Shown here: positions 1 to 64,000 of the stretch, one piece after another
How positions within the stretch are numbered: position 1 is the stretch's first letter
Layout: each line of letters begins with the position of its first letter
Source of the DNA: Actinomycetota bacterium
GTDB taxonomy: Bacteria > Actinomycetota > Actinomycetes > Mycobacteriales > Mycobacteriaceae
Assembly: GCA_018268465.1 (NCBI GenBank)
Contig: JAFDWN010000016.1
Span: 62,001 to 126,000, forward strand
Length of the DNA: 64,000 bases
Direction: 5' to 3'
Position numbers and translations under genes: made by a program
Notes under the pieces: generated by a model
Databases searched by the model: none
What the model was told of the DNA's origin: nothing
Seen by the model: only the letters and a program-made list of their open reading frames with translations

Positions 1-447
1 TAGCACCGAATTCATCGGTCCACCAGAGTCATCGGGGTACAGCATGCTTAGAACGCACATGGCTCTATGCGTCGGGAGACAGGAGACACGGAGATGCACC
101 ATGGCGGCGTCGAGCGACGGTGCGCCGGTACGCCGACGCCTTCGCCGAGGGCGCCGTAAGACCATGGCAGACATCTGCGCCGACCCGATGCTGATCCTCG
201 ACGGGATGTCGCCGCCCGTGTGGCAGCGGCCCACCGCCTGCGAACACCGGTGCAGTGACATGCCCGCCGAAGGAGCCCATCTCGGTACCTCCGGGTATCG
301 CATCACCCTGCGCGAACGGAGATGGCGACAACAACCGTTCGGGCACAGTCGAATTCGTTGAACGTGGGCAGGGTCACCCAAGGGACTCCGGCGGCTCCGC
401 GGAATCCGCGGCTAGGCTGGAAGCAGCCGATCACAAAGGAGTGAGAA
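1..447. other. Left-edge stretch without a supported gene
   Basis: No open frame here has recognisable domain content. A plus-strand frame beginning near base 101 has a GGAG upstream, but its product is Arg-rich and resembles nothing I know. A 6-bp-arm hairpin (CCGCGG-AAT-CCGCGG) lies at about 398-412, just upstream of the next gene, and could be part of its leader. The rest may be promoter region or the tail of something outside the window. Confidence 0.5.
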
Positions 448-1572
448 GTGACCCGTTACCAGTTGCCCAGTGTCGAAGACCTGATCCGGCTCGGCGACTT
501 CCACGAACACGCGATCACGGTGTACGCCGAAACCGCGCCAGGCCCAGACGGATTCGAGAACAGCGTGCTGACCGCCAAGAGCGCCGTCGACCGCGCGCTG
601 CGCACCATCCGGGAGAGCGGCGCCCGCCATGCCACCGAGGAGCAGCTGAGGTCCCGGTGGGCCGAAATCGCTGCCGACGATTTCTGGCAGGGGCTGTCGC
701 GGTCGGTGGCGATCTTCATCGCCGACGACTTCCACGAAGTCTTCGTCCTGCCCAATGCACTGGAAACCCAACTGCAAGTGGGCAACTACTTCGACATCGG
801 ACAGCTCGTCCGCCCCGTCACCACACCCCAGGAGGCGTTCGCGCTGACCCTCTCGGCCGACGGCTGGAACCTCTGGCACGCGACGGCATCCACCCGCGCC
901 GAGGAGATGGCGCTGGTCGGCGCACACGCCGCCGACGCCGCCGAGGCCACCAACCGGGCCACCATCCGCGGCCGGGGGCACGCCAAACGCCTCGTCGGCG
1001 ACGAGGGGAAGAAGGTGCTGCTGGAGGCCTACGCCAAACGAGTCGCCGAAGCGGTCGAATCCGAACTCGGTCACGTCGACCCGTCGGCCCGGCGGCCGCT
1101 GTACCTGTTCGCCACCGATCCCCTGCTCGACCTGTTCCGGGCCGTCGACCGCAAACGGCGCATCATCGCCGTGCCCGGCGCACCCGACCAGCTGCGCGCC
1201 GACCAGATCGACGACGCGATCCGCGCATCCCTGGGACACCTCAACGCCGAGGACAACAACGCCCGCGTCGAGGAGATCGGCAACGACGTCAGCCGGGGGC
1301 TGGTCGCCGGCGACCTGGGCGACATCGCGCGCGCCGCGGTGGCCGGCGCCGTCTCGACACTGGTGTACGACTTCACCGTCGACATCGTGGGCCGACTCGA
1401 CGACTCCACGGGCGCGATCGCCTACCGCGACGACGGGTACGACCTGCTGTCACGCATCGCGGTGAAGGTACTCGACCGGGGCGGCGACGCGATCGCGGTG
1501 CGCCCCGGCGAGATCACCGCGACGATCTGGAACGGCGCGGCCGTCGCGGCGCTGCGCTATCCGCTGACCTGA
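448..1572 (+). CDS. baeRF-like protein (archaeo-eukaryotic release factor superfamily)
   Basis: The 374-residue soluble protein has no signal peptide or membrane segment. The N-terminal part (about 1-130) has the alternating helix/strand look of the bacterial release-factor-like (baeRF) group. The C-terminal half ends in a strand-rich domain (FAT and VRPGEITATIW-type stretches) that would match the ribosome-associated third domain of eRF1/Pelota-like proteins. The closest group is probably baeRF11, but this rests on recall of the family and not on an alignment. The GTG start is supported by AAAGGA seven bases upstream. It converges with the transporter gene, leaving only 13 bases between stop codons. 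If the family call is right, the likely role is ribosome rescue or nucleotide-linked stress response; no substrate can be named. Confidence 0.55.
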   Translation: MTRYQLPSVEDLIRLGDFHEHAITVYAETAPGPDGFENSVLTAKSAVDRALRTIRESGARHATEEQLRSRWAEIAADDFWQGLSRSVAIFIADDFHEVFVLPNALETQLQVGNYFDIGQLVRPVTTPQEAFALTLSADGWNLWHATASTRAEEMALVGAHAADAAEATNRATIRGRGHAKRLVGDEGKKVLLEAYAKRVAEAVESELGHVDPSARRPLYLFATDPLLDLFRAVDRKRRIIAVPGAPDQLRADQIDDAIRASLGHLNAEDNNARVEEIGNDVSRGLVAGDLGDIARAAVAGAVSTLVYDFTVDIVGRLDDSTGAIAYRDDGYDLLSRIAVKVLDRGGDAIAVRPGEITATIWNGAAVAALRYPLT

Positions 1573-1585
1573 CCCGTCCCCGGAC

Positions 1586-3037
1586 TTACCAGATGCCCAG
1601 CAGCTTCATCCAGGCGCCGCCGACGACGGTCCAGATCGCGATGTTCACCACGCTCATCGCGAAGCCGATACGGAACAACTCGGCCGTCTTCACGTACCCG
1701 GATCCATAGATCACACCGGCGGGTCCCGACGAATAGTGCGCCAGGCCGCCGAAGAGGTTGCCGATGAAGCCGAACACCAGCGCGGCGAACAGCGGCGGAG
1801 CGCCGGTGGCGATCGCCGCGCCGACGAACACCGCGTACATCGCGACGATGTGCGCGGTGTTCGAGGCGAACAGGTAGTGCGAGTAGAAGTACACCAGCGT
1901 GAGGATCCCGAAGGCCACCACCCACGGTAGGGATCCGACCGCGCCGGCGACCGAATCCCCGATCCACCCGATTACGCCGAGTTCGTTGAGTTCCCCCGCC
2001 ATACCCACGAGGACGCCGAAGAACACCAGGGTGCTCCACGCCGAGGTGTTCTCGATCAGATCCCGCCAGCTCAGCACGCCCGTGACGAGCAGGATCGCGA
2101 TACCCGTGAACGCCGCCGTCGTCGCGTCGATATTCAGCGTGTCGCCCAGACACCACAACAGCAGCAGCACCACGAAGGTGGCGGCCATGATCTTCTCGCC
2201 CCTCGACATCGGCCCGGCCTCACGGAGCTGGTCGCGGGCCTGCTGCGGCGCCTCGGGAGTCCGGGTGACCGTCGGCGGGTAGATCTTGGACATCACCCAC
2301 GGCACCGCTGCCAGGCTCACCACGCCGGGCACGACCGCGGCCAGTGCCCACTGCCCCCAGGAGATCTGGACACCGAGATCTGCCGCGGCCTTCTGCGCCA
2401 CCGGATTGCCGGCCATCGCCGTGAGGAACATCGCCGATGTCACCACGTTGACCTGCAGTGCCGTCAGCGTGAGATACGCACCCAGGCGTTTGCGGGACTC
2501 CTCGGGTTCGGGATGGGAATCCTCCAGCCGGCTCAGCGAGGCCACCACCGGGAACACCACCCCGCCGCACCGCGCCGTGTTCGACGGCGTCGCGGGCGCC
2601 AGAATCAGGTCCGTCAGCGCCATTCCGTAGGACAGCCCCAACGTCGAGCGTCCCAACCTGGTCACGAACAGCAACGCGATCCGCCGCCCCAGCCCGGTGA
2701 TCAGGAACCCTTCGGCGATGAAGAACGCCGCCACGATCAGCCACACCGTCGTGTTCGCGAAGCCGGCCAGCGCTTTGGCCGCCGACTCCGTCTTGGTGAG
2801 CATCGCCGCCGTCATACCGATGATCGCCACCGCACCGGTCGGCAGCGGCTGCAGGATCAGCGCGAGAATGGTGCCCAGGAAGATGCCGAGCATCCGCATC
2901 CCGGTCGGCTCCACCCCGTCGGGAACGGGCAGGAAGTACACCACCACCGCCACCGCGATCGGGATGCCGGCCTTGTACAGGTGGGGCAGCCAGGCCGGCC
3001 GGTTGCGGGCAGGCGCTTCGACCGTCTCGCTCATCAT
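1586..3037 (-). CDS. DASS-family Na+/dicarboxylate (divalent anion) symporter
   Basis: The 483-residue polytopic inner-membrane protein has about 11-12 hydrophobic segments. Both signature Ser-Asn-Thr motifs of the SLC13/DASS family are present, SNTARCGG in the first half and SNTAHIV in the second. In this family they bind sodium and the carboxylate. The likely substrate is a C4 dicarboxylate such as succinate or fumarate, because the gene is the last member of a tightly packed run encoding a succinate dehydrogenase/fumarate reductase, nine bases after the iron-sulfur subunit. The start could equally be the next ATG three bases in, which is better placed relative to GGGGG. Uptake of the substrate by one gene and its oxidation by the preceding three is an attractive functional pairing, inferred from order only. 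Confidence 0.9.
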   Translation of the reverse strand: MMSETVEAPARNRPAWLPHLYKAGIPIAVAVVVYFLPVPDGVEPTGMRMLGIFLGTILALILQPLPTGAVAIIGMTAAMLTKTESAAKALAGFANTTVWLIVAAFFIAEGFLITGLGRRIALLFVTRLGRSTLGLSYGMALTDLILAPATPSNTARCGGVVFPVVASLSRLEDSHPEPEESRKRLGAYLTLTALQVNVVTSAMFLTAMAGNPVAQKAAADLGVQISWGQWALAAVVPGVVSLAAVPWVMSKIYPPTVTRTPEAPQQARDQLREAGPMSRGEKIMAATFVVLLLLWCLGDTLNIDATTAAFTGIAILLVTGVLSWRDLIENTSAWSTLVFFGVLVGMAGELNELGVIGWIGDSVAGAVGSLPWVVAFGILTLVYFYSHYLFASNTAHIVAMYAVFVGAAIATGAPPLFAALVFGFIGNLFGGLAHYSSGPAGVIYGSGYVKTAELFRIGFAMSVVNIAIWTVVGGAWMKLLGIW

Positions 3038-3046
3038 GTCCCCCGG

Positions 3047-3796
3047 TCAGTTCGGTTTACCGCGCAACCGGGCCCGCACCACCTCGCGGTTGACCGCGGC
3101 CACTGCCGTCAACGGAATGCTCTCCGGACACACGATCGAGCATTCGCCGTAGCTGGAACAGGGTCCAAAGTCCTGTTCCATCTGGGCGATCAGTGTTCCC
3201 GCCCGTCGGCCACGCTCCTGCCGCCCGCGCATCACCGTGGCCAGGTGCAGCAGTTTGGCGCCTGCGTACAGGTGCGCAGCCCCGTTCGGGCAGGCGGCCA
3301 CACACGCGCCGCAGCCGATACACGCCGCGAAGTCCAGTGCGAACTCGGCCGCATCGTGCGGCAGCGGTTCGGCGTCGGCATCCGCGGCGGTCCCGGCGTC
3401 GACGGCGATATGCCCCCCGGCGGTGATCATCCGATCCAGCGCCGAGCGGTCGACGACCAGATCCCGCACCACCGGGTACGCCGCGGAGCGCAGCGGTTCG
3501 ATGCGGAGACGCGCCCCGTCCGAATACGACCGCACGTGCTGACGGCAGGACGGCGTATTGGGCAGCGGACCGTGCGGACGCCCGTCGACGGTGATCCCGC
3601 ACGATCCGCACACGCCTTCGCGGCAGTCCGAGTCGAATGCGACCGGTTCGCGGCCCTCGGCGACCAGTGTGTCGTTGAGCCGGTCCAGCAGCTCGAGCAG
3701 CGACATCTCCGGCGTCGCGTCGTCGACCACATACTGTTCGTAACCGCCCGCCGTCTGCGTGTCGGGCTGGCGCCAGATCTGCAACGTGAGCTTCAT
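3047..3796 (-). CDS. sdhB: Succinate dehydrogenase/fumarate reductase iron-sulfur subunit
   Basis: The 249-residue protein has the classic two-domain plan. The N-terminal ferredoxin fold carries the 2Fe-2S ligands in CREGVCGSCG. The C-terminal helical domain has CIGCGACVAACP and CSSYGECSIVCPE for the 4Fe-4S and 3Fe-4S clusters. It passes electrons from the flavoprotein to the membrane cytochrome b. I chose the ATG at 3796 because GAGGGG sits six bases upstream. An earlier in-frame ATG at 3814 overlaps the sdhA stop and would add six residues. The length matches the Rv0247c type of mycobacterial Sdh1 better than the SdhCDAB type. Confidence 0.93.
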   Translation of the reverse strand: MKLTLQIWRQPDTQTAGGYEQYVVDDATPEMSLLELLDRLNDTLVAEGREPVAFDSDCREGVCGSCGITVDGRPHGPLPNTPSCRQHVRSYSDGARLRIEPLRSAAYPVVRDLVVDRSALDRMITAGGHIAVDAGTAADADAEPLPHDAAEFALDFAACIGCGACVAACPNGAAHLYAGAKLLHLATVMRGRQERGRRAGTLIAQMEQDFGPCSSYGECSIVCPESIPLTAVAAVNREVVRARLRGKPN

Positions 3797-3806
3797 CGGC
3801 GTCCCC

Positions 3807-5771
3807 TCATGCATAGTTCCTCGTCTGCAGCGGCACCGCGGTGAACGTCAGTGGTTCGTCGTGACGCACCTGCGGCCCCTCGGCGCGATACTCCCACGCC
3901 GACACGAAACACCAACGGTCGTCGTCACGTTGGGCCTCTCCGCCCGACGTCTGGTGCTCCTCCCGGAAATGCGCCCCGCACGATTCGTCCCGGTCGAGGG
4001 CGTCGATGCACATCAACCGCGCCAGCCCCAGGAAGTCGGCGACGCGCCCGGCCTTTTCGAGCTCCTGGTTGAACTGTGTGCCGCTGCCCGCGACGCGCAG
4101 GTCGGCATTGAACTCGGCGGTGAGTTCGTCGATGGCGCCGATCGCGTCCACCAGGCCGGCCGCCGAGCGCGACACCCCGCAGCCGGTGTAGAGGATGTCC
4201 CCGAGGCGGCGGTGAAACCGATCCGGCCCCTGGGTTCCGCCGATGCTCAGCAATGCCTCGATCCGGCCGGACACCTCGTCGAGTGTGGTGAGCACCGCGG
4301 GATGGTCGGCCGCCGGCGGCGCGGTGCCCAACAACCCCGCCAGGTAGTCGGGGATCGCGAACGGCAGGGTGAACCAGCCGTCCACACACGCCGACAGCAG
4401 CGAGTTGGCACCCAGCCGGTTAGCACCGTGATACCCCCAGCCGGCCTCCCCCGCGACGAAAAGCCCTGGAATAGAGGTCATCTGGTTGAAGTCGCTCCAC
4501 AGTCCGCCCATCGCGAAGTGGGCACCCGGCGCGATGCGCATCGGCACCCGGTAGGGATCCTCGCCGGTGGCGTCGTGGTACATCGAGAACAGGTTGCCGT
4601 AGCGTTCGGCGATCCTGGGCCGCCCGAGCCGCGCCAGCGCATCCCGGAAGTCGAGGTAGACGCTGTTCTTCAGCGGTCCGACACCACGGCCCGCCTCGAT
4701 CTGGGTGCGCGCGGCGCGTGAGGATACGTCCCGCGGGGAGAGGTTCCCGTACGCCGGGTACATGCGTTCGAGGTAGTAGTCGCGTTCCGCCTCGGGAATG
4801 TCGTTGGCGCTCCGGCCATCTCCGGGCGTCACCGGAACCCAGATGCGGCCGTCGTTGCGCAGGGATTCGCTCATCAGAATGGTCTTGGACTGCCACTCCG
4901 AATTGACCGGCAACGCCGTCGGGTGGAATTGGATGAACGCCGGCGAGGCGAACAGCGCGCCGCGCAGGTGTGCACGCCAGGTCGCCGACGCATTGGAGTT
5001 GCGCGCCAGCGTCGAACGGAAGAAGACGTTTCCGTACCCGCCGCTGGCGACCACGACGGCATGGCCGGTGGTGGCCTTCACCTCACCGGTCACCAAATCC
5101 CGGGTGACGATGCCGCAGGCGCGTCCGTCGGCGACGATGAGGTCGAGCATCTCGCTACGGGTGTGCAGCGCGACGGTGCCGGCGTGCACCTGCCGCAACA
5201 ACGCTTGGCTGGCCGCGATCTGCAGCTGCTGGCCGGTCTGCCCGCGCGTGTAGTACGTCCGCGAGACTTGCACCCCGCCGAACGAACGGGTGGCCAGGCT
5301 GCCGCCGTACTCCCGGGCGAAGGGTGCCCCGATGGCATTCATGTGGTCGATGACCCGCGACGACTCGTACCCCAGCCGGAAGCAATCCGCTTCGCGGGCC
5401 CGGAAGTCGCCGCCCTTCACGGTGTCCTTCACGAACCGGGCCACGCTGTCGTTGTCGACCTTGCGTCCGCGCGCCGCGTTGATCCCGCCCTGGGCGGCAA
5501 CGCTGTGCGCCCGCCGGGGCGCATCGTGAAATGTGAAGCACTCCACGTGGTAACCCAGTTCACCGAGCGCCGCGGCGCATCCGGCGCCGGCCAAACCGGT
5601 GCCCACGACGATGACGGTGAACTTGCGCCGGTTGAGCGGACTGACCAGCCGGTAGTCCAGCATCCTGCGCTCCCACGCCGTCGCCGGATCACCTTGGGGC
5701 AGATGGCCGTCGATCGGGGCGCCGACGGTGCGCAGCCGGTCCAGCAGGGCGTCGAAGTCGGCGGTCGTCAC
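3807..5771 (-). CDS. sdhA: Succinate dehydrogenase/fumarate reductase flavoprotein subunit
   Basis: The 654-residue protein begins at a GTG that overlaps the cytochrome b stop (GTGA), so the two are translationally coupled. The FAD-binding Rossmann motif VVGTGLAGAGCAAALGELG lies near residue 40. HSVAAQGGINAARG, which in this family contains the His carrying covalent FAD, lies about 40 residues further on. RSFGGVQVSRTYYTRGQTGQ and QFHPTALP are active-site stretches, and GANRLGANSLL closes the C-terminal part. It oxidises succinate to fumarate, or the reverse, with the iron-sulfur and cytochrome subunits. The sequence is of the Rv0248c (Sdh1) kind, so this genome may carry more than one such complex. 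The direction of catalysis cannot be read from sequence. Confidence 0.93.
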   Translation of the reverse strand: MTTADFDALLDRLRTVGAPIDGHLPQGDPATAWERRMLDYRLVSPLNRRKFTVIVVGTGLAGAGCAAALGELGYHVECFTFHDAPRRAHSVAAQGGINAARGRKVDNDSVARFVKDTVKGGDFRAREADCFRLGYESSRVIDHMNAIGAPFAREYGGSLATRSFGGVQVSRTYYTRGQTGQQLQIAASQALLRQVHAGTVALHTRSEMLDLIVADGRACGIVTRDLVTGEVKATTGHAVVVASGGYGNVFFRSTLARNSNASATWRAHLRGALFASPAFIQFHPTALPVNSEWQSKTILMSESLRNDGRIWVPVTPGDGRSANDIPEAERDYYLERMYPAYGNLSPRDVSSRAARTQIEAGRGVGPLKNSVYLDFRDALARLGRPRIAERYGNLFSMYHDATGEDPYRVPMRIAPGAHFAMGGLWSDFNQMTSIPGLFVAGEAGWGYHGANRLGANSLLSACVDGWFTLPFAIPDYLAGLLGTAPPAADHPAVLTTLDEVSGRIEALLSIGGTQGPDRFHRRLGDILYTGCGVSRSAAGLVDAIGAIDELTAEFNADLRVAGSGTQFNQELEKAGRVADFLGLARLMCIDALDRDESCGAHFREEHQTSGGEAQRDDDRWCFVSAWEYRAEGPQVRHDEPLTFTAVPLQTRNYA

Positions 5772-6535
5772 GACACCAGTCCCGTCCACACCGCCAGTGG
5801 AATCGTCATGTTGCCCACCATCACCGCCAGCGCGAGCGCCCCGCCGAGCGCGACGCCGAGCTGCCGGAGCCGGTGTCCGGTCACGCCGAGATCGTTGACC
5901 GCCGTCCACAATCCGTGCGCCAGGTGAGCGCCCAGGACGGCCATGGCCAGCAGATAGAACACCGCGACGGCCGGCCGTTCGAAACTGGCGACCAGATTGT
6001 CATAGGCGTGGCTGGAGGTCGGCGTCGTGCCGGTGAACGACGAACTGGCGAAGGGTCGCGCACCCACGGTGAGGTCGAGGATGTGGAACACGATGAACAG
6101 CAGCAACACCAGGCCGCTGACGAGCATCGTGCGGGCGGTGAACGAACGCAGTCCGCGTAAACCCGTACGCCGGAACCGGCCACGCGCCCTGCGCGCCCGC
6201 ACGCTCAGCATCACCGCCGCCCCGACATGAGCGATCAGGCAGGCCAGCAGCACCACCCGGAAGATCCACAGCGCACCCTCGTACGGCAGCAGGGGTTCGA
6301 GCAGTGTGCGCAGCCAGTGCGCGTAGGAGTCGAAATGCTCGGCGCCCGTATAGACCTTGAGATTGCCGACCATGTGTACCAGCACGAACAGCGCGAACAC
6401 GATGCCGGTCAGGGCCATCACGAGTTTGAGGGTCACCGACGACGGCTGGGTACGCCACTGAAATCGCGACAACCGGCCCGCGGGTCCACGCGCCACTTCA
6501 TGACCGGCGTCGGCAGTGTCCACTGTCGAAGTCAT
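5768..6535 (-). CDS. sdhC: Succinate dehydrogenase/fumarate reductase cytochrome b subunit (b558 type)
   Basis: The 255-residue membrane anchor has five strongly hydrophobic segments and suitably spaced His residues (VHMVGNLK, LIAHVGAA, FHILDL, GAHLAHGL). These would bind two haems in the single-subunit b558 family found in Bacillus SdhC and epsilonproteobacterial FrdC. It receives electrons from SdhB and exchanges them with quinone. The ATG start has GGGGG eight bases upstream; a TTG five codons earlier is possible. It is the first gene of the sdhCAB-transporter run and follows prcA by 77 bases, so read-through from the proteasome operon cannot be excluded. Confidence 0.88.
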   Translation of the reverse strand: MTSTVDTADAGHEVARGPAGRLSRFQWRTQPSSVTLKLVMALTGIVFALFVLVHMVGNLKVYTGAEHFDSYAHWLRTLLEPLLPYEGALWIFRVVLLACLIAHVGAAVMLSVRARRARGRFRRTGLRGLRSFTARTMLVSGLVLLLFIVFHILDLTVGARPFASSSFTGTTPTSSHAYDNLVASFERPAVAVFYLLAMAVLGAHLAHGLWTAVNDLGVTGHRLRQLGVALGGALALAVMVGNMTIPLAVWTGLVS

Positions 6536-6612
6536 CGCCTGAACCCCCAATACTGAGAGGGTTCCGAAGCTACCCGGGTCGGCCGGGGTCTGCAGTGCTT
6601 CCGGGCGATGCG

Positions 6613-7344
6613 CTATTCGGCGGGCTGCTCCGCCGGTGAATCCTGGGCCGGCAGCAGCGGTTCCAGCGCCGTTCCGGTGATCCGGCGGAACGCGCGCCGC
6701 GGCCGGTTGGCGTCGAGGATGGCGACCTCCAGCGTCGCGGGGCCCACGGCGCGCGGTTCGGCACCGTCGGCACTCGCCGTCAGCGCACCCACCGCGACCT
6801 TGACCGCGTCGGCCAGGCTCATATTCTCGGCGTAGGAGTCGTTGAGCTTGGCGATGATCGGCTCCGTGGCGCCGCCCATGACGACGAAGTGCGGTTCATC
6901 GGCGATGGAACCGTCATAGGTGATCCGGTACAGCTCGGGCGCTTTCGTCTCGCCATAGTGGGCGACCTCCGCGACGCACAGCTCCACCTCGTAGGGTTTG
7001 GCCTGCTCGGTGAAGATCGTCCCCAGCGTCTGGGCGTACACGTTGGCCAGCTGGCGGCCCGTCACATCCCGCCTGGCGTAGGCGTACCCCTGGGTATCGG
7101 CGAACTGGATCCCGCCGCGGCGCAGATTGTTGAACTCGTTGAACCGCCCCACCGCGGCGAACCCGACCCGGTCGTACAGTTCGCTGACCTTCTGCAGCGA
7201 ACGCGAGGGATTCTCCGCGACGAAGAGCACCCCGTCGGTGTAGGCCAGCGTGATCACGCTGCGGCCGCGGGCTATGCCCTTGCGGGCGAGCTCGGACCGC
7301 TCGCGCATCGCCTGTTCCGGCGAGATGAAATACGGAAAGCTCAC
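6613..7344 (-). CDS. prcA: 20S proteasome alpha subunit
   Basis: The 243-residue protein forms the outer, non-catalytic rings of the mycobacterial 20S core and contacts the Mpa ring through its surface pockets. [20 protein letters not shown] at the N-terminus is the gate-forming segment, nearly identical to Rv2109c. [25 protein letters not shown] and [18 protein letters not shown] are typical conserved blocks. The GTG start overlaps the prcB stop by four bases (GTGA), giving coupled synthesis of alpha and beta subunits. The C-terminal tail is variable and acidic, as in other species. Confidence 0.97.
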
Positions 7345-8246
7345 GAGTCTGCCCGCACATCGGTCGGCTGAACGGATCGGGTCCGGAAACTGTCCGCCCG
7401 CGAACGGCTTTCGATCACCTCACGGGCGAGCACCGCGATCCGCTCCTCGGGCACCTCCTCGGCGCCCTCGGCGCCGATCACGACCGCCGTCGGATAGATA
7501 CCCCGCACGAGATCGGGGCCGCCCGTGGCGGAATCGTCGTCGGCAGCGTCATAGAGCGCTTCGATCGCCACTTTCAAGCCCGAATCGGCGTCGGCCACTT
7601 GTGAATACAACTTCTTCATGGAGGACTTCGCGAAGATCGAACCCGAGCCCACCGCTTGGTAACCCTCTTCCTCGATGTTCCAGCCGCCGGCGGCGTCGAA
7701 CGACACGATGCGCCCCGCCGCCTGCGGGTCGCGGTCGTCGATGTCGTAACCCGCCAGCAGCGGCAGCGCCACGAACCCCTGCAATGCCGCACCGAGATTG
7801 CCGCGGACCATGATCGCCAGGCGGTTCACCTTCCCCGCGAAGGTCAGCGGGACACCTTCCACCTTCTCGTAGTGTTCGAGTTCGACGGCGTACAGGCGGG
7901 CGAACTCGACCGCGATGGCCGCCGTCCCCGCAATACCCGTGGCTGTGTAGTCGTCGGTGATGTACACCTTCTGCACGTCGCGCCCGGCGATCATATTTCC
8001 CTGCGTCGACCGCCGGTCGCCCGCGATGATCACCCCGCCGGGAAATTTCAGCGCGACGATCGTGGTGCCGTGCGGCAGCGCACCCGTCGGCTCGATGCCA
8101 GGCCCGCCGGCGAGCAGGTTGGTGGGCAGCAGATGCGGCGCCTGGCGGCGCAGCATGTCAGAGAAGGACGACAAGTCCACGGGAACGGAGAGTGCCGCGG
8201 AGATCAGGTTGGGGAAGGCCGGCTGCTCGTGATGCGGCCAGCTCAC
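7341..8246 (-). CDS. prcB: 20S proteasome beta subunit (catalytic)
   Basis: The protein is made as a 301-residue precursor. The active N-terminal threonine is Thr61 in [15 protein letters not shown], exposed by autocatalytic removal of a 60-residue propeptide. The catalytic Asp and Lys of the family are in GDRRST and further along. The start is a GTG overlapping the pup stop (GTGA). An upstream in-frame extension through the pup gene is only an out-of-frame reading of pup. It works with PrcA, Mpa and Pup to degrade pupylated proteins in the cytoplasm. Confidence 0.97.
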
Positions 8247-8437
8247 TGTCCGCCCTTTTGGACGTACGCGCGCACGAAATCCTCGGCGTTCTCCTCCAGC
8301 ACGTCGTCGATCTCGTCGAGCAGGTCGTCGGTCTCCTCCGCGAGCTTTTCGCGACGCTCCTGGCCGGCGGCCGCGCTGCCGGTGAGGTCGTCGTCCTCGC
8401 CGCCACCGCCGCCACGCTTGGTCTGCTCCTGAGCCAT
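8243..8437 (-). CDS. pup: Prokaryotic ubiquitin-like protein Pup
   Basis: This 64-residue disordered, acidic modifier ends in Gly-Gly-Gln. Dop deamidates the terminal Gln to Glu, and PafA then links it to target lysines. The Mpa-binding helix region is [13 protein letters not shown]-like followed by [14 protein letters not shown], almost unchanged from Rv2111c. I chose the ATG that gives MAQEQTKRG, the known mycobacterial N-terminus; another ATG lies five codons upstream. Gene order dop-pup-prcB-prcA is the conserved actinobacterial arrangement. Confidence 0.97.
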
Positions 8438-8553
8438 CGCTGCCTCCTGCATATGTCTTCGGCGGGCTCACTGCCGCCCGCCGGTTCCTCCACACTACCG
8501 GTCAACGTACGAAATGCCTGGGCTGACACCGGCCACCGCGGTGGCGGCGGCGC

Positions 8554-10050
8554 TCAGGTGGTGAGTTGCTCCACCAGTTCGACGGCGCTGTCCACCGAAT
8601 CGAGCAACGCCCCCACGTGCGCCTTGCTGCCGCGCAGCGGCTCCAGTGTCGGGATGCGCACCAGCGAGTCTCCGCCCAGATCGAAGATCACCGAATCCCA
8701 GCTGGCCGCCGCGATGTCGGCGCCGAAGCGGCGCAGGCATTCGCCGCGGAAGTAGGCACGGGTGTCGGTGGGCGGATTGTCGATGGCGTCGAGGACCTGC
8801 TGTTCGGTGACCAGACGCTTCATCGAGCCGCGCGCCACCAACCGGTTGTACAGGCCCTTGTCCAGCCGCACGTCCGAATACTGCAGGTCGACCAGGTGCA
8901 GCCGGGGCGCCGACCAGCTCAGGTTCTCCCGCTGCCGGAATCCGTCGAGCAGGCGCAGCTTGGCGGGCCAGTCGAGCAGGTCGGCACACTCCATGGGGTC
9001 GCGCTCGAGTAGGTCGAGCACGTTCGCCCAGGTCTCCACGACGTGGCTGGCCCGGGGATCGGGATCACGGCTGTCGACCAGTTTGGCGACCCGGTCCAGG
9101 TAGATGCGCTGCATCGCCAGAGCGGTCAGTTCGCGGCCGTCGGCCAGCGCGACGGTGGCCCGCAGCGAGGGATCGCGGCTGATCACGTGCACCGCGTGGA
9201 CCGGCCGGGCCAGTGCCAGGTCGGACAGGTCCACACCCTCTTCGATGAGGTCAAGCACCAGCGAGGTGGTGCCGACCTTGAGGTAGGTCGACGTTTCGGC
9301 CAGATTGGCGTCGCCGATGATGACGTGCAGCCTGCGGTATTTGTCGGCATCGGCGTGCGGCTCGTCGCGGGTGTTGATGATGCCGCGCTTGAGTGTGGTC
9401 TCCAGGCCGACCTCGACCTCGATGTAATCCGCGCGTTGCGACAACTGGAACCCGGCTTCGTCGCCGGACGGACCGATACCCACCCGGCCGGACCCGGTGA
9501 TCACCTGCCGCGACACCATGAACGGTGTCAGCCCGCTGATCACCGCCGAGAACGGGGTCTGCCTGCTCATCAGGTAGTTCTCGTGCGAACCGTACGACGC
9601 GCCCTTGCCGTCGACATTGTTCTTGTACAGCTGCAGCCTGGCGGCCCCCGGGACGCTCGCGACGTAGCGGGCGGCTGCCTCCATCACCCGCTCACCGGCC
9701 TTGTCCCAGATGACGGCGTCGAGCGGGTCGGTGCATTCCGGCGCCGAGTACTCGGGGTGCGCGTGGTCGACGTACAGGCGCGCACCGTTGGTCAGGATCA
9801 TGTTGGCGGCGCCGACCTCGTCGGCGTCGACCACCGGAGGCGGTCCCGCCGAACGACTGAGGTCGAACCCACGGGCATCCCGCAGGGGCGATTCGACCTC
9901 GTAATCCCAGCGGGTGCGCTTGGCCCGCTGGATGCCCGCGGCGGCGGCATAGGCCAGCACCGCCTGCGTCGACGTCAGAATCGGATTCGCGGTCGGATCG
10001 GACGGCGAGGAGATGCCGTACTCGACCTCGGTTCCGATGATCCGTTGCAT
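8554..10050 (-). CDS. dop: Deamidase/depupylase Dop
   Basis: The 498-residue enzyme belongs to the carboxylate-amine ligase (glutamine-synthetase-like) fold shared with PafA. It starts [14 protein letters not shown], where the GTEVEYG strand carries the metal-binding Glu and is diagnostic. Residues around [19 protein letters not shown] and [19 protein letters not shown] match the active-site region and the Dop loop area. The enzyme activates Pup by deamidating its C-terminal Gln and also removes Pup from substrates. It ends 116 bases before pup and is divergent from the amidohydrolase gene, with about 130 bases between them for promoters. Confidence 0.95.
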
Positions 10051-10180
10051 ACACCTCAGCCTAATGGGAGCAGCCGCGGGCAACAGCGCCGCGGTGCCCA
10101 TGCCGCCGCCCAGCCCGAGGCCGACGCGCGGGCACCGGTGCTTGCGGTGTCCTACCCGCCTTGATGAAGTGGGCAGCAAC

Positions 10181-11413
10181 ATGACGAACTACCTGCTGCG
10201 CAACGCCACACTCATCGACGGCACCGGGGCCGCACCGGTGCCCGACGCTGCGGTCCTGGTCGACGCCGGGCACATCAAATGGGCCGGACCCGCCTCCGCG
10301 GCACCCGAACACGCCGGCACCACCATCGACCTCGCCGGCAACACCATCTGCCCGGGCTTCTTCGACTGCCACGTCCACTTCGGGCTGCCCGGCACCAAGG
10401 GTTCCGTCCTGGGGCGCGTCCTCAAACCGGCGTCCTACGCGTACTTCGAGTTGATCGAGCGGCTGCGGGTGACACTGCACAACGGCGTGACGACGGCGCG
10501 GGACCTGATGGGCATCGACGTCGGGATCCGCGAGGCGGTCGCCGACGGGCTGATCGAGGGCCCCCGGCTGCTGGTCGCCGTCGAGATGCTCAGCCAGACC
10601 GCCGGCCACGCCGACTTCCATCTGCGCTCCGGGATCGATCTGACCCCGATGGTGGGCGGTTACCTCGTCGACAGCGTCGACGCGGCGCGCACCCACGCCC
10701 GCGCGCTGATCGCCGCCGGCGCCGACGTCATCAAGGTCGCCTCCAGCGGCGGGGTGTCCTCCCCCAACGACGACCCCAGCTGGCTGGGGATGCGCAAGGA
10801 CATGATCGCCGCCGTCGTCGAGGAGGGCCGCGATTACGGCGGCCGGCCCGTCGCTGCGCACGCGATCGGCCGTGCCGGGATCGCCGCCGCCGTCGAGGCG
10901 GGGGTGCACAGCGTCGAGCACGGTTACGAACTCGACGACGACCTGCGTGCGCAGATGGTCACCCAGGGCACCTTCCTGGTGCCGACGCTGCTGGAGACGA
11001 TGCAGCCGGTGACCGCCTCGCCCCAGGGCGCCGCCAAGAGCGCGAAATGGCATGCCATGGCTCATGATTCGATCCGCGCCTCGGCTGAAGCCGGTGTTCG
11101 GATCGCGGTGGGCACCGATGCCGGGCTGAGCCCCGACCACGGCACCAATCTCAAGGAATTGGGCCTGCTGGTTCAGTTCGGCGGGTTGACCCCGATGCAG
11201 GCGATCGTCGCCGGCACCCGGACCTCGGCACAGTTGTGCGGCGTCGACGCCGAAGTCGGCACCGTCGAGGCGGGCAAGATCGCCGACCTGGTGGTCGTGC
11301 GGGGCGATCCGCTGGCCGACATCAGCGCGCTCGGCGACCCGGCGAATATCCTGCTGGTCGTGCAGGGCGGTCGCGCGGCAAGCAATCGCGGCGGATTCGC
11401 CACGCCGGCATGA
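10181..11413 (+). CDS. Metal-dependent amidohydrolase (imidazolonepropionase-like)
   Basis: The 410-residue TIM-barrel amidohydrolase has the metal ligands HVH in [12 protein letters not shown], a Lys in [10 protein letters not shown], His in AHAIGRAG, His in SVEHGYEL and Asp in [12 protein letters not shown]. The N- and C-terminal strands ([16 protein letters not shown]) form the usual small beta domain. This subgroup contains prolidase-like and Xaa-Arg/Xaa-Pro dipeptidase-like members; the substrate here is unknown. The ATG at 10181 was chosen because the upstream part of the frame lies in the dop promoter region. Its stop overlaps the start of the next membrane protein (ATGA), so the three plus-strand genes look like one operon. 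Confidence 0.85.
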
Positions 11414-12561
11414 CTCACCCACCCGATATCTCCGAGCGCCGCGCGGCCGAACAGTGGTTCCTGGCCCACGGATTGCCCGCGGTGTTGCGCCCCGGTCGGC
11501 TGGTGGCGCGGGTGTGGTCGCGGTCGGCGCCGGCGCTGGCGGCGTTCGCCGTGTTCATGGTCAACTCCGCCGTCGTGGTCCTGGTGACCGGCAAACACAC
11601 GATCGACATCAACGGCACGCCCACCCGCACCGAATGGTTCGTCCTGGCGCTGCTGTTGCTGGTGCTGCCTGTCGCCGCAGCGGTCGGGTGGCTGGTGTCG
11701 CGCATCCGCAACGATCGCCTGCGCACCCTCGCGGCGGCAGTCTCGATCGCGGCCGCGGTGGTCGGCGGAATCCTCGGCGGACCAAGTCCGCGGGTGTTCG
11801 TGGACCTGGTGCTCGAGGCCGTGGTGATCGGCGTCGTGTTGGCCTGCACCGCAACGGGAATCGGGGCGATTCTGGGCTGGGCGGTGCGGACGACCGTGTC
11901 GAACCTGGCACTGGCCGGCGCCCTGTTCGTACGCGCTCTGCCGGTCGTGCTGCTGACCGTGCTGGTGTTCTTCAACACCTACGTGTGGCTGATGGCCGAA
12001 ATGGTCAGCCGGGTGCGCATGTGGCTGGCCATCGGGTTCCTGATCCTGATCGCCGCGGCGTTCCTGGTGTCGGGCACCGTCGAACGGGTCCGGCCGATGC
12101 TGCTGTCGACGGCAAAGTCCCCCGAGGACGTGACCCGTCTGGTCGGCACCCCGTTCGAGCACCTGCCCGACCGGCCGCATCGGGTTGCGCTGTCACGCAC
12201 CGAACGGGCCAACGTCGTATTCGTGCTGGCGATGTCACAGATCGTGCAGGTGATGACCGTCTCGGTGGTGACGTCGGGGATCTTCTTCGTGCTCGGCCTG
12301 ATCCTGCTCAGCCCCGAACTGCTGGCGGCATGGACGCGCAACGGCTCGCCCGACGGGGAGATCCTCGGCATGATCCTGCCGGTGCCGCAGGCCCTGATCC
12401 ACACCACCATGTTCCTGACGGCGCTGACGTTCATGTACCTGGCCGCCCGGGCCTTCTCCGACGTGGAGTACCGGACCCGCTTCGTCGACCCGCTCGTCGA
12501 CGACCTGCGGCTGACCCTGGTCGCCCGCGACCGCTACCGCACGCACACGAAGACCCGCTGA
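11410..12561 (+). CDS. Multi-pass membrane protein, paralogue A (Rv2113-like position)
   Basis: The 383-residue integral membrane protein has about eight hydrophobic helices. A short cytoplasmic N-terminus contains a WFLAHGLPAVLRPGRL motif, and a charged loop of about 70 residues sits in the middle (SPEDVTRLVGTPFEHLPDRP). No catalytic motif is recognisable. The next gene encodes a protein of identical length with the same N-terminal motif and the same central and C-terminal landmarks, so the two arose by tandem duplication. It occupies the place of the Rv2113/Rv2114 membrane genes between dop and mpa in M. tuberculosis, but a link to the proteasome is only positional. Confidence 0.7.
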   Translation: MTHPPDISERRAAEQWFLAHGLPAVLRPGRLVARVWSRSAPALAAFAVFMVNSAVVVLVTGKHTIDINGTPTRTEWFVLALLLLVLPVAAAVGWLVSRIRNDRLRTLAAAVSIAAAVVGGILGGPSPRVFVDLVLEAVVIGVVLACTATGIGAILGWAVRTTVSNLALAGALFVRALPVVLLTVLVFFNTYVWLMAEMVSRVRMWLAIGFLILIAAAFLVSGTVERVRPMLLSTAKSPEDVTRLVGTPFEHLPDRPHRVALSRTERANVVFVLAMSQIVQVMTVSVVTSGIFFVLGLILLSPELLAAWTRNGSPDGEILGMILPVPQALIHTTMFLTALTFMYLAARAFSDVEYRTRFVDPLVDDLRLTLVARDRYRTHTKTR

Positions 12562-12575
12562 AGCAGGATATGCGC

Positions 12576-13727
12576 ATGTCGAACATGCGGCGGATCCACG
12601 AGTGGTTCCTGCACCGGGGATTGCCGCTGGTGCTCACCCGCCGCGTGCGCTCCCGCGCCCTCATCGCACGGTCCGCGCCGATGGTCAGCGGGTTGGGTGC
12701 GCTGACGGCGCTGACGATGGCGCTGGCCGACCTGACCGGCGACGACCCCGACCCCGGCTACATCGCCCGACTGAGCGTCATCGCCGCCGTCCTCGTCGCG
12801 GCCCCGTTCGCCCTCTACGGGCTGCACCGGATGGGCACCACCGCCTCGGAGGCCGGCCGGCGCACCGCGGCACTGCTGGTGATGGCCGTGTTCGTGGTCG
12901 TGATGCCGGTGACCGCCAGCGGCTGGTCGAGCGCGGCGCTCACGGAGGTACCGGTGTTCGCGGTGGTGTCGCTGCTGTCGATCGGATTGACCTATGTGGG
13001 TTTCGGGTCGATCGCGTTGTGGGCCTTTCGATTCGCCTGGGTCCAGCTCGGCGCGCTGGGCACCCTGATGAGCCGGGCACTCCCGCTGTTGATGCTGACG
13101 GTGGTGGTCTACTTCACCGGCGAACTATGGCAGCTGTCGGCCCGGATGACTCGCGAAAGACTCTGGCAGACAATCGGTTTCCTGGCTTTCGTGGCGGTCG
13201 CGTTCATGGTCACCACGATCCGTGACGAGGTCGCCGCGCTGCGTGAGGATCGCGCCGGACAAACCAACCCGGCACAGTTGCTCACCGACACCCCGTTGGC
13301 GATCGCGCACGGACATCAGCCGGCCCGCACGCCGCTGTCGACCGCCGAGCAGGTCAACGTCGTCGCGGTGATGGTGGTGTCACAGGCGATCCAGGTGGTG
13401 CTGTTCACGACGGGGCTGTTCGCGTTCTTCCTGACGCTGGGGATCATCGCCATACCCGACGACGTCACGGTGCTGTGGTCCTCGGAGCAGACCTGCGCCG
13501 TCGGCGAGCCGCCGTGCGCCGGGACGTGGTTCGGCGTGCACATTCCGATACCGCAGACGGTGGTGCACACGTCGCTGTTCGTGGCGGTGCTGTCGGGGCT
13601 CTACTTCACGGTCAGCACCAGCGTGGATCCGCTCTACCGGGAGCGGTTCTTCGAACCGCTGATCGCCGACGTGGCGGTGAGCCTGGCCGGGCGCGACGCC
13701 TACCTCGAATTGGAGGGCAGTCGCTGA
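12576..13727 (+). CDS. Multi-pass membrane protein, paralogue B
   Basis: The 383-residue membrane protein is a paralogue of the preceding one. It shares the N-terminal EWFLHRGLPLVL block, the loop with TPLAIAHGHQP followed by LSTAEQVNVVAVMVVSQAIQVV, and a C-terminal helix preceded by IPIPQTVVHT (compare LPVPQALIHT in paralogue A). Start choice: GCAGGA lies seven bases before the ATG at 12576; an ATG six bases earlier is too close to it. It contains two Cys (QTCAVGEPPC) in a short predicted extracytoplasmic loop absent from paralogue A, possibly a disulfide. Function unknown. Confidence 0.7.
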   Translation: MSNMRRIHEWFLHRGLPLVLTRRVRSRALIARSAPMVSGLGALTALTMALADLTGDDPDPGYIARLSVIAAVLVAAPFALYGLHRMGTTASEAGRRTAALLVMAVFVVVMPVTASGWSSAALTEVPVFAVVSLLSIGLTYVGFGSIALWAFRFAWVQLGALGTLMSRALPLLMLTVVVYFTGELWQLSARMTRERLWQTIGFLAFVAVAFMVTTIRDEVAALREDRAGQTNPAQLLTDTPLAIAHGHQPARTPLSTAEQVNVVAVMVVSQAIQVVLFTTGLFAFFLTLGIIAIPDDVTVLWSSEQTCAVGEPPCAGTWFGVHIPIPQTVVHTSLFVAVLSGLYFTVSTSVDPLYRERFFEPLIADVAVSLAGRDAYLELEGSR

Positions 13728-13731
13728 TCCA

Positions 13732-13789
13732 CGAGCGTGCGTGTACTTCGGTGAACACACGGAGTGTCGGCCGCAGACACGCACGCTCG
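13732..13789. terminator. 13-bp perfect inverted repeat between convergent genes
   Basis: CGAGCGTGCGTGT at 13732-13744 is the exact reverse complement of ACACGCACGCTCG at 13777-13789, with 32 bases between. It fills the gap between the convergent stops of the membrane protein and mpa. It is best read as a bidirectional terminator-type hairpin, although there is no T-run, as is usual in mycobacteria. It may be one copy of a dispersed palindromic element. Confidence 0.55.
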
Positions 13790-13800
13790 CGGGAAGGCTG

Positions 13801-15633
13801 CTACAGGTACTGACCCAGGTTCGACTCGGTGTCAATGGCACGGCTGGCCGACGAACTCTTGCCGGTGACCAGCGTGCGGATGTAGACGATCCGCTCGCCC
13901 TTCTTGCCCGAGATCCGCGCCCAGTCATCCGGATTCGTGGTGTTGGGCAGGTCCTCGTTCTCGGCGAACTCGTCGACGATCGAGTCGAGCAGGTGCTGGA
14001 TGCGCAGACCGGGCTGACCGGTCTCCAGCACCGACTTGATCGCGTTCTTCTTCGCCCGGTCGACGACGTTCTGGATCATGGCGCCGGAGTTGAAGTCCTT
14101 GAAGTACATGACTTCCTTGTCACCGTTGGCATAGGTGACCTCCAGGAACCGGTTGTCGTCGATTTCGGCGTACATCCGGTCGACGACCTTCTCGATCATC
14201 GCCTTGATGGTCTGCCCGCGATCGCCGGAGAATTCGGAGAGATCGTCGGTGTGGATCGGCAGTTCCTCGGTGAGGTACTTGGAGAAGATGTCCTGGGCGG
14301 ACTCGGCGTCCGGCCGCTCGATCTTGATCTTGACGTCCAGGCGGCCGGGCCGCAGGATCGCCGGGTCGATCATGTCCTCGCGGTTGGAGGCGCCGATCAC
14401 GATGACATTCTCCAGGCCTTCGACACCGTCGATCTCGCTGAGCAGCTGAGGGACGACAGTGGTCTCCACGTCGGAGCTGACCCCGGTGCCACGGGTGCGG
14501 AAGATCGAGTCCATCTCGTCGAAGAACACGATCACCGGAGTGCCCTCGGAGGCCTTCTCCCGCGCCCGCTGGAAGATCAGCCGGATGTGGCGTTCGGTCT
14601 CGCCGACGAACTTGTTGAGCAGTTCGGGGCCCTTGATGTTGAGGAAGTAGCTCTTGGCCTCGCGGGCGTCGTCGCCGCGCACCTCGGCCATCTTCTTGGC
14701 CAGCGAGTTGGCCACGGCCTTGGCGATCAGCGTCTTGCCGCAGCCCGGCGGACCGTAGAGCAGCACGCCCTTGGGCGGACGCAGCGAGTACTCGCGGTAG
14801 AGCTCCTTGTGCAGGAACGGCAGCTCGACGGCGTCGCGGATCTGCTCGATCTGCCTGCCCAGCCCGCCGATGTCGTTGTAGCTGACATCCGGCACCTCTT
14901 CGAGGACGAGATCTTCGACCTCGGCCTTGGGGATGCGCTCGAATGCGTACCCGGCCTTCGTATCGACCAGCAACGAGTCCCCGGGGCGCAGTTTGCGCGG
15001 CCGACCGTCGTCCTCGAGGGCCTCCGCGAGTTCCGGGGGCAGGTTCTCGATCGCCACCAGCGGCTCGGCCAGCCACACGATGCGCTCTTCGTCGGCGTGA
15101 CCGACCACCAGGGCACGGTGACCGTCGGACAGAATTTCGCGCAGGGTGGATATTTCTCCGACCGATTCGAAGTGCCCGGCCTCCACAACGGTCAGCGCCT
15201 CGTTGAGGCGGACCGTCTGCCCCTTCTTCAGCAATTTGACGTCGATATTGGGAGAGCAGGTCAGTCGCATCTTGCGGCCCGACGTGAACACGTCGACAGT
15301 GTCGTCGTCGTGGCTGCCCAGCAGCACCCCGTACCCGCTGGGCGGCTGCCCCAGTCGGTCCACCTCTTCGCGCAGGGCCAGCAGTTGCTGACGCGCCTCT
15401 TTGAGGGTCTCCATCAGCTTGGCGTTACGGGCCGCGAGCGAGTCGATACGCGCTTCCAGCTGGTGCACGTCGCGCGCGCTGCGCAAACCGCTTTGTGGGC
15501 CTACCGCATTTTCCAGTTGCTCTCGGAGGAGCGCCGCCTCGCGGCGCAGTTCCTCCAACTCGGCAGCATCGTCGCTGGACATCGGGGTCGTGAAACCGTC
15601 TGGATAGGCTTCAGAACGCTCTGACTCACTCAT
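13801..15633 (-). CDS. mpa: Proteasome-associated AAA ATPase Mpa (ARC)
   Basis: The 610-residue hexameric unfoldase recognises Pup and feeds substrates into the 20S core. An N-terminal coiled coil covers about 15-95 and binds Pup. Two OB-fold domains follow to about residue 240. The AAA module has Walker A GPPGCGKT (Lys300), Walker [11 protein letters not shown] and the second-region-of-homology RPGRLD. The extreme C-terminus is Gln-Tyr-Leu, the tail that docks into PrcA pockets. GGGAG seven bases before the ATG supports the start. Located about 3.7 kb from dop on the same strand, as in M. tuberculosis. Confidence 0.97.
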
Positions 15634-15780
15634 GGTGCGCTCCCTTCCCGCACCGAAAGTTGGTGCGGTAACAACTTCAACGCTACCGGCGATTCAGCCT
15701 TTGTGTGCGGTGTAGGAATTCGACACACCAGCAACACTGTTAGCCTCTATTGAAGTGTCAGGTCGATCGAAAGGACCGCC
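15634..15780. promoter_or_regulatory. Divergent promoter region between mpa and the MTB12-like gene
   Basis: These 147 bases serve both directions. Towards the plus strand a TAGCCT-type -10 is possible near 15738, and GAAAGGA lies five bases before the GTG at 15781. No operator was recognised. Assignment of a transcription start would need mapping. Confidence 0.4.
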
Positions 15781-16278
15781 GTGACCCTGAAATCCTTCCT
15801 TACCGGTGTCGCCGCCGCCGGTCTCGTGGGCGCCGCCGCTGCGGGTGTGACTTCTCTTGCACCCGGCGCGATGTCGGCCTCCCCGGCGGTGCAGCCGGTT
15901 GTCTTCGGCATTCCGATGCCCCAGCAGCCCGTTCCGGGCGTGCCCACCACCGATCAGGTGATGACGGTGCTGAACGGCCTTGGTAATCCCAACGTCCCGT
16001 TCCGCAGCAAGTCGGGCCTGATCGAGGGCGGCGTGGGAATCGTCGAGGGCCGCACCGCCGACCGGCTGGTCGCCAACGCGGTGCAGGAAGGCTACTTCCC
16101 GCTCAGCTTCAGTGTGGCCGACATCACCCCCGCGGGCCCGGGCACCGCGACCGCCCAGGTGACCGCCAGTGGCCCCGCGCTGGCCCCGGTCACCCAGACG
16201 GTCACATTCGTCGACGAGGGCGGTTGGAAGTTGTCGCGGGCGTCGGGTCTGTCGCTGCTGCAGTCGGCGCTGGCCTGA
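15781..16278 (+). CDS. Exported low-molecular-weight antigen MTB12-like protein
   Basis: The 165-residue secreted protein starts at GTG. A hydrophobic signal (about 1-32, ending AMSA-SPA) is followed by a Pro-rich linker. A compact domain of about 110 residues then has the MTB12/CFP2 pattern: a conserved GLIEGGVGIVEGRTAD block and a C-terminal DEGGWKLSRASGLSLLQ strand. This domain is small, NTF2-like in appearance and of unknown function. The next gene encodes a lipoprotein of the same family, so the two are probably a duplicated pair in one transcript. Confidence 0.8.
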   Translation: MTLKSFLTGVAAAGLVGAAAAGVTSLAPGAMSASPAVQPVVFGIPMPQQPVPGVPTTDQVMTVLNGLGNPNVPFRSKSGLIEGGVGIVEGRTADRLVANAVQEGYFPLSFSVADITPAGPGTATAQVTASGPALAPVTQTVTFVDEGGWKLSRASGLSLLQSALA

Positions 16279-16292
16279 CCCCCATTGCCCCG

Positions 16293-16832
16293 GTGCGACG
16301 CACCGCCGCCGTGATCTCGAGCGCCGCCACCATCGTGGCGGCGTTCGGGCTTGGTGGGTGTGCCGCGGAGACACCACCCGCGGCGACGTCGACCCCGGCG
16401 GCATCGGGCGTGTCGTCACCGGCGGCACCACCGTCGGCACCGCTGCCCGCTCCCGAGGCCCTGACCGACGTCATCCACCGGCTGGCGGACACCGCAGTGC
16501 CGGGTGCGCAGAAACTCGACCTGGTCGACGGAACCACCCCCGAGGACGCCGAAGCGCTGGACGCGTTCGCCCGCGCCCTCGCCGACAACGGATATGCCCC
16601 GCTGGACGTCGAGGCGCGCGATCTGGCCTGGTCGGACGCCGACCACGGCGACGTGGACGCGACCGTCGTCCTCAAACCGGCCCGCGACGGAACCGCCGGT
16701 GAGTTCAGTTTCCCGATGGAGTTCACGCCCCACGACGGCGGCTGGCAGCTGACCCGACGGACCGCCGACCAGCTGTTGGTGTTCGGCACGCCGGAACCTG
16801 CCCCGGCTCCCCCGGCCACGCCGACGCCCTGA
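16293..16832 (+). CDS. Lipoprotein of the MTB12 family (LppK-like)
   Basis: The 179-residue lipoprotein begins at a GTG 15 bases after the previous gene. VRRTAAVIS leads into a hydrophobic stretch and the lipobox LGGC with Cys23. An Ala/Pro/Ser-rich spacer follows, then an MTB12-type domain containing GGWQLTRRTADQLL, homologous to the end of the preceding protein. It occupies the Rv2116 (lppK) position next to mpa. Its stop overlaps the DUF503 start by one base. A role at the cell surface is expected; none is established. Confidence 0.78.
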   Translation: MRRTAAVISSAATIVAAFGLGGCAAETPPAATSTPAASGVSSPAAPPSAPLPAPEALTDVIHRLADTAVPGAQKLDLVDGTTPEDAEALDAFARALADNGYAPLDVEARDLAWSDADHGDVDATVVLKPARDGTAGEFSFPMEFTPHDGGWQLTRRTADQLLVFGTPEPAPAPPATPTP

Positions 16833-17128
16833 TGTGGATCGGCTGGCTGGAGTTCGACCTGCTGCTCGGTGATGTGCGGTCGCTGAAGCAGAAACGGTCG
16901 GCCGTGCGGCCGCTGATCGCCGAACTGCAGCGCAAATTCATCGTGTCGGCGGCGGAGACCGGCGACCAGGACCTGCATCGCCGCACCCGGGTGGGCGTGG
17001 CGCTGGTGTCCGCCGACCGCGCCCACGTGGTGGACGTGCTCGACGCCGCGGAGCGGCTGGTCGCGGGGCGCCCCGAGATGGAACTGCTGTCTACCCGGCG
17101 CGGGGTGCGGCACAGCAACGACGACTGA
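16832..17128 (+). CDS. DUF503 family protein
   Basis: The 98-residue protein has the DUF503 (YlxP-like) signature: an N-terminal strand, then SLKQKRSAVRPLIAELQRKF, and a ferredoxin-like fold ending in a long helix. Family members are often found beside infB/rbfA and are suspected to act with ribosome assembly; there is no direct evidence here. It is the Rv2117 orthologue by position. Start and upstream stop overlap (TGATG), indicating coupled translation with the lipoprotein. Confidence 0.85.
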   Translation: MWIGWLEFDLLLGDVRSLKQKRSAVRPLIAELQRKFIVSAAETGDQDLHRRTRVGVALVSADRAHVVDVLDAAERLVAGRPEMELLSTRRGVRHSNDD

Positions 17129-17139
17129 GGGCGCGGGGG

Positions 17140-18948
<1,809 letters not shown>

Positions 18949-18960
18949 TCGACGGCCTGC

Positions 18961-19644
18961 TCACCACAGGTCGTCGTGGTGGATCAGCGCGTCGGAAACC
19001 AGCACGATGCCGATGACCAGGAACAGCACCCGTACCGCGATCGGCCCATAACGCGTCAGCGCGCGCACCAGGGTGCGCTGGATGCGCTGCGCGCGCATAT
19101 TGCGCCGGGTCGCCAGGAACAGCACCAGAATCGACGGCAGCAAGGCGATCAGGCAGTAGGCGAGGATCAGCAGCGGCCAGATCCGCGGCTCAGGATAGTG
19201 AGCGGACAGCATCGCCAGGCCGGCCAGGTACGGCACCGCCGTCGGAGCCTGACCCAGCCCGATCGCGATCCCGACGAATCCCAGGATCCACGGGCGCCGG
19301 CGCATCGCCGATGTCGCCCACGCCGGCGAGGCTGTCTGGGCGACCAGCGGAACGAACGCCAGACCGATCAGGACCATCCCGACGATCAGTTCGCCGCGGT
19401 AACGGATGGTCGGGGTGATGTCGAGGTCGATGACGCTGGTAAGGAAGTTCAGCCCGAGCACCACGCAGATGCCGAACGTGGTGGTCACCGTGAACACGCC
19501 GGCGATGAAGCTCAGCCCGCCCGGGACCGGTGAGCGCCGCCCCAGCCGGCTGTCATAGACGACGGCCGACGTGACACCCACGTTGAGGACGTTGAGGGAG
19601 TCCAGGAACGCGAACCCCGCGAGCGCCAGGAGGAGAGCCAGCAT
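18961..19644 (-). CDS. Sap/GAP-type six-helix membrane protein
   Basis: The 227-residue protein has six predicted transmembrane segments and the pattern of the GAP/Sap family (Sap helps deliver sulfolipid-1 precursors and glycopeptidolipid to the mycobacterial surface). It opens with a LALAGFAFLDSLNVLNVG block typical of the LysE-like fold and has a loop SRLGRRSPVPGGLSF. It converges with the RecB-like gene with 12 bases between stops. It is not at this place in M. tuberculosis. The substrate is unknown; a lipid or small amphipathic molecule is a guess from family members. Confidence 0.65.
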   Translation of the reverse strand: MLALLLALAGFAFLDSLNVLNVGVTSAVVYDSRLGRRSPVPGGLSFIAGVFTVTTTFGICVVLGLNFLTSVIDLDITPTIRYRGELIVGMVLIGLAFVPLVAQTASPAWATSAMRRRPWILGFVGIAIGLGQAPTAVPYLAGLAMLSAHYPEPRIWPLLILAYCLIALLPSILVLFLATRRNMRAQRIQRTLVRALTRYGPIAVRVLFLVIGIVLVSDALIHHDDLW

Positions 19645-19694
19645 GACGTGAATGAACGTACGCGAGACCGATCGGCGCCGCGCACCCGCCGCGG

Positions 19695-21065
19695 CTATGT
19701 GAGCGGAGTCATCTCCTGCAGCATGGTGGGCACAAGTTCGCTGACCGTGGGGTGGATGTGCATGGTGCGCGATATCGCCGTGTAGGGCAGCTTCGCGGTC
19801 ATCACGTCGAGGACGAGATGGACGACTTCGTCGCCCCCCACCCCGAGGATCGCCACGCCGAGGATTTCGTGCGTCTCGGCGTCCACCACGATTTTCATGA
19901 ATCCCTGCGTCTCACCCTTCTCCACCGCACGCCCGACCCGGGTCATGGGCCGCTTGCCCACCAGCGCCTTTCGGCCCGAGGCCCTGACCTGGTCGACCGT
20001 CATTCCGGCACGCCCCAGCGGCGGATCGATGTACAGCGCGTAGGTGGTCACGCGGTCGCTCACCCGGCGCGGGTCGTCGTCGAGCAGATTGGCCGCCACG
20101 ATCTCGAAGTCGTTGTACGACGTGTGGGTGAACGCACCCCGCCCGTTGCAGTCCCCCATCGCCCAGATGTGGTCGGCCGTGGTGCGCAGCTGATCGTCCA
20201 CCACGACGTACCCGCGCCGGTCGGTCTGCACGCCCGCGTTTTCCAGCCCGAGGTCGTCGGTATTGGGGCTGCGGCCGACGGCCACCAGCAGATGCGTGCC
20301 GGTGACCGGTTGCGCCCCAGCGCGGGGAATGACGTCGAAACCGTTGTCGCGCTTGATGAACGAGATATCGGTGGCGTCGAGGACGACGTCGATGTCCTCC
20401 TCTTCGAGGATGCTCTTGATGGCCGCGGACACGTCCTCGTCTTCGCGCGAGGTCAGCCGGGGCCCCTTTTCGACGACGGTCACCCGCGCGCCGAATCGGC
20501 GGTACATCTGGGCGAATTCCAGCGCGATGTAGCTGCCGCCGATGATGACGAGATGGTCGGGCACCGTATCGAGTTCGAGGATCCCGACATTGGTCAGATA
20601 GTCGATGTCGGCCAGTCCGGGCAGGTCCGGCACGACCGCCCGGCCGCCGACGTTGAGGAAGATCCGGTCGGCTTCCAGGAGTTCGTCGTCGACGCGGATC
20701 GTGTGCGGGCTCTCGAAGCGGGCGTGACCGCGAATCACAGTGCAGCCCTTCATCCCGTCCAGCCAGGACTCCACGCCTTCGCGGTCGCCGACGCTGATCC
20801 GGTCCTTGCGCGCCTTGACCTTGGCCATGTCGACGGTGACGGGACCGGCGCCGATACCGAATTCGGCGCCGCGGCGGGCCACGTGCGCCGCGTGGGCGCT
20901 GGCGACCAGCGTCTTGGTGGGGATACAACCGTAGTTCACACAGGTGCCGCCGACGAGCTTGCGTTCGATCACCGCGACCGTCTGGCCCGCGGCGGTCAGC
21001 CGGCCCGCCAGTGGTGGACCCGCCTGGCCCGCCCCGATGATGATCGCATCGAATTTCGTTGCCAC
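19695..21065 (-). CDS. FAD-dependent pyridine nucleotide-disulfide oxidoreductase
   Basis: The 456-residue enzyme has the FAD motif GAGQAGPPLAGRL, the redox-active pair in GGTCVNYGCIPTKT, the NAD(P) Rossmann motif IIGGSYIALEFAQ and a C-terminal dimer domain with HIHPTVSE, whose His-x-x-x-x-Glu is the family's catalytic dyad. Such proteins are commonly labelled mercuric reductase, but the C-terminal Cys pair and N-terminal metal domain of MerA are absent. A soluble disulfide or quinone reductase is more likely. The GTG start is ten bases after the upstream gene's stop, without a strong ribosome-binding site, suggesting coupling. Confidence 0.8.
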   Translation of the reverse strand: MATKFDAIIIGAGQAGPPLAGRLTAAGQTVAVIERKLVGGTCVNYGCIPTKTLVASAHAAHVARRGAEFGIGAGPVTVDMAKVKARKDRISVGDREGVESWLDGMKGCTVIRGHARFESPHTIRVDDELLEADRIFLNVGGRAVVPDLPGLADIDYLTNVGILELDTVPDHLVIIGGSYIALEFAQMYRRFGARVTVVEKGPRLTSREDEDVSAAIKSILEEEDIDVVLDATDISFIKRDNGFDVIPRAGAQPVTGTHLLVAVGRSPNTDDLGLENAGVQTDRRGYVVVDDQLRTTADHIWAMGDCNGRGAFTHTSYNDFEIVAANLLDDDPRRVSDRVTTYALYIDPPLGRAGMTVDQVRASGRKALVGKRPMTRVGRAVEKGETQGFMKIVVDAETHEILGVAILGVGGDEVVHLVLDVMTAKLPYTAISRTMHIHPTVSELVPTMLQEMTPLT

Positions 21066-21075
21066 GCTGTGCCGT

Positions 21076-21558
21076 TCAGACCAAGCTGACGAGATAGACG
21101 ACCAGGAACCCGCCGCCGACAGCGACGGCGTCCTCGAGCAGGGCGATCGGCAGATCGCGCCCGCCGTTGGCGGCGACGAGCCGCCTGCGCGCTTCGTAGC
21201 CGCCCAATGTGCCCAGCACCGCACCGATCACGCCGGCGCCGATCGCGCTGAAGGTGTGGAAGAAGGCGCTGCCGATCACCGCGCCCGCGAACGCTCCGGT
21301 GATCAGCCGCGTCGCGAATTGAGGGGTGCTCTTGCGGCTCGGCGTCTTCGGCAGCTGGTCGGTGACCAGCTCGACGAGCAGCAGGACCGTAAGCACGCCA
21401 ACGGTGATCGGGTGGCCGACCCACTCCGACCACCTGCCGTCGACGTCGATCCAGCCCAGCGCCGCGCCCCACGCGACGACGGCGGGGGCGGTCATCGCTC
21501 TCAGTCCGGCCACCACACCGACCAATACCGCGAGCAACAGGATGAGGACAAGCGACAT
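21076..21558 (-). CDS. DUF4126 integral membrane protein (Rv2120c-like)
   Basis: The 160-residue protein has four hydrophobic segments, the same length as Rv2120c and in the same position beside hisG. GLRAMTAPAVVAWGAALGW and ELVTDQLPKTPSRKS are characteristic of DUF4126. GGAGGT lies a few bases before the ATG, a strong ribosome-binding site that fixes the start over an upstream in-frame codon. It is separated from hisG by 66 bases and is probably first in a two-gene unit with the flavin oxidoreductase. Function unknown. Confidence 0.82.
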   Translation of the reverse strand: MSLVLILLLAVLVGVVAGLRAMTAPAVVAWGAALGWIDVDGRWSEWVGHPITVGVLTVLLLVELVTDQLPKTPSRKSTPQFATRLITGAFAGAVIGSAFFHTFSAIGAGVIGAVLGTLGGYEARRRLVAANGGRDLPIALLEDAVAVGGGFLVVYLVSLV

Positions 21559-21624
21559 GCGTACCTCCGGACTCGGACTCGGCACCCGGACGCTAACATG
21601 CGCGGCCCGTCCCGGCCCGTCGAA

Positions 21625-22488
21625 TCAGAAGCGGCAGAACCGGATGTCGGAGGCCAGGATGGCTTTCGCACCGATCGCCGCGAGTTCGTCCATGATCGCG
21701 TTGACGTCGCGGCGCGGGACCAGCGCGCGCACCGCCACCCATGCGGGGTCGGCGAGCGGGGCGATGGTGGGCGACTCCAGCCCGGGGGTGACCGCGGTGG
21801 CCTTCTCCAGAACGGTGCGCGGGCAGTCGTAGTCCAGCATCAGGTACTGCTGGCCGAAGACCACACCCTGAACCCGGGCCGCCAGTTGATCGCGGGCCGC
21901 CGAATTCTCGTCGGGCGGACCGTCGCGTTCAACCAGCACCGCCTCCGAGTCGCACAGCGACTCCCCGAACGCCACCAGGTTGTGCAGTCCCAGTGTGCGT
22001 CCGGAACCGACGACGTCGGCGATGGCGTCGGCGACGCCGAGTTGCACCGAGATCTCCACCGCCCCGTCCAGCCGGATCACGGTGGCGTCGAGGCCGCGCG
22101 CCGCCAGATCCTTGCGCACCAGATTGGGGAAGGCCGTGGCGATCCGTTTACCCGCCAGGTCGGCAAGCGTCCAGTCCCGCCCGGACGGCGCGGCGTAGCG
22201 GAACGTCGACGATCCGAAGCCCAGCGCGAGCCGCTCGCGCACCGGGGCGTCGGATTCGGCGGCCAGGTCGCGGCCGGTGATCCCGAAGTCCAGCTGCCCC
22301 GACCCGACGTAGATGGCGATGTCCTTGGGCCGCAGGAAGAAGAACTCGACGCCGTTGACGGGGTCGACAACCGTGAGGTCTTTGGGGTCGGTGCGCCGCC
22401 GGTAGCCGGCCTCGGAGAGGATCTCGGCGGCCGGTTCGCTCAACGTGCCCTTGTTGGGCACGGCCACGCGCAGGGTGCCGTTGGCCAT
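21625..22488 (-). CDS. hisG: ATP phosphoribosyltransferase (long form)
   Basis: The 287-residue long-form HisG catalyses the first step of histidine synthesis, joining ATP and [19 protein letters not shown] begins the periplasmic-binding-like catalytic fold. [15 protein letters not shown] and [13 protein letters not shown] (PRPP site) follow. A C-terminal regulatory ACT-like domain (about 210-287), which binds histidine for feedback inhibition, ends in [12 protein letters not shown]. The ATG overlaps the hisE stop (TGATG), so HisE and HisG are coupled as in Rv2122c-Rv2121c. A GTG one codon upstream is an alternative start. Confidence 0.96.
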
Positions 22489-22769
22489 CACAGTTTCCGG
22501 TAGACGTCGTCGGGGGTCAGGCCACGGGAGATCATCAGCACCTGCGTCCAGTACAGCAGCTGGCTGATCTCCTCGGCGAGCGCGTCGTCGCTCTCATGCT
22601 CGGCGGCCAGCCACACCTCACCGGCCTCTTCGAGGATCTTCTTGCCGATGCCGTGGACACCGGCGTCGAGCGCTGCGACGGTACCGCTGCCAGCCGGCCT
22701 GGTGCGCGCCCGTTCGCTCAGTTCGGCGAACAGCGCATCGAAGGTCTTCACGTTTGGCGATTGTGTCAC
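22488..22769 (-). CDS. hisE: Phosphoribosyl-ATP pyrophosphatase
   Basis: The 93-residue all-alpha MazG-superfamily enzyme removes pyrophosphate from phosphoribosyl-ATP, the second histidine step. [20 protein letters not shown] contains the metal-binding EExxE-type acidic cluster, followed by [14 protein letters not shown]. The GTG start reproduces the 93-residue Rv2122c product. The longer open frame upstream overlaps the sugar transporter antisense and is spurious. Confidence 0.95.
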
Positions 22770-22837
22770 GCGCAGGTTCAGCCGCCACGACCGGCCGGGA
22801 CGGCACCCGGCGGGTGTCGCCGGGCCCGTCGCGTGGG

Positions 22838-24301
22838 TCAGTGCGCAGCGGGATGCGACTCGTGGTGCCAGGCCTCGCCGTGCATATCCTCGAGGTGCTT
22901 GCCCTTGGTCTCTTCGACCCAGCGCCACACGAACAGGAACGACAGGATCGCGCAGATCGCGTAGAACCCGTACGCCGCGCCGAGCACATTGCGCAGCTCG
23001 GGGAAGGTGACGGTGATCAGCCAGTTCGCCACCCACTGACCGGCGGCGGCCAGGCCCAGCGCCGCGGCCCGGATGCGGTTGGGGAACATCTCGCCGAGCA
23101 GCACCCACACCACCGGTCCCCACGACATGCCGAATGCCACGACGAACAGATTTGCCGCGACGAGTGCCACCGGACCGGCGACGTCGCCGAGCACCGGCTG
23201 CCCGTCGACCTGCGGGGCGGTGCCGAAGATGACGGCCATGGTGCCCAATGTGATCGCCATGCCGGCGGAGCCGACCAGCAGCAGCGGTTTGCGTCCCACC
23301 TTGTCGATCAGCGCGATGGCGATCAGCGTGGTGAGGATGTTGATGACCGAGGTGATGACGGTGATGACGAACGCCTGGCTCTCGTCGAATCCGACGGCCT
23401 CCCACAGCACGTTGGAGTAGTAGAAGATCACGTTGATGCCGACGAACTGCTGGAAGATCGACAGCCCGAGGCCGACCCAGACGATGCCGTAGATGCCTCC
23501 TGTCGGCTTGCGCAGATCACTCCATGACGGAGGCTTGTCCGATTTGAGCGAATCCTGGATGCGGGAGATCGTGATGTCGAGGTTCTTCTCGCCCAGCAGC
23601 AGGCTGAGTACCTTCCGCGCCTCCGGAATTCGGTAGTTCGCCACGAGATAGCGCGGCGACTCCGGAATCGTGTACGCGAGGACACCGTAGACGACGGCGG
23701 GCACGGCCATCACGATGAACATCCAGCGCCACGCGGCCATGCCGAACCACAGAACTTCGCGGGACCCGCCCGCCAGATGCGCGAGCACATAGTCGATGGC
23801 CAGCGACAGGAAGATGCCGGTGACGATCGCGAGTTGCTGCAAGGAACCCAGGCGGCCACGGATCCGCGGCGGCGAGGTCTCGGCGATGTACATCGGCGCG
23901 ATCACCGAGGCCACGCCGACGCCGATGCCACCGACGATCCGGAAGACGACCACCAGCCAGATGTTCGTGGCCAGGCCGGTTCCGATGGCGCTGATGAAGA
24001 ACAGCACCGCGGCGATCTTCATCACCGACAGGCGCCCGATCTTGTCGGCCAGCCGCCCGCCGGTCATCGCGCCGAGGGCCGCGCCGAGCAGCGCGGAGGC
24101 GACGGCGAAGCCCAGCGTGTAGTTGTCGATCTGGAACTCGTCCTGCAACGCCGCGACGGCGCCGTTGATCACGGCGCTGTCGTAGCCGAAGAGCAGACCA
24201 CCCAGCGCCGCGACGGAGGCGATCCGGACGACCTTGCCGCTGTGTTCGGACTCTTCGTAGTCGATGCCAGAGGATCCGCCGACGGGTCCGTGACCAGCCA
24301 T
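22838..24301 (-). CDS. MFS sugar porter family transporter
   Basis: The 487-residue protein has 12 predicted helices and the sugar-porter signatures: [15 protein letters not shown] in helix 1, [10 protein letters not shown] after helix 2, [31 protein letters not shown] before the central loop, and [14 protein letters not shown] in helix 7. The C-terminal tail [11 protein letters not shown] matches the family PETKG motif. It should import a monosaccharide or polyol by proton symport; the sugar cannot be told. AAAGG precedes the ATG at 24301. M. tuberculosis has PPE37 around here instead, so this gene belongs to the non-tuberculous gene content. Confidence 0.88.
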
Positions 24302-24420
24302 GTTGCGACCTTTCCGCGCCATTGCGTGATGACGGTCACATTCAATCACTTACCTGCGACACCCGGCGGCCCATTGGCGTAACCGGGCCGTACGCAGCGC
24401 CCGCGGCGGGCGTTTGCCGG

Positions 24421-25116
24421 TCAGCGGGCCGCGCCGACTCCGATCTGGGGATTCAGTTCGGCGTGGATATGCCGCAGCGCGGGCACGTCGAGTCCGGCGA
24501 GCGTGGGGACATGCCTGCGGCGCGGGCCACCGGGCACGACGACGTCGTTGGGCACCACCACCACCGGGCATCCGGCGCTCTCGGCGGCGGCGGTGCCGGT
24601 GATCGAATCCTCGACCGCCAGGCAGGCGTGCGTGGACATCCCCAACAGCGCCGCCGCCCGCTGGTAGATATCGGGGGCCGGTTTGCCCTGCGGCACCTCG
24701 TCCCCGCAGACGGTCACCGAGAAGTACCGGCGGCCAATGCTGTTCAACGCTTTCTCGGCGAGTCCGCGCCGGGTGTTGGTGACCAGCGCCATCGGCACCT
24801 CAGCCGCCAGCAGCGCGTCGAGCAGTTCTTGTGCGCCGTCGCACCAGGGCAGTCCGCCTTCGAACAGCTCACCGGTGTAGTCGTGCAGCCAGTCCGAGGT
24901 CTCCGCCATCGCCGCCGGATCGGGCTCGAGGCCAAGGTCGTCGAAGACGATCCGCATGACGTCCTCGCTCGAACCACCGATTGTCGCCTCGCGCACCGGC
25001 GCGGTGAGTACCCCGCCGAACCGCGCGTAGAGGGCGTGCATGGACACGTCCCACAGCTTTTCGGAGTCGACGAGGGTGCCGTCCATATCCCAGAGCACCG
25101 CATGCATGCCTGCCAT
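24421..25116 (-). CDS. HAD superfamily phosphatase (beta-phosphoglucomutase-like)
   Basis: The 231-residue soluble protein has HAD motif I DMDGTLVDSE (nucleophile Asp), motif II VTNTRRGL, the motif III Lys region KPAPDIY and motif IV LAVEDSITG. The all-helical cap lies between motifs I and II, as in the phosphoglycolate phosphatase/beta-phosphoglucomutase class. Substrate unknown; sugar phosphates are usual, and a neighbouring sugar porter fits but proves nothing. Two ATG codons nine bases apart are possible starts. It sits 148 bases downstream of metH on the same strand. Confidence 0.85.
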   Translation of the reverse strand: MAGMHAVLWDMDGTLVDSEKLWDVSMHALYARFGGVLTAPVREATIGGSSEDVMRIVFDDLGLEPDPAAMAETSDWLHDYTGELFEGGLPWCDGAQELLDALLAAEVPMALVTNTRRGLAEKALNSIGRRYFSVTVCGDEVPQGKPAPDIYQRAAALLGMSTHACLAVEDSITGTAAAESAGCPVVVVPNDVVVPGGPRRRHVPTLAGLDVPALRHIHAELNPQIGVGAAR

Positions 25117-25264
25117 TGTTTCATCCACGCCGCGGTCCCCGGCGGCGGCGGCCGCGGCACGGAGGCGGGCGTCAGCCCGAGAAAAGCGGCTCTGCCTGCG
25201 CATTCGCCGCGCCGCCAGGCGTCGCGGGTGTGAGCAGTACCACGCCCGCCGCACGTGGGAGCGC

Positions 25265-28843
<3,579 letters not shown>

Positions 28844-28959
28844 ACAGCAAGGGTAGTTGGTGTGTGCAAACCGCTGTTCACGCGACGACGGCCGATACGG
28901 ACCCGTGAGCGGCGTGCCGATGGGGCTCATGGCCGTCCCCAAGGCCTTACGCTGGCGTA

Positions 28960-29853
28960 GTGACCCCGTCGTACCCGAGCGGGCCTGAACCCGCCGCTCA
29001 CCTGCCCGAACTGCACGACGCCGTCGTCGTTGCGGCCTTCGAAGGCTGGAACGACGCCGGTGACGCGGCCAGCGACGCGCTGGAGCATCTCGACGCGATC
29101 TGGGAGGCCGAGCAGATCGTCGAGATCGACGACGAGGCGTATTACGACTACCAGGTGAACCGGCCGGTGATCCGGCAGATCGACGGGGTGACCCGCGAGT
29201 TGGTGTGGCCGTCGATGCGGATCTCGCACTGCCGGCCGCCTGGCAGCAGCCGCGACGTGGTGTTGATGCACGGGGTGGAACCCAATATGCGCTGGCGGAC
29301 CTTCTGCGCCGAACTGCTGGCGATCGCCGACAAACTCAACGTCCGTACCGTTGTCATCCTGGGTGCGCTGCTGGCCGACACCCCGCACACCCGCCCGGTG
29401 CCCGTGTCGGGCGCCGCCTACTCCCCCGAGTCGGCGAAGCTCTTCGGCCTGGAACAGACCCGCTACGAGGGGCCGACGGGCATTGCCGGTGTGTTCCAGG
29501 ATGCCTGTGTGCAGGCGGGGATCCCGGCGGTGACGTTCTGGGCGGCGGTGCCGCATTATGTGTCGCAGCCGCCGAATCCCAAGGCGACGGTGGCGCTGCT
29601 GCATCGCGTCGAGGATGTGCTCGACCTCGAGGTGCCGCTCGCCGACCTGCCCACCCAGGCCGAGGAGTGGGAGGAGGCCGTCACCGAGATGACCGCCGAG
29701 GACGACGAGATCGCCGAGTACGTCACCTCGCTGGAGCAGCGGGGGGACGCCGAGGTGGACATGTCCGAGGCACTGGGCAAGATCGACGGCGACGCCCTGG
29801 CCGCGGAGTTCGAACGCTATCTGCGCCGCCGCGGGCCGGGCTTCGGGCGCTAG
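28960..29853 (+). CDS. PAC2 family protein
   Basis: The 297-residue PAC2 (proteasome assembly chaperone-like) protein is the Rv2125 orthologue by position. LHDAVVVAAFEGWNDAGDAASDALEHL is the start of the Rossmann-like PAC2 domain, and VSGAAYSPESAKLFGLEQTRYEGPTGI and PAVTFWAAVPHYVSQPPNPKAT are conserved blocks. A helical acidic tail covers about 225-297. Despite the family name, no proteasome assembly role is shown in mycobacteria. It starts with GTG, is divergent from metH, and its stop codon lies inside the loop of a terminator-like hairpin. Confidence 0.87.
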   Translation: MTPSYPSGPEPAAHLPELHDAVVVAAFEGWNDAGDAASDALEHLDAIWEAEQIVEIDDEAYYDYQVNRPVIRQIDGVTRELVWPSMRISHCRPPGSSRDVVLMHGVEPNMRWRTFCAELLAIADKLNVRTVVILGALLADTPHTRPVPVSGAAYSPESAKLFGLEQTRYEGPTGIAGVFQDACVQAGIPAVTFWAAVPHYVSQPPNPKATVALLHRVEDVLDLEVPLADLPTQAEEWEEAVTEMTAEDDEIAEYVTSLEQRGDAEVDMSEALGKIDGDALAAEFERYLRRRGPGFGR

Positions 29854-29912
29854 CCCGAAGAACAGCAGCGCGGGCGCTAGCCCGAAGAACAGCAGCGCGG
29901 GCGCTAGCCCGG
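29841..29912. repeat. Three tandem 27-bp repeats, each forming a GGGC-GCTA-GCCC hairpin
   Basis: The core GGGCGCTAGCCC begins at 29845, 29872 and 29899, an exact 27-base period; the spacer GAAGAACAGCAGCGC separates the copies. The first copy has an 8-bp perfect stem (CTTCGGGC/GCCCGAAG) with loop GCTA that contains the PAC2 stop TAG. The later copies keep a 5-bp stem. The array ends four bases before the convergent patatin stop, so it probably acts as a duplicated bidirectional terminator. Confidence 0.8.
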
Positions 29913-29916
29913 CGGG

Positions 29917-30918
29917 TCAGCGGAACCGGGCCACGTAGGCCGCGAAGTCCCAGGTCGCCAGGAATTCCCGCGCCGCGGCGAAGCCCTTGTCGTAGAGCGC
30001 CAACATCTGCCGCTGCGACAGGTTGAAATCCAGGACACCGACGTCGCTGGTGTCCACCCGAATGGTGCGGGCGCTGACCCACGGCCGGCTCAGGTAGGCC
30101 TGGTCGTGCCCGACGAGAATGGTCGTGACCACCTGTTCGAGGAGGGTCGGCGGTCCGAACAGCCGCAACGGCCGCAATGCCGGAATCACCTGGGTGTTGT
30201 CGGCGGGCAGTTCGGGCAGCAGGGTGATCCCGAAGGTCGGCCAGCGCGGCGGTTTGCCGTCCGTGCGGTCCAGTGAATCGATCGGGAAATTGGACAGCAA
30301 CCCGCCGTCGACCAGCCGCGACGCGCGGCCGCCGGGTCCGGTCAGGGTGGCCGGGTGGTAGAAGAACGGGATCGCGGTGGACGCCCGAACCGCATCGGCC
30401 ACCAATTGCGTGTCGGGATCCAGGCCGTACACCCGGCGGTAGTCCCAGGGCAGCCGGATCAACTGCCCCAAGGTGACGTCGGCGACGGTCAGCACCAGCC
30501 GGTAGCGCTGTTCGGGTGGCAGTGCCGGGTTGTCGATCGCCAGGTCGGCGAAGGTCGAGACGCCGTATTCGTCGAGCCGTTCGGCCACCCAGTCGCGCAG
30601 GGCGTCCCCGCGGTACACGCCGTCGCCGGTTGCCACCCCCAGGGCGGGACCGAGCACCGGGATCCGCTGGATGGGGCCGGGGTCGAGAAATGCGCGGTAG
30701 TCGATCTCCAGCGCGAGGTCCTTGAGTTCGTCGGCGCCGACCCGCCCGCTCTGCGCGGCGGCCGCCAGCACCGCCCCCACCAGCGCGCCCGCGGATGTGC
30801 CGGAGATCCGCTGCAGCCGATACCCGGCGTCCACCACGGCAGCGACAGCGCCGACCAGGCCGATGCCCTTGACCCCGCCGCCGGACAGCACGAGATCGGC
30901 CCGCTTGACCGCAGGCAC
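29917..30918 (-). CDS. Patatin-like phospholipase
   Basis: The 333-residue serine lipase has the oxyanion loop SGGGVKGIG, the nucleophile elbow GTSAG (Ser42 region) and the catalytic Asp in VDGGLLSNFP. No signal peptide is visible, so it is likely cytoplasmic or membrane-associated. It would hydrolyse acyl esters of phospholipids or storage lipids. It starts two bases after the stop of the upstream DUF1254 lipoprotein, clearly one transcript. The M. tuberculosis genes in this interval are different. Confidence 0.88.
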   Translation of the reverse strand: MPAVKRADLVLSGGGVKGIGLVGAVAAVVDAGYRLQRISGTSAGALVGAVLAAAAQSGRVGADELKDLALEIDYRAFLDPGPIQRIPVLGPALGVATGDGVYRGDALRDWVAERLDEYGVSTFADLAIDNPALPPEQRYRLVLTVADVTLGQLIRLPWDYRRVYGLDPDTQLVADAVRASTAIPFFYHPATLTGPGGRASRLVDGGLLSNFPIDSLDRTDGKPPRWPTFGITLLPELPADNTQVIPALRPLRLFGPPTLLEQVVTTILVGHDQAYLSRPWVSARTIRVDTSDVGVLDFNLSQRQMLALYDKGFAAAREFLATWDFAAYVARFR

Positions 30919-30920
30919 GG

Positions 30921-32357
30921 CTATACCTTCGCCGGTGGGGAAGCCTTCCAGGCACCGTTGAGCGCGTCGGGCTTCGGCCAGTACAGCCGCAACACCAGCG
31001 CGAACGGGCCGGTCGGGGCGGGCAGCCAGTTGGATTCCTCGTCCCGGCCCGGTGAGGCGTTCTGGATGGAGAACGTGTACCCCCCGTCCGGGTCGGCGAC
31101 GAGACTGGGCAACATCTCGGAGTTGATCAGGTAGCGGTTGATGGGGTTGGGGACCAGCAGGCTGGCGGGCAGCTCGTACATGGTCAACGACCAGAACGCG
31201 TTCACCGGCGGCAATTGGCCCGGGGCGAACCGGAATGTGTAGTTGTTGGCTCCGGTCAACGGGTCACCGGCGGCGTCGGCGGAGAAGCTGGGATAGATCG
31301 CCTCCGCGGCGGTGTTGCCGTAGATACCCAACACCGCGCCGGCCATCCGGTACAGGTAGTTGCCCTTGAGGTCCTCGGGCGTGCCGAAGAACTGCGCAGA
31401 CCCGACCTTGCCGGTGTCGACCTCGTTCTTCTTGAGGGCGTCGAACTCGGCCCAGGCATCGGCCATCCCGCCCTCGATCGCGTCCCGCATCTCCGGCGAG
31501 AGCTTGTCGGCGTCGAAATCGCCGTCCGGTCCGATGCCGATCGTCGCGAACCGGGCGCGCAGTTCGCGTTCGGCAGGCAGCTCCGGGGCGAATCGCAGCG
31601 CGAAGTTGAGGATTTCGAAGAACTGCGGTGACGTCCGCTGCTGGTCGGCGGTCAGCGGTGGGACGAAGTCGATGGGCGCGGCCGCCGGGGGCGGCGGTGA
31701 GTTGAGAAACACCGACAGTGGCCGCACCTGGTAGCCGGCTTGGATCCGTTTGACGTTCTCCAGGTCGGACGGCCCGAACAGCTGGGTGCGATAGAGGACG
31801 AACGCCAGGTCGGTGTCGGTGCGGATGACCTCGTCGACCCCCTCCGGCGTGTCGCCCGTCCAACCCGGCCCCGCGAGCAGGTAGGTGCCGCCGCCGTTGC
31901 CGGCGGTGCGGCTGCCCACGTAGGCGGTGTTGTAGGTGTACGCGTCGACGAATTGCAACGAGTAGTAGCGATCCTGCTCGATCGGCGGCACCGTCAGCAC
32001 CAGCGGCTCGGCCCGCAGGTCGGCGCCCACCGCGGAGTAGGGCGTGTCCGAATTGGGTGTCTGGATGGCCTTGTCGTCCGGGGTGTACACCCGCGCGGTG
32101 TTGTGGATCTCGTTCCAGCCGCCCTTGTACTCGGGATCGTCCTTGTCGACGAAGTAGGCGTACTGGACCCGGTAGTTGTCGACGAGGGGAAACCCGTAGA
32201 TATAGGCCTCCTTGGCGATCGCGCGCGCCTGGTCCGGGGACACCTCCGCCGTCGCGGGCGGCGGCGCGGCGGCCGTGGTGGTGTCCTGGTCGGCGGTGTT
32301 CTGCGCGCATCCGGCCAGCAGAAGCACCGCGCCGGCCAGGCAGATCAGACGCCTCAT
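30921..32357 (-). CDS. DUF1254/DUF1214 lipoprotein
   Basis: The 478-residue protein has a short signal peptide and lipobox LLAGC (Cys17). A Thr/Ala/Pro-rich linker is followed by a DUF1254 domain (about 45-190; PDQARAIAKEAYIYGFPLVD and QTPNSDTPYSAVGADL), then DUF1214 (about 330-470; NYTFRFAPGQLPPVNAFWSLTMY). Such two-domain proteins are widespread, anchored outside the membrane and of unknown chemistry. It forms a two-gene operon with the patatin. The mshC gene lies 177 bases upstream on the same strand, and no convincing gene fills that gap. Confidence 0.85.
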   Translation of the reverse strand: MRRLICLAGAVLLLAGCAQNTADQDTTTAAAPPPATAEVSPDQARAIAKEAYIYGFPLVDNYRVQYAYFVDKDDPEYKGGWNEIHNTARVYTPDDKAIQTPNSDTPYSAVGADLRAEPLVLTVPPIEQDRYYSLQFVDAYTYNTAYVGSRTAGNGGGTYLLAGPGWTGDTPEGVDEVIRTDTDLAFVLYRTQLFGPSDLENVKRIQAGYQVRPLSVFLNSPPPPAAAPIDFVPPLTADQQRTSPQFFEILNFALRFAPELPAERELRARFATIGIGPDGDFDADKLSPEMRDAIEGGMADAWAEFDALKKNEVDTGKVGSAQFFGTPEDLKGNYLYRMAGAVLGIYGNTAAEAIYPSFSADAAGDPLTGANNYTFRFAPGQLPPVNAFWSLTMYELPASLLVPNPINRYLINSEMLPSLVADPDGGYTFSIQNASPGRDEESNWLPAPTGPFALVLRLYWPKPDALNGAWKASPPAKV

Positions 32358-32534
32358 CGGGCGTCCGGGGATACGGTGTGGGCGCTCGTCACCGGCGTCG
32401 CCGGCGGGCGCAGCCTGCGTGTCAGACCCGCCCTGGGGACCTCGGCGCCGACGCCGTCGGCGATCACTACGAATTTTCCGGTGACAGCACCCATGGCCGA
32501 AACGTACCGTCCCGGAGCGGGCAGTCGACCGCGA

Positions 32535-33773
32535 TTACAGGGACACGCCGAGCAGCGTGTCGACGGCGGTGGCCACCGTCTGCGGGGCCTGCGGGTCACG
32601 CCCGCCGTACTCCAGTGCGTCGGTGGCCCAACCGTCCAGTGCGGCAAGTGCTTTCGGCGTATCAAGATCGTCGGCGAGGTAGGTGCGCAGCCGCGCCACC
32701 ACGTCGGTCGCGTCGGGCGCCGCGGGCAGTGCGGCCGCCGTGCGCCAACGGTGTAACCGCGCGGTGGCCGCGTCGAGCACGTCGTCGCTCCAGAACCGGT
32801 CGGCGCGGTAGTGCCCGGCGAACAGTCCGAGCCGGATGGCGGCGGGATCGACGCCGTCGGCGCGCAGCCGCGAGACCAGCACCAGGTTGCCCCGGCTCTT
32901 CGACATCTTGTGCCCGTCCCAGCCGATCATCCCGGCGTGCACGTAGTGGCGGGCGAAACGGCGTTCCCCCGTGACCGATTCGGCGTGAGCCGCCGAAAAC
33001 TCGTGGTGCGGGAAGATCAGGTCGCTGCCACCGCCCTGGATGTCCAACCCGGTCCCGACCCGGCTCAGCGCGATCGCGGTGCATTCGACGTGCCAGCCGG
33101 GTCGCCCCGGCCCGAACGGGGACGGCCAGCTGGGCTCCCCCGGCCGTTCGGCGCGCCACAGCAGCGCGTCCAGCTCGTCCCCCTTGCCCGGCCGGTCGGG
33201 GTCGCCGCCGCGCTCGGCGAACAGCCGCAGCATGGTCTCGCGGTCGTAACCCGACTCGTAACCGAACTGCACGGTGGCCCCGGCCCGGTAGTAGACATCC
33301 GGATACTGCGCGTCGTCGACGACGTAGGCGGCGCCGGAGGCGAGCATCTTCTCGACGAGCTCCACCACCTCGGCGACGGCCTCGGTGGCCGCGATGTAGT
33401 CGTGCGGGGGCAGCACCCGCAGTGCCGACATGTCGGTGCGGAACAACTCGGTCTCCCGGTCGGCCAGCGTCCGCCAGTCGATGCCGTCGCGGGCAGCGCG
33501 TTCGAAGAGCGGATCGTCGACGTCGGTGACGTTCTGCACGTAGTGCACCCGGTGACCGCCATCCAGCCACAACCGATGCACCAGGTCGAAGACGAGGTAG
33601 GTGGCGGCGTGCCCGAGATGGGTGGCGTCATAAGGCGTGATACCGCAGACGTACATGGTCGCCGTCTCGCCGGCCGACACCGGCCGGACCTGCCGGTCGG
33701 CGCTGTCGTAGAGACGCAACTGGGGGCCACGCCCCGGCAACACCGGAACGTTGGGCGCCGGCCACGATCGCAT
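32535..33773 (-). CDS. mshC: Cysteine:glucosaminyl-inositol ligase (mycothiol synthesis)
   Basis: The 412-residue ATP-dependent ligase, derived from cysteinyl-tRNA synthetase, joins Cys to GlcN-Ins in mycothiol synthesis. [16 protein letters not shown] combines the zinc ligand Cys43 with the HIGH-like signature. WHVECTAIA near 231 and [10 protein letters not shown] near 256 give further zinc ligands, and HKMSKSRGN is the KMSKS loop. The anticodon-binding domain of CysS is absent, as expected for MshC. It is the Rv2130c orthologue, next to cysQ. A mycothiol-dependent isomerase-like protein occurs near 53 kb. Confidence 0.96.
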
Positions 33774-33816
33774 AACGTCGACTCTAGGGGGTGGGCTTCG
33801 ATGTGACCGGATCGGC

Positions 33817-34641
33817 TCAGCCCGCTGCCCGGATCGCGTCGAGCAGCACGCCGGCCAGTTCCGGGCGGCACATCAGCAGATCGGGCAGGTACGGGTCGCG
33901 CCGGTTGTAGATCAGCGGTGAACCGTCCAACCGCGTGGCGTGCAGTCCGGCGGCCAGCACCACACCCGCCGGCGCGGCCGAATCCCACTCCCACTGCCCG
34001 CCGGCGTGCATGTACGCGTCGACTTCGCCGCGGACCACGGCCATCGCCTTGGCGCCGGCCGACCCGATCCGCACCGTCTCGATGTCGAGGTGGTCGCGCA
34101 GCCGCCACAGCACCGCGGGCGGCCGGTTGGCGCTGGCGGTGACGCGGATCGGGCCGTCGCGGCGCGGCGGGGGCGGCGTCACGGTGTCGGAGCGGTACAC
34201 CTCACCGCGAGCCGGCAGCGCGACGACCGCGTCGGTCAGTCCGCCGTAGGGGCCGGCGGTGCCCAGGATCTGCGGGCCGCCGGGCGCCGACCGCTGCCAC
34301 AGCGCGATGTGCACCGCCCAGTCGTCGTGGCCGGCCATGGAGTACTCCCAGGTGCCGTCGACGGGGTCGACAATCCACACCCGGTCGGCGTGCACCCGGG
34401 ACGGGTCGTCGACCGCCTCCTCGGAGAGCACCGCGTCACCGGGGCGGTGGCGGCGCAACAGGTCAAGTATCAGCTCGTTGGAGCGCTTGTCGCCGGCGTC
34501 GCCGAGGTCGTAGCGATCGTAGAAACCGACCTCCTTGCGCACCGCCAGCAGCAGCTCTCCGGCTTCCTCGGCCACTTCGGCCGCCAACGCCGCATCGGAC
34601 AGGCTCACGGGTTCAGTATCGGGGTCGGCCCCGGCGGACAC
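33817..34641 (-). CDS. cysQ: 3'-phosphoadenosine 5'-phosphate phosphatase CysQ
   Basis: The 274-residue enzyme of the inositol-monophosphatase fold needs magnesium. Metal ligands are in SEEAVDD and DPVDGTWEY, and [19 protein letters not shown] is the C-terminal substrate motif. It removes the 3'-phosphate of PAP (and PAPS), recycling the by-product of sulfation; M. tuberculosis Rv2131c also accepts inositol and fructose-bisphosphate substrates. The GTG at 34641 has GGGGCG close upstream; a GTG 33 bases downstream is an alternative. It is divergent from the META-domain lipoprotein. Confidence 0.92.
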
Positions 34642-34673
34642 TCGCCCCGCCCCGGTACGGGTAGATTCGCAGC

Positions 34674-35138
34674 GTGCACGCCCCCGGATGGTCAACAGTC
34701 CTGCCGATCGCCTGCGTGGCGTTGTTGGTGCCGGCGTGCTCGTCGTCGTCACCGGCGCCGGCGCCCGAACCGGTGTCGCTGGCCGGTACCGCCTGGCAGC
34801 TCGTCGAGATGCAGTCCATGGACGACGCCCAGGGCACCACCCCGGTGCCCGAACCGGCCAACTACACGGTCACCTTCGGCGAGGACGGCACCGCGGCGTT
34901 CCAGATCGACTGCAACCGCGGGAGCGGCTCCTGGGAGGCCACGCCGAGCTCCGACGGCACGTCGGGCGATCTGAAATTCGGCCCGATCGCAACCACTCTG
35001 ATGGCGTGCCCGCCGCCGACCATCGACCAGCAGGTGTCGGTGGCGTTGTCGCATGTACGTGGATACGTGGTGCAGGACAACCGGTTACACATGTCCCAGT
35101 TTGCCGACGGCGGCATCCTGACCTGGCAGCCCGCCTGA
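34674..35138 (+). CDS. META/HslJ-domain lipoprotein
   Basis: The 154-residue lipoprotein starts at GTG and has lipobox LVPAC with Cys22. After an [11 protein letters not shown] linker comes a META domain of about 100 residues ([14 protein letters not shown], then [12 protein letters not shown]-like, ending in the [13 protein letters not shown] strand). META domains in HslJ-type proteins are small beta barrels connected with envelope stress or antibiotic tolerance, but no activity is known here. Two Cys in the domain could form a disulfide. Confidence 0.78.
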
Positions 35139-35179
35139 CCTGAGTGATGTCGGCGCTCTCGTGTGCGCCACGCGTCCGA

Positions 35180-36007
35180 TCAGAACGCCGGCCACGGGAT
35201 GGGGCGGCGGCGGTCCGGACTGGGCATCACCGGATTATTCAGCAGCGCAACGATTCTGGTGTCCAACGCGTCCAGCTCACGGTCGGTGACGTGAGCGCAG
35301 ATGCTGTCGGCGAGCTCGCCGTGCAACGCCTCGCGCAGCGCCGAGACGGCCTGCAGTGTCTCGTCGTCGACGGGTTTGCCCGCCCACCCCCACAGCACGG
35401 TACGCAATTTGTCCTCGACGTGCAGGCTCACGCCGTGGTCCACGCCGTACACTCCGCCGTCGACACCGGTCAGGATGTGTCCACCCTTGCGGTCGGCGTT
35501 GTTGATCAGCACGTCGAACACCGCCATGCGGCGCAGCCGCACGTCGTCGGCATGCACCAGGATGACTTCCTCACCGGAGTAGTCGTAGGCCCGCAGGACG
35601 GGCAGATAACCCGGCGGAATGTGGCCCGCGGGAAACAGATCGACGAGGTCCGGCCCGTCCTGGGGTTCGTCCCGATCGTCGTCGCCGGGCTGATCCACCC
35701 AGCGCTGCACCATCCCCGCGCCGGCGGGGCCGTCGCGAATAATGGTGTACGGCACGATGTTCCAGCCGAGTGCGGCCGAGACCAGGTAGGCCGCCATCTC
35801 CCGGCCCGCCAGGGTGCCGTCGGGGAAGTCCCACAGCGGCGCCTCCCCGGCGACCGGCTTGTACACGCAGTGCACGGCGCGGCCGTCGAGATGGGCTTCG
35901 CATAGGAAGGTGCCGTTGCTCGCGGAGCGGATTCGTCCGATGACGGTCAGCTCGCCCCGCCGCAGGGCCTCGCAGTCGCCGGATTCGCCGTCAGCTGTCG
36001 GTGTCAT
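35180..36007 (-). CDS. SCO1664-family phosphatidylinositol-kinase-like protein
   Basis: The 275-residue protein corresponds to Rv2133c. It has a protein-kinase-like fold related to PI3/PI4 kinases and HipA: CVYKPVAGEAPLWDFP supplies the ATP-binding Lys, and RRMAVFDVLINNADRKGGHIL holds the catalytic Asp/Asn, followed by VYGVDHGVSLH as the metal-binding DxH loop. A small-molecule or protein kinase role is inferred. The ATG at 36007 overlaps the end of the DUF3090 gene by 17 bases, and the pair is conserved across actinobacteria. Confidence 0.83.
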   Translation of the reverse strand: MTPTADGESGDCEALRRGELTVIGRIRSASNGTFLCEAHLDGRAVHCVYKPVAGEAPLWDFPDGTLAGREMAAYLVSAALGWNIVPYTIIRDGPAGAGMVQRWVDQPGDDDRDEPQDGPDLVDLFPAGHIPPGYLPVLRAYDYSGEEVILVHADDVRLRRMAVFDVLINNADRKGGHILTGVDGGVYGVDHGVSLHVEDKLRTVLWGWAGKPVDDETLQAVSALREALHGELADSICAHVTDRELDALDTRIVALLNNPVMPSPDRRRPIPWPAF

Positions 36008-36578
36008 CGCCGGATCCGGCAATGGCCCCGCGCCGGTAACCGTTGGTGCGCACACAGATGTGGCCCTCGGGATCCAGGGGTTCCTCGCACAGCGGGCAGG
36101 GCGGGCGGCCCGCCGAGATGACCCGATTGGACCGCGTCGCGAACTGGCGGGCCGATTCGGGGGTCAGGAACACCCGCACCGCGTCCGGTCCCTCTTCGGC
36201 GTCGTCGAGCACCACCGACGCATCGAACTCCGTGTCGGACACGGCAAGCAGTTCCACCACGATGGTCTGCGCCTCCGAATCCCACCCCAGCCCCATGGTG
36301 CCCACCCGGAACTCGGCGTCCACGGGTGTCACGAGCGGACTCAGATCGTCGACCTCGCCGGTGTCGGGCGGGATCGGGGTGCCGAACCTGCGGTTGATCT
36401 CCAACAGCAGCGCGGCGATACGCTCCGCCAGCACGGCGACCTGCTGCTTCTCCAGCACCACCGACACCACCCGCTTGTCGTGTACGGCCTGCAGGTAGAA
36501 GGTCCGATTGCCGGGTTGCCCAACGGTCCCGGCCACAAAGCGGTCGGGCATGCGGAAGACGTGGATTGCGCGGGACAT
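35991..36578 (-). CDS. DUF3090 family protein with zinc-ribbon-like tail
   Basis: The 195-residue protein is the Rv2134c orthologue by position and length. SRAIHVFRMPDRFVAGTVGQ opens the DUF3090 domain. The C-terminus holds CPLCEEPLDPEGHICVRTNG, with three Cys and a His as a probable zinc site. GGAGG is about eight bases before the ATG, fixing the start. It precedes and overlaps the kinase-like gene, suggesting the two products work together; what they do is unknown. Confidence 0.88.
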   Translation of the reverse strand: MSRAIHVFRMPDRFVAGTVGQPGNRTFYLQAVHDKRVVSVVLEKQQVAVLAERIAALLLEINRRFGTPIPPDTGEVDDLSPLVTPVDAEFRVGTMGLGWDSEAQTIVVELLAVSDTEFDASVVLDDAEEGPDAVRVFLTPESARQFATRSNRVISAGRPPCPLCEEPLDPEGHICVRTNGYRRGAIAGSGDDTDS

Positions 36579-36655
36579 GGCAACCTCCAAAATACCGGTA
36601 CGGGCTCCGCCGCCGTAATCGTCCGGTCACCCGGCCCGGCGGCGCGTCCGCGCTG

Positions 36656-37366
36656 TCAATCGGTGGAGCCGCCCACGACCGCGTCCTCGGCCGGCACGCC
36701 CGCGTCGGCGCCGTCCTCCGCGGCCTTGGGGGCGGGGGCGAGCAGGCCCGATGTGAGCTGTGCCCCAGTGTGGTTGACGTGCATCACGAATGGACGCAGC
36801 GGGGTGTAACGGATCACACTCAGCGACGCCGGATCAGCGGTGATCCGCTGGAAACTGTCCAGGTGGGTGCCGAGCGCATCGGCAACCACCGCCTTGATGA
36901 CGTCCCCGTGGGTGCAGGCCACCCACAGCACGTCGGCGTCGTACCGGGCACGCAGGGCCCGGTCGTGCTCACGCACCGCGGCCACGGCGCGGGCCTGCAC
37001 CTGCGCCAGACCCTCGCCGTCGGGGAACACCGCCGCGCTTGGCTGCTGTTGCACCACCGCCCACAGCGGTTCCTTCACCAGCTCACCGAGTTTGCGACCC
37101 GTCCAGCTGCCGTAGTCGACCTCCGAGAGCCCGTCCTCGATGACCGGTTCCAGGCCCAGCGCGGACGCCAGCGGCTCCACGGTGCGCCGGCAGCGGAGCA
37201 GCGGGGAACACACGATCGCGCGGATGGGCAGCGCGCCGATCCGCTCCACGACGGCCGCGGCCTGTTCGCGCCCCTTGTCGTCGAGATCGACGCCGTCGGC
37301 GCGCCCGGCCAGGGTATGGGCGGTGTTCGACGTCGAACGACCATGCCGCAATAGGATGACGGTCAC
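36656..37366 (-). CDS. Histidine phosphatase family protein (MSMEG_4193-type phosphomutase)
   Basis: The 236-residue member of the phosphoglycerate-mutase branch has the catalytic LLRHGRSTSN near the start and the second His in CTHGDVIKAVV. SEVDYGSWTGRKLGEL is the substrate loop. GAGGAG precedes the GTG start. It corresponds to Rv2135c, reported as an acid phosphatase-like protein and not a true mutase. It lies 28 bases after uppP and ahead of DUF3090. Confidence 0.88.
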   Translation of the reverse strand: MTVILLRHGRSTSNTAHTLAGRADGVDLDDKGREQAAAVVERIGALPIRAIVCSPLLRCRRTVEPLASALGLEPVIEDGLSEVDYGSWTGRKLGELVKEPLWAVVQQQPSAAVFPDGEGLAQVQARAVAAVREHDRALRARYDADVLWVACTHGDVIKAVVADALGTHLDSFQRITADPASLSVIRYTPLRPFVMHVNHTGAQLTSGLLAPAPKAAEDGADAGVPAEDAVVGGSTD

Positions 37367-37394
37367 ATCGGCTCCTCGAAGGGACATTCGCGGG

Positions 37395-38225
37395 TCAACT
37401 TGCGGCCACCACTCCGGTACCCAGCAGGATGAGCACCGTCACACCGGCCACCACGCGGTAGCCGACGAACCAGTACATGCTGTGACGCACCAGGAACCGC
37501 AGGAACCAGGCCACCGCGGCGAACCCGACGACGAACGCGATCAGTGTGGCGACCAGCAGCTGGGCACCGGTGGCGCGCATCCCCTCCCCGACCGGGTTGA
37601 ACGCGTCGGGCAGCGAGAACAGACCCGACGCGAACACCGCGGGGATGGCGAGGAGAAATCCGAACCGGGCGGCCAGCTCCCGATCCAGGCCGAGGAAGAG
37701 ACCGGCGCTGATGGTGGCACCGGAACGCGACACCCCGGGAATCAGCGCCAGGCACTGCGACAGCCCGACGATCACGCTGTCGCGCCAGGTGAGACGGTCG
37801 ACATTGCGGGTCTGCCTGCCGAAGTATTCGGCCGCGGCGATGACGGCCGAGAACAGCACCAGCGCGGATGCGACCAGCCACAGATTGCGTGCCCCGGTGC
37901 GGATCTCGTCCTTGAACAGCAGGCCGACGACGCCGATCGGGATGGTGCCGATGATCACATACCAACCCAGCCGGTAGTCCGTGTCGCGGTGCCCGGGCGT
38001 GAACAGACCGCGCACCCATGCGGTGACGATGCGGCCGATGTCGCGGGCGAAGTACAGCAGGACGGCCAGTTCCGTGCCGAGCTGGGTGACCGCGGTGAAC
38101 GACGCACCCGCGTCACCGGCGAAGAACAGCCGGGAAGCGATCGCGAGGTGACCGGACGACGAGATGGGCAGGAATTCGGTGAGACCCTGCAGCACCGCAA
38201 GTACCACCACCTGCAGCCACGACAT
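37395..38225 (-). CDS. uppP: Undecaprenyl-diphosphatase (bacitracin resistance type)
   Basis: The 276-residue membrane enzyme recycles the undecaprenyl carrier by removing the terminal phosphate of undecaprenyl diphosphate. [14 protein letters not shown] is the catalytic E-rich motif and [10 protein letters not shown] the second signature, both placed in the membrane between re-entrant helices. It is the Rv2136c orthologue. I chose [11 protein letters not shown] by comparison with that protein; a GTG six codons earlier keeps the frame. No strong ribosome-binding site distinguishes them. Confidence 0.93.
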
Positions 38226-38279
38226 CGCCGGTACGTCCGTCACGACGACTGACCGTACCCGCGCGCCGGGCCCGGTGCG

Positions 38280-38603
38280 TCAGCGCGCGGCGCGTCCGAC
38301 GGGTTGAGCGGCCGCGACGGCGTCGCGAACGGCCGCGGCGAGGCTGCGCTCGTCGGTCAGGTCGATGTCGGTCAGCTTGCGGGTGCATACCGCGACCACG
38401 TCCTCGGCCTGCGGCACCGGACCCGCCACCCGCGGCCGGTACACCTCGACCACGAGTACGTGGCGCTCGACCGGGAACTCGACGTGGAAGGAGAAGGTGC
38501 GGCCATCCCCTACCTGGCCAAATCCACTGGCGTGTACACCAGTGGAGATATCCTCGATAGCAAACTCCTGATTCTCCAGATCCCGGTCCGCTGCGAGGGT
38601 CAT
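38280..38603 (-). CDS. Conserved mycobacterial protein (Rv2137c position)
   Basis: The 107-residue soluble protein has mixed strands then helix (HVEFPVERHVLVVEVYRP, followed by a helical tail ending PVGRAAR). There is no recognised domain. Its position between uppP and the LppL-like gene matches Rv2137c. It is divergent from the lipoprotein gene with 123 bases between. Function unknown. Confidence 0.65.
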   Translation of the reverse strand: MTLAADRDLENQEFAIEDISTGVHASGFGQVGDGRTFSFHVEFPVERHVLVVEVYRPRVAGPVPQAEDVVAVCTRKLTDIDLTDERSLAAAVRDAVAAAQPVGRAAR

Positions 38604-38726
38604 GGCCGAACAATACCGCCGGGTTTCATGTCAGGTGGGCAAGACATGACGAAATGGTCCGGACGGTCTTGCTTAGACTTGCTGGTCGACCTCCCACCCG
38701 CGCCAGGACGAAACCGAGAGAGCCTC

Positions 38727-39761
38727 TTGCCGAACCGCTGCACCGTCGCTGGTCGACGATTCCGCGTCGGTGTCGCCGTCCTGGGGATCGTCGCCGCGGC
38801 GGGATGCTCCTCCGACGCGCTCGACGCGCCGCCGCCGACGATCGTGCCGGCCGAGGCGGCGGTGTCACCGCCGGTCACCGGGACGCCCGCCGGTGCGGTC
38901 CGGCCCCTCGACGGCCACGCCCAGGCCGCGGTGTTCGATGCCGCGACCCGGTCGCTGGTGGTGCTGAGCCCGGCACCGGCCGGTCAGTCGACGGTGACGG
39001 TGCTGACCGGAACGGCCACACCGCGACCGGTGCCCCTGCCCTCGGCGGCGACGGCGATCGCCGGTGATGGCGAGGGCGCGGTCTACCTGTCGACCCGCGG
39101 CGGCTACTTCCGGGTGGACATCGCCGACGGCAGCACCACCCGGATGGACGTCGAAGGCCGCCAGGACACGGATTTCACCGCCATCGCCCGCCGCTCCGAC
39201 GGCAGGCTCGTCCTGGGCAGCGTTGACGGCACGGTCTACACGCTGGACTCCGACACCACCGTGGGCGCCGAGGTCAAGGCCTTCGCCAGAGTGGATTCGA
39301 TTGTCACCCAAGGCGATGTCGCAGTGGTGCTGGACCGCGCGCAGACGTCGGTGACGGCGCTGGATCCCAGCGGGACGAAGGTCGGGCAGGCGCTGCGGGC
39401 CGGCGAAGGTGCGACGACGATCGCCGCGGATCCGCAGGGCCGGGTGCTGGCCACCGACACCCGCGGCGGGGCGTTGCTGGTGTTCAGCATCGACCCGCTG
39501 ATCCTGCGCCAGCGCTATCCGGTCCCCGACGCCCCGTACGGGGTCACCGGCTCGCCACAGTGGACGTGGGTGTCACAGACCGCGGCCAACACGGTGATTG
39601 GTTACGATCTGGCCACCGGCATCCCCGTCGAGAAGGTGCGATATCGAACCGTGCGACAACCCGATTCCCTCGCGTTCGACGATCGCACCGGCACGCTGTA
39701 CGTGGTGTCGGGCTCGGGAGCGGGTGTGCAGGTCATCGCGGACGCGACGGTCGGACCGTGA
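38727..39761 (+). CDS. lppL: LppL-like lipoprotein with beta-propeller pattern
   Basis: The 344-residue protein starts at TTG with GAGAG six bases upstream. The signal peptide ends in the Ala-Ala-Gly-Cys lipobox (Cys about 27), weaker than consensus since Ala replaces Leu at -3. The rest repeats short strands of the type GEGAVYLSTRGGYFRVDIADG and DGRLVLGSVDGTVYTLD, as in six- or seven-bladed propellers. This is the Rv2138 (lppL) position upstream of pyrD. Likely an extracytoplasmic binding scaffold; ligand unknown. Confidence 0.75.
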   Translation: MPNRCTVAGRRFRVGVAVLGIVAAAGCSSDALDAPPPTIVPAEAAVSPPVTGTPAGAVRPLDGHAQAAVFDAATRSLVVLSPAPAGQSTVTVLTGTATPRPVPLPSAATAIAGDGEGAVYLSTRGGYFRVDIADGSTTRMDVEGRQDTDFTAIARRSDGRLVLGSVDGTVYTLDSDTTVGAEVKAFARVDSIVTQGDVAVVLDRAQTSVTALDPSGTKVGQALRAGEGATTIAADPQGRVLATDTRGGALLVFSIDPLILRQRYPVPDAPYGVTGSPQWTWVSQTAANTVIGYDLATGIPVEKVRYRTVRQPDSLAFDDRTGTLYVVSGSGAGVQVIADATVGP

Positions 39762-40030
39762 TGCGCGGCGGTGAGGAGCAGAAGCTGCCCCGCGGACGCA
39801 TGCCGGCTGCCTGGGAGAGCGAACTGTCCGACGACTACGAGTGGATTCCCCTGCGGCTGCCGCCCGATGTGACGAGGATCAGCGCGTCGACGCGGCTGTC
39901 CATCGAGGCCGAGTATCGGGGTTGGGAACTCACCCGGGTGCGGGCCTACACCGACGGCAGTCGCCGGGTTCTGCTGCGCAGGAAGAAGACCGCGGGTTCG
40001 CCGGGCACCCCCGACCAGCCGGCCATGTAG
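39761..40030 (+). CDS. DUF5703 family small protein
   Basis: The 89-residue protein begins at an ATG overlapping the last base of the preceding stop. DDYEWIPLRLPPDVTRISASTRLSIEAEYRGWELTRVRAYTDGSRRVLLRRK is the compact domain, a predicted beta-sheet of about 55 residues. It is followed directly by pyrD with no gap, so all three plus-strand genes look co-transcribed. Function unknown. Confidence 0.75.
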   Translation: MRGGEEQKLPRGRMPAAWESELSDDYEWIPLRLPPDVTRISASTRLSIEAEYRGWELTRVRAYTDGSRRVLLRRKKTAGSPGTPDQPAM

Positions 40031-41098
40031 ATGATGTACGCACTCGTCCGCCGGGCCCTGTTCCTGGCCCCGCCGGAGCGGATCCACACCTGGGTGTTCG
40101 CGCTGCTGCGGTTGGCGGCGTTGCCCGCCCCGCTGCGCCGGGCGCTGGCACGCAGCCTCGCCCCGCGCGACCCGACGCTGGCCAGCACCGTGTTCGGGGT
40201 GCGGTTTCCCGGGCCGCTCGGCCTGGCGGCCGGATTCGACAAGGACGGCCTCGGCCTCGACGTGTGGGGCGCGCTGGGTTTCGGATTCGCCGAGATCGGG
40301 ACGGTGACCGCCCAGCCGCAGCCGGGCAATCCCGAGCCGCGGCTGTTCCGGCTGCCCGGCGATCGTGGGCTGCTCAATCGGATGGGGTTCAACAACCACG
40401 GCGCGGGTGAACTGGCGGCGCGCCTGGCCCGGCACACCCCCACCGTGCCGATCGGGGTCAACATCGGCAAGACCAAGATCACCCCCGCCGGCGAGGCTGT
40501 CGACGACTACCGGGCCAGTGCGCGGCTGGTCGGTCCGCTGGCGGCGTTCGTCGTGGTCAACGTCAGCTCACCGAACACCCCGGGCCTGCGCGATCTGCAG
40601 GCCGTCGAGTCGTTGCGGCCGATCCTGGCTGCCGTGCAGGCCGAGACCACCGCGCCGGTGCTGGTGAAGATCGCACCCGACCTGTCCGACGCCGACGTCG
40701 ACGCGATCGCCGACCTGGCTCTCGAACTCGGCCTGGCCGGCATCGTCGCCACCAACACCACGGTGTCGCGCGAGGGCCTCGTCACACCCGGCGTCGGGGA
40801 ACTCGGGACGGGCGGCGTTTCCGGCCCGCCCGTCGCGCACCGGTCGCTGGAGGTGCTGCGCCGGCTGTACCACCGCGTCGGCGACCGCCTCGTGCTGATC
40901 AGTGTCGGTGGCATCGAGACGGCCGACGACGCGTGGCAGCGCATCGTGGCGGGGGCCGCGCTGCTGGAGGGCTACACGGGGTTCGTCTACGGCGGCGGGC
41001 TGTGGGCCAAACACATCCACGACGGCATCGCACGGCGCCTGCGCGAAGGCGGGTTCGCCTCGCTGAGCGACGCCGTCGGCTCGGGTGCGCGGCGCTGA
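40031..41098 (+). CDS. pyrD: Dihydroorotate dehydrogenase (quinone), class 2
   Basis: The 355-residue membrane-associated flavoenzyme of pyrimidine synthesis oxidises dihydroorotate with quinone as acceptor. The N-terminal helices (1-45) form the quinone tunnel that defines class 2. [17 protein letters not shown] and [14 protein letters not shown] (catalytic Ser region) are FMN/substrate motifs, and [13 protein letters not shown] binds the FMN phosphate. Rv2139 orthologue. Two adjacent ATG codons are both usable. Confidence 0.96.
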
Positions 41099-41105
41099 CG
41101 CGCTC

Positions 41106-41636
41106 CTAATTCTGTTCGTAGGTGCCGTGGATGACGGCGCGCGCAATGGCATGGCCGAACAGGTTGAAGCCGAGGCAGGCCGGGGTGGCAGCCTCGGGCA
41201 GGTCGAGCTTCTCCACGCCGACGGCGTGGACGGCGATGTAGTAGCGGTGCGGTCCGTGTCCCGCCGGGGGCGCCGCGCCGACGAATCGGCGCAGGCCGGC
41301 ATCGTTGGCCAAGGTGAGTGCGTCACCGGGCAATTCGCTTCCGTCGCCGACACCCTCCGGCAGATCGGTCACCGTCGCGGGCAGGTTGGCGACGGCCCAG
41401 TGCCAGAATCCCGACCCGGTGGGCGCGTCGGGGTCATACATCGTCACCGCGAAGCTGCGGGTCTCCTCGGGGAAGCCCGACCAGCTCAGCTGAGGTGAGG
41501 CATCTTCGCCCCCGGCGCCCATCAATCCACTCACCTGCGGGTTCGACAGCGGCTGACCGTCGCGTACGGACTCCGAGGTGAGTGTGAAGGTGGGCAGCTG
41601 GGGCAGGAAGTCGTAGGGGTTGAACGGGACGGCCAT
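41106..41636 (-). CDS. YbhB/YbcL-family PEBP-like protein (TB18.6)
   Basis: The 176-residue protein has the same length as Rv2140c (TB18.6). The phosphatidylethanolamine-binding fold is marked by [34 protein letters not shown] and the C-terminal [17 protein letters not shown]. The conserved anion pocket is formed by the Asp-Pro-Asp-Ala-Pro and His residues. The biological ligand is unsettled in mycobacteria. It converges with pyrD, with seven bases between stops, and follows the M20 gene by 24 bases. Confidence 0.93.
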
Positions 41637-41660
41637 GGTGTCCTTTCGCGGTTGGGTGAT

Positions 41661-42986
41661 TCAGCAGTCGGTCAGGAAGCGTTGCAGGACATCGGTGCCG
41701 AATGTCAGCGAGTCCACCGGCACCCGCTCGTCGACGCCGTGGAACAGGGCGGCGAAATCCAGCTCGGGCGGCAGCCGCAGCGGGATGAACCCGAAACAGC
41801 GAATTCCTAAGCGCGCGAAGTGCTTTGCATCGGTACCGCCGGAGAGCATGTACGGTACCGCACGGGCGTCGGGATCGGCGGCCAGCAACGCCGCGTTCAT
41901 CGCCTCGACGAGATCGCCGTCGAAAGTCGTCTCGTAGGACGGCAGCTCGGTGACCCATTCCCTGGCCACGTCGGGACCGATCAGTTCGTCCACTTCGGCC
42001 TCGAAGGCACGCTGGCGCCCCGGCACCACCCGGCAGTCCACCACCGCCTGCGCGGTCGCCGGGATCACGTTGGCCTTGTACCCCGCCGAGAGCATGGTGG
42101 GGTTGGCGGTGTCGCGCAGTGTGGCACCGATGATGCGGGCGATCGGACCGAGTTTGGCGATCGCGCCGTCCAGGTCCGGCGAGGCGGGATCGAAGGTGTA
42201 ACCGGTCTCCTCGGCCACCGCGGCCAGGAACTGAGCGACCGCGTCATGCAGCACGATCGGGAACTGGTGACGGCCCAGTTTCGCCACGGCCTCCGCGACG
42301 GTCGTGACGGCGTTCTCGCCGTGGACGAACGAGCCGTGCCCGGCGCGCCCGCGCGCGGTCAGCCGCATCCACAGCATGCCCTTCTCGGCGGTTTCGATGA
42401 GGTAGAGGCGGCGTTCACCGCCGTCGCGGCGCGGCACTGTCAGTGAATAGCCGCCGACCTCGCCGACCGCCTCGGTAATGCCGTCGAACAGGTCGGGCCG
42501 GTTCTCCACCAGCCACTTGGCGCCGTATTTGCCGCCGGCCTCTTCGTCGGCGACGAATGCGAACACCAGGTCGCGCGGCGGCACGATGCCCGCGCGTTTG
42601 AAGTGCCGCGCGACGGCGATCATCATGCCGATCATGTTCTTCATGTCGACTGCGCCGCGACCCCAGACGTAGCCGTCCTCGACCGCGCCGGAGAACGGGT
42701 GCACGCTCCAGTCGGCGGCCTCGGCCGGCACCACGTCCAGATGCCCGTGCACCAGCAGCGCGCCCCGGGTGCGATCGGCACCGGCCAACCGCACGAAGAC
42801 GTTGCCCCGGCCCGGTGCGCCCGACTCGACGTATTCGGTCTGGTAGCCGACTTCCTCGAGCTGTGCGGCCACCCACTGCGCGCAGGCCGCCTCCCCCTTG
42901 GTGGTGGACAACTCGCCCGTGTTGGACGTGTCGAATCGGATCAACGCACTGACAAGATCGACCACTTCATCCTCGGGACCAGTCAC
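41661..42986 (-). CDS. M20-family metallohydrolase (Rv2141c-like)
   Basis: The 441-residue di-zinc amidohydrolase/peptidase has zinc ligands in LLVHGHLDVVP, GRGAVDMKN (bridging Asp) and VADEEAGGKYGA (general base and ligand Glu), with a final His in LSGGTDAKHFARLG. The lid/dimer domain is about 190-310. It is related to DapE/ArgE and carboxypeptidase G2; the substrate is an N-acyl amino acid or dipeptide by family, not determined. It starts with GTG. In this genome it is the last gene of the M. tuberculosis-collinear block before the accessory region. Confidence 0.9.
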   Translation of the reverse strand: MTGPEDEVVDLVSALIRFDTSNTGELSTTKGEAACAQWVAAQLEEVGYQTEYVESGAPGRGNVFVRLAGADRTRGALLVHGHLDVVPAEAADWSVHPFSGAVEDGYVWGRGAVDMKNMIGMMIAVARHFKRAGIVPPRDLVFAFVADEEAGGKYGAKWLVENRPDLFDGITEAVGEVGGYSLTVPRRDGGERRLYLIETAEKGMLWMRLTARGRAGHGSFVHGENAVTTVAEAVAKLGRHQFPIVLHDAVAQFLAAVAEETGYTFDPASPDLDGAIAKLGPIARIIGATLRDTANPTMLSAGYKANVIPATAQAVVDCRVVPGRQRAFEAEVDELIGPDVAREWVTELPSYETTFDGDLVEAMNAALLAADPDARAVPYMLSGGTDAKHFARLGIRCFGFIPLRLPPELDFAALFHGVDERVPVDSLTFGTDVLQRFLTDC

Positions 42987-43075
42987 GTCACCTTTCCTAC
43001 ACCGTCGCGGTCTTCGGTGCGGACACCGGGTTTTGGTCCCGGCGGTTCCATCCGATAGCCTTAGCTGCCCAGCGA

Positions 43076-43161
43076 GTCCGAGTGGCGGAATGGCAGACGC
43101 GCTAGCTTGAGGTGCTAGTGCCCTATTAACGGGCGTGGGGGTTCAAGTCCCCCCTCGGACA
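43076..43161 (+). tRNA. tRNA-Leu(GAG)
   Basis: The acceptor stem GTCCGAG (43076-43082) pairs with CTCGGAC (43154-43160) plus discriminator A. The D-arm TGGCGGAATGGCAGACGC is typical of class II tRNA-Leu. The anticodon stem CTAGC/GCTAG encloses loop TTGAGGT, giving anticodon GAG. A long variable arm (TGCCC...GGGCG) and a T-arm GGGGG-TTCAAGT-CCCCC follow. CCA is not encoded. It borders the accessory region on its left side, a usual place for integrative elements. Confidence 0.95.
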
Positions 43162-43249
43162 CAACCGGCGACACGACCCAGGTCGGCCGTCGCCTCAACC
43201 CCTCGCAGGTGGGGATCGCAGTCAAGCCGCAGCCCCAGGCTGATGTACT

Positions 43250-43548
43250 CGCGTCTCGTACCCAGCGGCGAGGTTGGGTCAACGCGAACGGTTCGGCGAG
43301 CACATCCCACGCATCACGGTGATCGTCAGTTCGCCCGGTGCGGTGGCGGCGATCGTCAGCCGATCGGCGCGCCGCGCCGCGGCCGGCGCATCGGACCGTT
43401 TGTGCCAATCGGCCAAGGATTGGCCGGTGACGATCCGCACCGCCAGAACATCGGTGGACCTGCCGATGCGAGCGGAGCGCACCGTCGGGATGAGGGTTCG
43501 CTCGGCGAGAGTGGCGGTCGCTGACTCCGCCAACATCGCTGCCCTCAG
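43250..43548 (-). pseudogene. Decayed fragment of an FtsK/TraSA-like DNA translocase
   Basis: Reading leftwards, the frame gives LIPTVRSARIGRSTDVLAVR, then IVTGQSLADWHKRSDA and APGELTITVMRG. This is the N-terminal pattern of FtsK-like transfer proteins from actinomycete integrative and conjugative elements. A one-base deletion near 43310 shifts the frame; the next frame continues DVLAEPFAL, restoring the expected RG-DVLAEPF. No ATPase domain remains. The assignment rests on pattern memory, not on alignment, and the left limit is uncertain. Confidence 0.45.
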
Positions 43549-43551
43549 CGT

Positions 43552-44004
43552 CTATCGCAATCGAATTAGCTTGCCCCGCCGCCCGTTCGAATGACGGGAT
43601 CTGCTTGCTAGGTGAAGTTCAGGGTGCTCGTAGGTAGTGGGTGAGCGCATTCCGATTGCTGAATGCCCACGTTGATGACTATGGAATCCCATCCATTTGT
43701 CAACTGCTGCAACCAATCCAGACTTCGTTACGAAGGTGTGCCGGTAGTGGAACTCGTGTTTGAACGTCGGCCACGACGATTCGGCGCCGGCGTTGTCCCA
43801 GATGCCGGTGGCCCCCATGGGCGGCGCAGACCGTGCCGTGAACACGCCGCAGCCCTGTCGTGGGAGGTTGCGCCCCACCATCGCCGACGCCACCAAGCCG
43901 GCTTCGGCCGGTTGACCACCGAGCCACCACTCGGCCCCGGCCCGGTCGGGCTGCAGGCGTTGGCCGGTCACCTCCAACCCGGGGCTCGTCGAGGCGACAG
44001 CCAC
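43552..44004 (-). mobile_element. IS3-family transposase OrfB remnant (C-terminal part)
   Basis: The minus-strand frame ends with a recognisable integrase-core tail: GIWDNAGAESSWPTFKHEF, YRHTFVTKSGLVAAVDKW and HQRGHSAIGMRSPTTYEHPE. The Glu in DNAGAES is the last residue of the DDE triad. Upstream, pieces such as NRPKP-LVASAM appear split over two frames and the first two Asp are missing, so it is inactive. No terminal inverted repeats were found around it. It marks past insertion or deletion at this junction. Confidence 0.75.
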
Positions 44005-44173
44005 CCCTACACCCTCATCTGCCGCACCCTCATCTGCAAAGAGCCAGATTCGTCGTGATGCTCCAGTTCAGCCGATGATCGTCCCGCATGTGGGGATACG
44101 CTCTGTTGCGTTGCGCGACTCTGTCCGACCGCGTTCTCGTGTGTAGATGCCCGACGCTTGATGAGGATGCCCC
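44005..44173 (+). promoter_or_regulatory. Leader region of the cyanophycin operon
   Basis: These 169 bases lie between the transposase remnant and cphA and hold no supported gene. The base composition is noticeably less GC-rich than the flanks. GAGG sits seven bases before the cphA ATG as the ribosome-binding site. I could not assign a sigma-A-type -35/-10 with confidence, and no operator was recognised. Confidence 0.4.
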
Positions 44174-46909
44174 ATGAACATCGATTCCATTCAGGTTTAT
44201 GTCGGTCCGAACGTTCATGCGCGCGAGCCGGTGATCCGGCTCAAGCTGGACGTCAAGCCGAGCTATGCCGAAACCCTCAAGGGCCTGGGGGCGGGCGTGA
44301 TCGACACATTGGCAGCGGTGCTGCCGGGCCTTGCGCTGGAACAGGCCGAGTGGCTTGCCGCATTACACGCCGGCGAGGGGCTTTCCATCGGCGATCTGGT
44401 CGCAAGGCTGGCTTTGGCACTTCAGCATGCCGCCGGCGTTGACGGCACACTAGCGTGGTCGGGATCGACGGGCGATCCAGATATTGTCGAGGTGTTCTAC
44501 AGCTACGGCAATGAGGACATCGGTATCGAGGCCGGCGAGGTTGCCTGCGACATGCTCGCGACCATCTCCCGTGCTGACTCCGATAATGAAGAGGCTCCCG
44601 ACCTCGGCAAGAACGTCGAGGATTTCCTGGCCTATGCCGACAGGCATTCTCTGGGGCCCTCGGCCATGGAATTGGTACGTGCAGCGCAGGCCCGCGACAT
44701 TCCGGTCTACCGGCTGAACGACGCCAGCCTGATCCAGGTCGGCGAGGGCAAGTATCAGCAGCGGATCGAGGCGGCACTGACGTCGAAAACCTCACATATC
44801 GCTGTCGAAATCGCCTCGGACAAGAACCTCTGCAACACGATCCTTGCCGATCTCGGTCTGCCCGTGCCGAGGCAGAAGCTGGTCTACAGCGTGGACGAGG
44901 CGATGAGGGCGGCCGACCGCATCGGTTATCCCGTGGTCGTCAAGCCGCTCGACGGCAACCATGGCCGGGGCGTCACCGCCAATATCACAGCCGAGGACGG
45001 CATCGCCGCCGCTTTCGAGACCGCCGATGCCGAAGGATCGGCCGTGTTGGTGGAGACCATGCTGCGCGGCGACGACCACCGGCTGCTGGTGGTCGATGGC
45101 CGGCTCGCCGCGGCGGCACGCCGGGTGCCGGGTCACGTGAAGGGCGACGGGCACCACACCATTGCCGAGCTGGTGGATATCGTCAATCAGGACCCGCGCC
45201 GAGGCGTCGGGCACGAAAACGTGCTGACGCGGCTCGAACTCGACAATCAGGCGAAGCGCTTGCTTGAGGAAAAGGGCTACACCGAAAAGACGGTCCCCGC
45301 CGAGGGCGAGGAGGTGTATCTGCGCAAGACCGCGAATATCTCCACCGGCGGCACGGCGGTGGATGTCACCGACACGATCCATCCCGACAACAAATTGATG
45401 GCCGAGCGGGCGATCCGGGCGATCGGGCTCGATATCGGCGCCGTGGATTTCCTGACCACCGATATCACCAGGAGCTATCGCGAGACCGGCGGCGGCATTT
45501 GCGAGATCAACGCGGGACCCGGCCTACGCATGCATATCGCGCCTTCCGAGGGCACGCCGCGCGACGTGGGCGGAGCGATCATGGACATGCTCTTTCCGCC
45601 GGGCACCCAGATGCACGTTCCCATCGCCGCCGTGACCGGAACGAACGGCAAGACCACGTGCTCACGCATGCTGGCGCACATCCTGAAAATGGCGGGCCAT
45701 GTCGTGGGGCAGACCTCCACCGACGCCGTGGTGATCGACGGCAACGTGACTGTCAAGGGCGACATGACCGGGCCGGTCTCCGCCAAGATGGTGCTGCGCG
45801 ATCCTTCGGTCGACATCGCGGTCCTGGAGACGGCGCGCGGCGGCATCGTCCGCTCCGGCCTGGGCTATAACTTTTGCGATGTCGGCGCGGTGCTGAACGT
45901 CGCGTCCGACCATCTCGGGCTCGGCGGCGTCGACACGCTGGACGGCCTTGCCCGGGTGAAACGCGTTGTCGCGGAAGTCACGCGTGGCACGGTGGTGCTG
46001 AACGCCGATGACGAGCAGACGCTGAAAATGGCGGCCTTCTCGCCCGCCAGGCATGTCATGTATGTGACGCGCAACCCGGAGCATGAGCTGGTGCGCGAAC
46101 ATATCCGGCTCGGCAAACTTGCGGTCGTTCTGGAGCAGGGGGTGAACGGCGACCAGATCGTGATATACGACAATGGCACACAGATGCCGCTGATGTGGAC
46201 CCAGCTCATCCCGGCGACACTGGAAGGCAAAGCGCTGCACAACGTCGAAAACGCCATGTTCGCCGCCGGCATGGCCTATGCGCTTGGCAAGACACTGGAT
46301 CAGGTCCGCACCGGACTGCGCACGTTCGATAACAGCTTCTTCCAGAGCCCCGGCCGGATGAATGTCTTCGACGAACACGGATTCCGCGTGATCCTCGACT
46401 ATGGGCACAACGAGGCGGCGGTGGGGGCCATGGTCGACTTGGTCGACAGGCTCAAGCAGCGCGGGCGCCGGATCGTCTGCGTCACCTGCCCGGGTGACCG
46501 GCGCGACGAGGACGTGGCGGCTATTGCGGCTAAGGTTGCCGGCCATTTCGACGCCTACATCTGCCACCGCGACGACGATCCGCGCGATCGCAGGCCCGAC
46601 GAGATGCCGAAGCTGATGCGGGCCGCCCTGATTGCCGAGGGTGTCGCGCCCGACGCGATCACCATCATCGAGGAGGAGGAAAAGGCCCTCGATGCGGCGC
46701 TTTCGCAGGCGCAACCCGACGATCTGGTGTTGTTCTTCTGCGAGGCGATTACGCGCTGCTGGAAGCAGATCATCCACTTCACCCCGAAATTCACCGCGCC
46801 CGGACCGGAGCCCGTCTCAAAGCGTCTGGCAGCATCCACCTTCGACGTTCCCGATGGCTTCGTTCTCACGTCGGATGATCGAGGTGTGCTGATCGTTCCG
46901 GCGAAATGA
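44174..46909 (+). CDS. cphA: Cyanophycin synthetase (CphA1)
   Basis: The 911-residue protein has the full three-part CphA1 plan. The N-terminal domain (about 1-160) is followed by GPSAMELVRAAQARDIP and KYQQRIEAALTSKTS. An ATP-grasp domain (about 215-480) contains VVKPLDGNHGRGV (Lys257), TANISTGGTAVDVT and ICEINAGPGLRMHIAPSEGT. A Mur-ligase-like domain (about 483-900) carries the P-loop GTNGKTT (Lys493), ETARGGIVRSGLGY, NVASDHLGLGG and LDYGHNEAA. CphA1 extends a poly-Asp chain and attaches Arg to each side chain using ATP. Codons are foreign: Tyr is mostly TAT here, unlike the neighbours. Closest in feel to alphaproteobacterial homologues. The next gene overlaps its stop (ATGA). Confidence 0.93.
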   Translation: MNIDSIQVYVGPNVHAREPVIRLKLDVKPSYAETLKGLGAGVIDTLAAVLPGLALEQAEWLAALHAGEGLSIGDLVARLALALQHAAGVDGTLAWSGSTGDPDIVEVFYSYGNEDIGIEAGEVACDMLATISRADSDNEEAPDLGKNVEDFLAYADRHSLGPSAMELVRAAQARDIPVYRLNDASLIQVGEGKYQQRIEAALTSKTSHIAVEIASDKNLCNTILADLGLPVPRQKLVYSVDEAMRAADRIGYPVVVKPLDGNHGRGVTANITAEDGIAAAFETADAEGSAVLVETMLRGDDHRLLVVDGRLAAAARRVPGHVKGDGHHTIAELVDIVNQDPRRGVGHENVLTRLELDNQAKRLLEEKGYTEKTVPAEGEEVYLRKTANISTGGTAVDVTDTIHPDNKLMAERAIRAIGLDIGAVDFLTTDITRSYRETGGGICEINAGPGLRMHIAPSEGTPRDVGGAIMDMLFPPGTQMHVPIAAVTGTNGKTTCSRMLAHILKMAGHVVGQTSTDAVVIDGNVTVKGDMTGPVSAKMVLRDPSVDIAVLETARGGIVRSGLGYNFCDVGAVLNVASDHLGLGGVDTLDGLARVKRVVAEVTRGTVVLNADDEQTLKMAAFSPARHVMYVTRNPEHELVREHIRLGKLAVVLEQGVNGDQIVIYDNGTQMPLMWTQLIPATLEGKALHNVENAMFAAGMAYALGKTLDQVRTGLRTFDNSFFQSPGRMNVFDEHGFRVILDYGHNEAAVGAMVDLVDRLKQRGRRIVCVTCPGDRRDEDVAAIAAKVAGHFDAYICHRDDDPRDRRPDEMPKLMRAALIAEGVAPDAITIIEEEEKALDAALSQAQPDDLVLFFCEAITRCWKQIIHFTPKFTAPGPEPVSKRLAASTFDVPDGFVLTSDDRGVLIVPAK

Positions 46910-49110
46910 CAGGGAGACGTGGCAGAGTCTCATTCGCTCATCGTGGGGAGTTCCACCCGAAACTCGCGATCGTCGGCGGCCGGCTGGAAGATGACAATGC
47001 CGCCGTCTATGACGAGATGCGACGTCTGGCGGGCGGAAGGATCGTCGTCTTCGCGACGGCGTCGTCGGTGCCTGACGAAGTCGGCGCCGAAACCGTCGGC
47101 GTGTTTTGCGCCCATGGCTTCGATGCCGTCCTGGCGGGGGTTCACGGCGCCGGGGCGGTCCAGGCCGCCCAAGACAAGGCGATCGCCGATCTCGTCGAAG
47201 ACTATGGCAACGTCTATTTCACCGGCGGCGACCAGGCCCTGATCACCGGGGCGCTGGCGCCGAAGGGCAGGGAAAGCCGAGTGCTGAAGGCGATCCGCCA
47301 AGCGCAGCGCAACGGTGCGATGGTCGCCGGGTCGAGTGCTGGGGCCGCCATCATGTCCGATGTGATGATTTCCGGTGGCACGTCGCTGGAAGCTGCGACC
47401 TACGGTGTGGTCGATGACCCGGACCAGCCCGGAATGCTGCTGGAGCCGGGGCTCGGCTTCTTCCCATGGGGCATGATCGACCAGCATTTCATCAAGCGCG
47501 GCCGGTTCGGCCGGCTGGTCGTCGGCATGCAGGCGTCCGGCGCGAAGCGCGGCTTCGGCATAGACGAAAACACCGCCTTGTTCGTCGAGGGCAAGATTGC
47601 GCGGGTGATCGGCGAATATGGCGCCTTCGTGCTCCATCTCGAGGAGGCGAAAGTCGATCGCCGCCGCAAGCTGATCGAAAACATCGGTTTCAGCTATGCC
47701 GACAACGGTGACAGCTATGACCTGGAAACAGGTGAGGTCCTCCCCGGTCCGGGCAAGCGGCCGGTGACCCGGCGCGACATCATCTACGAGGCCCCCGCCC
47801 GCTCGCTCCGCAACGTCTTCGGCGCCTATACGCTCTACGATCTCGTGGCGCGGCTGGTGCTTGGGGACCCCGAGGCCTATCCGACGGATCGCGCCCGCGC
47901 GATAGAGCCCAGGGCGGGTTGCGCCACCAGCGTCGAGATATCCCGCCAGGGCGACCATGCGGCCGCCTACATTCCTCGAGGCGGGCGTGGCTTCCGCATG
48001 ACGGCAGTGGATTTTCGGGCCAGCATGCAGACGCGTCGGCTCAATGCGGCGCAACTGGCGGCGAACCGGCGGGCGGCGCTGTCCCGCGACTACGGTGAGA
48101 AACCGGGAAAGCATGCGCGCGTGATGATGCTGGGCTCGGCGCCGCTCGACCACGGCAGCCCGCTGCTTGCGGAATTGGCGTCGCATTGCGAGGGGCCGGT
48201 GGGTGTGCTTGCCGCCGCTTCCGCCGAGCCCCGCGCGACCGCGCGCGAATATGTCGGCGCCTTGCGCGGCCACGGCGTCGAGGCCACCGATCTGCGCGTC
48301 ACCATCGACAATGTTGATCGCCGGATGCGCGAGGAAGCGCTGGTCGAGCAGATCGCCGCCCTGCGCACCATCATCCTGACCGGCGGTAACCAGATCAGGC
48401 TGGTGGAATCCTTGCTCTACCGTGGCGATGTCACGCCGCTGCTGACCGCCATTGCGCGAGCGCGGGCGGCCGGCGCGATGATCGTCGGGGTCAGCGGCGC
48501 GGCCTCGGCGCTGTCCGGTTTCATGATCGGCGGCGGCACGTCCTACGAAGCGCTGCGCTTCGGCATTGCCTCGGATATGGGACGACACGGATTGGTGATC
48601 CAGGAAGGGTTGGGATTTTTTGGCGCCGCCATCGTCGACCAGAAACTGTCGTCCTCACGCCGTCTCGGCCGCCTTGCCGTCGCCTGCGCCGAGGAAGGCG
48701 CACGCTTCGGGCTCGGTCTTCTGGAAGAAAGCGGCGTCATCGCAAACCACGACAACAGCCGCCTCACCGCGATCGGCGCGCGCGGCGCCGTCCTGGTCGA
48801 GATCGATCCGCTCAAGACCGAGCTTGCGGGTGACGAATTCATCGCGCCCGACACGAGGCTGTGTTTCGCAGGCCCGGGGGACGTCATCGACATGGCGGCC
48901 GGGACCGTCACCCGGCTGGCACCGGCTGCCGCTTCCGCCGCCGTGCTGGATACGCTCGTTGCCGAACTGATCGAGGAATGCGTCGGCAATGCCGGCCCGG
49001 TGACCACGCCTGGTGTCACACAGGAAGCGCATATTGCCTTGCGCTACCGCTCACATGAGGATGGCACCGGCCATCTCGATATTGAGAGCATCCGTGATCG
49101 GCACGGATGA
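46906..49110 (+). CDS. cphB: Cyanophycinase with two tandem S51-type domains, second one degenerate
   Basis: The 734-residue protein is about 2.5 times the usual CphB length. Domain 1 (about 18-260) is complete: nucleophile Ser144 in GSSAGAA, His194 in DQHFIKRGRFGRL and Glu in GIDENTA. Domain 2 (about 425-670) repeats the same fold with landmarks GVSGAAS (Ser530), EGLGFFGAAIVDQKL and GLGLLEESG, but the His is replaced by Lys580, so it should be inactive. A linker of about 160 residues lies between them. No signal peptide, so it acts on intracellular cyanophycin, releasing beta-Asp-Arg. The start is set by the ATGA overlap with cphA; the N-terminal 17 residues are atypical and AGGGAG followed by an out-of-frame GTG hints at a small frameshift. 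Confidence 0.88.
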   Translation: MTGRRGRVSFAHRGEFHPKLAIVGGRLEDDNAAVYDEMRRLAGGRIVVFATASSVPDEVGAETVGVFCAHGFDAVLAGVHGAGAVQAAQDKAIADLVEDYGNVYFTGGDQALITGALAPKGRESRVLKAIRQAQRNGAMVAGSSAGAAIMSDVMISGGTSLEAATYGVVDDPDQPGMLLEPGLGFFPWGMIDQHFIKRGRFGRLVVGMQASGAKRGFGIDENTALFVEGKIARVIGEYGAFVLHLEEAKVDRRRKLIENIGFSYADNGDSYDLETGEVLPGPGKRPVTRRDIIYEAPARSLRNVFGAYTLYDLVARLVLGDPEAYPTDRARAIEPRAGCATSVEISRQGDHAAAYIPRGGRGFRMTAVDFRASMQTRRLNAAQLAANRRAALSRDYGEKPGKHARVMMLGSAPLDHGSPLLAELASHCEGPVGVLAAASAEPRATAREYVGALRGHGVEATDLRVTIDNVDRRMREEALVEQIAALRTIILTGGNQIRLVESLLYRGDVTPLLTAIARARAAGAMIVGVSGAASALSGFMIGGGTSYEALRFGIASDMGRHGLVIQEGLGFFGAAIVDQKLSSSRRLGRLAVACAEEGARFGLGLLEESGVIANHDNSRLTAIGARGAVLVEIDPLKTELAGDEFIAPDTRLCFAGPGDVIDMAAGTVTRLAPAAASAAVLDTLVAELIEECVGNAGPVTTPGVTQEAHIALRYRSHEDGTGHLDIESIRDRHG

Positions 49111-49131
49111 AACTACAAAGATCGGACAGTC

Positions 49132-49476
49132 ATGTATTTCGATGGGACCACCCTGACCACGCTGCTTTCCGATGCGGATAAAGCGGCTGCAAACGCCCCT
49201 GCCATTGCCGCCGCAGGGCCGCGGTACACCTCACCGCTCGCCGTCATCGAGGCCGCCATGGAGCTGCCCGAACTGGACGAGGCCGCCGTGACGGCCTTTC
49301 TCGATGCGCAGGGGATCGAACTGCGCGACATGCCCCCCGGTCATCGTTTGATCGCAGGGGCGCTGGCGACGGAAGGCAAGCTGAACGATCGCCTGCATGC
49401 CGCCTGTGCGGCCTATTACGAGACGGACGTGTTCGCGCTTCCCGCCGGCGAGCCGGAAGCTCCGCCGACGGAATGA
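49132..49476 (+). CDS. Small PIN-like (VapC-related) protein in the cyanophycin operon
   Basis: The 114-residue protein starts MYFDGTTLTTLL, continues with RYTSPLAVIEAAMELP and ends with LNDRLHAACAAYYETDVFAL. The spacing resembles shortened VapC toxins of the Rv0623-linked kind, with acidic residues Asp4, Glu40 and Asp86 in the positions of the PIN metal site. No antitoxin gene is adjacent. It lies 21 bases after the cyanophycinase and 22 before cphZ, and has the same foreign codon use, so it travelled with them. It may be an RNase, or a PIN fold reused for another job; I cannot say which. Confidence 0.45.
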   Translation: MYFDGTTLTTLLSDADKAAANAPAIAAAGPRYTSPLAVIEAAMELPELDEAAVTAFLDAQGIELRDMPPGHRLIAGALATEGKLNDRLHAACAAYYETDVFALPAGEPEAPPTE

Positions 49477-49498
49477 GACAGGTGGAGTGAAAACCGCG

Positions 49499-50593
49499 AT
49501 GCGCCAGACCTACGATCTGCCGGGCTCGCCACATCGCCTGACCGTGCTGCGCTTCGGCGCGGCGGGGACGGGCGGGAAAGCCTATTTGCAGGCCGGACTG
49601 CATGCCGACGAGTTCCCCGGCATGCTGGTCTTACGCATTCTGGCCGGGCACCTGGCCGAAGCGGAAGCTCGCGGCGCGGTCCACGGTGAAATCCTGCTGG
49701 TGCCGCAGGCAAACCCGATCGGCCTGACGCAGACCGGCACCAGCTTCCTGTCCGGTCGGATCGAGAATGGCACGGGAGAGAATTTCAACCGGAACTATCC
49801 CGATCTGTCCGACCTCGGTGGCTTGTCGCTGGGGCCGGACGCGGCGTCGAATGTCCAAACGATCCGGGCCGCGATGGCGGCGAAACTTGCGGCGACGGCG
49901 CCGACGCCGGATGGGGCACTGGCACATCTGCGTCACAGATTGCTGACGCTCGCTCATGACGCCGACCTCGTGCTCGATCTTCACGCCGACAACGAGGCTG
50001 AGCCGCACATGTATGTCGGCCCGGCGCTGTGGCCGGCAGCCGAGGATATTGCCGCGGCGATCGATGCGCGAGCGGTGCTTCTGTCTGAGGTGTCGGGCGG
50101 TCACCCCTTCGATGAGGCCTGCGCCGGTCCATGGTGGGTGCTGGCCGCGAACTATCCAGATCTGCCCATTCCGCCGGCCTGCCTCGCCGCCACGCTGGAG
50201 ATGGGCAGCAATGATGATGTCGATCCCGAACGCGCCGCCGATCAAGCCACGGCGCTACTGCGGATGTTGCAGGCACGCGGTTTTGTCGATGGGTCGGGCG
50301 GACACCCGCGTTTGTCCTGCCGCGCCACGGCGCTGACGGCGATGGCGCAAGTGCGCTCGCCGGTCACGGGCCTCGTCGTCTATCGCCGTCGGCTGGGCGA
50401 TCTGGTCCGCAAGGGCGATCTCGTCGCCACCGTGATCGATCCGCTCGGCGAGGAGACGGAATTGCTGGCCGAGACCGACGGGCGGCTCTTTGCCCGCCAT
50501 AGCCAGCCCTATGCCTGGCCGGGACGGGTGATCGGCAAGATCGCCGGCGAAATTCCGCTGGAGGGCAGAAAGGGCAATTTGCTTTCGGATTGA
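49499..50593 (+). CDS. cphZ: CphZ-type beta-Asp-Arg dipeptide hydrolase (AstE/aspartoacylase family)
   Basis: The 364-residue zinc hydrolase of the succinylglutamate desuccinylase/aspartoacylase family has zinc ligands His35 and Glu38 in GLHADEFPG and His162 in LDLHADNEAE. The substrate motif is NFNRNYPD, the catalytic Glu lies in LEMGSNDDVDP, and a C-terminal barrel-sandwich domain contains VRSPVTGLVVYRRRLGDLVRKG. Members clustered with cyanophycin genes (CphZ, and AotO of Pseudomonas) split beta-Asp-Arg into Asp and Arg. Its place after CphA and cyanophycinase argues for that activity, completing degradation. A GTG 12 bases upstream is an alternative start; GGTGGAG precedes both. Confidence 0.8.
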   Translation: MRQTYDLPGSPHRLTVLRFGAAGTGGKAYLQAGLHADEFPGMLVLRILAGHLAEAEARGAVHGEILLVPQANPIGLTQTGTSFLSGRIENGTGENFNRNYPDLSDLGGLSLGPDAASNVQTIRAAMAAKLAATAPTPDGALAHLRHRLLTLAHDADLVLDLHADNEAEPHMYVGPALWPAAEDIAAAIDARAVLLSEVSGGHPFDEACAGPWWVLAANYPDLPIPPACLAATLEMGSNDDVDPERAADQATALLRMLQARGFVDGSGGHPRLSCRATALTAMAQVRSPVTGLVVYRRRLGDLVRKGDLVATVIDPLGEETELLAETDGRLFARHSQPYAWPGRVIGKIAGEIPLEGRKGNLLSD

Positions 50594-50690
50594 TGGGCTT
50601 CGCCGATCGCGTAAGGCCGTCGCGCAAAACGGCGGCTCGGGTCCTGGGCGGATGCGCTGACGGAGACCAGGCAGCGGGTGGGAGCCGAGG

Positions 50691-51734
50691 TCACACGACC
50701 TCGGGGGTGCGGCGGTAGGTGCTCGGAGCGCACCCGAACCAGCGTCGGCACGACCGGGTGAGCACGCTCTGTTCGGAATACCCCAACAGCCGGGTGAGGT
50801 GGTCGAGGCTGATGTCGGTGTCGCGCAGGTATCTTTCGGCGGATTGGCGGCGGACCTTGTCGACCAGCGCCCCGAAGCTGGTCCCTTCGGCACTGAGTCG
50901 GCGCTGTAGTGCTCGGGGATGCATCTGCAGATGCGCGGCGACGAGTTCGATCCGCAACGAACCCGTCGGCAGCAGCATGCCGGTCAACTCCGCGATAGTC
51001 TGGGCCACCGTCGGAGCCGGCCGCGCGGCCATCTCGGAAAGGACCATGACCGCGGCGTCGTGCGCCGGACCGTCGTGGTGCAGCCGTCGCCGGAGGTCGG
51101 CGCGGCGTAGCACGAATCCGGCTGCCGGTGCGGCGAAATGCGGTGTGCATCGGAAGTCGCGGACGTAGTCCGACGCCGGCGCCAACGCCGAATGCGGCAG
51201 ATGAACCGCGATGGGCGTGTAGTCGGCGCCCAGGATCGCGCGCAGGATCTGCAGTGCGGCACCCAACGACAGCTCGGTAGCCTGGCGCTGGCAGGGCGGC
51301 GGATCGAGCAGGATGCCGAATTCGAAGAACGCCGTGCCGTCGTCGGCGGAGGGATTCAGGCGCACCCGCAGGCCGGGGCTGTGCGCGCTGATGTATGTGG
51401 CGAAGACCGCGAAGGCGTCGGCCAGTGTCGACGCCGTTTGCGCAGCAATACCCACCGGGCCGATCGTTTCGATCCCGCGCCGGGCGGCCAACCTCCGTCC
51501 GAAGTCTCGTGCCCTGGTGACGTCGGCGGCGAGTTCGAGCGCCTCGACGGCGCCGCGCAGCGGGATGACGCGGTCGTATCGACCGGCATCCTGCGGCGAG
51601 ACCCCTGCGGCCACCAAGATCGGGTCGCCGTCCGCACCGAGTTCGGCCACCAGATCCCGGAACCCCAGCAGGCAGGTCGCGCGGATAGCGTGCACGGCTG
51701 GAATCTCGATCAGATGTCGCGAAATGTCAAGCAC
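50691..51734 (-). CDS. AraC-family transcriptional regulator
   Basis: The 347-residue protein has an N-terminal arabinose-binding-like ligand domain (about 20-200; the Arabinose_bd type common in mycobacterial AraC proteins) and a C-terminal double helix-turn-helix (about 245-340) with VAAHLQMHPRALQRRLSAEG and ITRLLGYSEQSVLTRSCRRWFG-like recognition helices. The GTG at 51734 is the most natural start; the open frame extends 12 codons further to a TTG. It converges with cphZ, with 97 bases between. Codon use is mycobacterial, so it probably belongs to the host side. Whether it controls the truncated BKACE gene next door or anything in the cph operon is unknown. Confidence 0.85.
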   Translation of the reverse strand: MLDISRHLIEIPAVHAIRATCLLGFRDLVAELGADGDPILVAAGVSPQDAGRYDRVIPLRGAVEALELAADVTRARDFGRRLAARRGIETIGPVGIAAQTASTLADAFAVFATYISAHSPGLRVRLNPSADDGTAFFEFGILLDPPPCQRQATELSLGAALQILRAILGADYTPIAVHLPHSALAPASDYVRDFRCTPHFAAPAAGFVLRRADLRRRLHHDGPAHDAAVMVLSEMAARPAPTVAQTIAELTGMLLPTGSLRIELVAAHLQMHPRALQRRLSAEGTSFGALVDKVRRQSAERYLRDTDISLDHLTRLLGYSEQSVLTRSCRRWFGCAPSTYRRTPEVV

Positions 51735-51805
51735 CCAGCTCGGCGGACTCGCACAATCGCCACCGTGCAATCACCTGAGGCGGGGCCGGCCCATCGCCCG
51801 GGCTT

Positions 51806-52240
51806 GTGGGGTCCTGCCCTGCCGGTCATGACGGAATGGGATCCGTCATGGACGCCGGCGTGCCGGGCGGTGAGCGCCTATCCATGGCGCGCGAACGTGC
51901 TCCCATCTCGACCATATGCATCGCGCTGGGCCAGCATGTGCGGGCGGGCATCGAAGACAACCTCTGGGGACCGATGAAGGGGCAGCGGTTCACCACTGTG
52001 GAGATGGTCCGCAAGATGGTAAGTATCGCAAGCGAATTGGGTCGTCCGATCGCGACCGCCGAAGAGACCAAGCGGATTCTCAAACTCGGTGAGTGGTACG
52101 ACACCGCGGAGGAGACGCTGTTCAAGCTCGGCTTGCCGCCCAACCCGCAAGACGGTGAACGCGGATTCCTGACCTACGACACCGACGGACGGATTCCCGC
52201 ACTCGCGGAAACGCCATCGGATCCCAGATACGTGCTGTGA
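51806..52240 (+). pseudogene. C-terminal fragment of a BKACE (DUF849) enzyme
   Basis: From about residue 15 this frame reads RAPISTICIALGQHVRAGIED and NLWGPMKGQRFTTVEMVRKM, then ELGRPIATAEETKRILKLGE. This matches the last 120 or so residues of beta-keto acid cleavage enzymes (3-keto-5-aminohexanoate cleavage type), which are normally near 300 residues. The N-terminal two thirds of the TIM barrel with the zinc ligands are missing, and what precedes is unrelated AraC promoter sequence. It is a deletion remnant lying next to its probable former regulator. Confidence 0.75.
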
Positions 52241-52296
52241 CCCCACTGCACGTCAGCACCCGACAGCAAGGAAGTGACCGAGTGACAGGAATTCCG

Positions 52297-52569
52297 ATGA
52301 GAACAATCGCGGCGACGCTGTTCGCGGCGCTGACCGCAACCGTCGTCCCCCTCGTCATCGCCCCGGCTGCGCAGGCCGACGTGTGCGGCGATGTCGGCGG
52401 CCGGCATGTCGAGGTCGGCGGGTGTACCGACATTGCCGGCGACGTCGTGGCCGGCGCTACGGTCGCCACCGACGACGACGCCGCCGCCCAGGCCGCCGCG
52501 GGGCTGCCACCCTGTTACACCCCGGCGGGGGTTCCCTACTACACCCCGGCCGGATACCCCTGTAACTGA
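52297..52569 (+). CDS. Small secreted protein with YTPAG repeats
   Basis: The 90-residue protein has a clean signal peptide (MRTIAATLFAALTATVVPLV, cleaved after AQA). The mature part of about 60 residues has four Cys and ends PPCYTPAGVPYYTPAGYPCN, two copies of a Tyr-Thr-Pro-Ala-Gly unit between two Cys. AGGA six bases before the ATG supports this start; a GTG 15 bases upstream is also possible. No family recognised; similar tiny exported proteins occur in mycobacteria. Function unknown. Confidence 0.7.
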   Translation: MRTIAATLFAALTATVVPLVIAPAAQADVCGDVGGRHVEVGGCTDIAGDVVAGATVATDDDAAAQAAAGLPPCYTPAGVPYYTPAGYPCN

Positions 52570-52642
52570 CAGGATGCCCGCCGCTTGGCTGCCTGGCCGA
52601 TCCCGTTCTGACAACCGGATCGCCCCGCCGCCGGCGGCGCGG

Positions 52643-53350
52643 TCACAGCCAGCGCGGCGGCGCGATACCGGGATCGGCGTGCAGGCCGGCGGCTCCCCGC
52701 CCCGCCATCCAGCGCACCACCGCGGGCAACGGCCCCGCCACAGTGGGACCACCCGAGCCCAGAGTGACCGGCGCCCTGCCGTCGGCGAGTAGCACGATGC
52801 CGGGTGTCGGGTCGGCGTTTCGCCACCCGCCGGCGATATCTGCCATCAGCCCGTCGAGGACGGATTCGGGAAAATCGGCGAACCCAGCGCCGTTGTCGAG
52901 GTCCACGGCGTGGATCCACACCTCCCGCGCGCGCATCCACACCGTTTCCGTCGCGGGCACCGACCGGCCCTGCGCAGTGCGCACGGTCGCCCCCCAGGCC
53001 GCATCGGGCAGACTGCGCCATTTCTCGTCAAGCCGCGCCACGGTGTCGTCGAACAGGTTCCGCAGGACTCCCGGGCTCAGCGTGGCGCCCGCGCCGATCT
53101 CCTCGGCCCGGTGCTGTGCCGACGGGTACATCGGCGTCTCCACGCCAGTAGCTGCCCAGTCCAGCAGTCGGCAGATCGCCGCGGCGTTGTAGCCGACATG
53201 GGCCACCAGGTGACGGCGGCTCCAGCCCGTCAGGAGCGTCGGCGCGTCCAACTGCTCGTCGGTCAGCGTCGCCAGCCCCTGCGCGAACAGCGCGGTGCCG
53301 CGGCGGGTGATGGCCAGTCGCTCGGGCAGTTCGAGGTCATCGAAAGCCAC
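52643..53350 (-). CDS. Mycothiol-dependent maleylpyruvate isomerase-like protein (DinB fold)
   Basis: The 235-residue protein has the four-helix DinB/MDMPI domain in its first 150 residues: LTDEQLDAPTLLTGWSRRHLVAHVG gives the first metal His, and WMRAREVWIHAVDLDNG gives the Glu and last His. A C-terminal SCP2-like part follows (IVLLADGRAPVTLGSGGPT). The family uses mycothiol as cofactor, which this organism can make through MshC. Substrate unspecified; only some members isomerise maleylpyruvate. GTG start chosen to give the family N-terminus. Confidence 0.82.
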   Translation of the reverse strand: MAFDDLELPERLAITRRGTALFAQGLATLTDEQLDAPTLLTGWSRRHLVAHVGYNAAAICRLLDWAATGVETPMYPSAQHRAEEIGAGATLSPGVLRNLFDDTVARLDEKWRSLPDAAWGATVRTAQGRSVPATETVWMRAREVWIHAVDLDNGAGFADFPESVLDGLMADIAGGWRNADPTPGIVLLADGRAPVTLGSGGPTVAGPLPAVVRWMAGRGAAGLHADPGIAPPRWL

Positions 53351-53457
53351 GGGGCCACAGCCTACGTGGCGCATTTGATCCGGGTGGTGTTCTTGGCCGA
53401 TCCCAAACCCTCGACCCGTGACCCCGGCCTTACCCGCGGGTGGGGTGGGGCCGGAGG

Positions 53458-56400
53458 TCAGTACACGTCGCGCACGTAACGCTTGTCCGCCACCAACTCG
53501 CGCTTGTACTCGTGGGTCTGTTCGTCGGACAACCCGCCGTGCTCCTTGATGATGGCGCTCAGCGCGGTGTCGACGTCCTTGGCCATTCGGGTGGCGTCAC
53601 CACACACGTAGAAGTGCGCTCCATCCTCCAGCCAGCGCCAGACGTCGGCACCGTAGTCGAGCATCTTGTGCTGCACGTACACCCGTTTGGCCTGATCACG
53701 GGAGAAGGCCAGGTCGAGCCGGTTCAGGAAGCCGTCGGCGACCATATCCTCAAGATCGGTGCGGTAGTAGAAGTTCTCGCTGCGATGCTGGTCGCCGAAG
53801 AACAGCCAGTTGCGTCCGGTGTGCCCGAGCGCGCGCCGTTCCTGCAGGAAGCCGCGGAACGGGGCGATACCGGTGCCCGGCCCCACCATGATCATCGGTG
53901 TCGAGGATTCCTCGGGCGGGCGGAAATGGGGTGAGCGCTGCAGGAACACCGGCACCGGCGCATCGGCGCGGTCGGCGAGGAACGTCGAGCAGACCCCGCC
54001 GCGGGCACCGCCGTCGGCGCCGTGGTAACGCACCACCGACACCGTCAGCTGCACCTCGTGCGGGCTGACGAGCGGGCTGGAGGAGATCGAGTAGTTCCGC
54101 GGGGTCAGCCGCACGAGTACGTCGCGCCACAGCTCGGGCTCGGCGTCCACCCCGAACTCGGCGACGATGTCCAGCCCGTTGCGGTTGACCAGCCACTTCT
54201 GTAGCCGGTCGCGTGGCGCGGCGAGCGTCTCCGCCGCCGACCGGTTGCGGCTGTGTTCCGCGACGAACCGCAGCAAGTCGGGGGTTACCCGGCAGATGTC
54301 GTAGCGCCGGGTCAGCGCGTCGCGCAGGGTCTCCTCCGCACCGTCAATCTCGACGACGTGCTCACCGTCCAGGCCGGTGGCTGCCAACCATGCGGCCACC
54401 ACGGCCGGATCGTTGGGGGCGAGCACGCCCAGCGAGTCGCCCACCGAGTAAGCCACGTCGTATTCGGAGATGTCGAAACCGAACTGCCGCACCTCTTTCG
54501 CTGACCCGGGGGCGGTGAGCACGGTGTTGCGGCACAGCGGGGCCAGGACCGGATTGCCGCGGGTGAACGGATCAGCCCCGGCAGGTTTACGCCGGGCCGT
54601 GGCGGGGCTGGGCGCCGACGCGGGGGTACCGACCATCTCGGCCACCCGATCGGCCCAGCGGGTCATCGGCTCGTCGTCGTAGGCCTCGCATTCGGTGCGC
54701 GCGACCAGGGAGGTCGCGCCGAGCGCGGTCAGCCGGCCGTCGAGGGATTTCGCGTGCCCGCAGAAGTTCTCGTAGGACCGGTCGCCGATGCCCAGGACGG
54801 CGTAGCGCACCCCGTCGAGGCTGGGCGCGTCCGGAGACTCCAGCCGGCTCCAGAAGTCCGCGCCGTTGTCCGGCGGCCCGCCGTCGCCGAAGGTGCTCGT
54901 CACCACCAGCACCTCACGCGCCGCGGCCAGGTCGGACAACGCCAGATCGTCCATGTTCACCAGCCGCGCGCCGGGCAGCCGTTCGGCGAGCTGGCCCGCG
55001 AAATCCTCGGCGGTTCCGGTCTGCGACGCCCACAGCACCAGCGGCCCGTCGGCGGGCTCCTCGGGACCCGCGGTGTTCCGCGAGTAACGGCCCGCCAGCA
55101 GACCGTTCACCCACAGCCGGAGCGGCGCGCTCACCGGCGCGGAGTCCGGCAGCACCGGAACACCCGCCACATCGTCGGTCAGAGCGCTGAAAAACGCTGC
55201 AAGGTAGATCTTCTCGTCTTCGCCGGGAACGGGTTCGGGTTGCCCGACCAGGCCGAGTCGCACCGCGATCGGGTGGGCGCCCGCCGGTGTCGTGACCGGC
55301 GCCAGCGGGCGCAGCCCGACCGCACACACCTTGAATTCGGGCTGCAACGAGTCCGGGTCGACCGCGTCGTTGGTCAACGCGTTGACGGTCAGGTACTCGC
55401 CGTGTTCGTCGTTCCAGTGGAACGGGACGAAGCAACTGCCGGGCCGGATCCGGTCGGTGAGGACCGCGGGCAGCACGGCACGGCCCCGGCGCGAGGTCAG
55501 CTCGACGGACTGTCCGGGGGCGATGTCCAGGTCGGCGGCGTCCGCCGGGTTCACCTCGACGAACGGGCCGCGGTTGAGTTTGTTGAGTTTGTCGACCTTG
55601 CCGGTCTTGGTCATGGTGTGCCACTGATGCTGCAGACGGCCGGTGTTGAGGACATACGGGAAGTCGGTGACGGCCGGATCGGGCAGCTCCGCGGCCTCCA
55701 CATGCGGGCGAGGGTGGAACACGGCGCGCCGCGACGGCGTCGGGAACGCCAGCCTGGGGCGGTGGCCGTGCTCGTCGACGAACAACGTCTGACTCACACC
55801 GTCGTTGAGGTAGCGGATGGGGTGGCGGTCCCGGTCTCCCCCGGGCAGGTCCTGCGGGGGCACCGGCCACTGCAACGGTGTGCGGCGCAGCCGCTCGTAG
55901 GTGGCCCCCCGCAGGTCGTAGCCGGTCTTCGGGTTGGAGAACCGCCGGATCTCGTCGAAGATCTGTTCGCTGGACTTGAAGGCGAACGCCTCGCCGAACC
56001 CCAGATGTTCGGCGACGGCGCAGATCAGCTCCCAGTCGGGGCGGGCATCGCCGACGGGCGGGATGGACTGCGTCAACAGGGTCAGGTTGCGTTCGGAATT
56101 GACCATCACCGCATCGGATTCGGCCCACAGCGTCGCGGGCAGCACGATATCGGCGTACCGGTTGGTGGCGGTGCCGTGATACACGTCCTGGGTGATGACG
56201 AGTTCCGCGGTCTCCAGACCATTGATCACGGTCCTGCGGTTCGCCATGCTGGCCACCGGATTGGTGCAGATGATCCAGCAGGCCTTGATCTCGCCGTCGG
56301 CCATTCTGCGGAACATCTCGACGGTGCCCGGCCCGACCTCGGAGCGGATTGCGCCCGGTTCCAGATCCCACTGGGTTTCCACGAACTCCCGGTCGTCGGC

Positions 56401-57501
56401 GGCGAGCACCGCGCGCTGTCCCGGCAGACCGGGGCCCATGTACCCCATTTCGCGTCCGCCCATGGCGTTGGGCTGACCGGTCAGCGACATCGGCCCGCTG
56501 CCCGGACGGCAGATCGCGCCGGTCGCCAGATGCAGATTGCAGATCGCGTTGGTGTTCCAGGTGCCGTGGGTGCTCTGGTTGAGGCCCATGGTCCAGCAGC
56601 TCATCCAGTCGCCGGCCTCGGCGATCATGCGCGCCGCGCCGCGGATGTCGGCTTCGTCCAGCCCGGTGATCTCGGCGACGCGCGCCGGCGGGTAGTCGGC
56701 GAGGAACGCGGGCATCGCTTCCCACCCCGTGGTGTGCTCGGCGATGAATTCCTGCTCGATGTCACCGTTTTCGACCAGCAGATGCAGCAGGCCGTTGAGC
56801 AGCGCCAGGTCGGTGCCGGGCCGGATGGGCAGGTAGAGATCGGCGTGCTCGGCGGTGGTGGTGCGGCGGGGGTCGACGACGATCAGCTTGGCGCCCGCCT
56901 TGAGACGCTCGGCCATCCGCAGGTACAGGATGGGATGACAGTCGGCCATATTCGAGCCGATGACGAAAAACAGGTCCGTGCAGTCGAAGTCGGTGTACGA
57001 CCCGGGCGGCCCGTCGGCACCGAGGGACTGTTTGAAACCTGTTCCCGCGCTGGCCATGCACAATCGGGAATTCGACTCGATGTGCACGGTGCGCAGATAA
57101 CCCTTGGCCAGCTTGGTGGCCAGATACTGCGCCTCGATCGACATCTGACCCGAGACGTACAACGCGACCGCATCGGGCCCGTGCTCGTCGACGATGGTGC
57201 GCAGCCGCCTGGCCGCCTCGGCGACGGCGTCGTCCACCGGGGTGGGGGTGAGAACGTCGTCCCGGCTACCCCGCACCAGCGCCGTCGTGAGGCGATCGTC
57301 GTCGGCCCGCATCATCTCGGCATGCGTGGCCCCTTTTGTGCACAGCCGGCCGAAGTTGGTCGGGTGCAGCTTGTCACCGCTGACCCGGGCGATGACCGGT
57401 CGCCCGGTCGCCGGATCGGCGGTCGTCTGCACGGAGATACCACAGCCCACACCGCAGTACGAACATGCGGTGCGGGCTGTGGTGCTGTCGGGAACCGTCA
57501 T
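53458..57501 (-). CDS. nasN: Assimilatory nitrate reductase fused to a CysJ-like NADPH flavoprotein
   Basis: The 1347-residue protein is made of two enzymes. Residues 1-720 are a molybdopterin oxidoreductase: 4Fe-4S Cys in CSYCGVGCG and CTKG, and the Mo-ligand Cys region NSRLCMASAGTGFKQSLG. Residues about 820-1347 are a sulfite-reductase-flavoprotein-like electron donor: flavodoxin motif WASQTGTAEDFAGQL near 824, the FAD domain with RNYSISSSP, and NADPH motifs GPGTGIAPFRGFLQERR. It should reduce nitrate to nitrite in the cytoplasm directly with NADPH. The ATG lies nine bases after the narK stop, so both share a transcript. I recall the M. smegmatis homologue being called NasN; the symbol is offered with that caution. 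Confidence 0.9.
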   Translation of the reverse strand: MTVPDSTTARTACSYCGVGCGISVQTTADPATGRPVIARVSGDKLHPTNFGRLCTKGATHAEMMRADDDRLTTALVRGSRDDVLTPTPVDDAVAEAARRLRTIVDEHGPDAVALYVSGQMSIEAQYLATKLAKGYLRTVHIESNSRLCMASAGTGFKQSLGADGPPGSYTDFDCTDLFFVIGSNMADCHPILYLRMAERLKAGAKLIVVDPRRTTTAEHADLYLPIRPGTDLALLNGLLHLLVENGDIEQEFIAEHTTGWEAMPAFLADYPPARVAEITGLDEADIRGAARMIAEAGDWMSCWTMGLNQSTHGTWNTNAICNLHLATGAICRPGSGPMSLTGQPNAMGGREMGYMGPGLPGQRAVLAADDREFVETQWDLEPGAIRSEVGPGTVEMFRRMADGEIKACWIICTNPVASMANRRTVINGLETAELVITQDVYHGTATNRYADIVLPATLWAESDAVMVNSERNLTLLTQSIPPVGDARPDWELICAVAEHLGFGEAFAFKSSEQIFDEIRRFSNPKTGYDLRGATYERLRRTPLQWPVPPQDLPGGDRDRHPIRYLNDGVSQTLFVDEHGHRPRLAFPTPSRRAVFHPRPHVEAAELPDPAVTDFPYVLNTGRLQHQWHTMTKTGKVDKLNKLNRGPFVEVNPADAADLDIAPGQSVELTSRRGRAVLPAVLTDRIRPGSCFVPFHWNDEHGEYLTVNALTNDAVDPDSLQPEFKVCAVGLRPLAPVTTPAGAHPIAVRLGLVGQPEPVPGEDEKIYLAAFFSALTDDVAGVPVLPDSAPVSAPLRLWVNGLLAGRYSRNTAGPEEPADGPLVLWASQTGTAEDFAGQLAERLPGARLVNMDDLALSDLAAAREVLVVTSTFGDGGPPDNGADFWSRLESPDAPSLDGVRYAVLGIGDRSYENFCGHAKSLDGRLTALGATSLVARTECEAYDDEPMTRWADRVAEMVGTPASAPSPATARRKPAGADPFTRGNPVLAPLCRNTVLTAPGSAKEVRQFGFDISEYDVAYSVGDSLGVLAPNDPAVVAAWLAATGLDGEHVVEIDGAEETLRDALTRRYDICRVTPDLLRFVAEHSRNRSAAETLAAPRDRLQKWLVNRNGLDIVAEFGVDAEPELWRDVLVRLTPRNYSISSSPLVSPHEVQLTVSVVRYHGADGGARGGVCSTFLADRADAPVPVFLQRSPHFRPPEESSTPMIMVGPGTGIAPFRGFLQERRALGHTGRNWLFFGDQHRSENFYYRTDLEDMVADGFLNRLDLAFSRDQAKRVYVQHKMLDYGADVWRWLEDGAHFYVCGDATRMAKDVDTALSAIIKEHGGLSDEQTHEYKRELVADKRYVRDVY

Positions 57502-57510
57502 CGATGTGTG

Positions 57511-58953
57511 TCAGCCGGCCCCGACTGTCGCGGGCATCCGGCCGATGTGCTCGCCGGTGTGTGCCCGGTGCTCCTGCAGTCGCAGGAACACGAACCACGT
57601 CACGAACGCGCACACCACGTAGAAGCCGAGGAACACCCAGAACGCCATCGTGGCCGACTTGGCGTCACTGACGTAGGACGCGCGCAGCACGATGTTGATG
57701 AACACCCCGCCCAGAGCCCCGACCGCACCGGCGAAGCCGATCAGCGCACCGGACATACTGCGCGACCATTGCGCCTTCTCCTCGCGGCTGAGATCGTCGC
57801 GGGACTGCGCCTTGGCCTCGAAGATCGACGGGATCATCTTGTAGGTCGAGCCGTTGCCGATACCCGAGAGGATGAACAGCAGGATGAAACCGGCGACGTA
57901 GGCGACCATCTGACCGCCGGTGGGCGCACCGGCCGACATGTCGTCGATCACCCCGGCGGTCACCAGGATTCCCGCGGCGAAGATCATCGCCACGAACGTG
58001 TACAGGGTGATCTTGCCGCCGCCGATGCGGTCGGCCAGCTTGCCACCGACCGGGCGGGCGAGCGACCCCAGCAGCGGGCCGAGGAATGCGATCTGTGCGG
58101 CGTGCAACGAAGCCTGCGCGGGTGTGTCGCCGCCGGCGAGGTAATTGATCTGCAGCACCTGGCCGAACGCGAACGAGAACCCGATGAACGATCCGAAGGT
58201 CCCGATGTAGAGGAAGCTCATCACCCAGGAGTGCTTGTACCGCAACGCTTCACCGAGCGCACCCAGATTGGACTTCTGATTGCGCAGGTTGTCCATGAAC
58301 AGTGCGGCGCCCACCGCCGCCACGCTGATGGCGACGAGGTAGATGGCACAGACGATTTCGGGGCGGGTGTTACCGACAGTGGCGATCACCAGCAGGCCGA
58401 TGAGCTGGATGACCGGGACGCCGATGTTTCCGCCGCCGGCGTTGAGGCCGAGCGCCCAGCCCTTCAGGCGCTGCGGATAGAAAGCGTTGATGTTGGTCAT
58501 CGACGAGGCGAAGTTGCCCCCGCCGAGCCCAGCGAACGCCGCGACGAGCATGAACGTCGTGTAGGACGTGCCCGGCTGATTCATGAAGTACAGCGTCAGC
58601 AGGGTCGGGATCAGCAGTAGCAGCGCGCTGACGATCGTCCAGTTCCGTCCGCCGAAACGAGCGGGTGCGACGGTGTAGGGGATGCGCATGAACGCGCCGA
58701 CCAAGGTCGGCACCGCCACCAGGAAGAACTTGCCGGCTGCGTCGATGCCGTACACGTCCTGCGGCATGAACAGCACCATCACCGACCAGATCGACCAGAC
58801 CGAGAATCCGACGTGCTCGGCCACGATCGACCAGATCAGGTTGCGTTTGGCGATGTCTTTGCCACCCGCCTCCCACGCGGCGACGTCCTCGGCGTCCCAG
58901 TGCTCGATATCCCTGCTTCGAGACCTCGAAACAGGGGTTGTCTGTGCGGACAT
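57511..58953 (-). CDS. narK: Nitrate/nitrite MFS transporter
   Basis: The 480-residue protein has 12 helices and the two nitrate signatures of the NNP family: GGGNFASSMTNINAFYP in helix 5 and SGIGNGSTYKMIP in helix 11. A soluble N-terminal tail of about 45 residues precedes helix 1. GGAGG eight bases before the ATG fixes the start and removes an upstream extension. It supplies nitrate to the fused reductase encoded immediately downstream, and may export or import nitrite. The promoter lies in the 276-base divergent region holding GlnR-like sites. Confidence 0.93.
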   Translation of the reverse strand: MSAQTTPVSRSRSRDIEHWDAEDVAAWEAGGKDIAKRNLIWSIVAEHVGFSVWSIWSVMVLFMPQDVYGIDAAGKFFLVAVPTLVGAFMRIPYTVAPARFGGRNWTIVSALLLLIPTLLTLYFMNQPGTSYTTFMLVAAFAGLGGGNFASSMTNINAFYPQRLKGWALGLNAGGGNIGVPVIQLIGLLVIATVGNTRPEIVCAIYLVAISVAAVGAALFMDNLRNQKSNLGALGEALRYKHSWVMSFLYIGTFGSFIGFSFAFGQVLQINYLAGGDTPAQASLHAAQIAFLGPLLGSLARPVGGKLADRIGGGKITLYTFVAMIFAAGILVTAGVIDDMSAGAPTGGQMVAYVAGFILLFILSGIGNGSTYKMIPSIFEAKAQSRDDLSREEKAQWSRSMSGALIGFAGAVGALGGVFINIVLRASYVSDAKSATMAFWVFLGFYVVCAFVTWFVFLRLQEHRAHTGEHIGRMPATVGAG

Positions 58954-59104
58954 GGTGCTGGCCTCCGGTATCGGTCGACGGGTGGCAATTCGGGCTTGCC
59001 CATAGATGTACGGGCAGGGGATTCCACGTCCGTTGCACGTTCGTATCCGCAGTGTCAAAACCACCTCACATTGATGTTCGGGGGTCCGTGAGGACTTCGC
59101 GGGC

Positions 59105-59163
59105 GGTTCCGGGCCGGTTCAGCGGGATTCACGGGCGAATCGCGGTCGAAACAGGGCCGAAAC
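59105..59163 (+). promoter_or_regulatory. GlnR-like operator array between narK and nirB operons
   Basis: Six 5-base units stand at 59105 (GGTTC), 59116 (GGTTC), 59126 (GATTC), 59137 (GAATC), 59148 (GAAAC) and 59159 (GAAAC), spaced 11, 10, 11, 11 and 11 bases. GAAAC-n6-GAAAC and the AC-n9-AC pair at 59151/59162 agree with the GlnR box of actinobacteria. The sites are 67-125 bases upstream of the nirB-operon start codon and 152-210 upstream of narK. Nitrogen-limitation control of both operons is the natural inference. Confidence 0.6.
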
Positions 59164-59229
59164 AAAAGGCTTCTAGCTTCGAGCGATCAGCCCCCGCTCA
59201 TCCAGCCCACCGGAAGGCGAGCACAGCGC

Positions 59230-59586
59230 ATGACTGACGGTAGCAATCCCCAATTCCTGCAGGGCGCATTCGAATTCGAAGGCAGCGGCTATGAAAAGCC
59301 GACGCTTCTCGACGACGCGCTGCGTTACGTCGTGCCGGCCGGGTCGGTGACCCAGCCGGTGTACTTCCGCGGCGGCAACTCGACGAAACAAATGGTCACC
59401 GTCGTGCTGTTCCGCGACGGCAAGCCGATGCGTTACTTCCCCATCGCCGCCAAGGGCGCCACGCACGTCTCGCTGCGTGTGGTCGAGGACCTGCTCGCCG
59501 ACACCGTGCTCGAGTTGTTCATCGCGGCGCCCGACGGTGCGCGGGGCACCGTGATCGTCGACCTGGGGCTGGTGGAGATCGCATGA
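59230..59586 (+). CDS. Small conserved protein coupled to NirB
   Basis: The 118-residue protein is predicted to be mostly beta-strand, with FYFRGGN-like and TVVLFRDGKPMRYFPIAAKG segments and an acidic C-terminus VIVDLGLVEIA. No signal peptide, no Cys, no known domain. Its stop overlaps the nirB ATG (ATGA), so it is made together with nitrite reductase. A possible chaperone, assembly or electron-transfer accessory of NirB, based on coupling alone. Confidence 0.7.
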   Translation: MTDGSNPQFLQGAFEFEGSGYEKPTLLDDALRYVVPAGSVTQPVYFRGGNSTKQMVTVVLFRDGKPMRYFPIAAKGATHVSLRVVEDLLADTVLELFIAAPDGARGTVIVDLGLVEIA

Positions 59587-62117
59587 CCCGATCTCGGCTC
59601 GTGGTCATCGGCAACGGGATGGCCGGTATGCGCGCCGTGGAGGAGATCCTGGCCCGCGGCGGGTCGGATGCATTCGACATCACCGTGTTCGGCGACGAGC
59701 CCTACGGCAACTACAACCGCATCATGCTTTCCAATGTCCTTGCCGGGATTGACGATACGACCGAGATCTACCTCAACGAGCTGGACTGGTACGCCGACAA
59801 CGGCGTGGACCTGCGCGCCGGGGTGCGGGTGGTGCGCCTCGACCGTTTCGCGCGTCTGGTGTACGCCGACGACGGGACGACGCTGCGCTACGACCAGCTG
59901 ATCATCGCCACCGGCAGCCGCGCGTTCTTCCCGCCGATGGCAGGGTTGTGGTCCGACGACAAGACCCTGGCCGACGGCGTATTCGGCTTCCGCACGCTCG
60001 ATGACACCTCGTCGATGATCGACGAAGCCGCCAACCGCACCAAGGCCGTCGTCATCGGCGGCGGGCTGCTCGGGTTGGAGGCCGCCCGCGGCCTGCAAAA
60101 CCGCGGACTGGCCGTCGCAGTGGTGCATTCGGGGCCGACGCTGATGAACGCTCAACTCGACGACGCCGCCGGGGCGATCCTGCGCCGGTCGGTCGAGGAG
60201 CTCGGCATCGAGGTGCTCACGTCGAAACGCACCACCGAGGTGCTTACCGCCGACGACGGCCGGCTGCGCGGGGTGGCTTTCGCCGACGGCAACACCGTCG
60301 ACTGCGACATGCTGGTGATCGCCACCGGCATCCGGCCCAACGTCGGCCTGGCCCAGCGGGCCGGGCTGACCGTCGAGCGCGCGATCGTGACCGACGACCA
60401 CATGCGCTCGATCGACGACGACCGCATCTATGTCGTCGGCGAATGCGCCCAGCACCGCGGACAGGTGTACGGGCTGGTAGCGCCGTTGTGGGAGCAGGCC
60501 ACGGTGCTGGCCGACCACCTCACCGGCACCGACAGGTCGGCGGCGTACCACGGCTCGCGCACCGCGACGAAACTCAAGGTCGCCGGGGTGGACGTCGCGG
60601 CCATGGGGGTCAAGGCACCCGAACACGACGACGACGAGTTCGTCCAGTACAGCGAACCCAAACACGGGGTCTACAAGACGGTGGTGATCCGCGACGGCAA
60701 ACTTGTCGGCGCGACACTGGTGGGCGACGTGTCGAAGGTGTCGTTCCTCACCCAGGCCTTCGACAGTGGGCTGCCGCTGCCCGACGAGCGGGTCTCGCTG
60801 ATGTTCGATATCGGCACCCCCGATGTCGGGGTCGGTGTCGCCGAACTGGCCGACGACGCGCAGGTGTGCAACTGCAACGGCGTCACCAAGGGCGCGTTGG
60901 TGGCGTGCGTCGGCGGCGGGGAGACGTCGGTGACGGGAGTGATGGCGAAGACCAAGGCCGGCAAGGGGTGCGGCTCGTGCAAGCAGCTGGTGGCCCAGAT
61001 CGTGGAGTGGGCCGCCGGCGGCACGGTGACCGAGGATCCGTCGGCGTCCTGGTATGTGCCGGGCATCCCCTACGACAAGCAGACGTTGATGCGCCATATC
61101 CGTGAGCTGGAATTGCATTCGGTGTCTTCGGTGTTCGCCGCGCTGGCCCCCGAGGGAAAGCCGGACGCGAGCTCGAAGATGGGCCTGGCCTCGCTTCTGG
61201 AGACGATGTGGGCCGACGAGTTCGTCGACGAACGGGACGCCAGGTTCATCAACGACCGCGTGCACGCCAACATCCAGCGCGACGGCACATTCTCGGTGGT
61301 GCCGCAGATGAAGGGCGGCGTGACGAGCGTGGCGCAGTTGCGCAAGATCGCCGACGTCGCCGAGAAGTACGAGATCCCGATGATCAAATGCACCGGCGGA
61401 CAGCGCATCGACCTGCTCGGCATTCGCAAGGAAGACCTCCCCGCGGTGTGGGCCGACCTGGACATGCCGTCCGGCTACGCCTACGGCAAGAGCTTCCGGA
61501 CGGTGAAAACCTGTGTGGGAAGCGACTTCTGCCGCTTCGGTGTCGGCGACTCGACCGCGCTGGGTATCGCGCTGGAAGAACGCTATCAGGGGCTGGCCAG
61601 CCCGGCGAAGATGAAACTGGCGGTCACCGGCTGCCCGCGCAACTGCGCCGAGGCGCTGTGCAAGGACCTCGGTGTAGTAGCCGTCGACGGCGGACGCTGG
61701 GAGATCTACGTCGGCGGCGCGGCGGGGGCGCACATCCGCAAGGGCGACCTGTTGGCCACGGTCGACGATCCGCAGACCGTGATCACGCTGGCCGGCCGGT
61801 TCCTGCAGTACTACCGGGAGAGCGCGAACTGGCTGGAACGCACCTACGCGTGGGTGCCCCGGGTGGGGATCGACAAGATCCGCGCGGTGCTGATAGAGGA
61901 GGCCGACGACGCCTTCCTGGCGGGGCTGGACGAGCGGATGCAGAAATCCGTCGACGCATATCGCGATCCGTGGCAGGACGGGCGAGAGCCGGCGACGGAG
62001 GGCCAGTTCAGGACGTCGCTGCCGTTGCTGCCGCTCCCCCAGGTCCCCGGGGCACTCGCACGTACGGCCACCGCCGATGAGCGGTCCGTAACCGCAGGAG
62101 AAGGGGCGATGTCGTGA
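59583..62117 (+). CDS. nirB: Nitrite reductase (NADH) large subunit
   Basis: The 844-residue cytoplasmic enzyme reduces nitrite to ammonium. The N-terminal FAD/NAD domain (about 1-400) has VIGNGMAGMRAVEEIL and VVIGGGLLGLEAARGL. A BFD-like 2Fe-2S domain holds CNCNGVTKG (about 430) and GCGSCKQL. The C-terminal sirohaem half has the ferredoxin-like repeat and the cluster ligands CVGSDFC (about 643) and CPRNC (about 684). It works with NirD and receives nitrite from the fused nitrate reductase encoded divergently. Confidence 0.96.
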   Translation: MTRSRLVVIGNGMAGMRAVEEILARGGSDAFDITVFGDEPYGNYNRIMLSNVLAGIDDTTEIYLNELDWYADNGVDLRAGVRVVRLDRFARLVYADDGTTLRYDQLIIATGSRAFFPPMAGLWSDDKTLADGVFGFRTLDDTSSMIDEAANRTKAVVIGGGLLGLEAARGLQNRGLAVAVVHSGPTLMNAQLDDAAGAILRRSVEELGIEVLTSKRTTEVLTADDGRLRGVAFADGNTVDCDMLVIATGIRPNVGLAQRAGLTVERAIVTDDHMRSIDDDRIYVVGECAQHRGQVYGLVAPLWEQATVLADHLTGTDRSAAYHGSRTATKLKVAGVDVAAMGVKAPEHDDDEFVQYSEPKHGVYKTVVIRDGKLVGATLVGDVSKVSFLTQAFDSGLPLPDERVSLMFDIGTPDVGVGVAELADDAQVCNCNGVTKGALVACVGGGETSVTGVMAKTKAGKGCGSCKQLVAQIVEWAAGGTVTEDPSASWYVPGIPYDKQTLMRHIRELELHSVSSVFAALAPEGKPDASSKMGLASLLETMWADEFVDERDARFINDRVHANIQRDGTFSVVPQMKGGVTSVAQLRKIADVAEKYEIPMIKCTGGQRIDLLGIRKEDLPAVWADLDMPSGYAYGKSFRTVKTCVGSDFCRFGVGDSTALGIALEERYQGLASPAKMKLAVTGCPRNCAEALCKDLGVVAVDGGRWEIYVGGAAGAHIRKGDLLATVDDPQTVITLAGRFLQYYRESANWLERTYAWVPRVGIDKIRAVLIEEADDAFLAGLDERMQKSVDAYRDPWQDGREPATEGQFRTSLPLLPLPQVPGALARTATADERSVTAGEGAMS

Positions 62118-62425
62118 GCGTCGAACTCGGCCGGGTCGACGAGATTCCCGTCGGCGAGGGGCGCACCTTCGCCGTCGACGGTGAGCAGATCGCGGTGTAC
62201 CGGATGCGCGACGGTTCGCTGCGGGCACTCGATGCGATCTGCCCGCACAAGGGCGGACCGCTCGCCGACGGGCTGACCGACGATGCGGTGGTGGTATGCC
62301 CACTGCACAGCTACGCGTTCGACATGTGCACGGGGGCAGAGGTTTCCGGTACCGGGATGAGTGTGCGCAGCTATCCGGTGGACGTGGTGGACGGCGTCAT
62401 CCGGATGGACACGGGCGCCGCTTAG
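62114..62425 (+). CDS. nirD: Nitrite reductase small subunit (Rieske-type)
   Basis: The 103-residue protein has a Rieske 2Fe-2S fold with CPHKGG and CPLHSYAFD as cluster ligands. The GTG start overlaps the nirB stop (GTGA). It is required with NirB for nitrite reduction in the related NirBD enzymes. Its last 29 bases overlap tail-to-tail with the end of the opposite-strand gene, an unusual squeeze suggesting the neighbouring cassette was inserted right against it. Confidence 0.94.
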   Translation: MSVELGRVDEIPVGEGRTFAVDGEQIAVYRMRDGSLRALDAICPHKGGPLADGLTDDAVVVCPLHSYAFDMCTGAEVSGTGMSVRSYPVDVVDGVIRMDTGAA

Positions 62426-62888
62426 CCAGTGCACGGACCGTGGCCGCCCAGCGGTCGGCTTCTGGCGACTCATCCAGCCCTGCTGGCGACCCGAACACCG
62501 TAGCGGTCCAGTTCTGGCGCGCAAATATGCCCTCGGACACCCCGCGCTCGGGTAGCACGAGCACCGGCTTACCCAGTGCGATCGCCATCCCCGCCTCGAT
62601 CTGCATCCACGGCGACGTCCACACGGTATCCACCGTGGCCTGCTCAGCCGTATCGTCGCGCCACACGCCGTGGCGGATGGACATCTGCCGAAACCCCGCT
62701 ACGACCACCCCGTCGGCACGATTCATCAGACGCACCAGCTCCTCCCATGGGTCGGCGACGTAGGCCGGCCGCGTCAAGACGGTCACGGAGAAGCCGCGGG
62801 ACTCCAGCGACGACAGCAGCTGCTCATAGGTGGCTTGCTGTGACCGCGTGCGCACCGCTGGAGCGCACACCAAGACGGTGGCGCTCAA
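62397..62888 (-). CDS. TIR/deoxyribosyltransferase-like fold protein, possible effector
   Basis: The 163-residue soluble protein starts with TTG in a TTGA overlap with the upstream stop, so it is translationally coupled; a GTG at 62870 could also serve. The fold appears Rossmann-like: TVLVCAPAVRTRSQQATYEQ, then LMNRADGVVVAGFRQMS, and SPWMQIEAGMAIALGKPVLVLPERG. The last block, with the Glu in QIEAGMA at the active-site position, is shared in style with nucleoside 2-deoxyribosyltransferases and TIR-like NAD-consuming proteins. Enzymatic nucleotide cleavage is a hypothesis. It overlaps nirD at its 3' end. Confidence 0.5.
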   Translation of the reverse strand: MSATVLVCAPAVRTRSQQATYEQLLSSLESRGFSVTVLTRPAYVADPWEELVRLMNRADGVVVAGFRQMSIRHGVWRDDTAEQATVDTVWTSPWMQIEAGMAIALGKPVLVLPERGVSEGIFARQNWTATVFGSPAGLDESPEADRWAATVRALAKRRPCPSG

Positions 62889-63769
62889 TTCGCTTCGCTC
62901 GCAGCCTCACCTGCGACAGCGCCGGAGAGCGCGACACCGTCAACGACGTGGCGGCGAACCTCCTCGGGAATGCTCAGCGCCCCGACGAAACGTGCACCGC
63001 CGAGTCTCGCGCCCGTGAAGACAACACCGTCCAGGTCGACGCCATCGAACGTGGCGCCCTGGACATTTGCGTCGCTGAAGTCGGCGCCCTTCAAACTCAC
63101 GTCGTCAGATTCCGAACGCGCAAGTGTGGCCCCGGCGAAATCCGCGCTTCCCAGATCGGCGTTCCTGAACTTCGCACCCCGGCAGTCCGCCTCACGAAAG
63201 TTGGCTCGCAGGCAATTCGCCCCGATGAACACGGCCTTCCGCAGATCCGCGGCCTGAAACACGGTTTCCACTGCCGTGACCTTTCTGAAGGAGGTACCCA
63301 CGCAGGTGGCGCCCCACAAATCCGCGTTGGACAGGTCGGCACTGCGCGGATCTCCACCCTTCTGGCCCAAATAGCTCCCACTCAGGTCGCACTCCGCAAG
63401 GTCGGACGCGCGAAGGTCCACGGCGTACCGCAGGCCGTTGGCCAGGGCTTTTCGTATTTCCGCGGGCTGCTCCTTACGCAACATGCTCGCGATGACTTCG
63501 ATGGTTTCCTTGCGGTAGGGCGTTCTCCGGCGAAGGCCGACACCCTGCTCGCTCATCGGATCGAAGAACCGCCGGAGGAGCACCGCGTTCGCCATACACT
63601 TGACTTCGCTGTCGCTCGACAACGCGTCCACGGTCTCCTTGAACGAAGCGCCGATGGCCGCCAGACGGTCTCGCCTGGACTTGTAGTTGAAGATCCCCAG
63701 CACCGTGACGATCACACCGACGACCGCAGCGAAGACGCCGATCCAACCTTGAACAACGCTCGCATACAA
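62885..63769 (-). CDS. Membrane-anchored pentapeptide-repeat protein
   Basis: The 294-residue protein starts at TTG with GGGAGG nine bases upstream. One transmembrane helix (about 8-27) is followed by a cytoplasmic helical region (30-110). About 28 pentapeptide repeats of the A(D/N)LxX type run over about 115-265 (for example ADLSNADLWGATC, ANFREADCRGAKFRNADLGS), expected to form a right-handed quadrilateral beta-helix. The repeat part carries scattered Cys. It is coupled to the downstream TIR-like gene, so the two form a unit; it may sense at the membrane or hold the partner inactive. Confidence 0.78.
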   Translation of the reverse strand: MYASVVQGWIGVFAAVVGVIVTVLGIFNYKSRRDRLAAIGASFKETVDALSSDSEVKCMANAVLLRRFFDPMSEQGVGLRRRTPYRKETIEVIASMLRKEQPAEIRKALANGLRYAVDLRASDLAECDLSGSYLGQKGGDPRSADLSNADLWGATCVGTSFRKVTAVETVFQAADLRKAVFIGANCLRANFREADCRGAKFRNADLGSADFAGATLARSESDDVSLKGADFSDANVQGATFDGVDLDGVVFTGARLGGARFVGALSIPEEVRRHVVDGVALSGAVAGEAASEAN

Positions 63770-63889
63770 GGTCTTCGCCCTCCCTGACCGTGCTTACTCG
63801 CTCCAGGAGTGTAGCCGCCACCCGCGCGTGCGAAGTCGACATCGTCGAACGAGTTCGGTTGTCCTCACCCACGCCGGTCAGACCGATTG

Positions 63890-63951
63890 CGCCGAATGTG
63901 AAGCCACCGCCAAGATTTCGCGGAAATCTCGCAGAGGATTCACATTCGGCG
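63890..63951. repeat. Nested inverted repeats upstream of the pentapeptide gene
   Basis: CGCCGAATGTGAA (63890-63902) is the exact reverse complement of TTCACATTCGGCG (63939-63951), 36 bases apart. Inside lies a second perfect palindrome, AGATTTC-GCG-GAAATCT (63913-63929). The remaining bases of 63770-64000 hold no supported gene. It could be a terminator of a gene beyond the window, an operator, or a dispersed palindromic element; the form resembles the repeat at 13732. Confidence 0.6.
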
Positions 63952-64000
63952 ACCGATGGAGGGACGAAAACCTAGTCGTCAGCGGGTTTGACCGCCAGCA

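Follow-up and report, generated by a model that had tools for sequence, protein, structure and literature searches.

Among the closest described systems is the cyanophycin locus of Tatumella morbirosei. According to the accessible text of PMC9262961, its cyanophycin synthetase 1 (CphA1) is a proven cyanophycin synthetase that yielded 247 mg of polymer in E. coli, and the Cx19HxxEH primer-making site of the N domain is complete in 83% of nr70 CphA1s. Cyanophycin utilisation loci are described as well; these combine cyanophycinase genes with a dipeptidase and a transporter (PMC10206079, accessible sections). The portions of the literature covered by our searches describe no mycobacterial cyanophycin operon, and cyanophycin combined with Mycolicibacteri* gave no literature match.

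We analyzed a 64,000-nucleotide stretch of mycobacterial DNA (herein the window) in which a sequence-only reading had recognized four packed genes for the synthesis and use of cyanophycin, a polymer of arginine and aspartate that serves bacteria as a nitrogen store. The locus is very probably a working storage-and-use operon that a mycobacterial ancestor acquired from a Rhodobacteraceae-like donor; its activity, granules, regulation, and benefit to the cell are what we infer. The likely function, as judged from genes, residues, phylogeny, and selection, is arginine/nitrogen storage.

Gene content and enzyme assignments

The ORF list and profile searches confirm four same-strand ORFs between 44174 and 50593, encoding CphA1, a cyanophycinase, a PIN-fold protein, and a CphZ-type dipeptidase (Table 1). 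The first two ORFs share four overlapping bases. The fourth, as called mechanically, starts at 49397, within the PIN-fold ORF; the ATG at 49499 is the likely cphZ start because the alignments of relatives begin there. The same genes in unchanged order were found again in other mycobacterial loci (71 to 94% identity, except one 19-residue piece at 68%), and the locus is therefore not a chance arrangement.

Table 1. Features of the operon and its surroundings (positions in the window)
Feature	Position	Strand	Description
tRNA-Leu(gag)	43076..43162	+	left edge of the variable stretch with the operon
Variable stretch	43163..53457		between conserved flanks (tRNA-Leu side; 53458-57501 ORF side)
IS3-type transposase remnant	43552..44004	-	C-terminal remnant, between tRNA-Leu and operon
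cphA1	44174..46909	+	cyanophycin synthetase 1, 911 aa; N, ATP-grasp G and Mur-ligase-like M domains; N domain without HxxEH metallopeptidase motif
Tandem cyanophycinase	46906..49110	+	734 aa; domain 1 Ser144/His194/Glu221 intact; Lys580 replaces the His in domain 2 (~405-670)
PIN-fold protein	49132..49476	+	small, VapC-like, 114 aa; catalytic acids partly kept
cphZ	49499..50593	+	zinc-peptidase-type beta-Asp-Arg dipeptidase, 364 aa; His35/Glu38/His162/Glu234 retained

CphA1 scores 1058.8 bits against NF010623 (cut-off 877) and 995.5 bits against TIGR02068 (cut-off 850), with full-length N, G, and M domains; it is not some other ATP-grasp/Mur ligase fusion. It is 73% identical (665/909) to the T. 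morbirosei CphA1, whose translation equals the PDB 7LGN chain wherever both alignments cover. The G and M signature stretches KPLDGNHGRG, DHRLLVV, TANISTGG, GLRMH, and GTNGKTT pair with identical or near-identical stretches in cyanobacterial enzymes. In alignments to the 7LGN, 7LG5, and 7WAC chains, judged per stretch rather than per residue, the substrate and ATP residues of both domains are retained; residue roles follow the accessible part of PMC9427784.

The N domain differs: the H, E, and H of HxxEH are substituted in 20/20 rows holding these columns (D74, A77, and R78 in the window), a count that leaves the Cys column aside. As the site is complete in most nr70 CphA1s and not in all, it is not required for membership of the family; its loss leads us to predict that the enzyme is primer-dependent.

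The fourth product matches PF24827 (AstE_AspA_cat) and PDB 8EIN (E = 1.4e-119), and its H/E/H/E residues are present in 26/26 full rows; 8EIP has Ala at the position of Glu234. The search tool labels the 8EIN and 8EIP entries succinylglutamate desuccinylase; we take both to be CphZ, and the roles of the metal and catalytic residues are likewise presumed. Profile scores, residues, and the 8EIN match thus uphold the three enzyme assignments of the sequence-only reading, together with the make-and-use cycle it proposed.

The tandem cyanophycinase and the PIN-fold protein

The cyanophycinase ORF scores 229.4 bits against TIGR02069 (cut-off 126.6), matched in two stretches. The Ser-His-Glu triad of domain 1 appears in 27 of the 27 rows that hold it. 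In domain 2 the catalytic His is absent from all 29 sequences and the Ser from 11 of them; the protein is a tandem whose second domain looks inactive. A search of the cyanophycinase literature with "tandem" led to PMC9239234, where the word, in the accessible text, refers to tandem mass spectrometry.

The small protein is a weak match to PF01850 (PIN), at 26.3 bits where the cut-off is 23.6. When the PIN alignment was searched against PDB sequences, the only hits were a weak one to VapC30 and some to vinculin that look like chance. The PIN assignment was settled by fold comparison of a structure model, the only one made for an operon protein, which shows a VapC-like fold. Measured against the pattern of acids in VapC, the first acid (D4) and the second (E40) are each present in 25/26 rows and the third position is variable; with the third and fourth acids positioned by eye, the protein lacks the full acid set of a PIN nuclease. 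No VapB gene adjoins it, since the gaps of 21 and 22 bases to its neighbors leave no space. The earlier description of a small PIN-like protein stands as to fold, but with an incomplete acid set, no antitoxin gene beside it, and a fixed place in a metabolic operon, the protein differs from VapC toxins. For cyanophycin with "PIN domain" the literature gave nothing related, as judged from title and abstract. Domain 2 of the cyanophycinase probably has a helper role without catalysis, and the same probably applies to the PIN-fold protein.

Distribution, origin, and maintenance

In a sample of 396 genomes from the genus, 14 carry the operon, one of them the window's own, which corrects the earlier remark that no mycobacterial example was known. 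The isolate Mycolicibacterium xanthum Y57 is one carrier. In the CphA1 tree the 13 mycobacterial sequences form one clade (support 100/100), which groups with Sinirhodobacter populi and Paracoccus limosus (100/99); the fork joining other Paracoccus is weakly supported (86/52), and the donor side has few sequences. CphA1 is 83% identical to its S. populi counterpart. The four-gene set, its order unchanged, is also found in S. populi, P. limosus, P. lutimaris, and one Paracoccus MAG; the 18-kb locus of P. amoyensis has no CphZ match. Native actinobacterial CphA1s are 40 to 47% identical in the class sample, and the 22 placed in the tree form a separate clade; the tree and these identities leave a vertical actinobacterial origin unsupported. 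Among 298 genomes of the order, 20 exceed the TIGR02068 cut-off, two of them carrying this operon type. Horizontal acquisition from an alphaproteobacterial (Rhodobacteraceae- or Paracoccus-like) lineage, kept under purifying selection, is the best reading. Plasmid carriage was rejected: a DNA search with 43060-52300 gave only short tRNA-end matches in seven plasmid records. In plasmid protein searches the best CphA1 was 54% identical, and five loci examined of 22 had single-domain-sized cyanophycinases.

The flanks of the variable stretch are separated by 1.6 kb in G012, 4.9 kb in G002, and 6.9 kb in G011. The left flank aligns to 13 genomes of the genus, its own included; for the right flank, eight loci were compared and three align. 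Contamination or mis-assembly is unlikely and was rejected, despite a listing of G000 at 5.86%, because the flanks align within the genus, the window contains no N, and two single-contig genomes (G237 and G009) carry the operon. Scans found no exact match of at least 12 bases for a tRNA-derived att repeat from the tRNA end up to 54000, no sigma-70-type promoter-like site, only the tRNA in Rfam, and only short partial repeats; terminator-like sites within genes number 8 against 4.5 expected. An AraC gene (50691-51770) lacks a counterpart in the loci with which the window was compared and is not claimed as operon regulator.

An amino-acid permease of cationic type lies within ~5 kb of the operon in 11/19 mycobacterial-type loci and 5/6 Rhodobacteraceae loci; it is absent from the window, with a homolog elsewhere in the genome. 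The permease linked in relatives has a C-terminal Pfam domain known from cationic amino-acid permeases and does not tell arginine from lysine. That ambiguity would suit a cyanophycin-like polymer whose side chains hold a different amino acid, such as lysine, or one that is short and soluble instead of forming classical granules, as would the ability of CphA1 enzymes to take alternative amino acids reported in the accessible part of PMC8050183. Because CphA1 shares 73% identity with a proven cyanophycin synthetase and the operon holds a CphZ-type dipeptidase, we consider such a product quite unlikely.

When the window's genes are compared pairwise with those of up to seven mycobacteria and of two Rhodobacteraceae, dN/dS is 0.12 to 0.21 for cphA1, 0.22 to 0.34 for the cyanophycinase, and 0.14 to 0.27 for cphZ. 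For seven relatives (an eighth row, G009, was left out), operon dS is lower than rpoB dS in four (M. xanthum, G237, G210, and G032), higher in M26, and mixed in G209 and G330. GC3 of the four genes is 0.74 to 0.81; neighboring ORFs outside the variable stretch have 0.83 to 0.91 in six of seven cases and 0.68 in the seventh. In G009 (M. litorale F4) a frameshift divides cphA1, and in the MAG G312 both cphA1 and the cyanophycinase gene are broken; given these broken frames, the trait may be dispensable or the two sequences faulty. The remaining 12 of 14 copies show no break, three of them being cut by contig ends. A passenger operon, silent or decaying in mycobacteria, would fit the rarity, the two broken copies, the GC3 values, and the IS3 remnant alongside, but the unbroken majority, the low dN/dS of the three enzymes, and the recurring permease linkage make it very unlikely.

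Proposed cycle and comparison with known loci

In a storage-and-use cycle, CphA1 would spend ATP to add first Asp, in its G domain, and next Arg, in its M domain, lengthening poly-Asp with Arg side chains until granules precipitate; domain 1 of the tandem cyanophycinase would cut the polymer to beta-Asp-Arg, and CphZ would split this into Asp and Arg. With the N-domain site lost, initiation is predicted to depend on residual polymer or on small primers of another kind, in line with the Tatumella CphA1. The claim of a closed set with no missing step was too strong, the primer-making site being absent and the permease lying outside the window. That the locus serves to scavenge other organisms' cyanophycin, with CphA1 secondary, is hardly credible: two of its genes are degradative, as in the published utilisation loci, but the clustered cyanophycinase-dipeptidase loci in the accessible sections of PMC10206079 were counted in genomes without cphA1, which here opens the operon and shows a lower dN/dS range than the other enzyme genes.

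Mycobacteria hold reserves of lipid, polyphosphate, and glycogen. If the storage-and-use reading is true, a nitrogen and arginine reserve polymer would be an extra strategy for surviving starvation in bacteria widely investigated for their dormancy. The operon would also be a clear example of how an entire storage pathway has moved from Proteobacteria into Actinomycetota, and it offers two conserved, unexplained parts (the pseudo-cyanophycinase domain and the PIN-fold protein) and a directly testable primer problem.

The native actinobacterial synthetases belong to the same enzyme family as the window's CphA1 and differ from it in their identity range and clade. The T. morbirosei locus shares the order cphA1, tandem cyanophycinase, cphZ and the absence of HxxEH (PMC9262961, accessible text), with identities of 73, 58, and 61%, respectively; unlike the window, it has no match to the PIN-fold protein and its host is a gammaproteobacterium. 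The four Sinirhodobacter and Paracoccus loci match the window in all four genes and their order, tandem cyanophycinase and PIN-fold protein included, and differ in their alphaproteobacterial hosts and nearby amino-acid permease.

Layout and predicted enzymes of the operon

Open reading frames (ORFs) in the window confirm the positions that the sequence-only reading had given for the four genes, and its assignment of them to a cyanophycin operon is sound. Storage of cyanophycin is the top-ranked reading of the operon's function, and we consider it highly probable.

Positions of features in the window and in fetched loci (L handles; G handles are sampled genomes)
Feature	Sequence	Position	Remark
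operon (+ strand)	window	44174-50593	
cphA1	window	44174-46909	scores above the two curated cut-offs for cyanophycin synthetase
cyanophycinase gene	window	46906-49110	4-base overlap with cphA1
third gene (PIN-fold protein)	window	49132-49476	
cphZ	window	start 49499	most likely start (not 49397); 22-base gap after third gene
tRNA-Leu(gag)	window	end 43162	last element of left conserved flank
right conserved flank	window	start 53458	
144-aa ORF	window	51806-52240	gene fragment on far side of variable stretch; matches BKACE C-terminal part alone (positions 206-274 of 274)
1347-aa ORF	window	53458-57501	by inspection molybdopterin nitrate-reductase-like, C-terminal part flavodoxin/reductase-like
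15-base tandem repeat	L064	8941-9065	8.3 copies; codes for tail of PIN-fold protein
fusion gene	L041 (G095)	6217-11430	1737 aa
CphA-like gene pair	L042 (G330)	4633-6822; 7740-10520	close together, near WS/DGAT-like ORF; one 729 aa without Pfam Mur match, one 926 aa under CphA cut-offs

The closest solved structure to the window CphA1 is PDB 7LGN. A gene of Tatumella morbirosei LMG 23360 has the same sequence as the 7LGN chain wherever both alignments cover, and we therefore took it as the TmCphA1 of the literature; it shares 73% identity (665/909) with the window enzyme. Passages of PMC9262961 describe an N-domain site, Cx19HxxEH, that makes primers by cutting nascent polymer and is complete in 83% of nr70 CphA1s. 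They report that TmCphA1 lacks this site, has high activity when primer is supplied and none without it, and yields 247 mg of polymer in E. coli; remnant polymer or other small molecules are proposed as primers for such enzymes. The window CphA1 has D74, A77, and R78 at the H, E, and H columns of HxxEH (also when aligned with the 7LG5 chain), and none of the 20 rows covering these columns retains any of the three residues. Because all three are replaced, the window enzyme is predicted to be primer-dependent.

The window cyanophycinase comprises two S51 domains in tandem. Ser144, His194, and Glu221 of domain 1 are conserved in each of the 27 rows that cover them (the remaining four of 31 rows lack the triad region; counts include some closely related metagenome-assembled genomes, MAGs). 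At the catalytic His position of domain 2, all 29 rows with data carry Lys (19) or Asn (10), and Ser is replaced by Gly in 11 of the 29; domain 2 thus looks inactive, a putative pseudo-cyanophycinase domain. We found no description of this tandem form in the small part of the openly accessible cyanophycinase literature that was covered. For CphZ, 8EIN and 8EIP are the top solved matches (E near 1e-119), and the four presumed metal or catalytic residues are conserved in 26/26 full-length rows (27 rows in total). 8EIP has Ala at the position of the Glu aligned with window Glu234, which would fit a catalytic mutant.

Distribution and origin of the mycobacterial CphA1

A TIGR02068 search (E 1e-100) of 396 genomes of the genus, including the window's own, matched 15, of which 14 carry operon-type cphA1 (pieces 84-94% identical to the window's); the remaining match, G095, encodes a different fusion protein. 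All four genes are visible in 12 of the 14 carriers; contigs stop within the cyanophycinase gene in G288 and G347, and a contig end truncates cphA1 in G391. There is a frameshift in cphA1 of G009, and both cphA1 and the cyanophycinase gene are broken in G312. The carriers include MAGs as well as Mycolicibacterium xanthum Y57, M. litorale F4, and Mycobacterium sp. M26. The same search matched 21 of 298 genomes of the order, and the window CphA1 matched 30 of 296 genomes of the class (E 1e-100). The window's genome and G123 are present in both counts; the 28 other class matches are 40-47% identical to the window CphA1.

The G095 fusion combines a CphA-like part (N, G, and partial M; 618.7 bits, short of the 877 cut-off), a MurF-like ligase, and a capsule domain (PGA_cap); it may be a polyamide or capsule synthetase of a kind not yet described. 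Besides the G330 pair, genomes with a second CphA-like match are G032, G391, G347, and G288. Two short contigs labelled as Acidobacteria and Gammaproteobacteria MAGs (L049, L066) hold operon copies with cyanophycinases 89-90% identical to the window's; they are probably mis-binned mycobacterial DNA.

A maximum-likelihood tree built from 49 CphA1-type rows groups 13 mycobacterial CphA1s in a single clade (support 100/100). Next to join are Paracoccus limosus, at support 89/74, and Sinirhodobacter populi, at 100/99, whose CphA1 is 83% identical to that of the window; after them come other Paracoccus (weakly supported, 86/52), Tatumella, and an Amaricoccus MAG. The 22 native actinobacterial CphA1s are placed away from this clade; two highly divergent mycobacterial CphA-like rows also lie outside it, on long branches. 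One native row with an internal stop was removed, broken mycobacterial copies were excluded, and sampling beyond mycobacteria and actinobacteria comprised relatives returned by one search plus five plasmids. The tree fits a single transfer from a Rhodobacteraceae-like donor to the mycobacterial lineage.

Site of the operon and permease near related copies

The two conserved flanks of the window's variable stretch were both matched in G012, G002, and G011, at separations of about 1.6, 4.9, and 6.9 kb respectively; the left flank alone was matched in the other five of the eight loci examined, within the stretch fetched, and the interval content had no convincing match in those eight. Between tRNA-Leu and the operon is a remnant of an IS3 transposase, and no att repeat was found at the site. 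Other mycobacterial loci fetched showed no match to the genes beside the window's operon; in G009 the tRNA-side locus maps to 2.44 Mb, far from the operon at 5.25 Mb.

An amino-acid permease gene, with PF13520 and PF13906 in 7/8 tested and presumably of the cationic type, occurs close to the operon in 11 of the 19 mycobacterial-type loci (two partial, at contig ends). In seven of the eight others the upstream side is hidden because contigs start within cphA1 or the cyanophycinase gene; M. xanthum has room for it, yet no match. It is also present in five of six Rhodobacteraceae loci (the sixth contig begins inside cphA1), with no match in the Tatumella and Burkholderia loci. The window lacks it; a homologue (72% identical) lies on contig C44 of its genome. 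Six mycobacterial copies share 88-95% identity, versus 55-57% to two Paracoccus copies, and 11 of 14 carriers have two permease matches per genome, so that the mycobacterial permeases may have been recruited separately. Separate recruitment, if true, would be independent evidence of an arginine-linked role.

Relation to known cyanophycin systems

According to PMC10206079, CphA1 occurs in 35 complete Actinomycetota genomes, all with cyanophycinase and dipeptidase; its main text has no word starting "mycobacteri". Passages from a small part of the openly accessible literature on cyanophycin and Mycobacteri* yielded no attribution of cyanophycin to mycobacteria, and no openly accessible publication was found for cyanophycin with Mycolicibacteri*. 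The tandem cyanophycinase length is common to the Paracoccus, Sinirhodobacter, Amaricoccus, and Tatumella loci, whereas the gene is single-domain-sized in all five plasmid cyanophycin loci inspected, of 22 records matched. The operon is not a new type; it is a known operon type, apparently gained horizontally.
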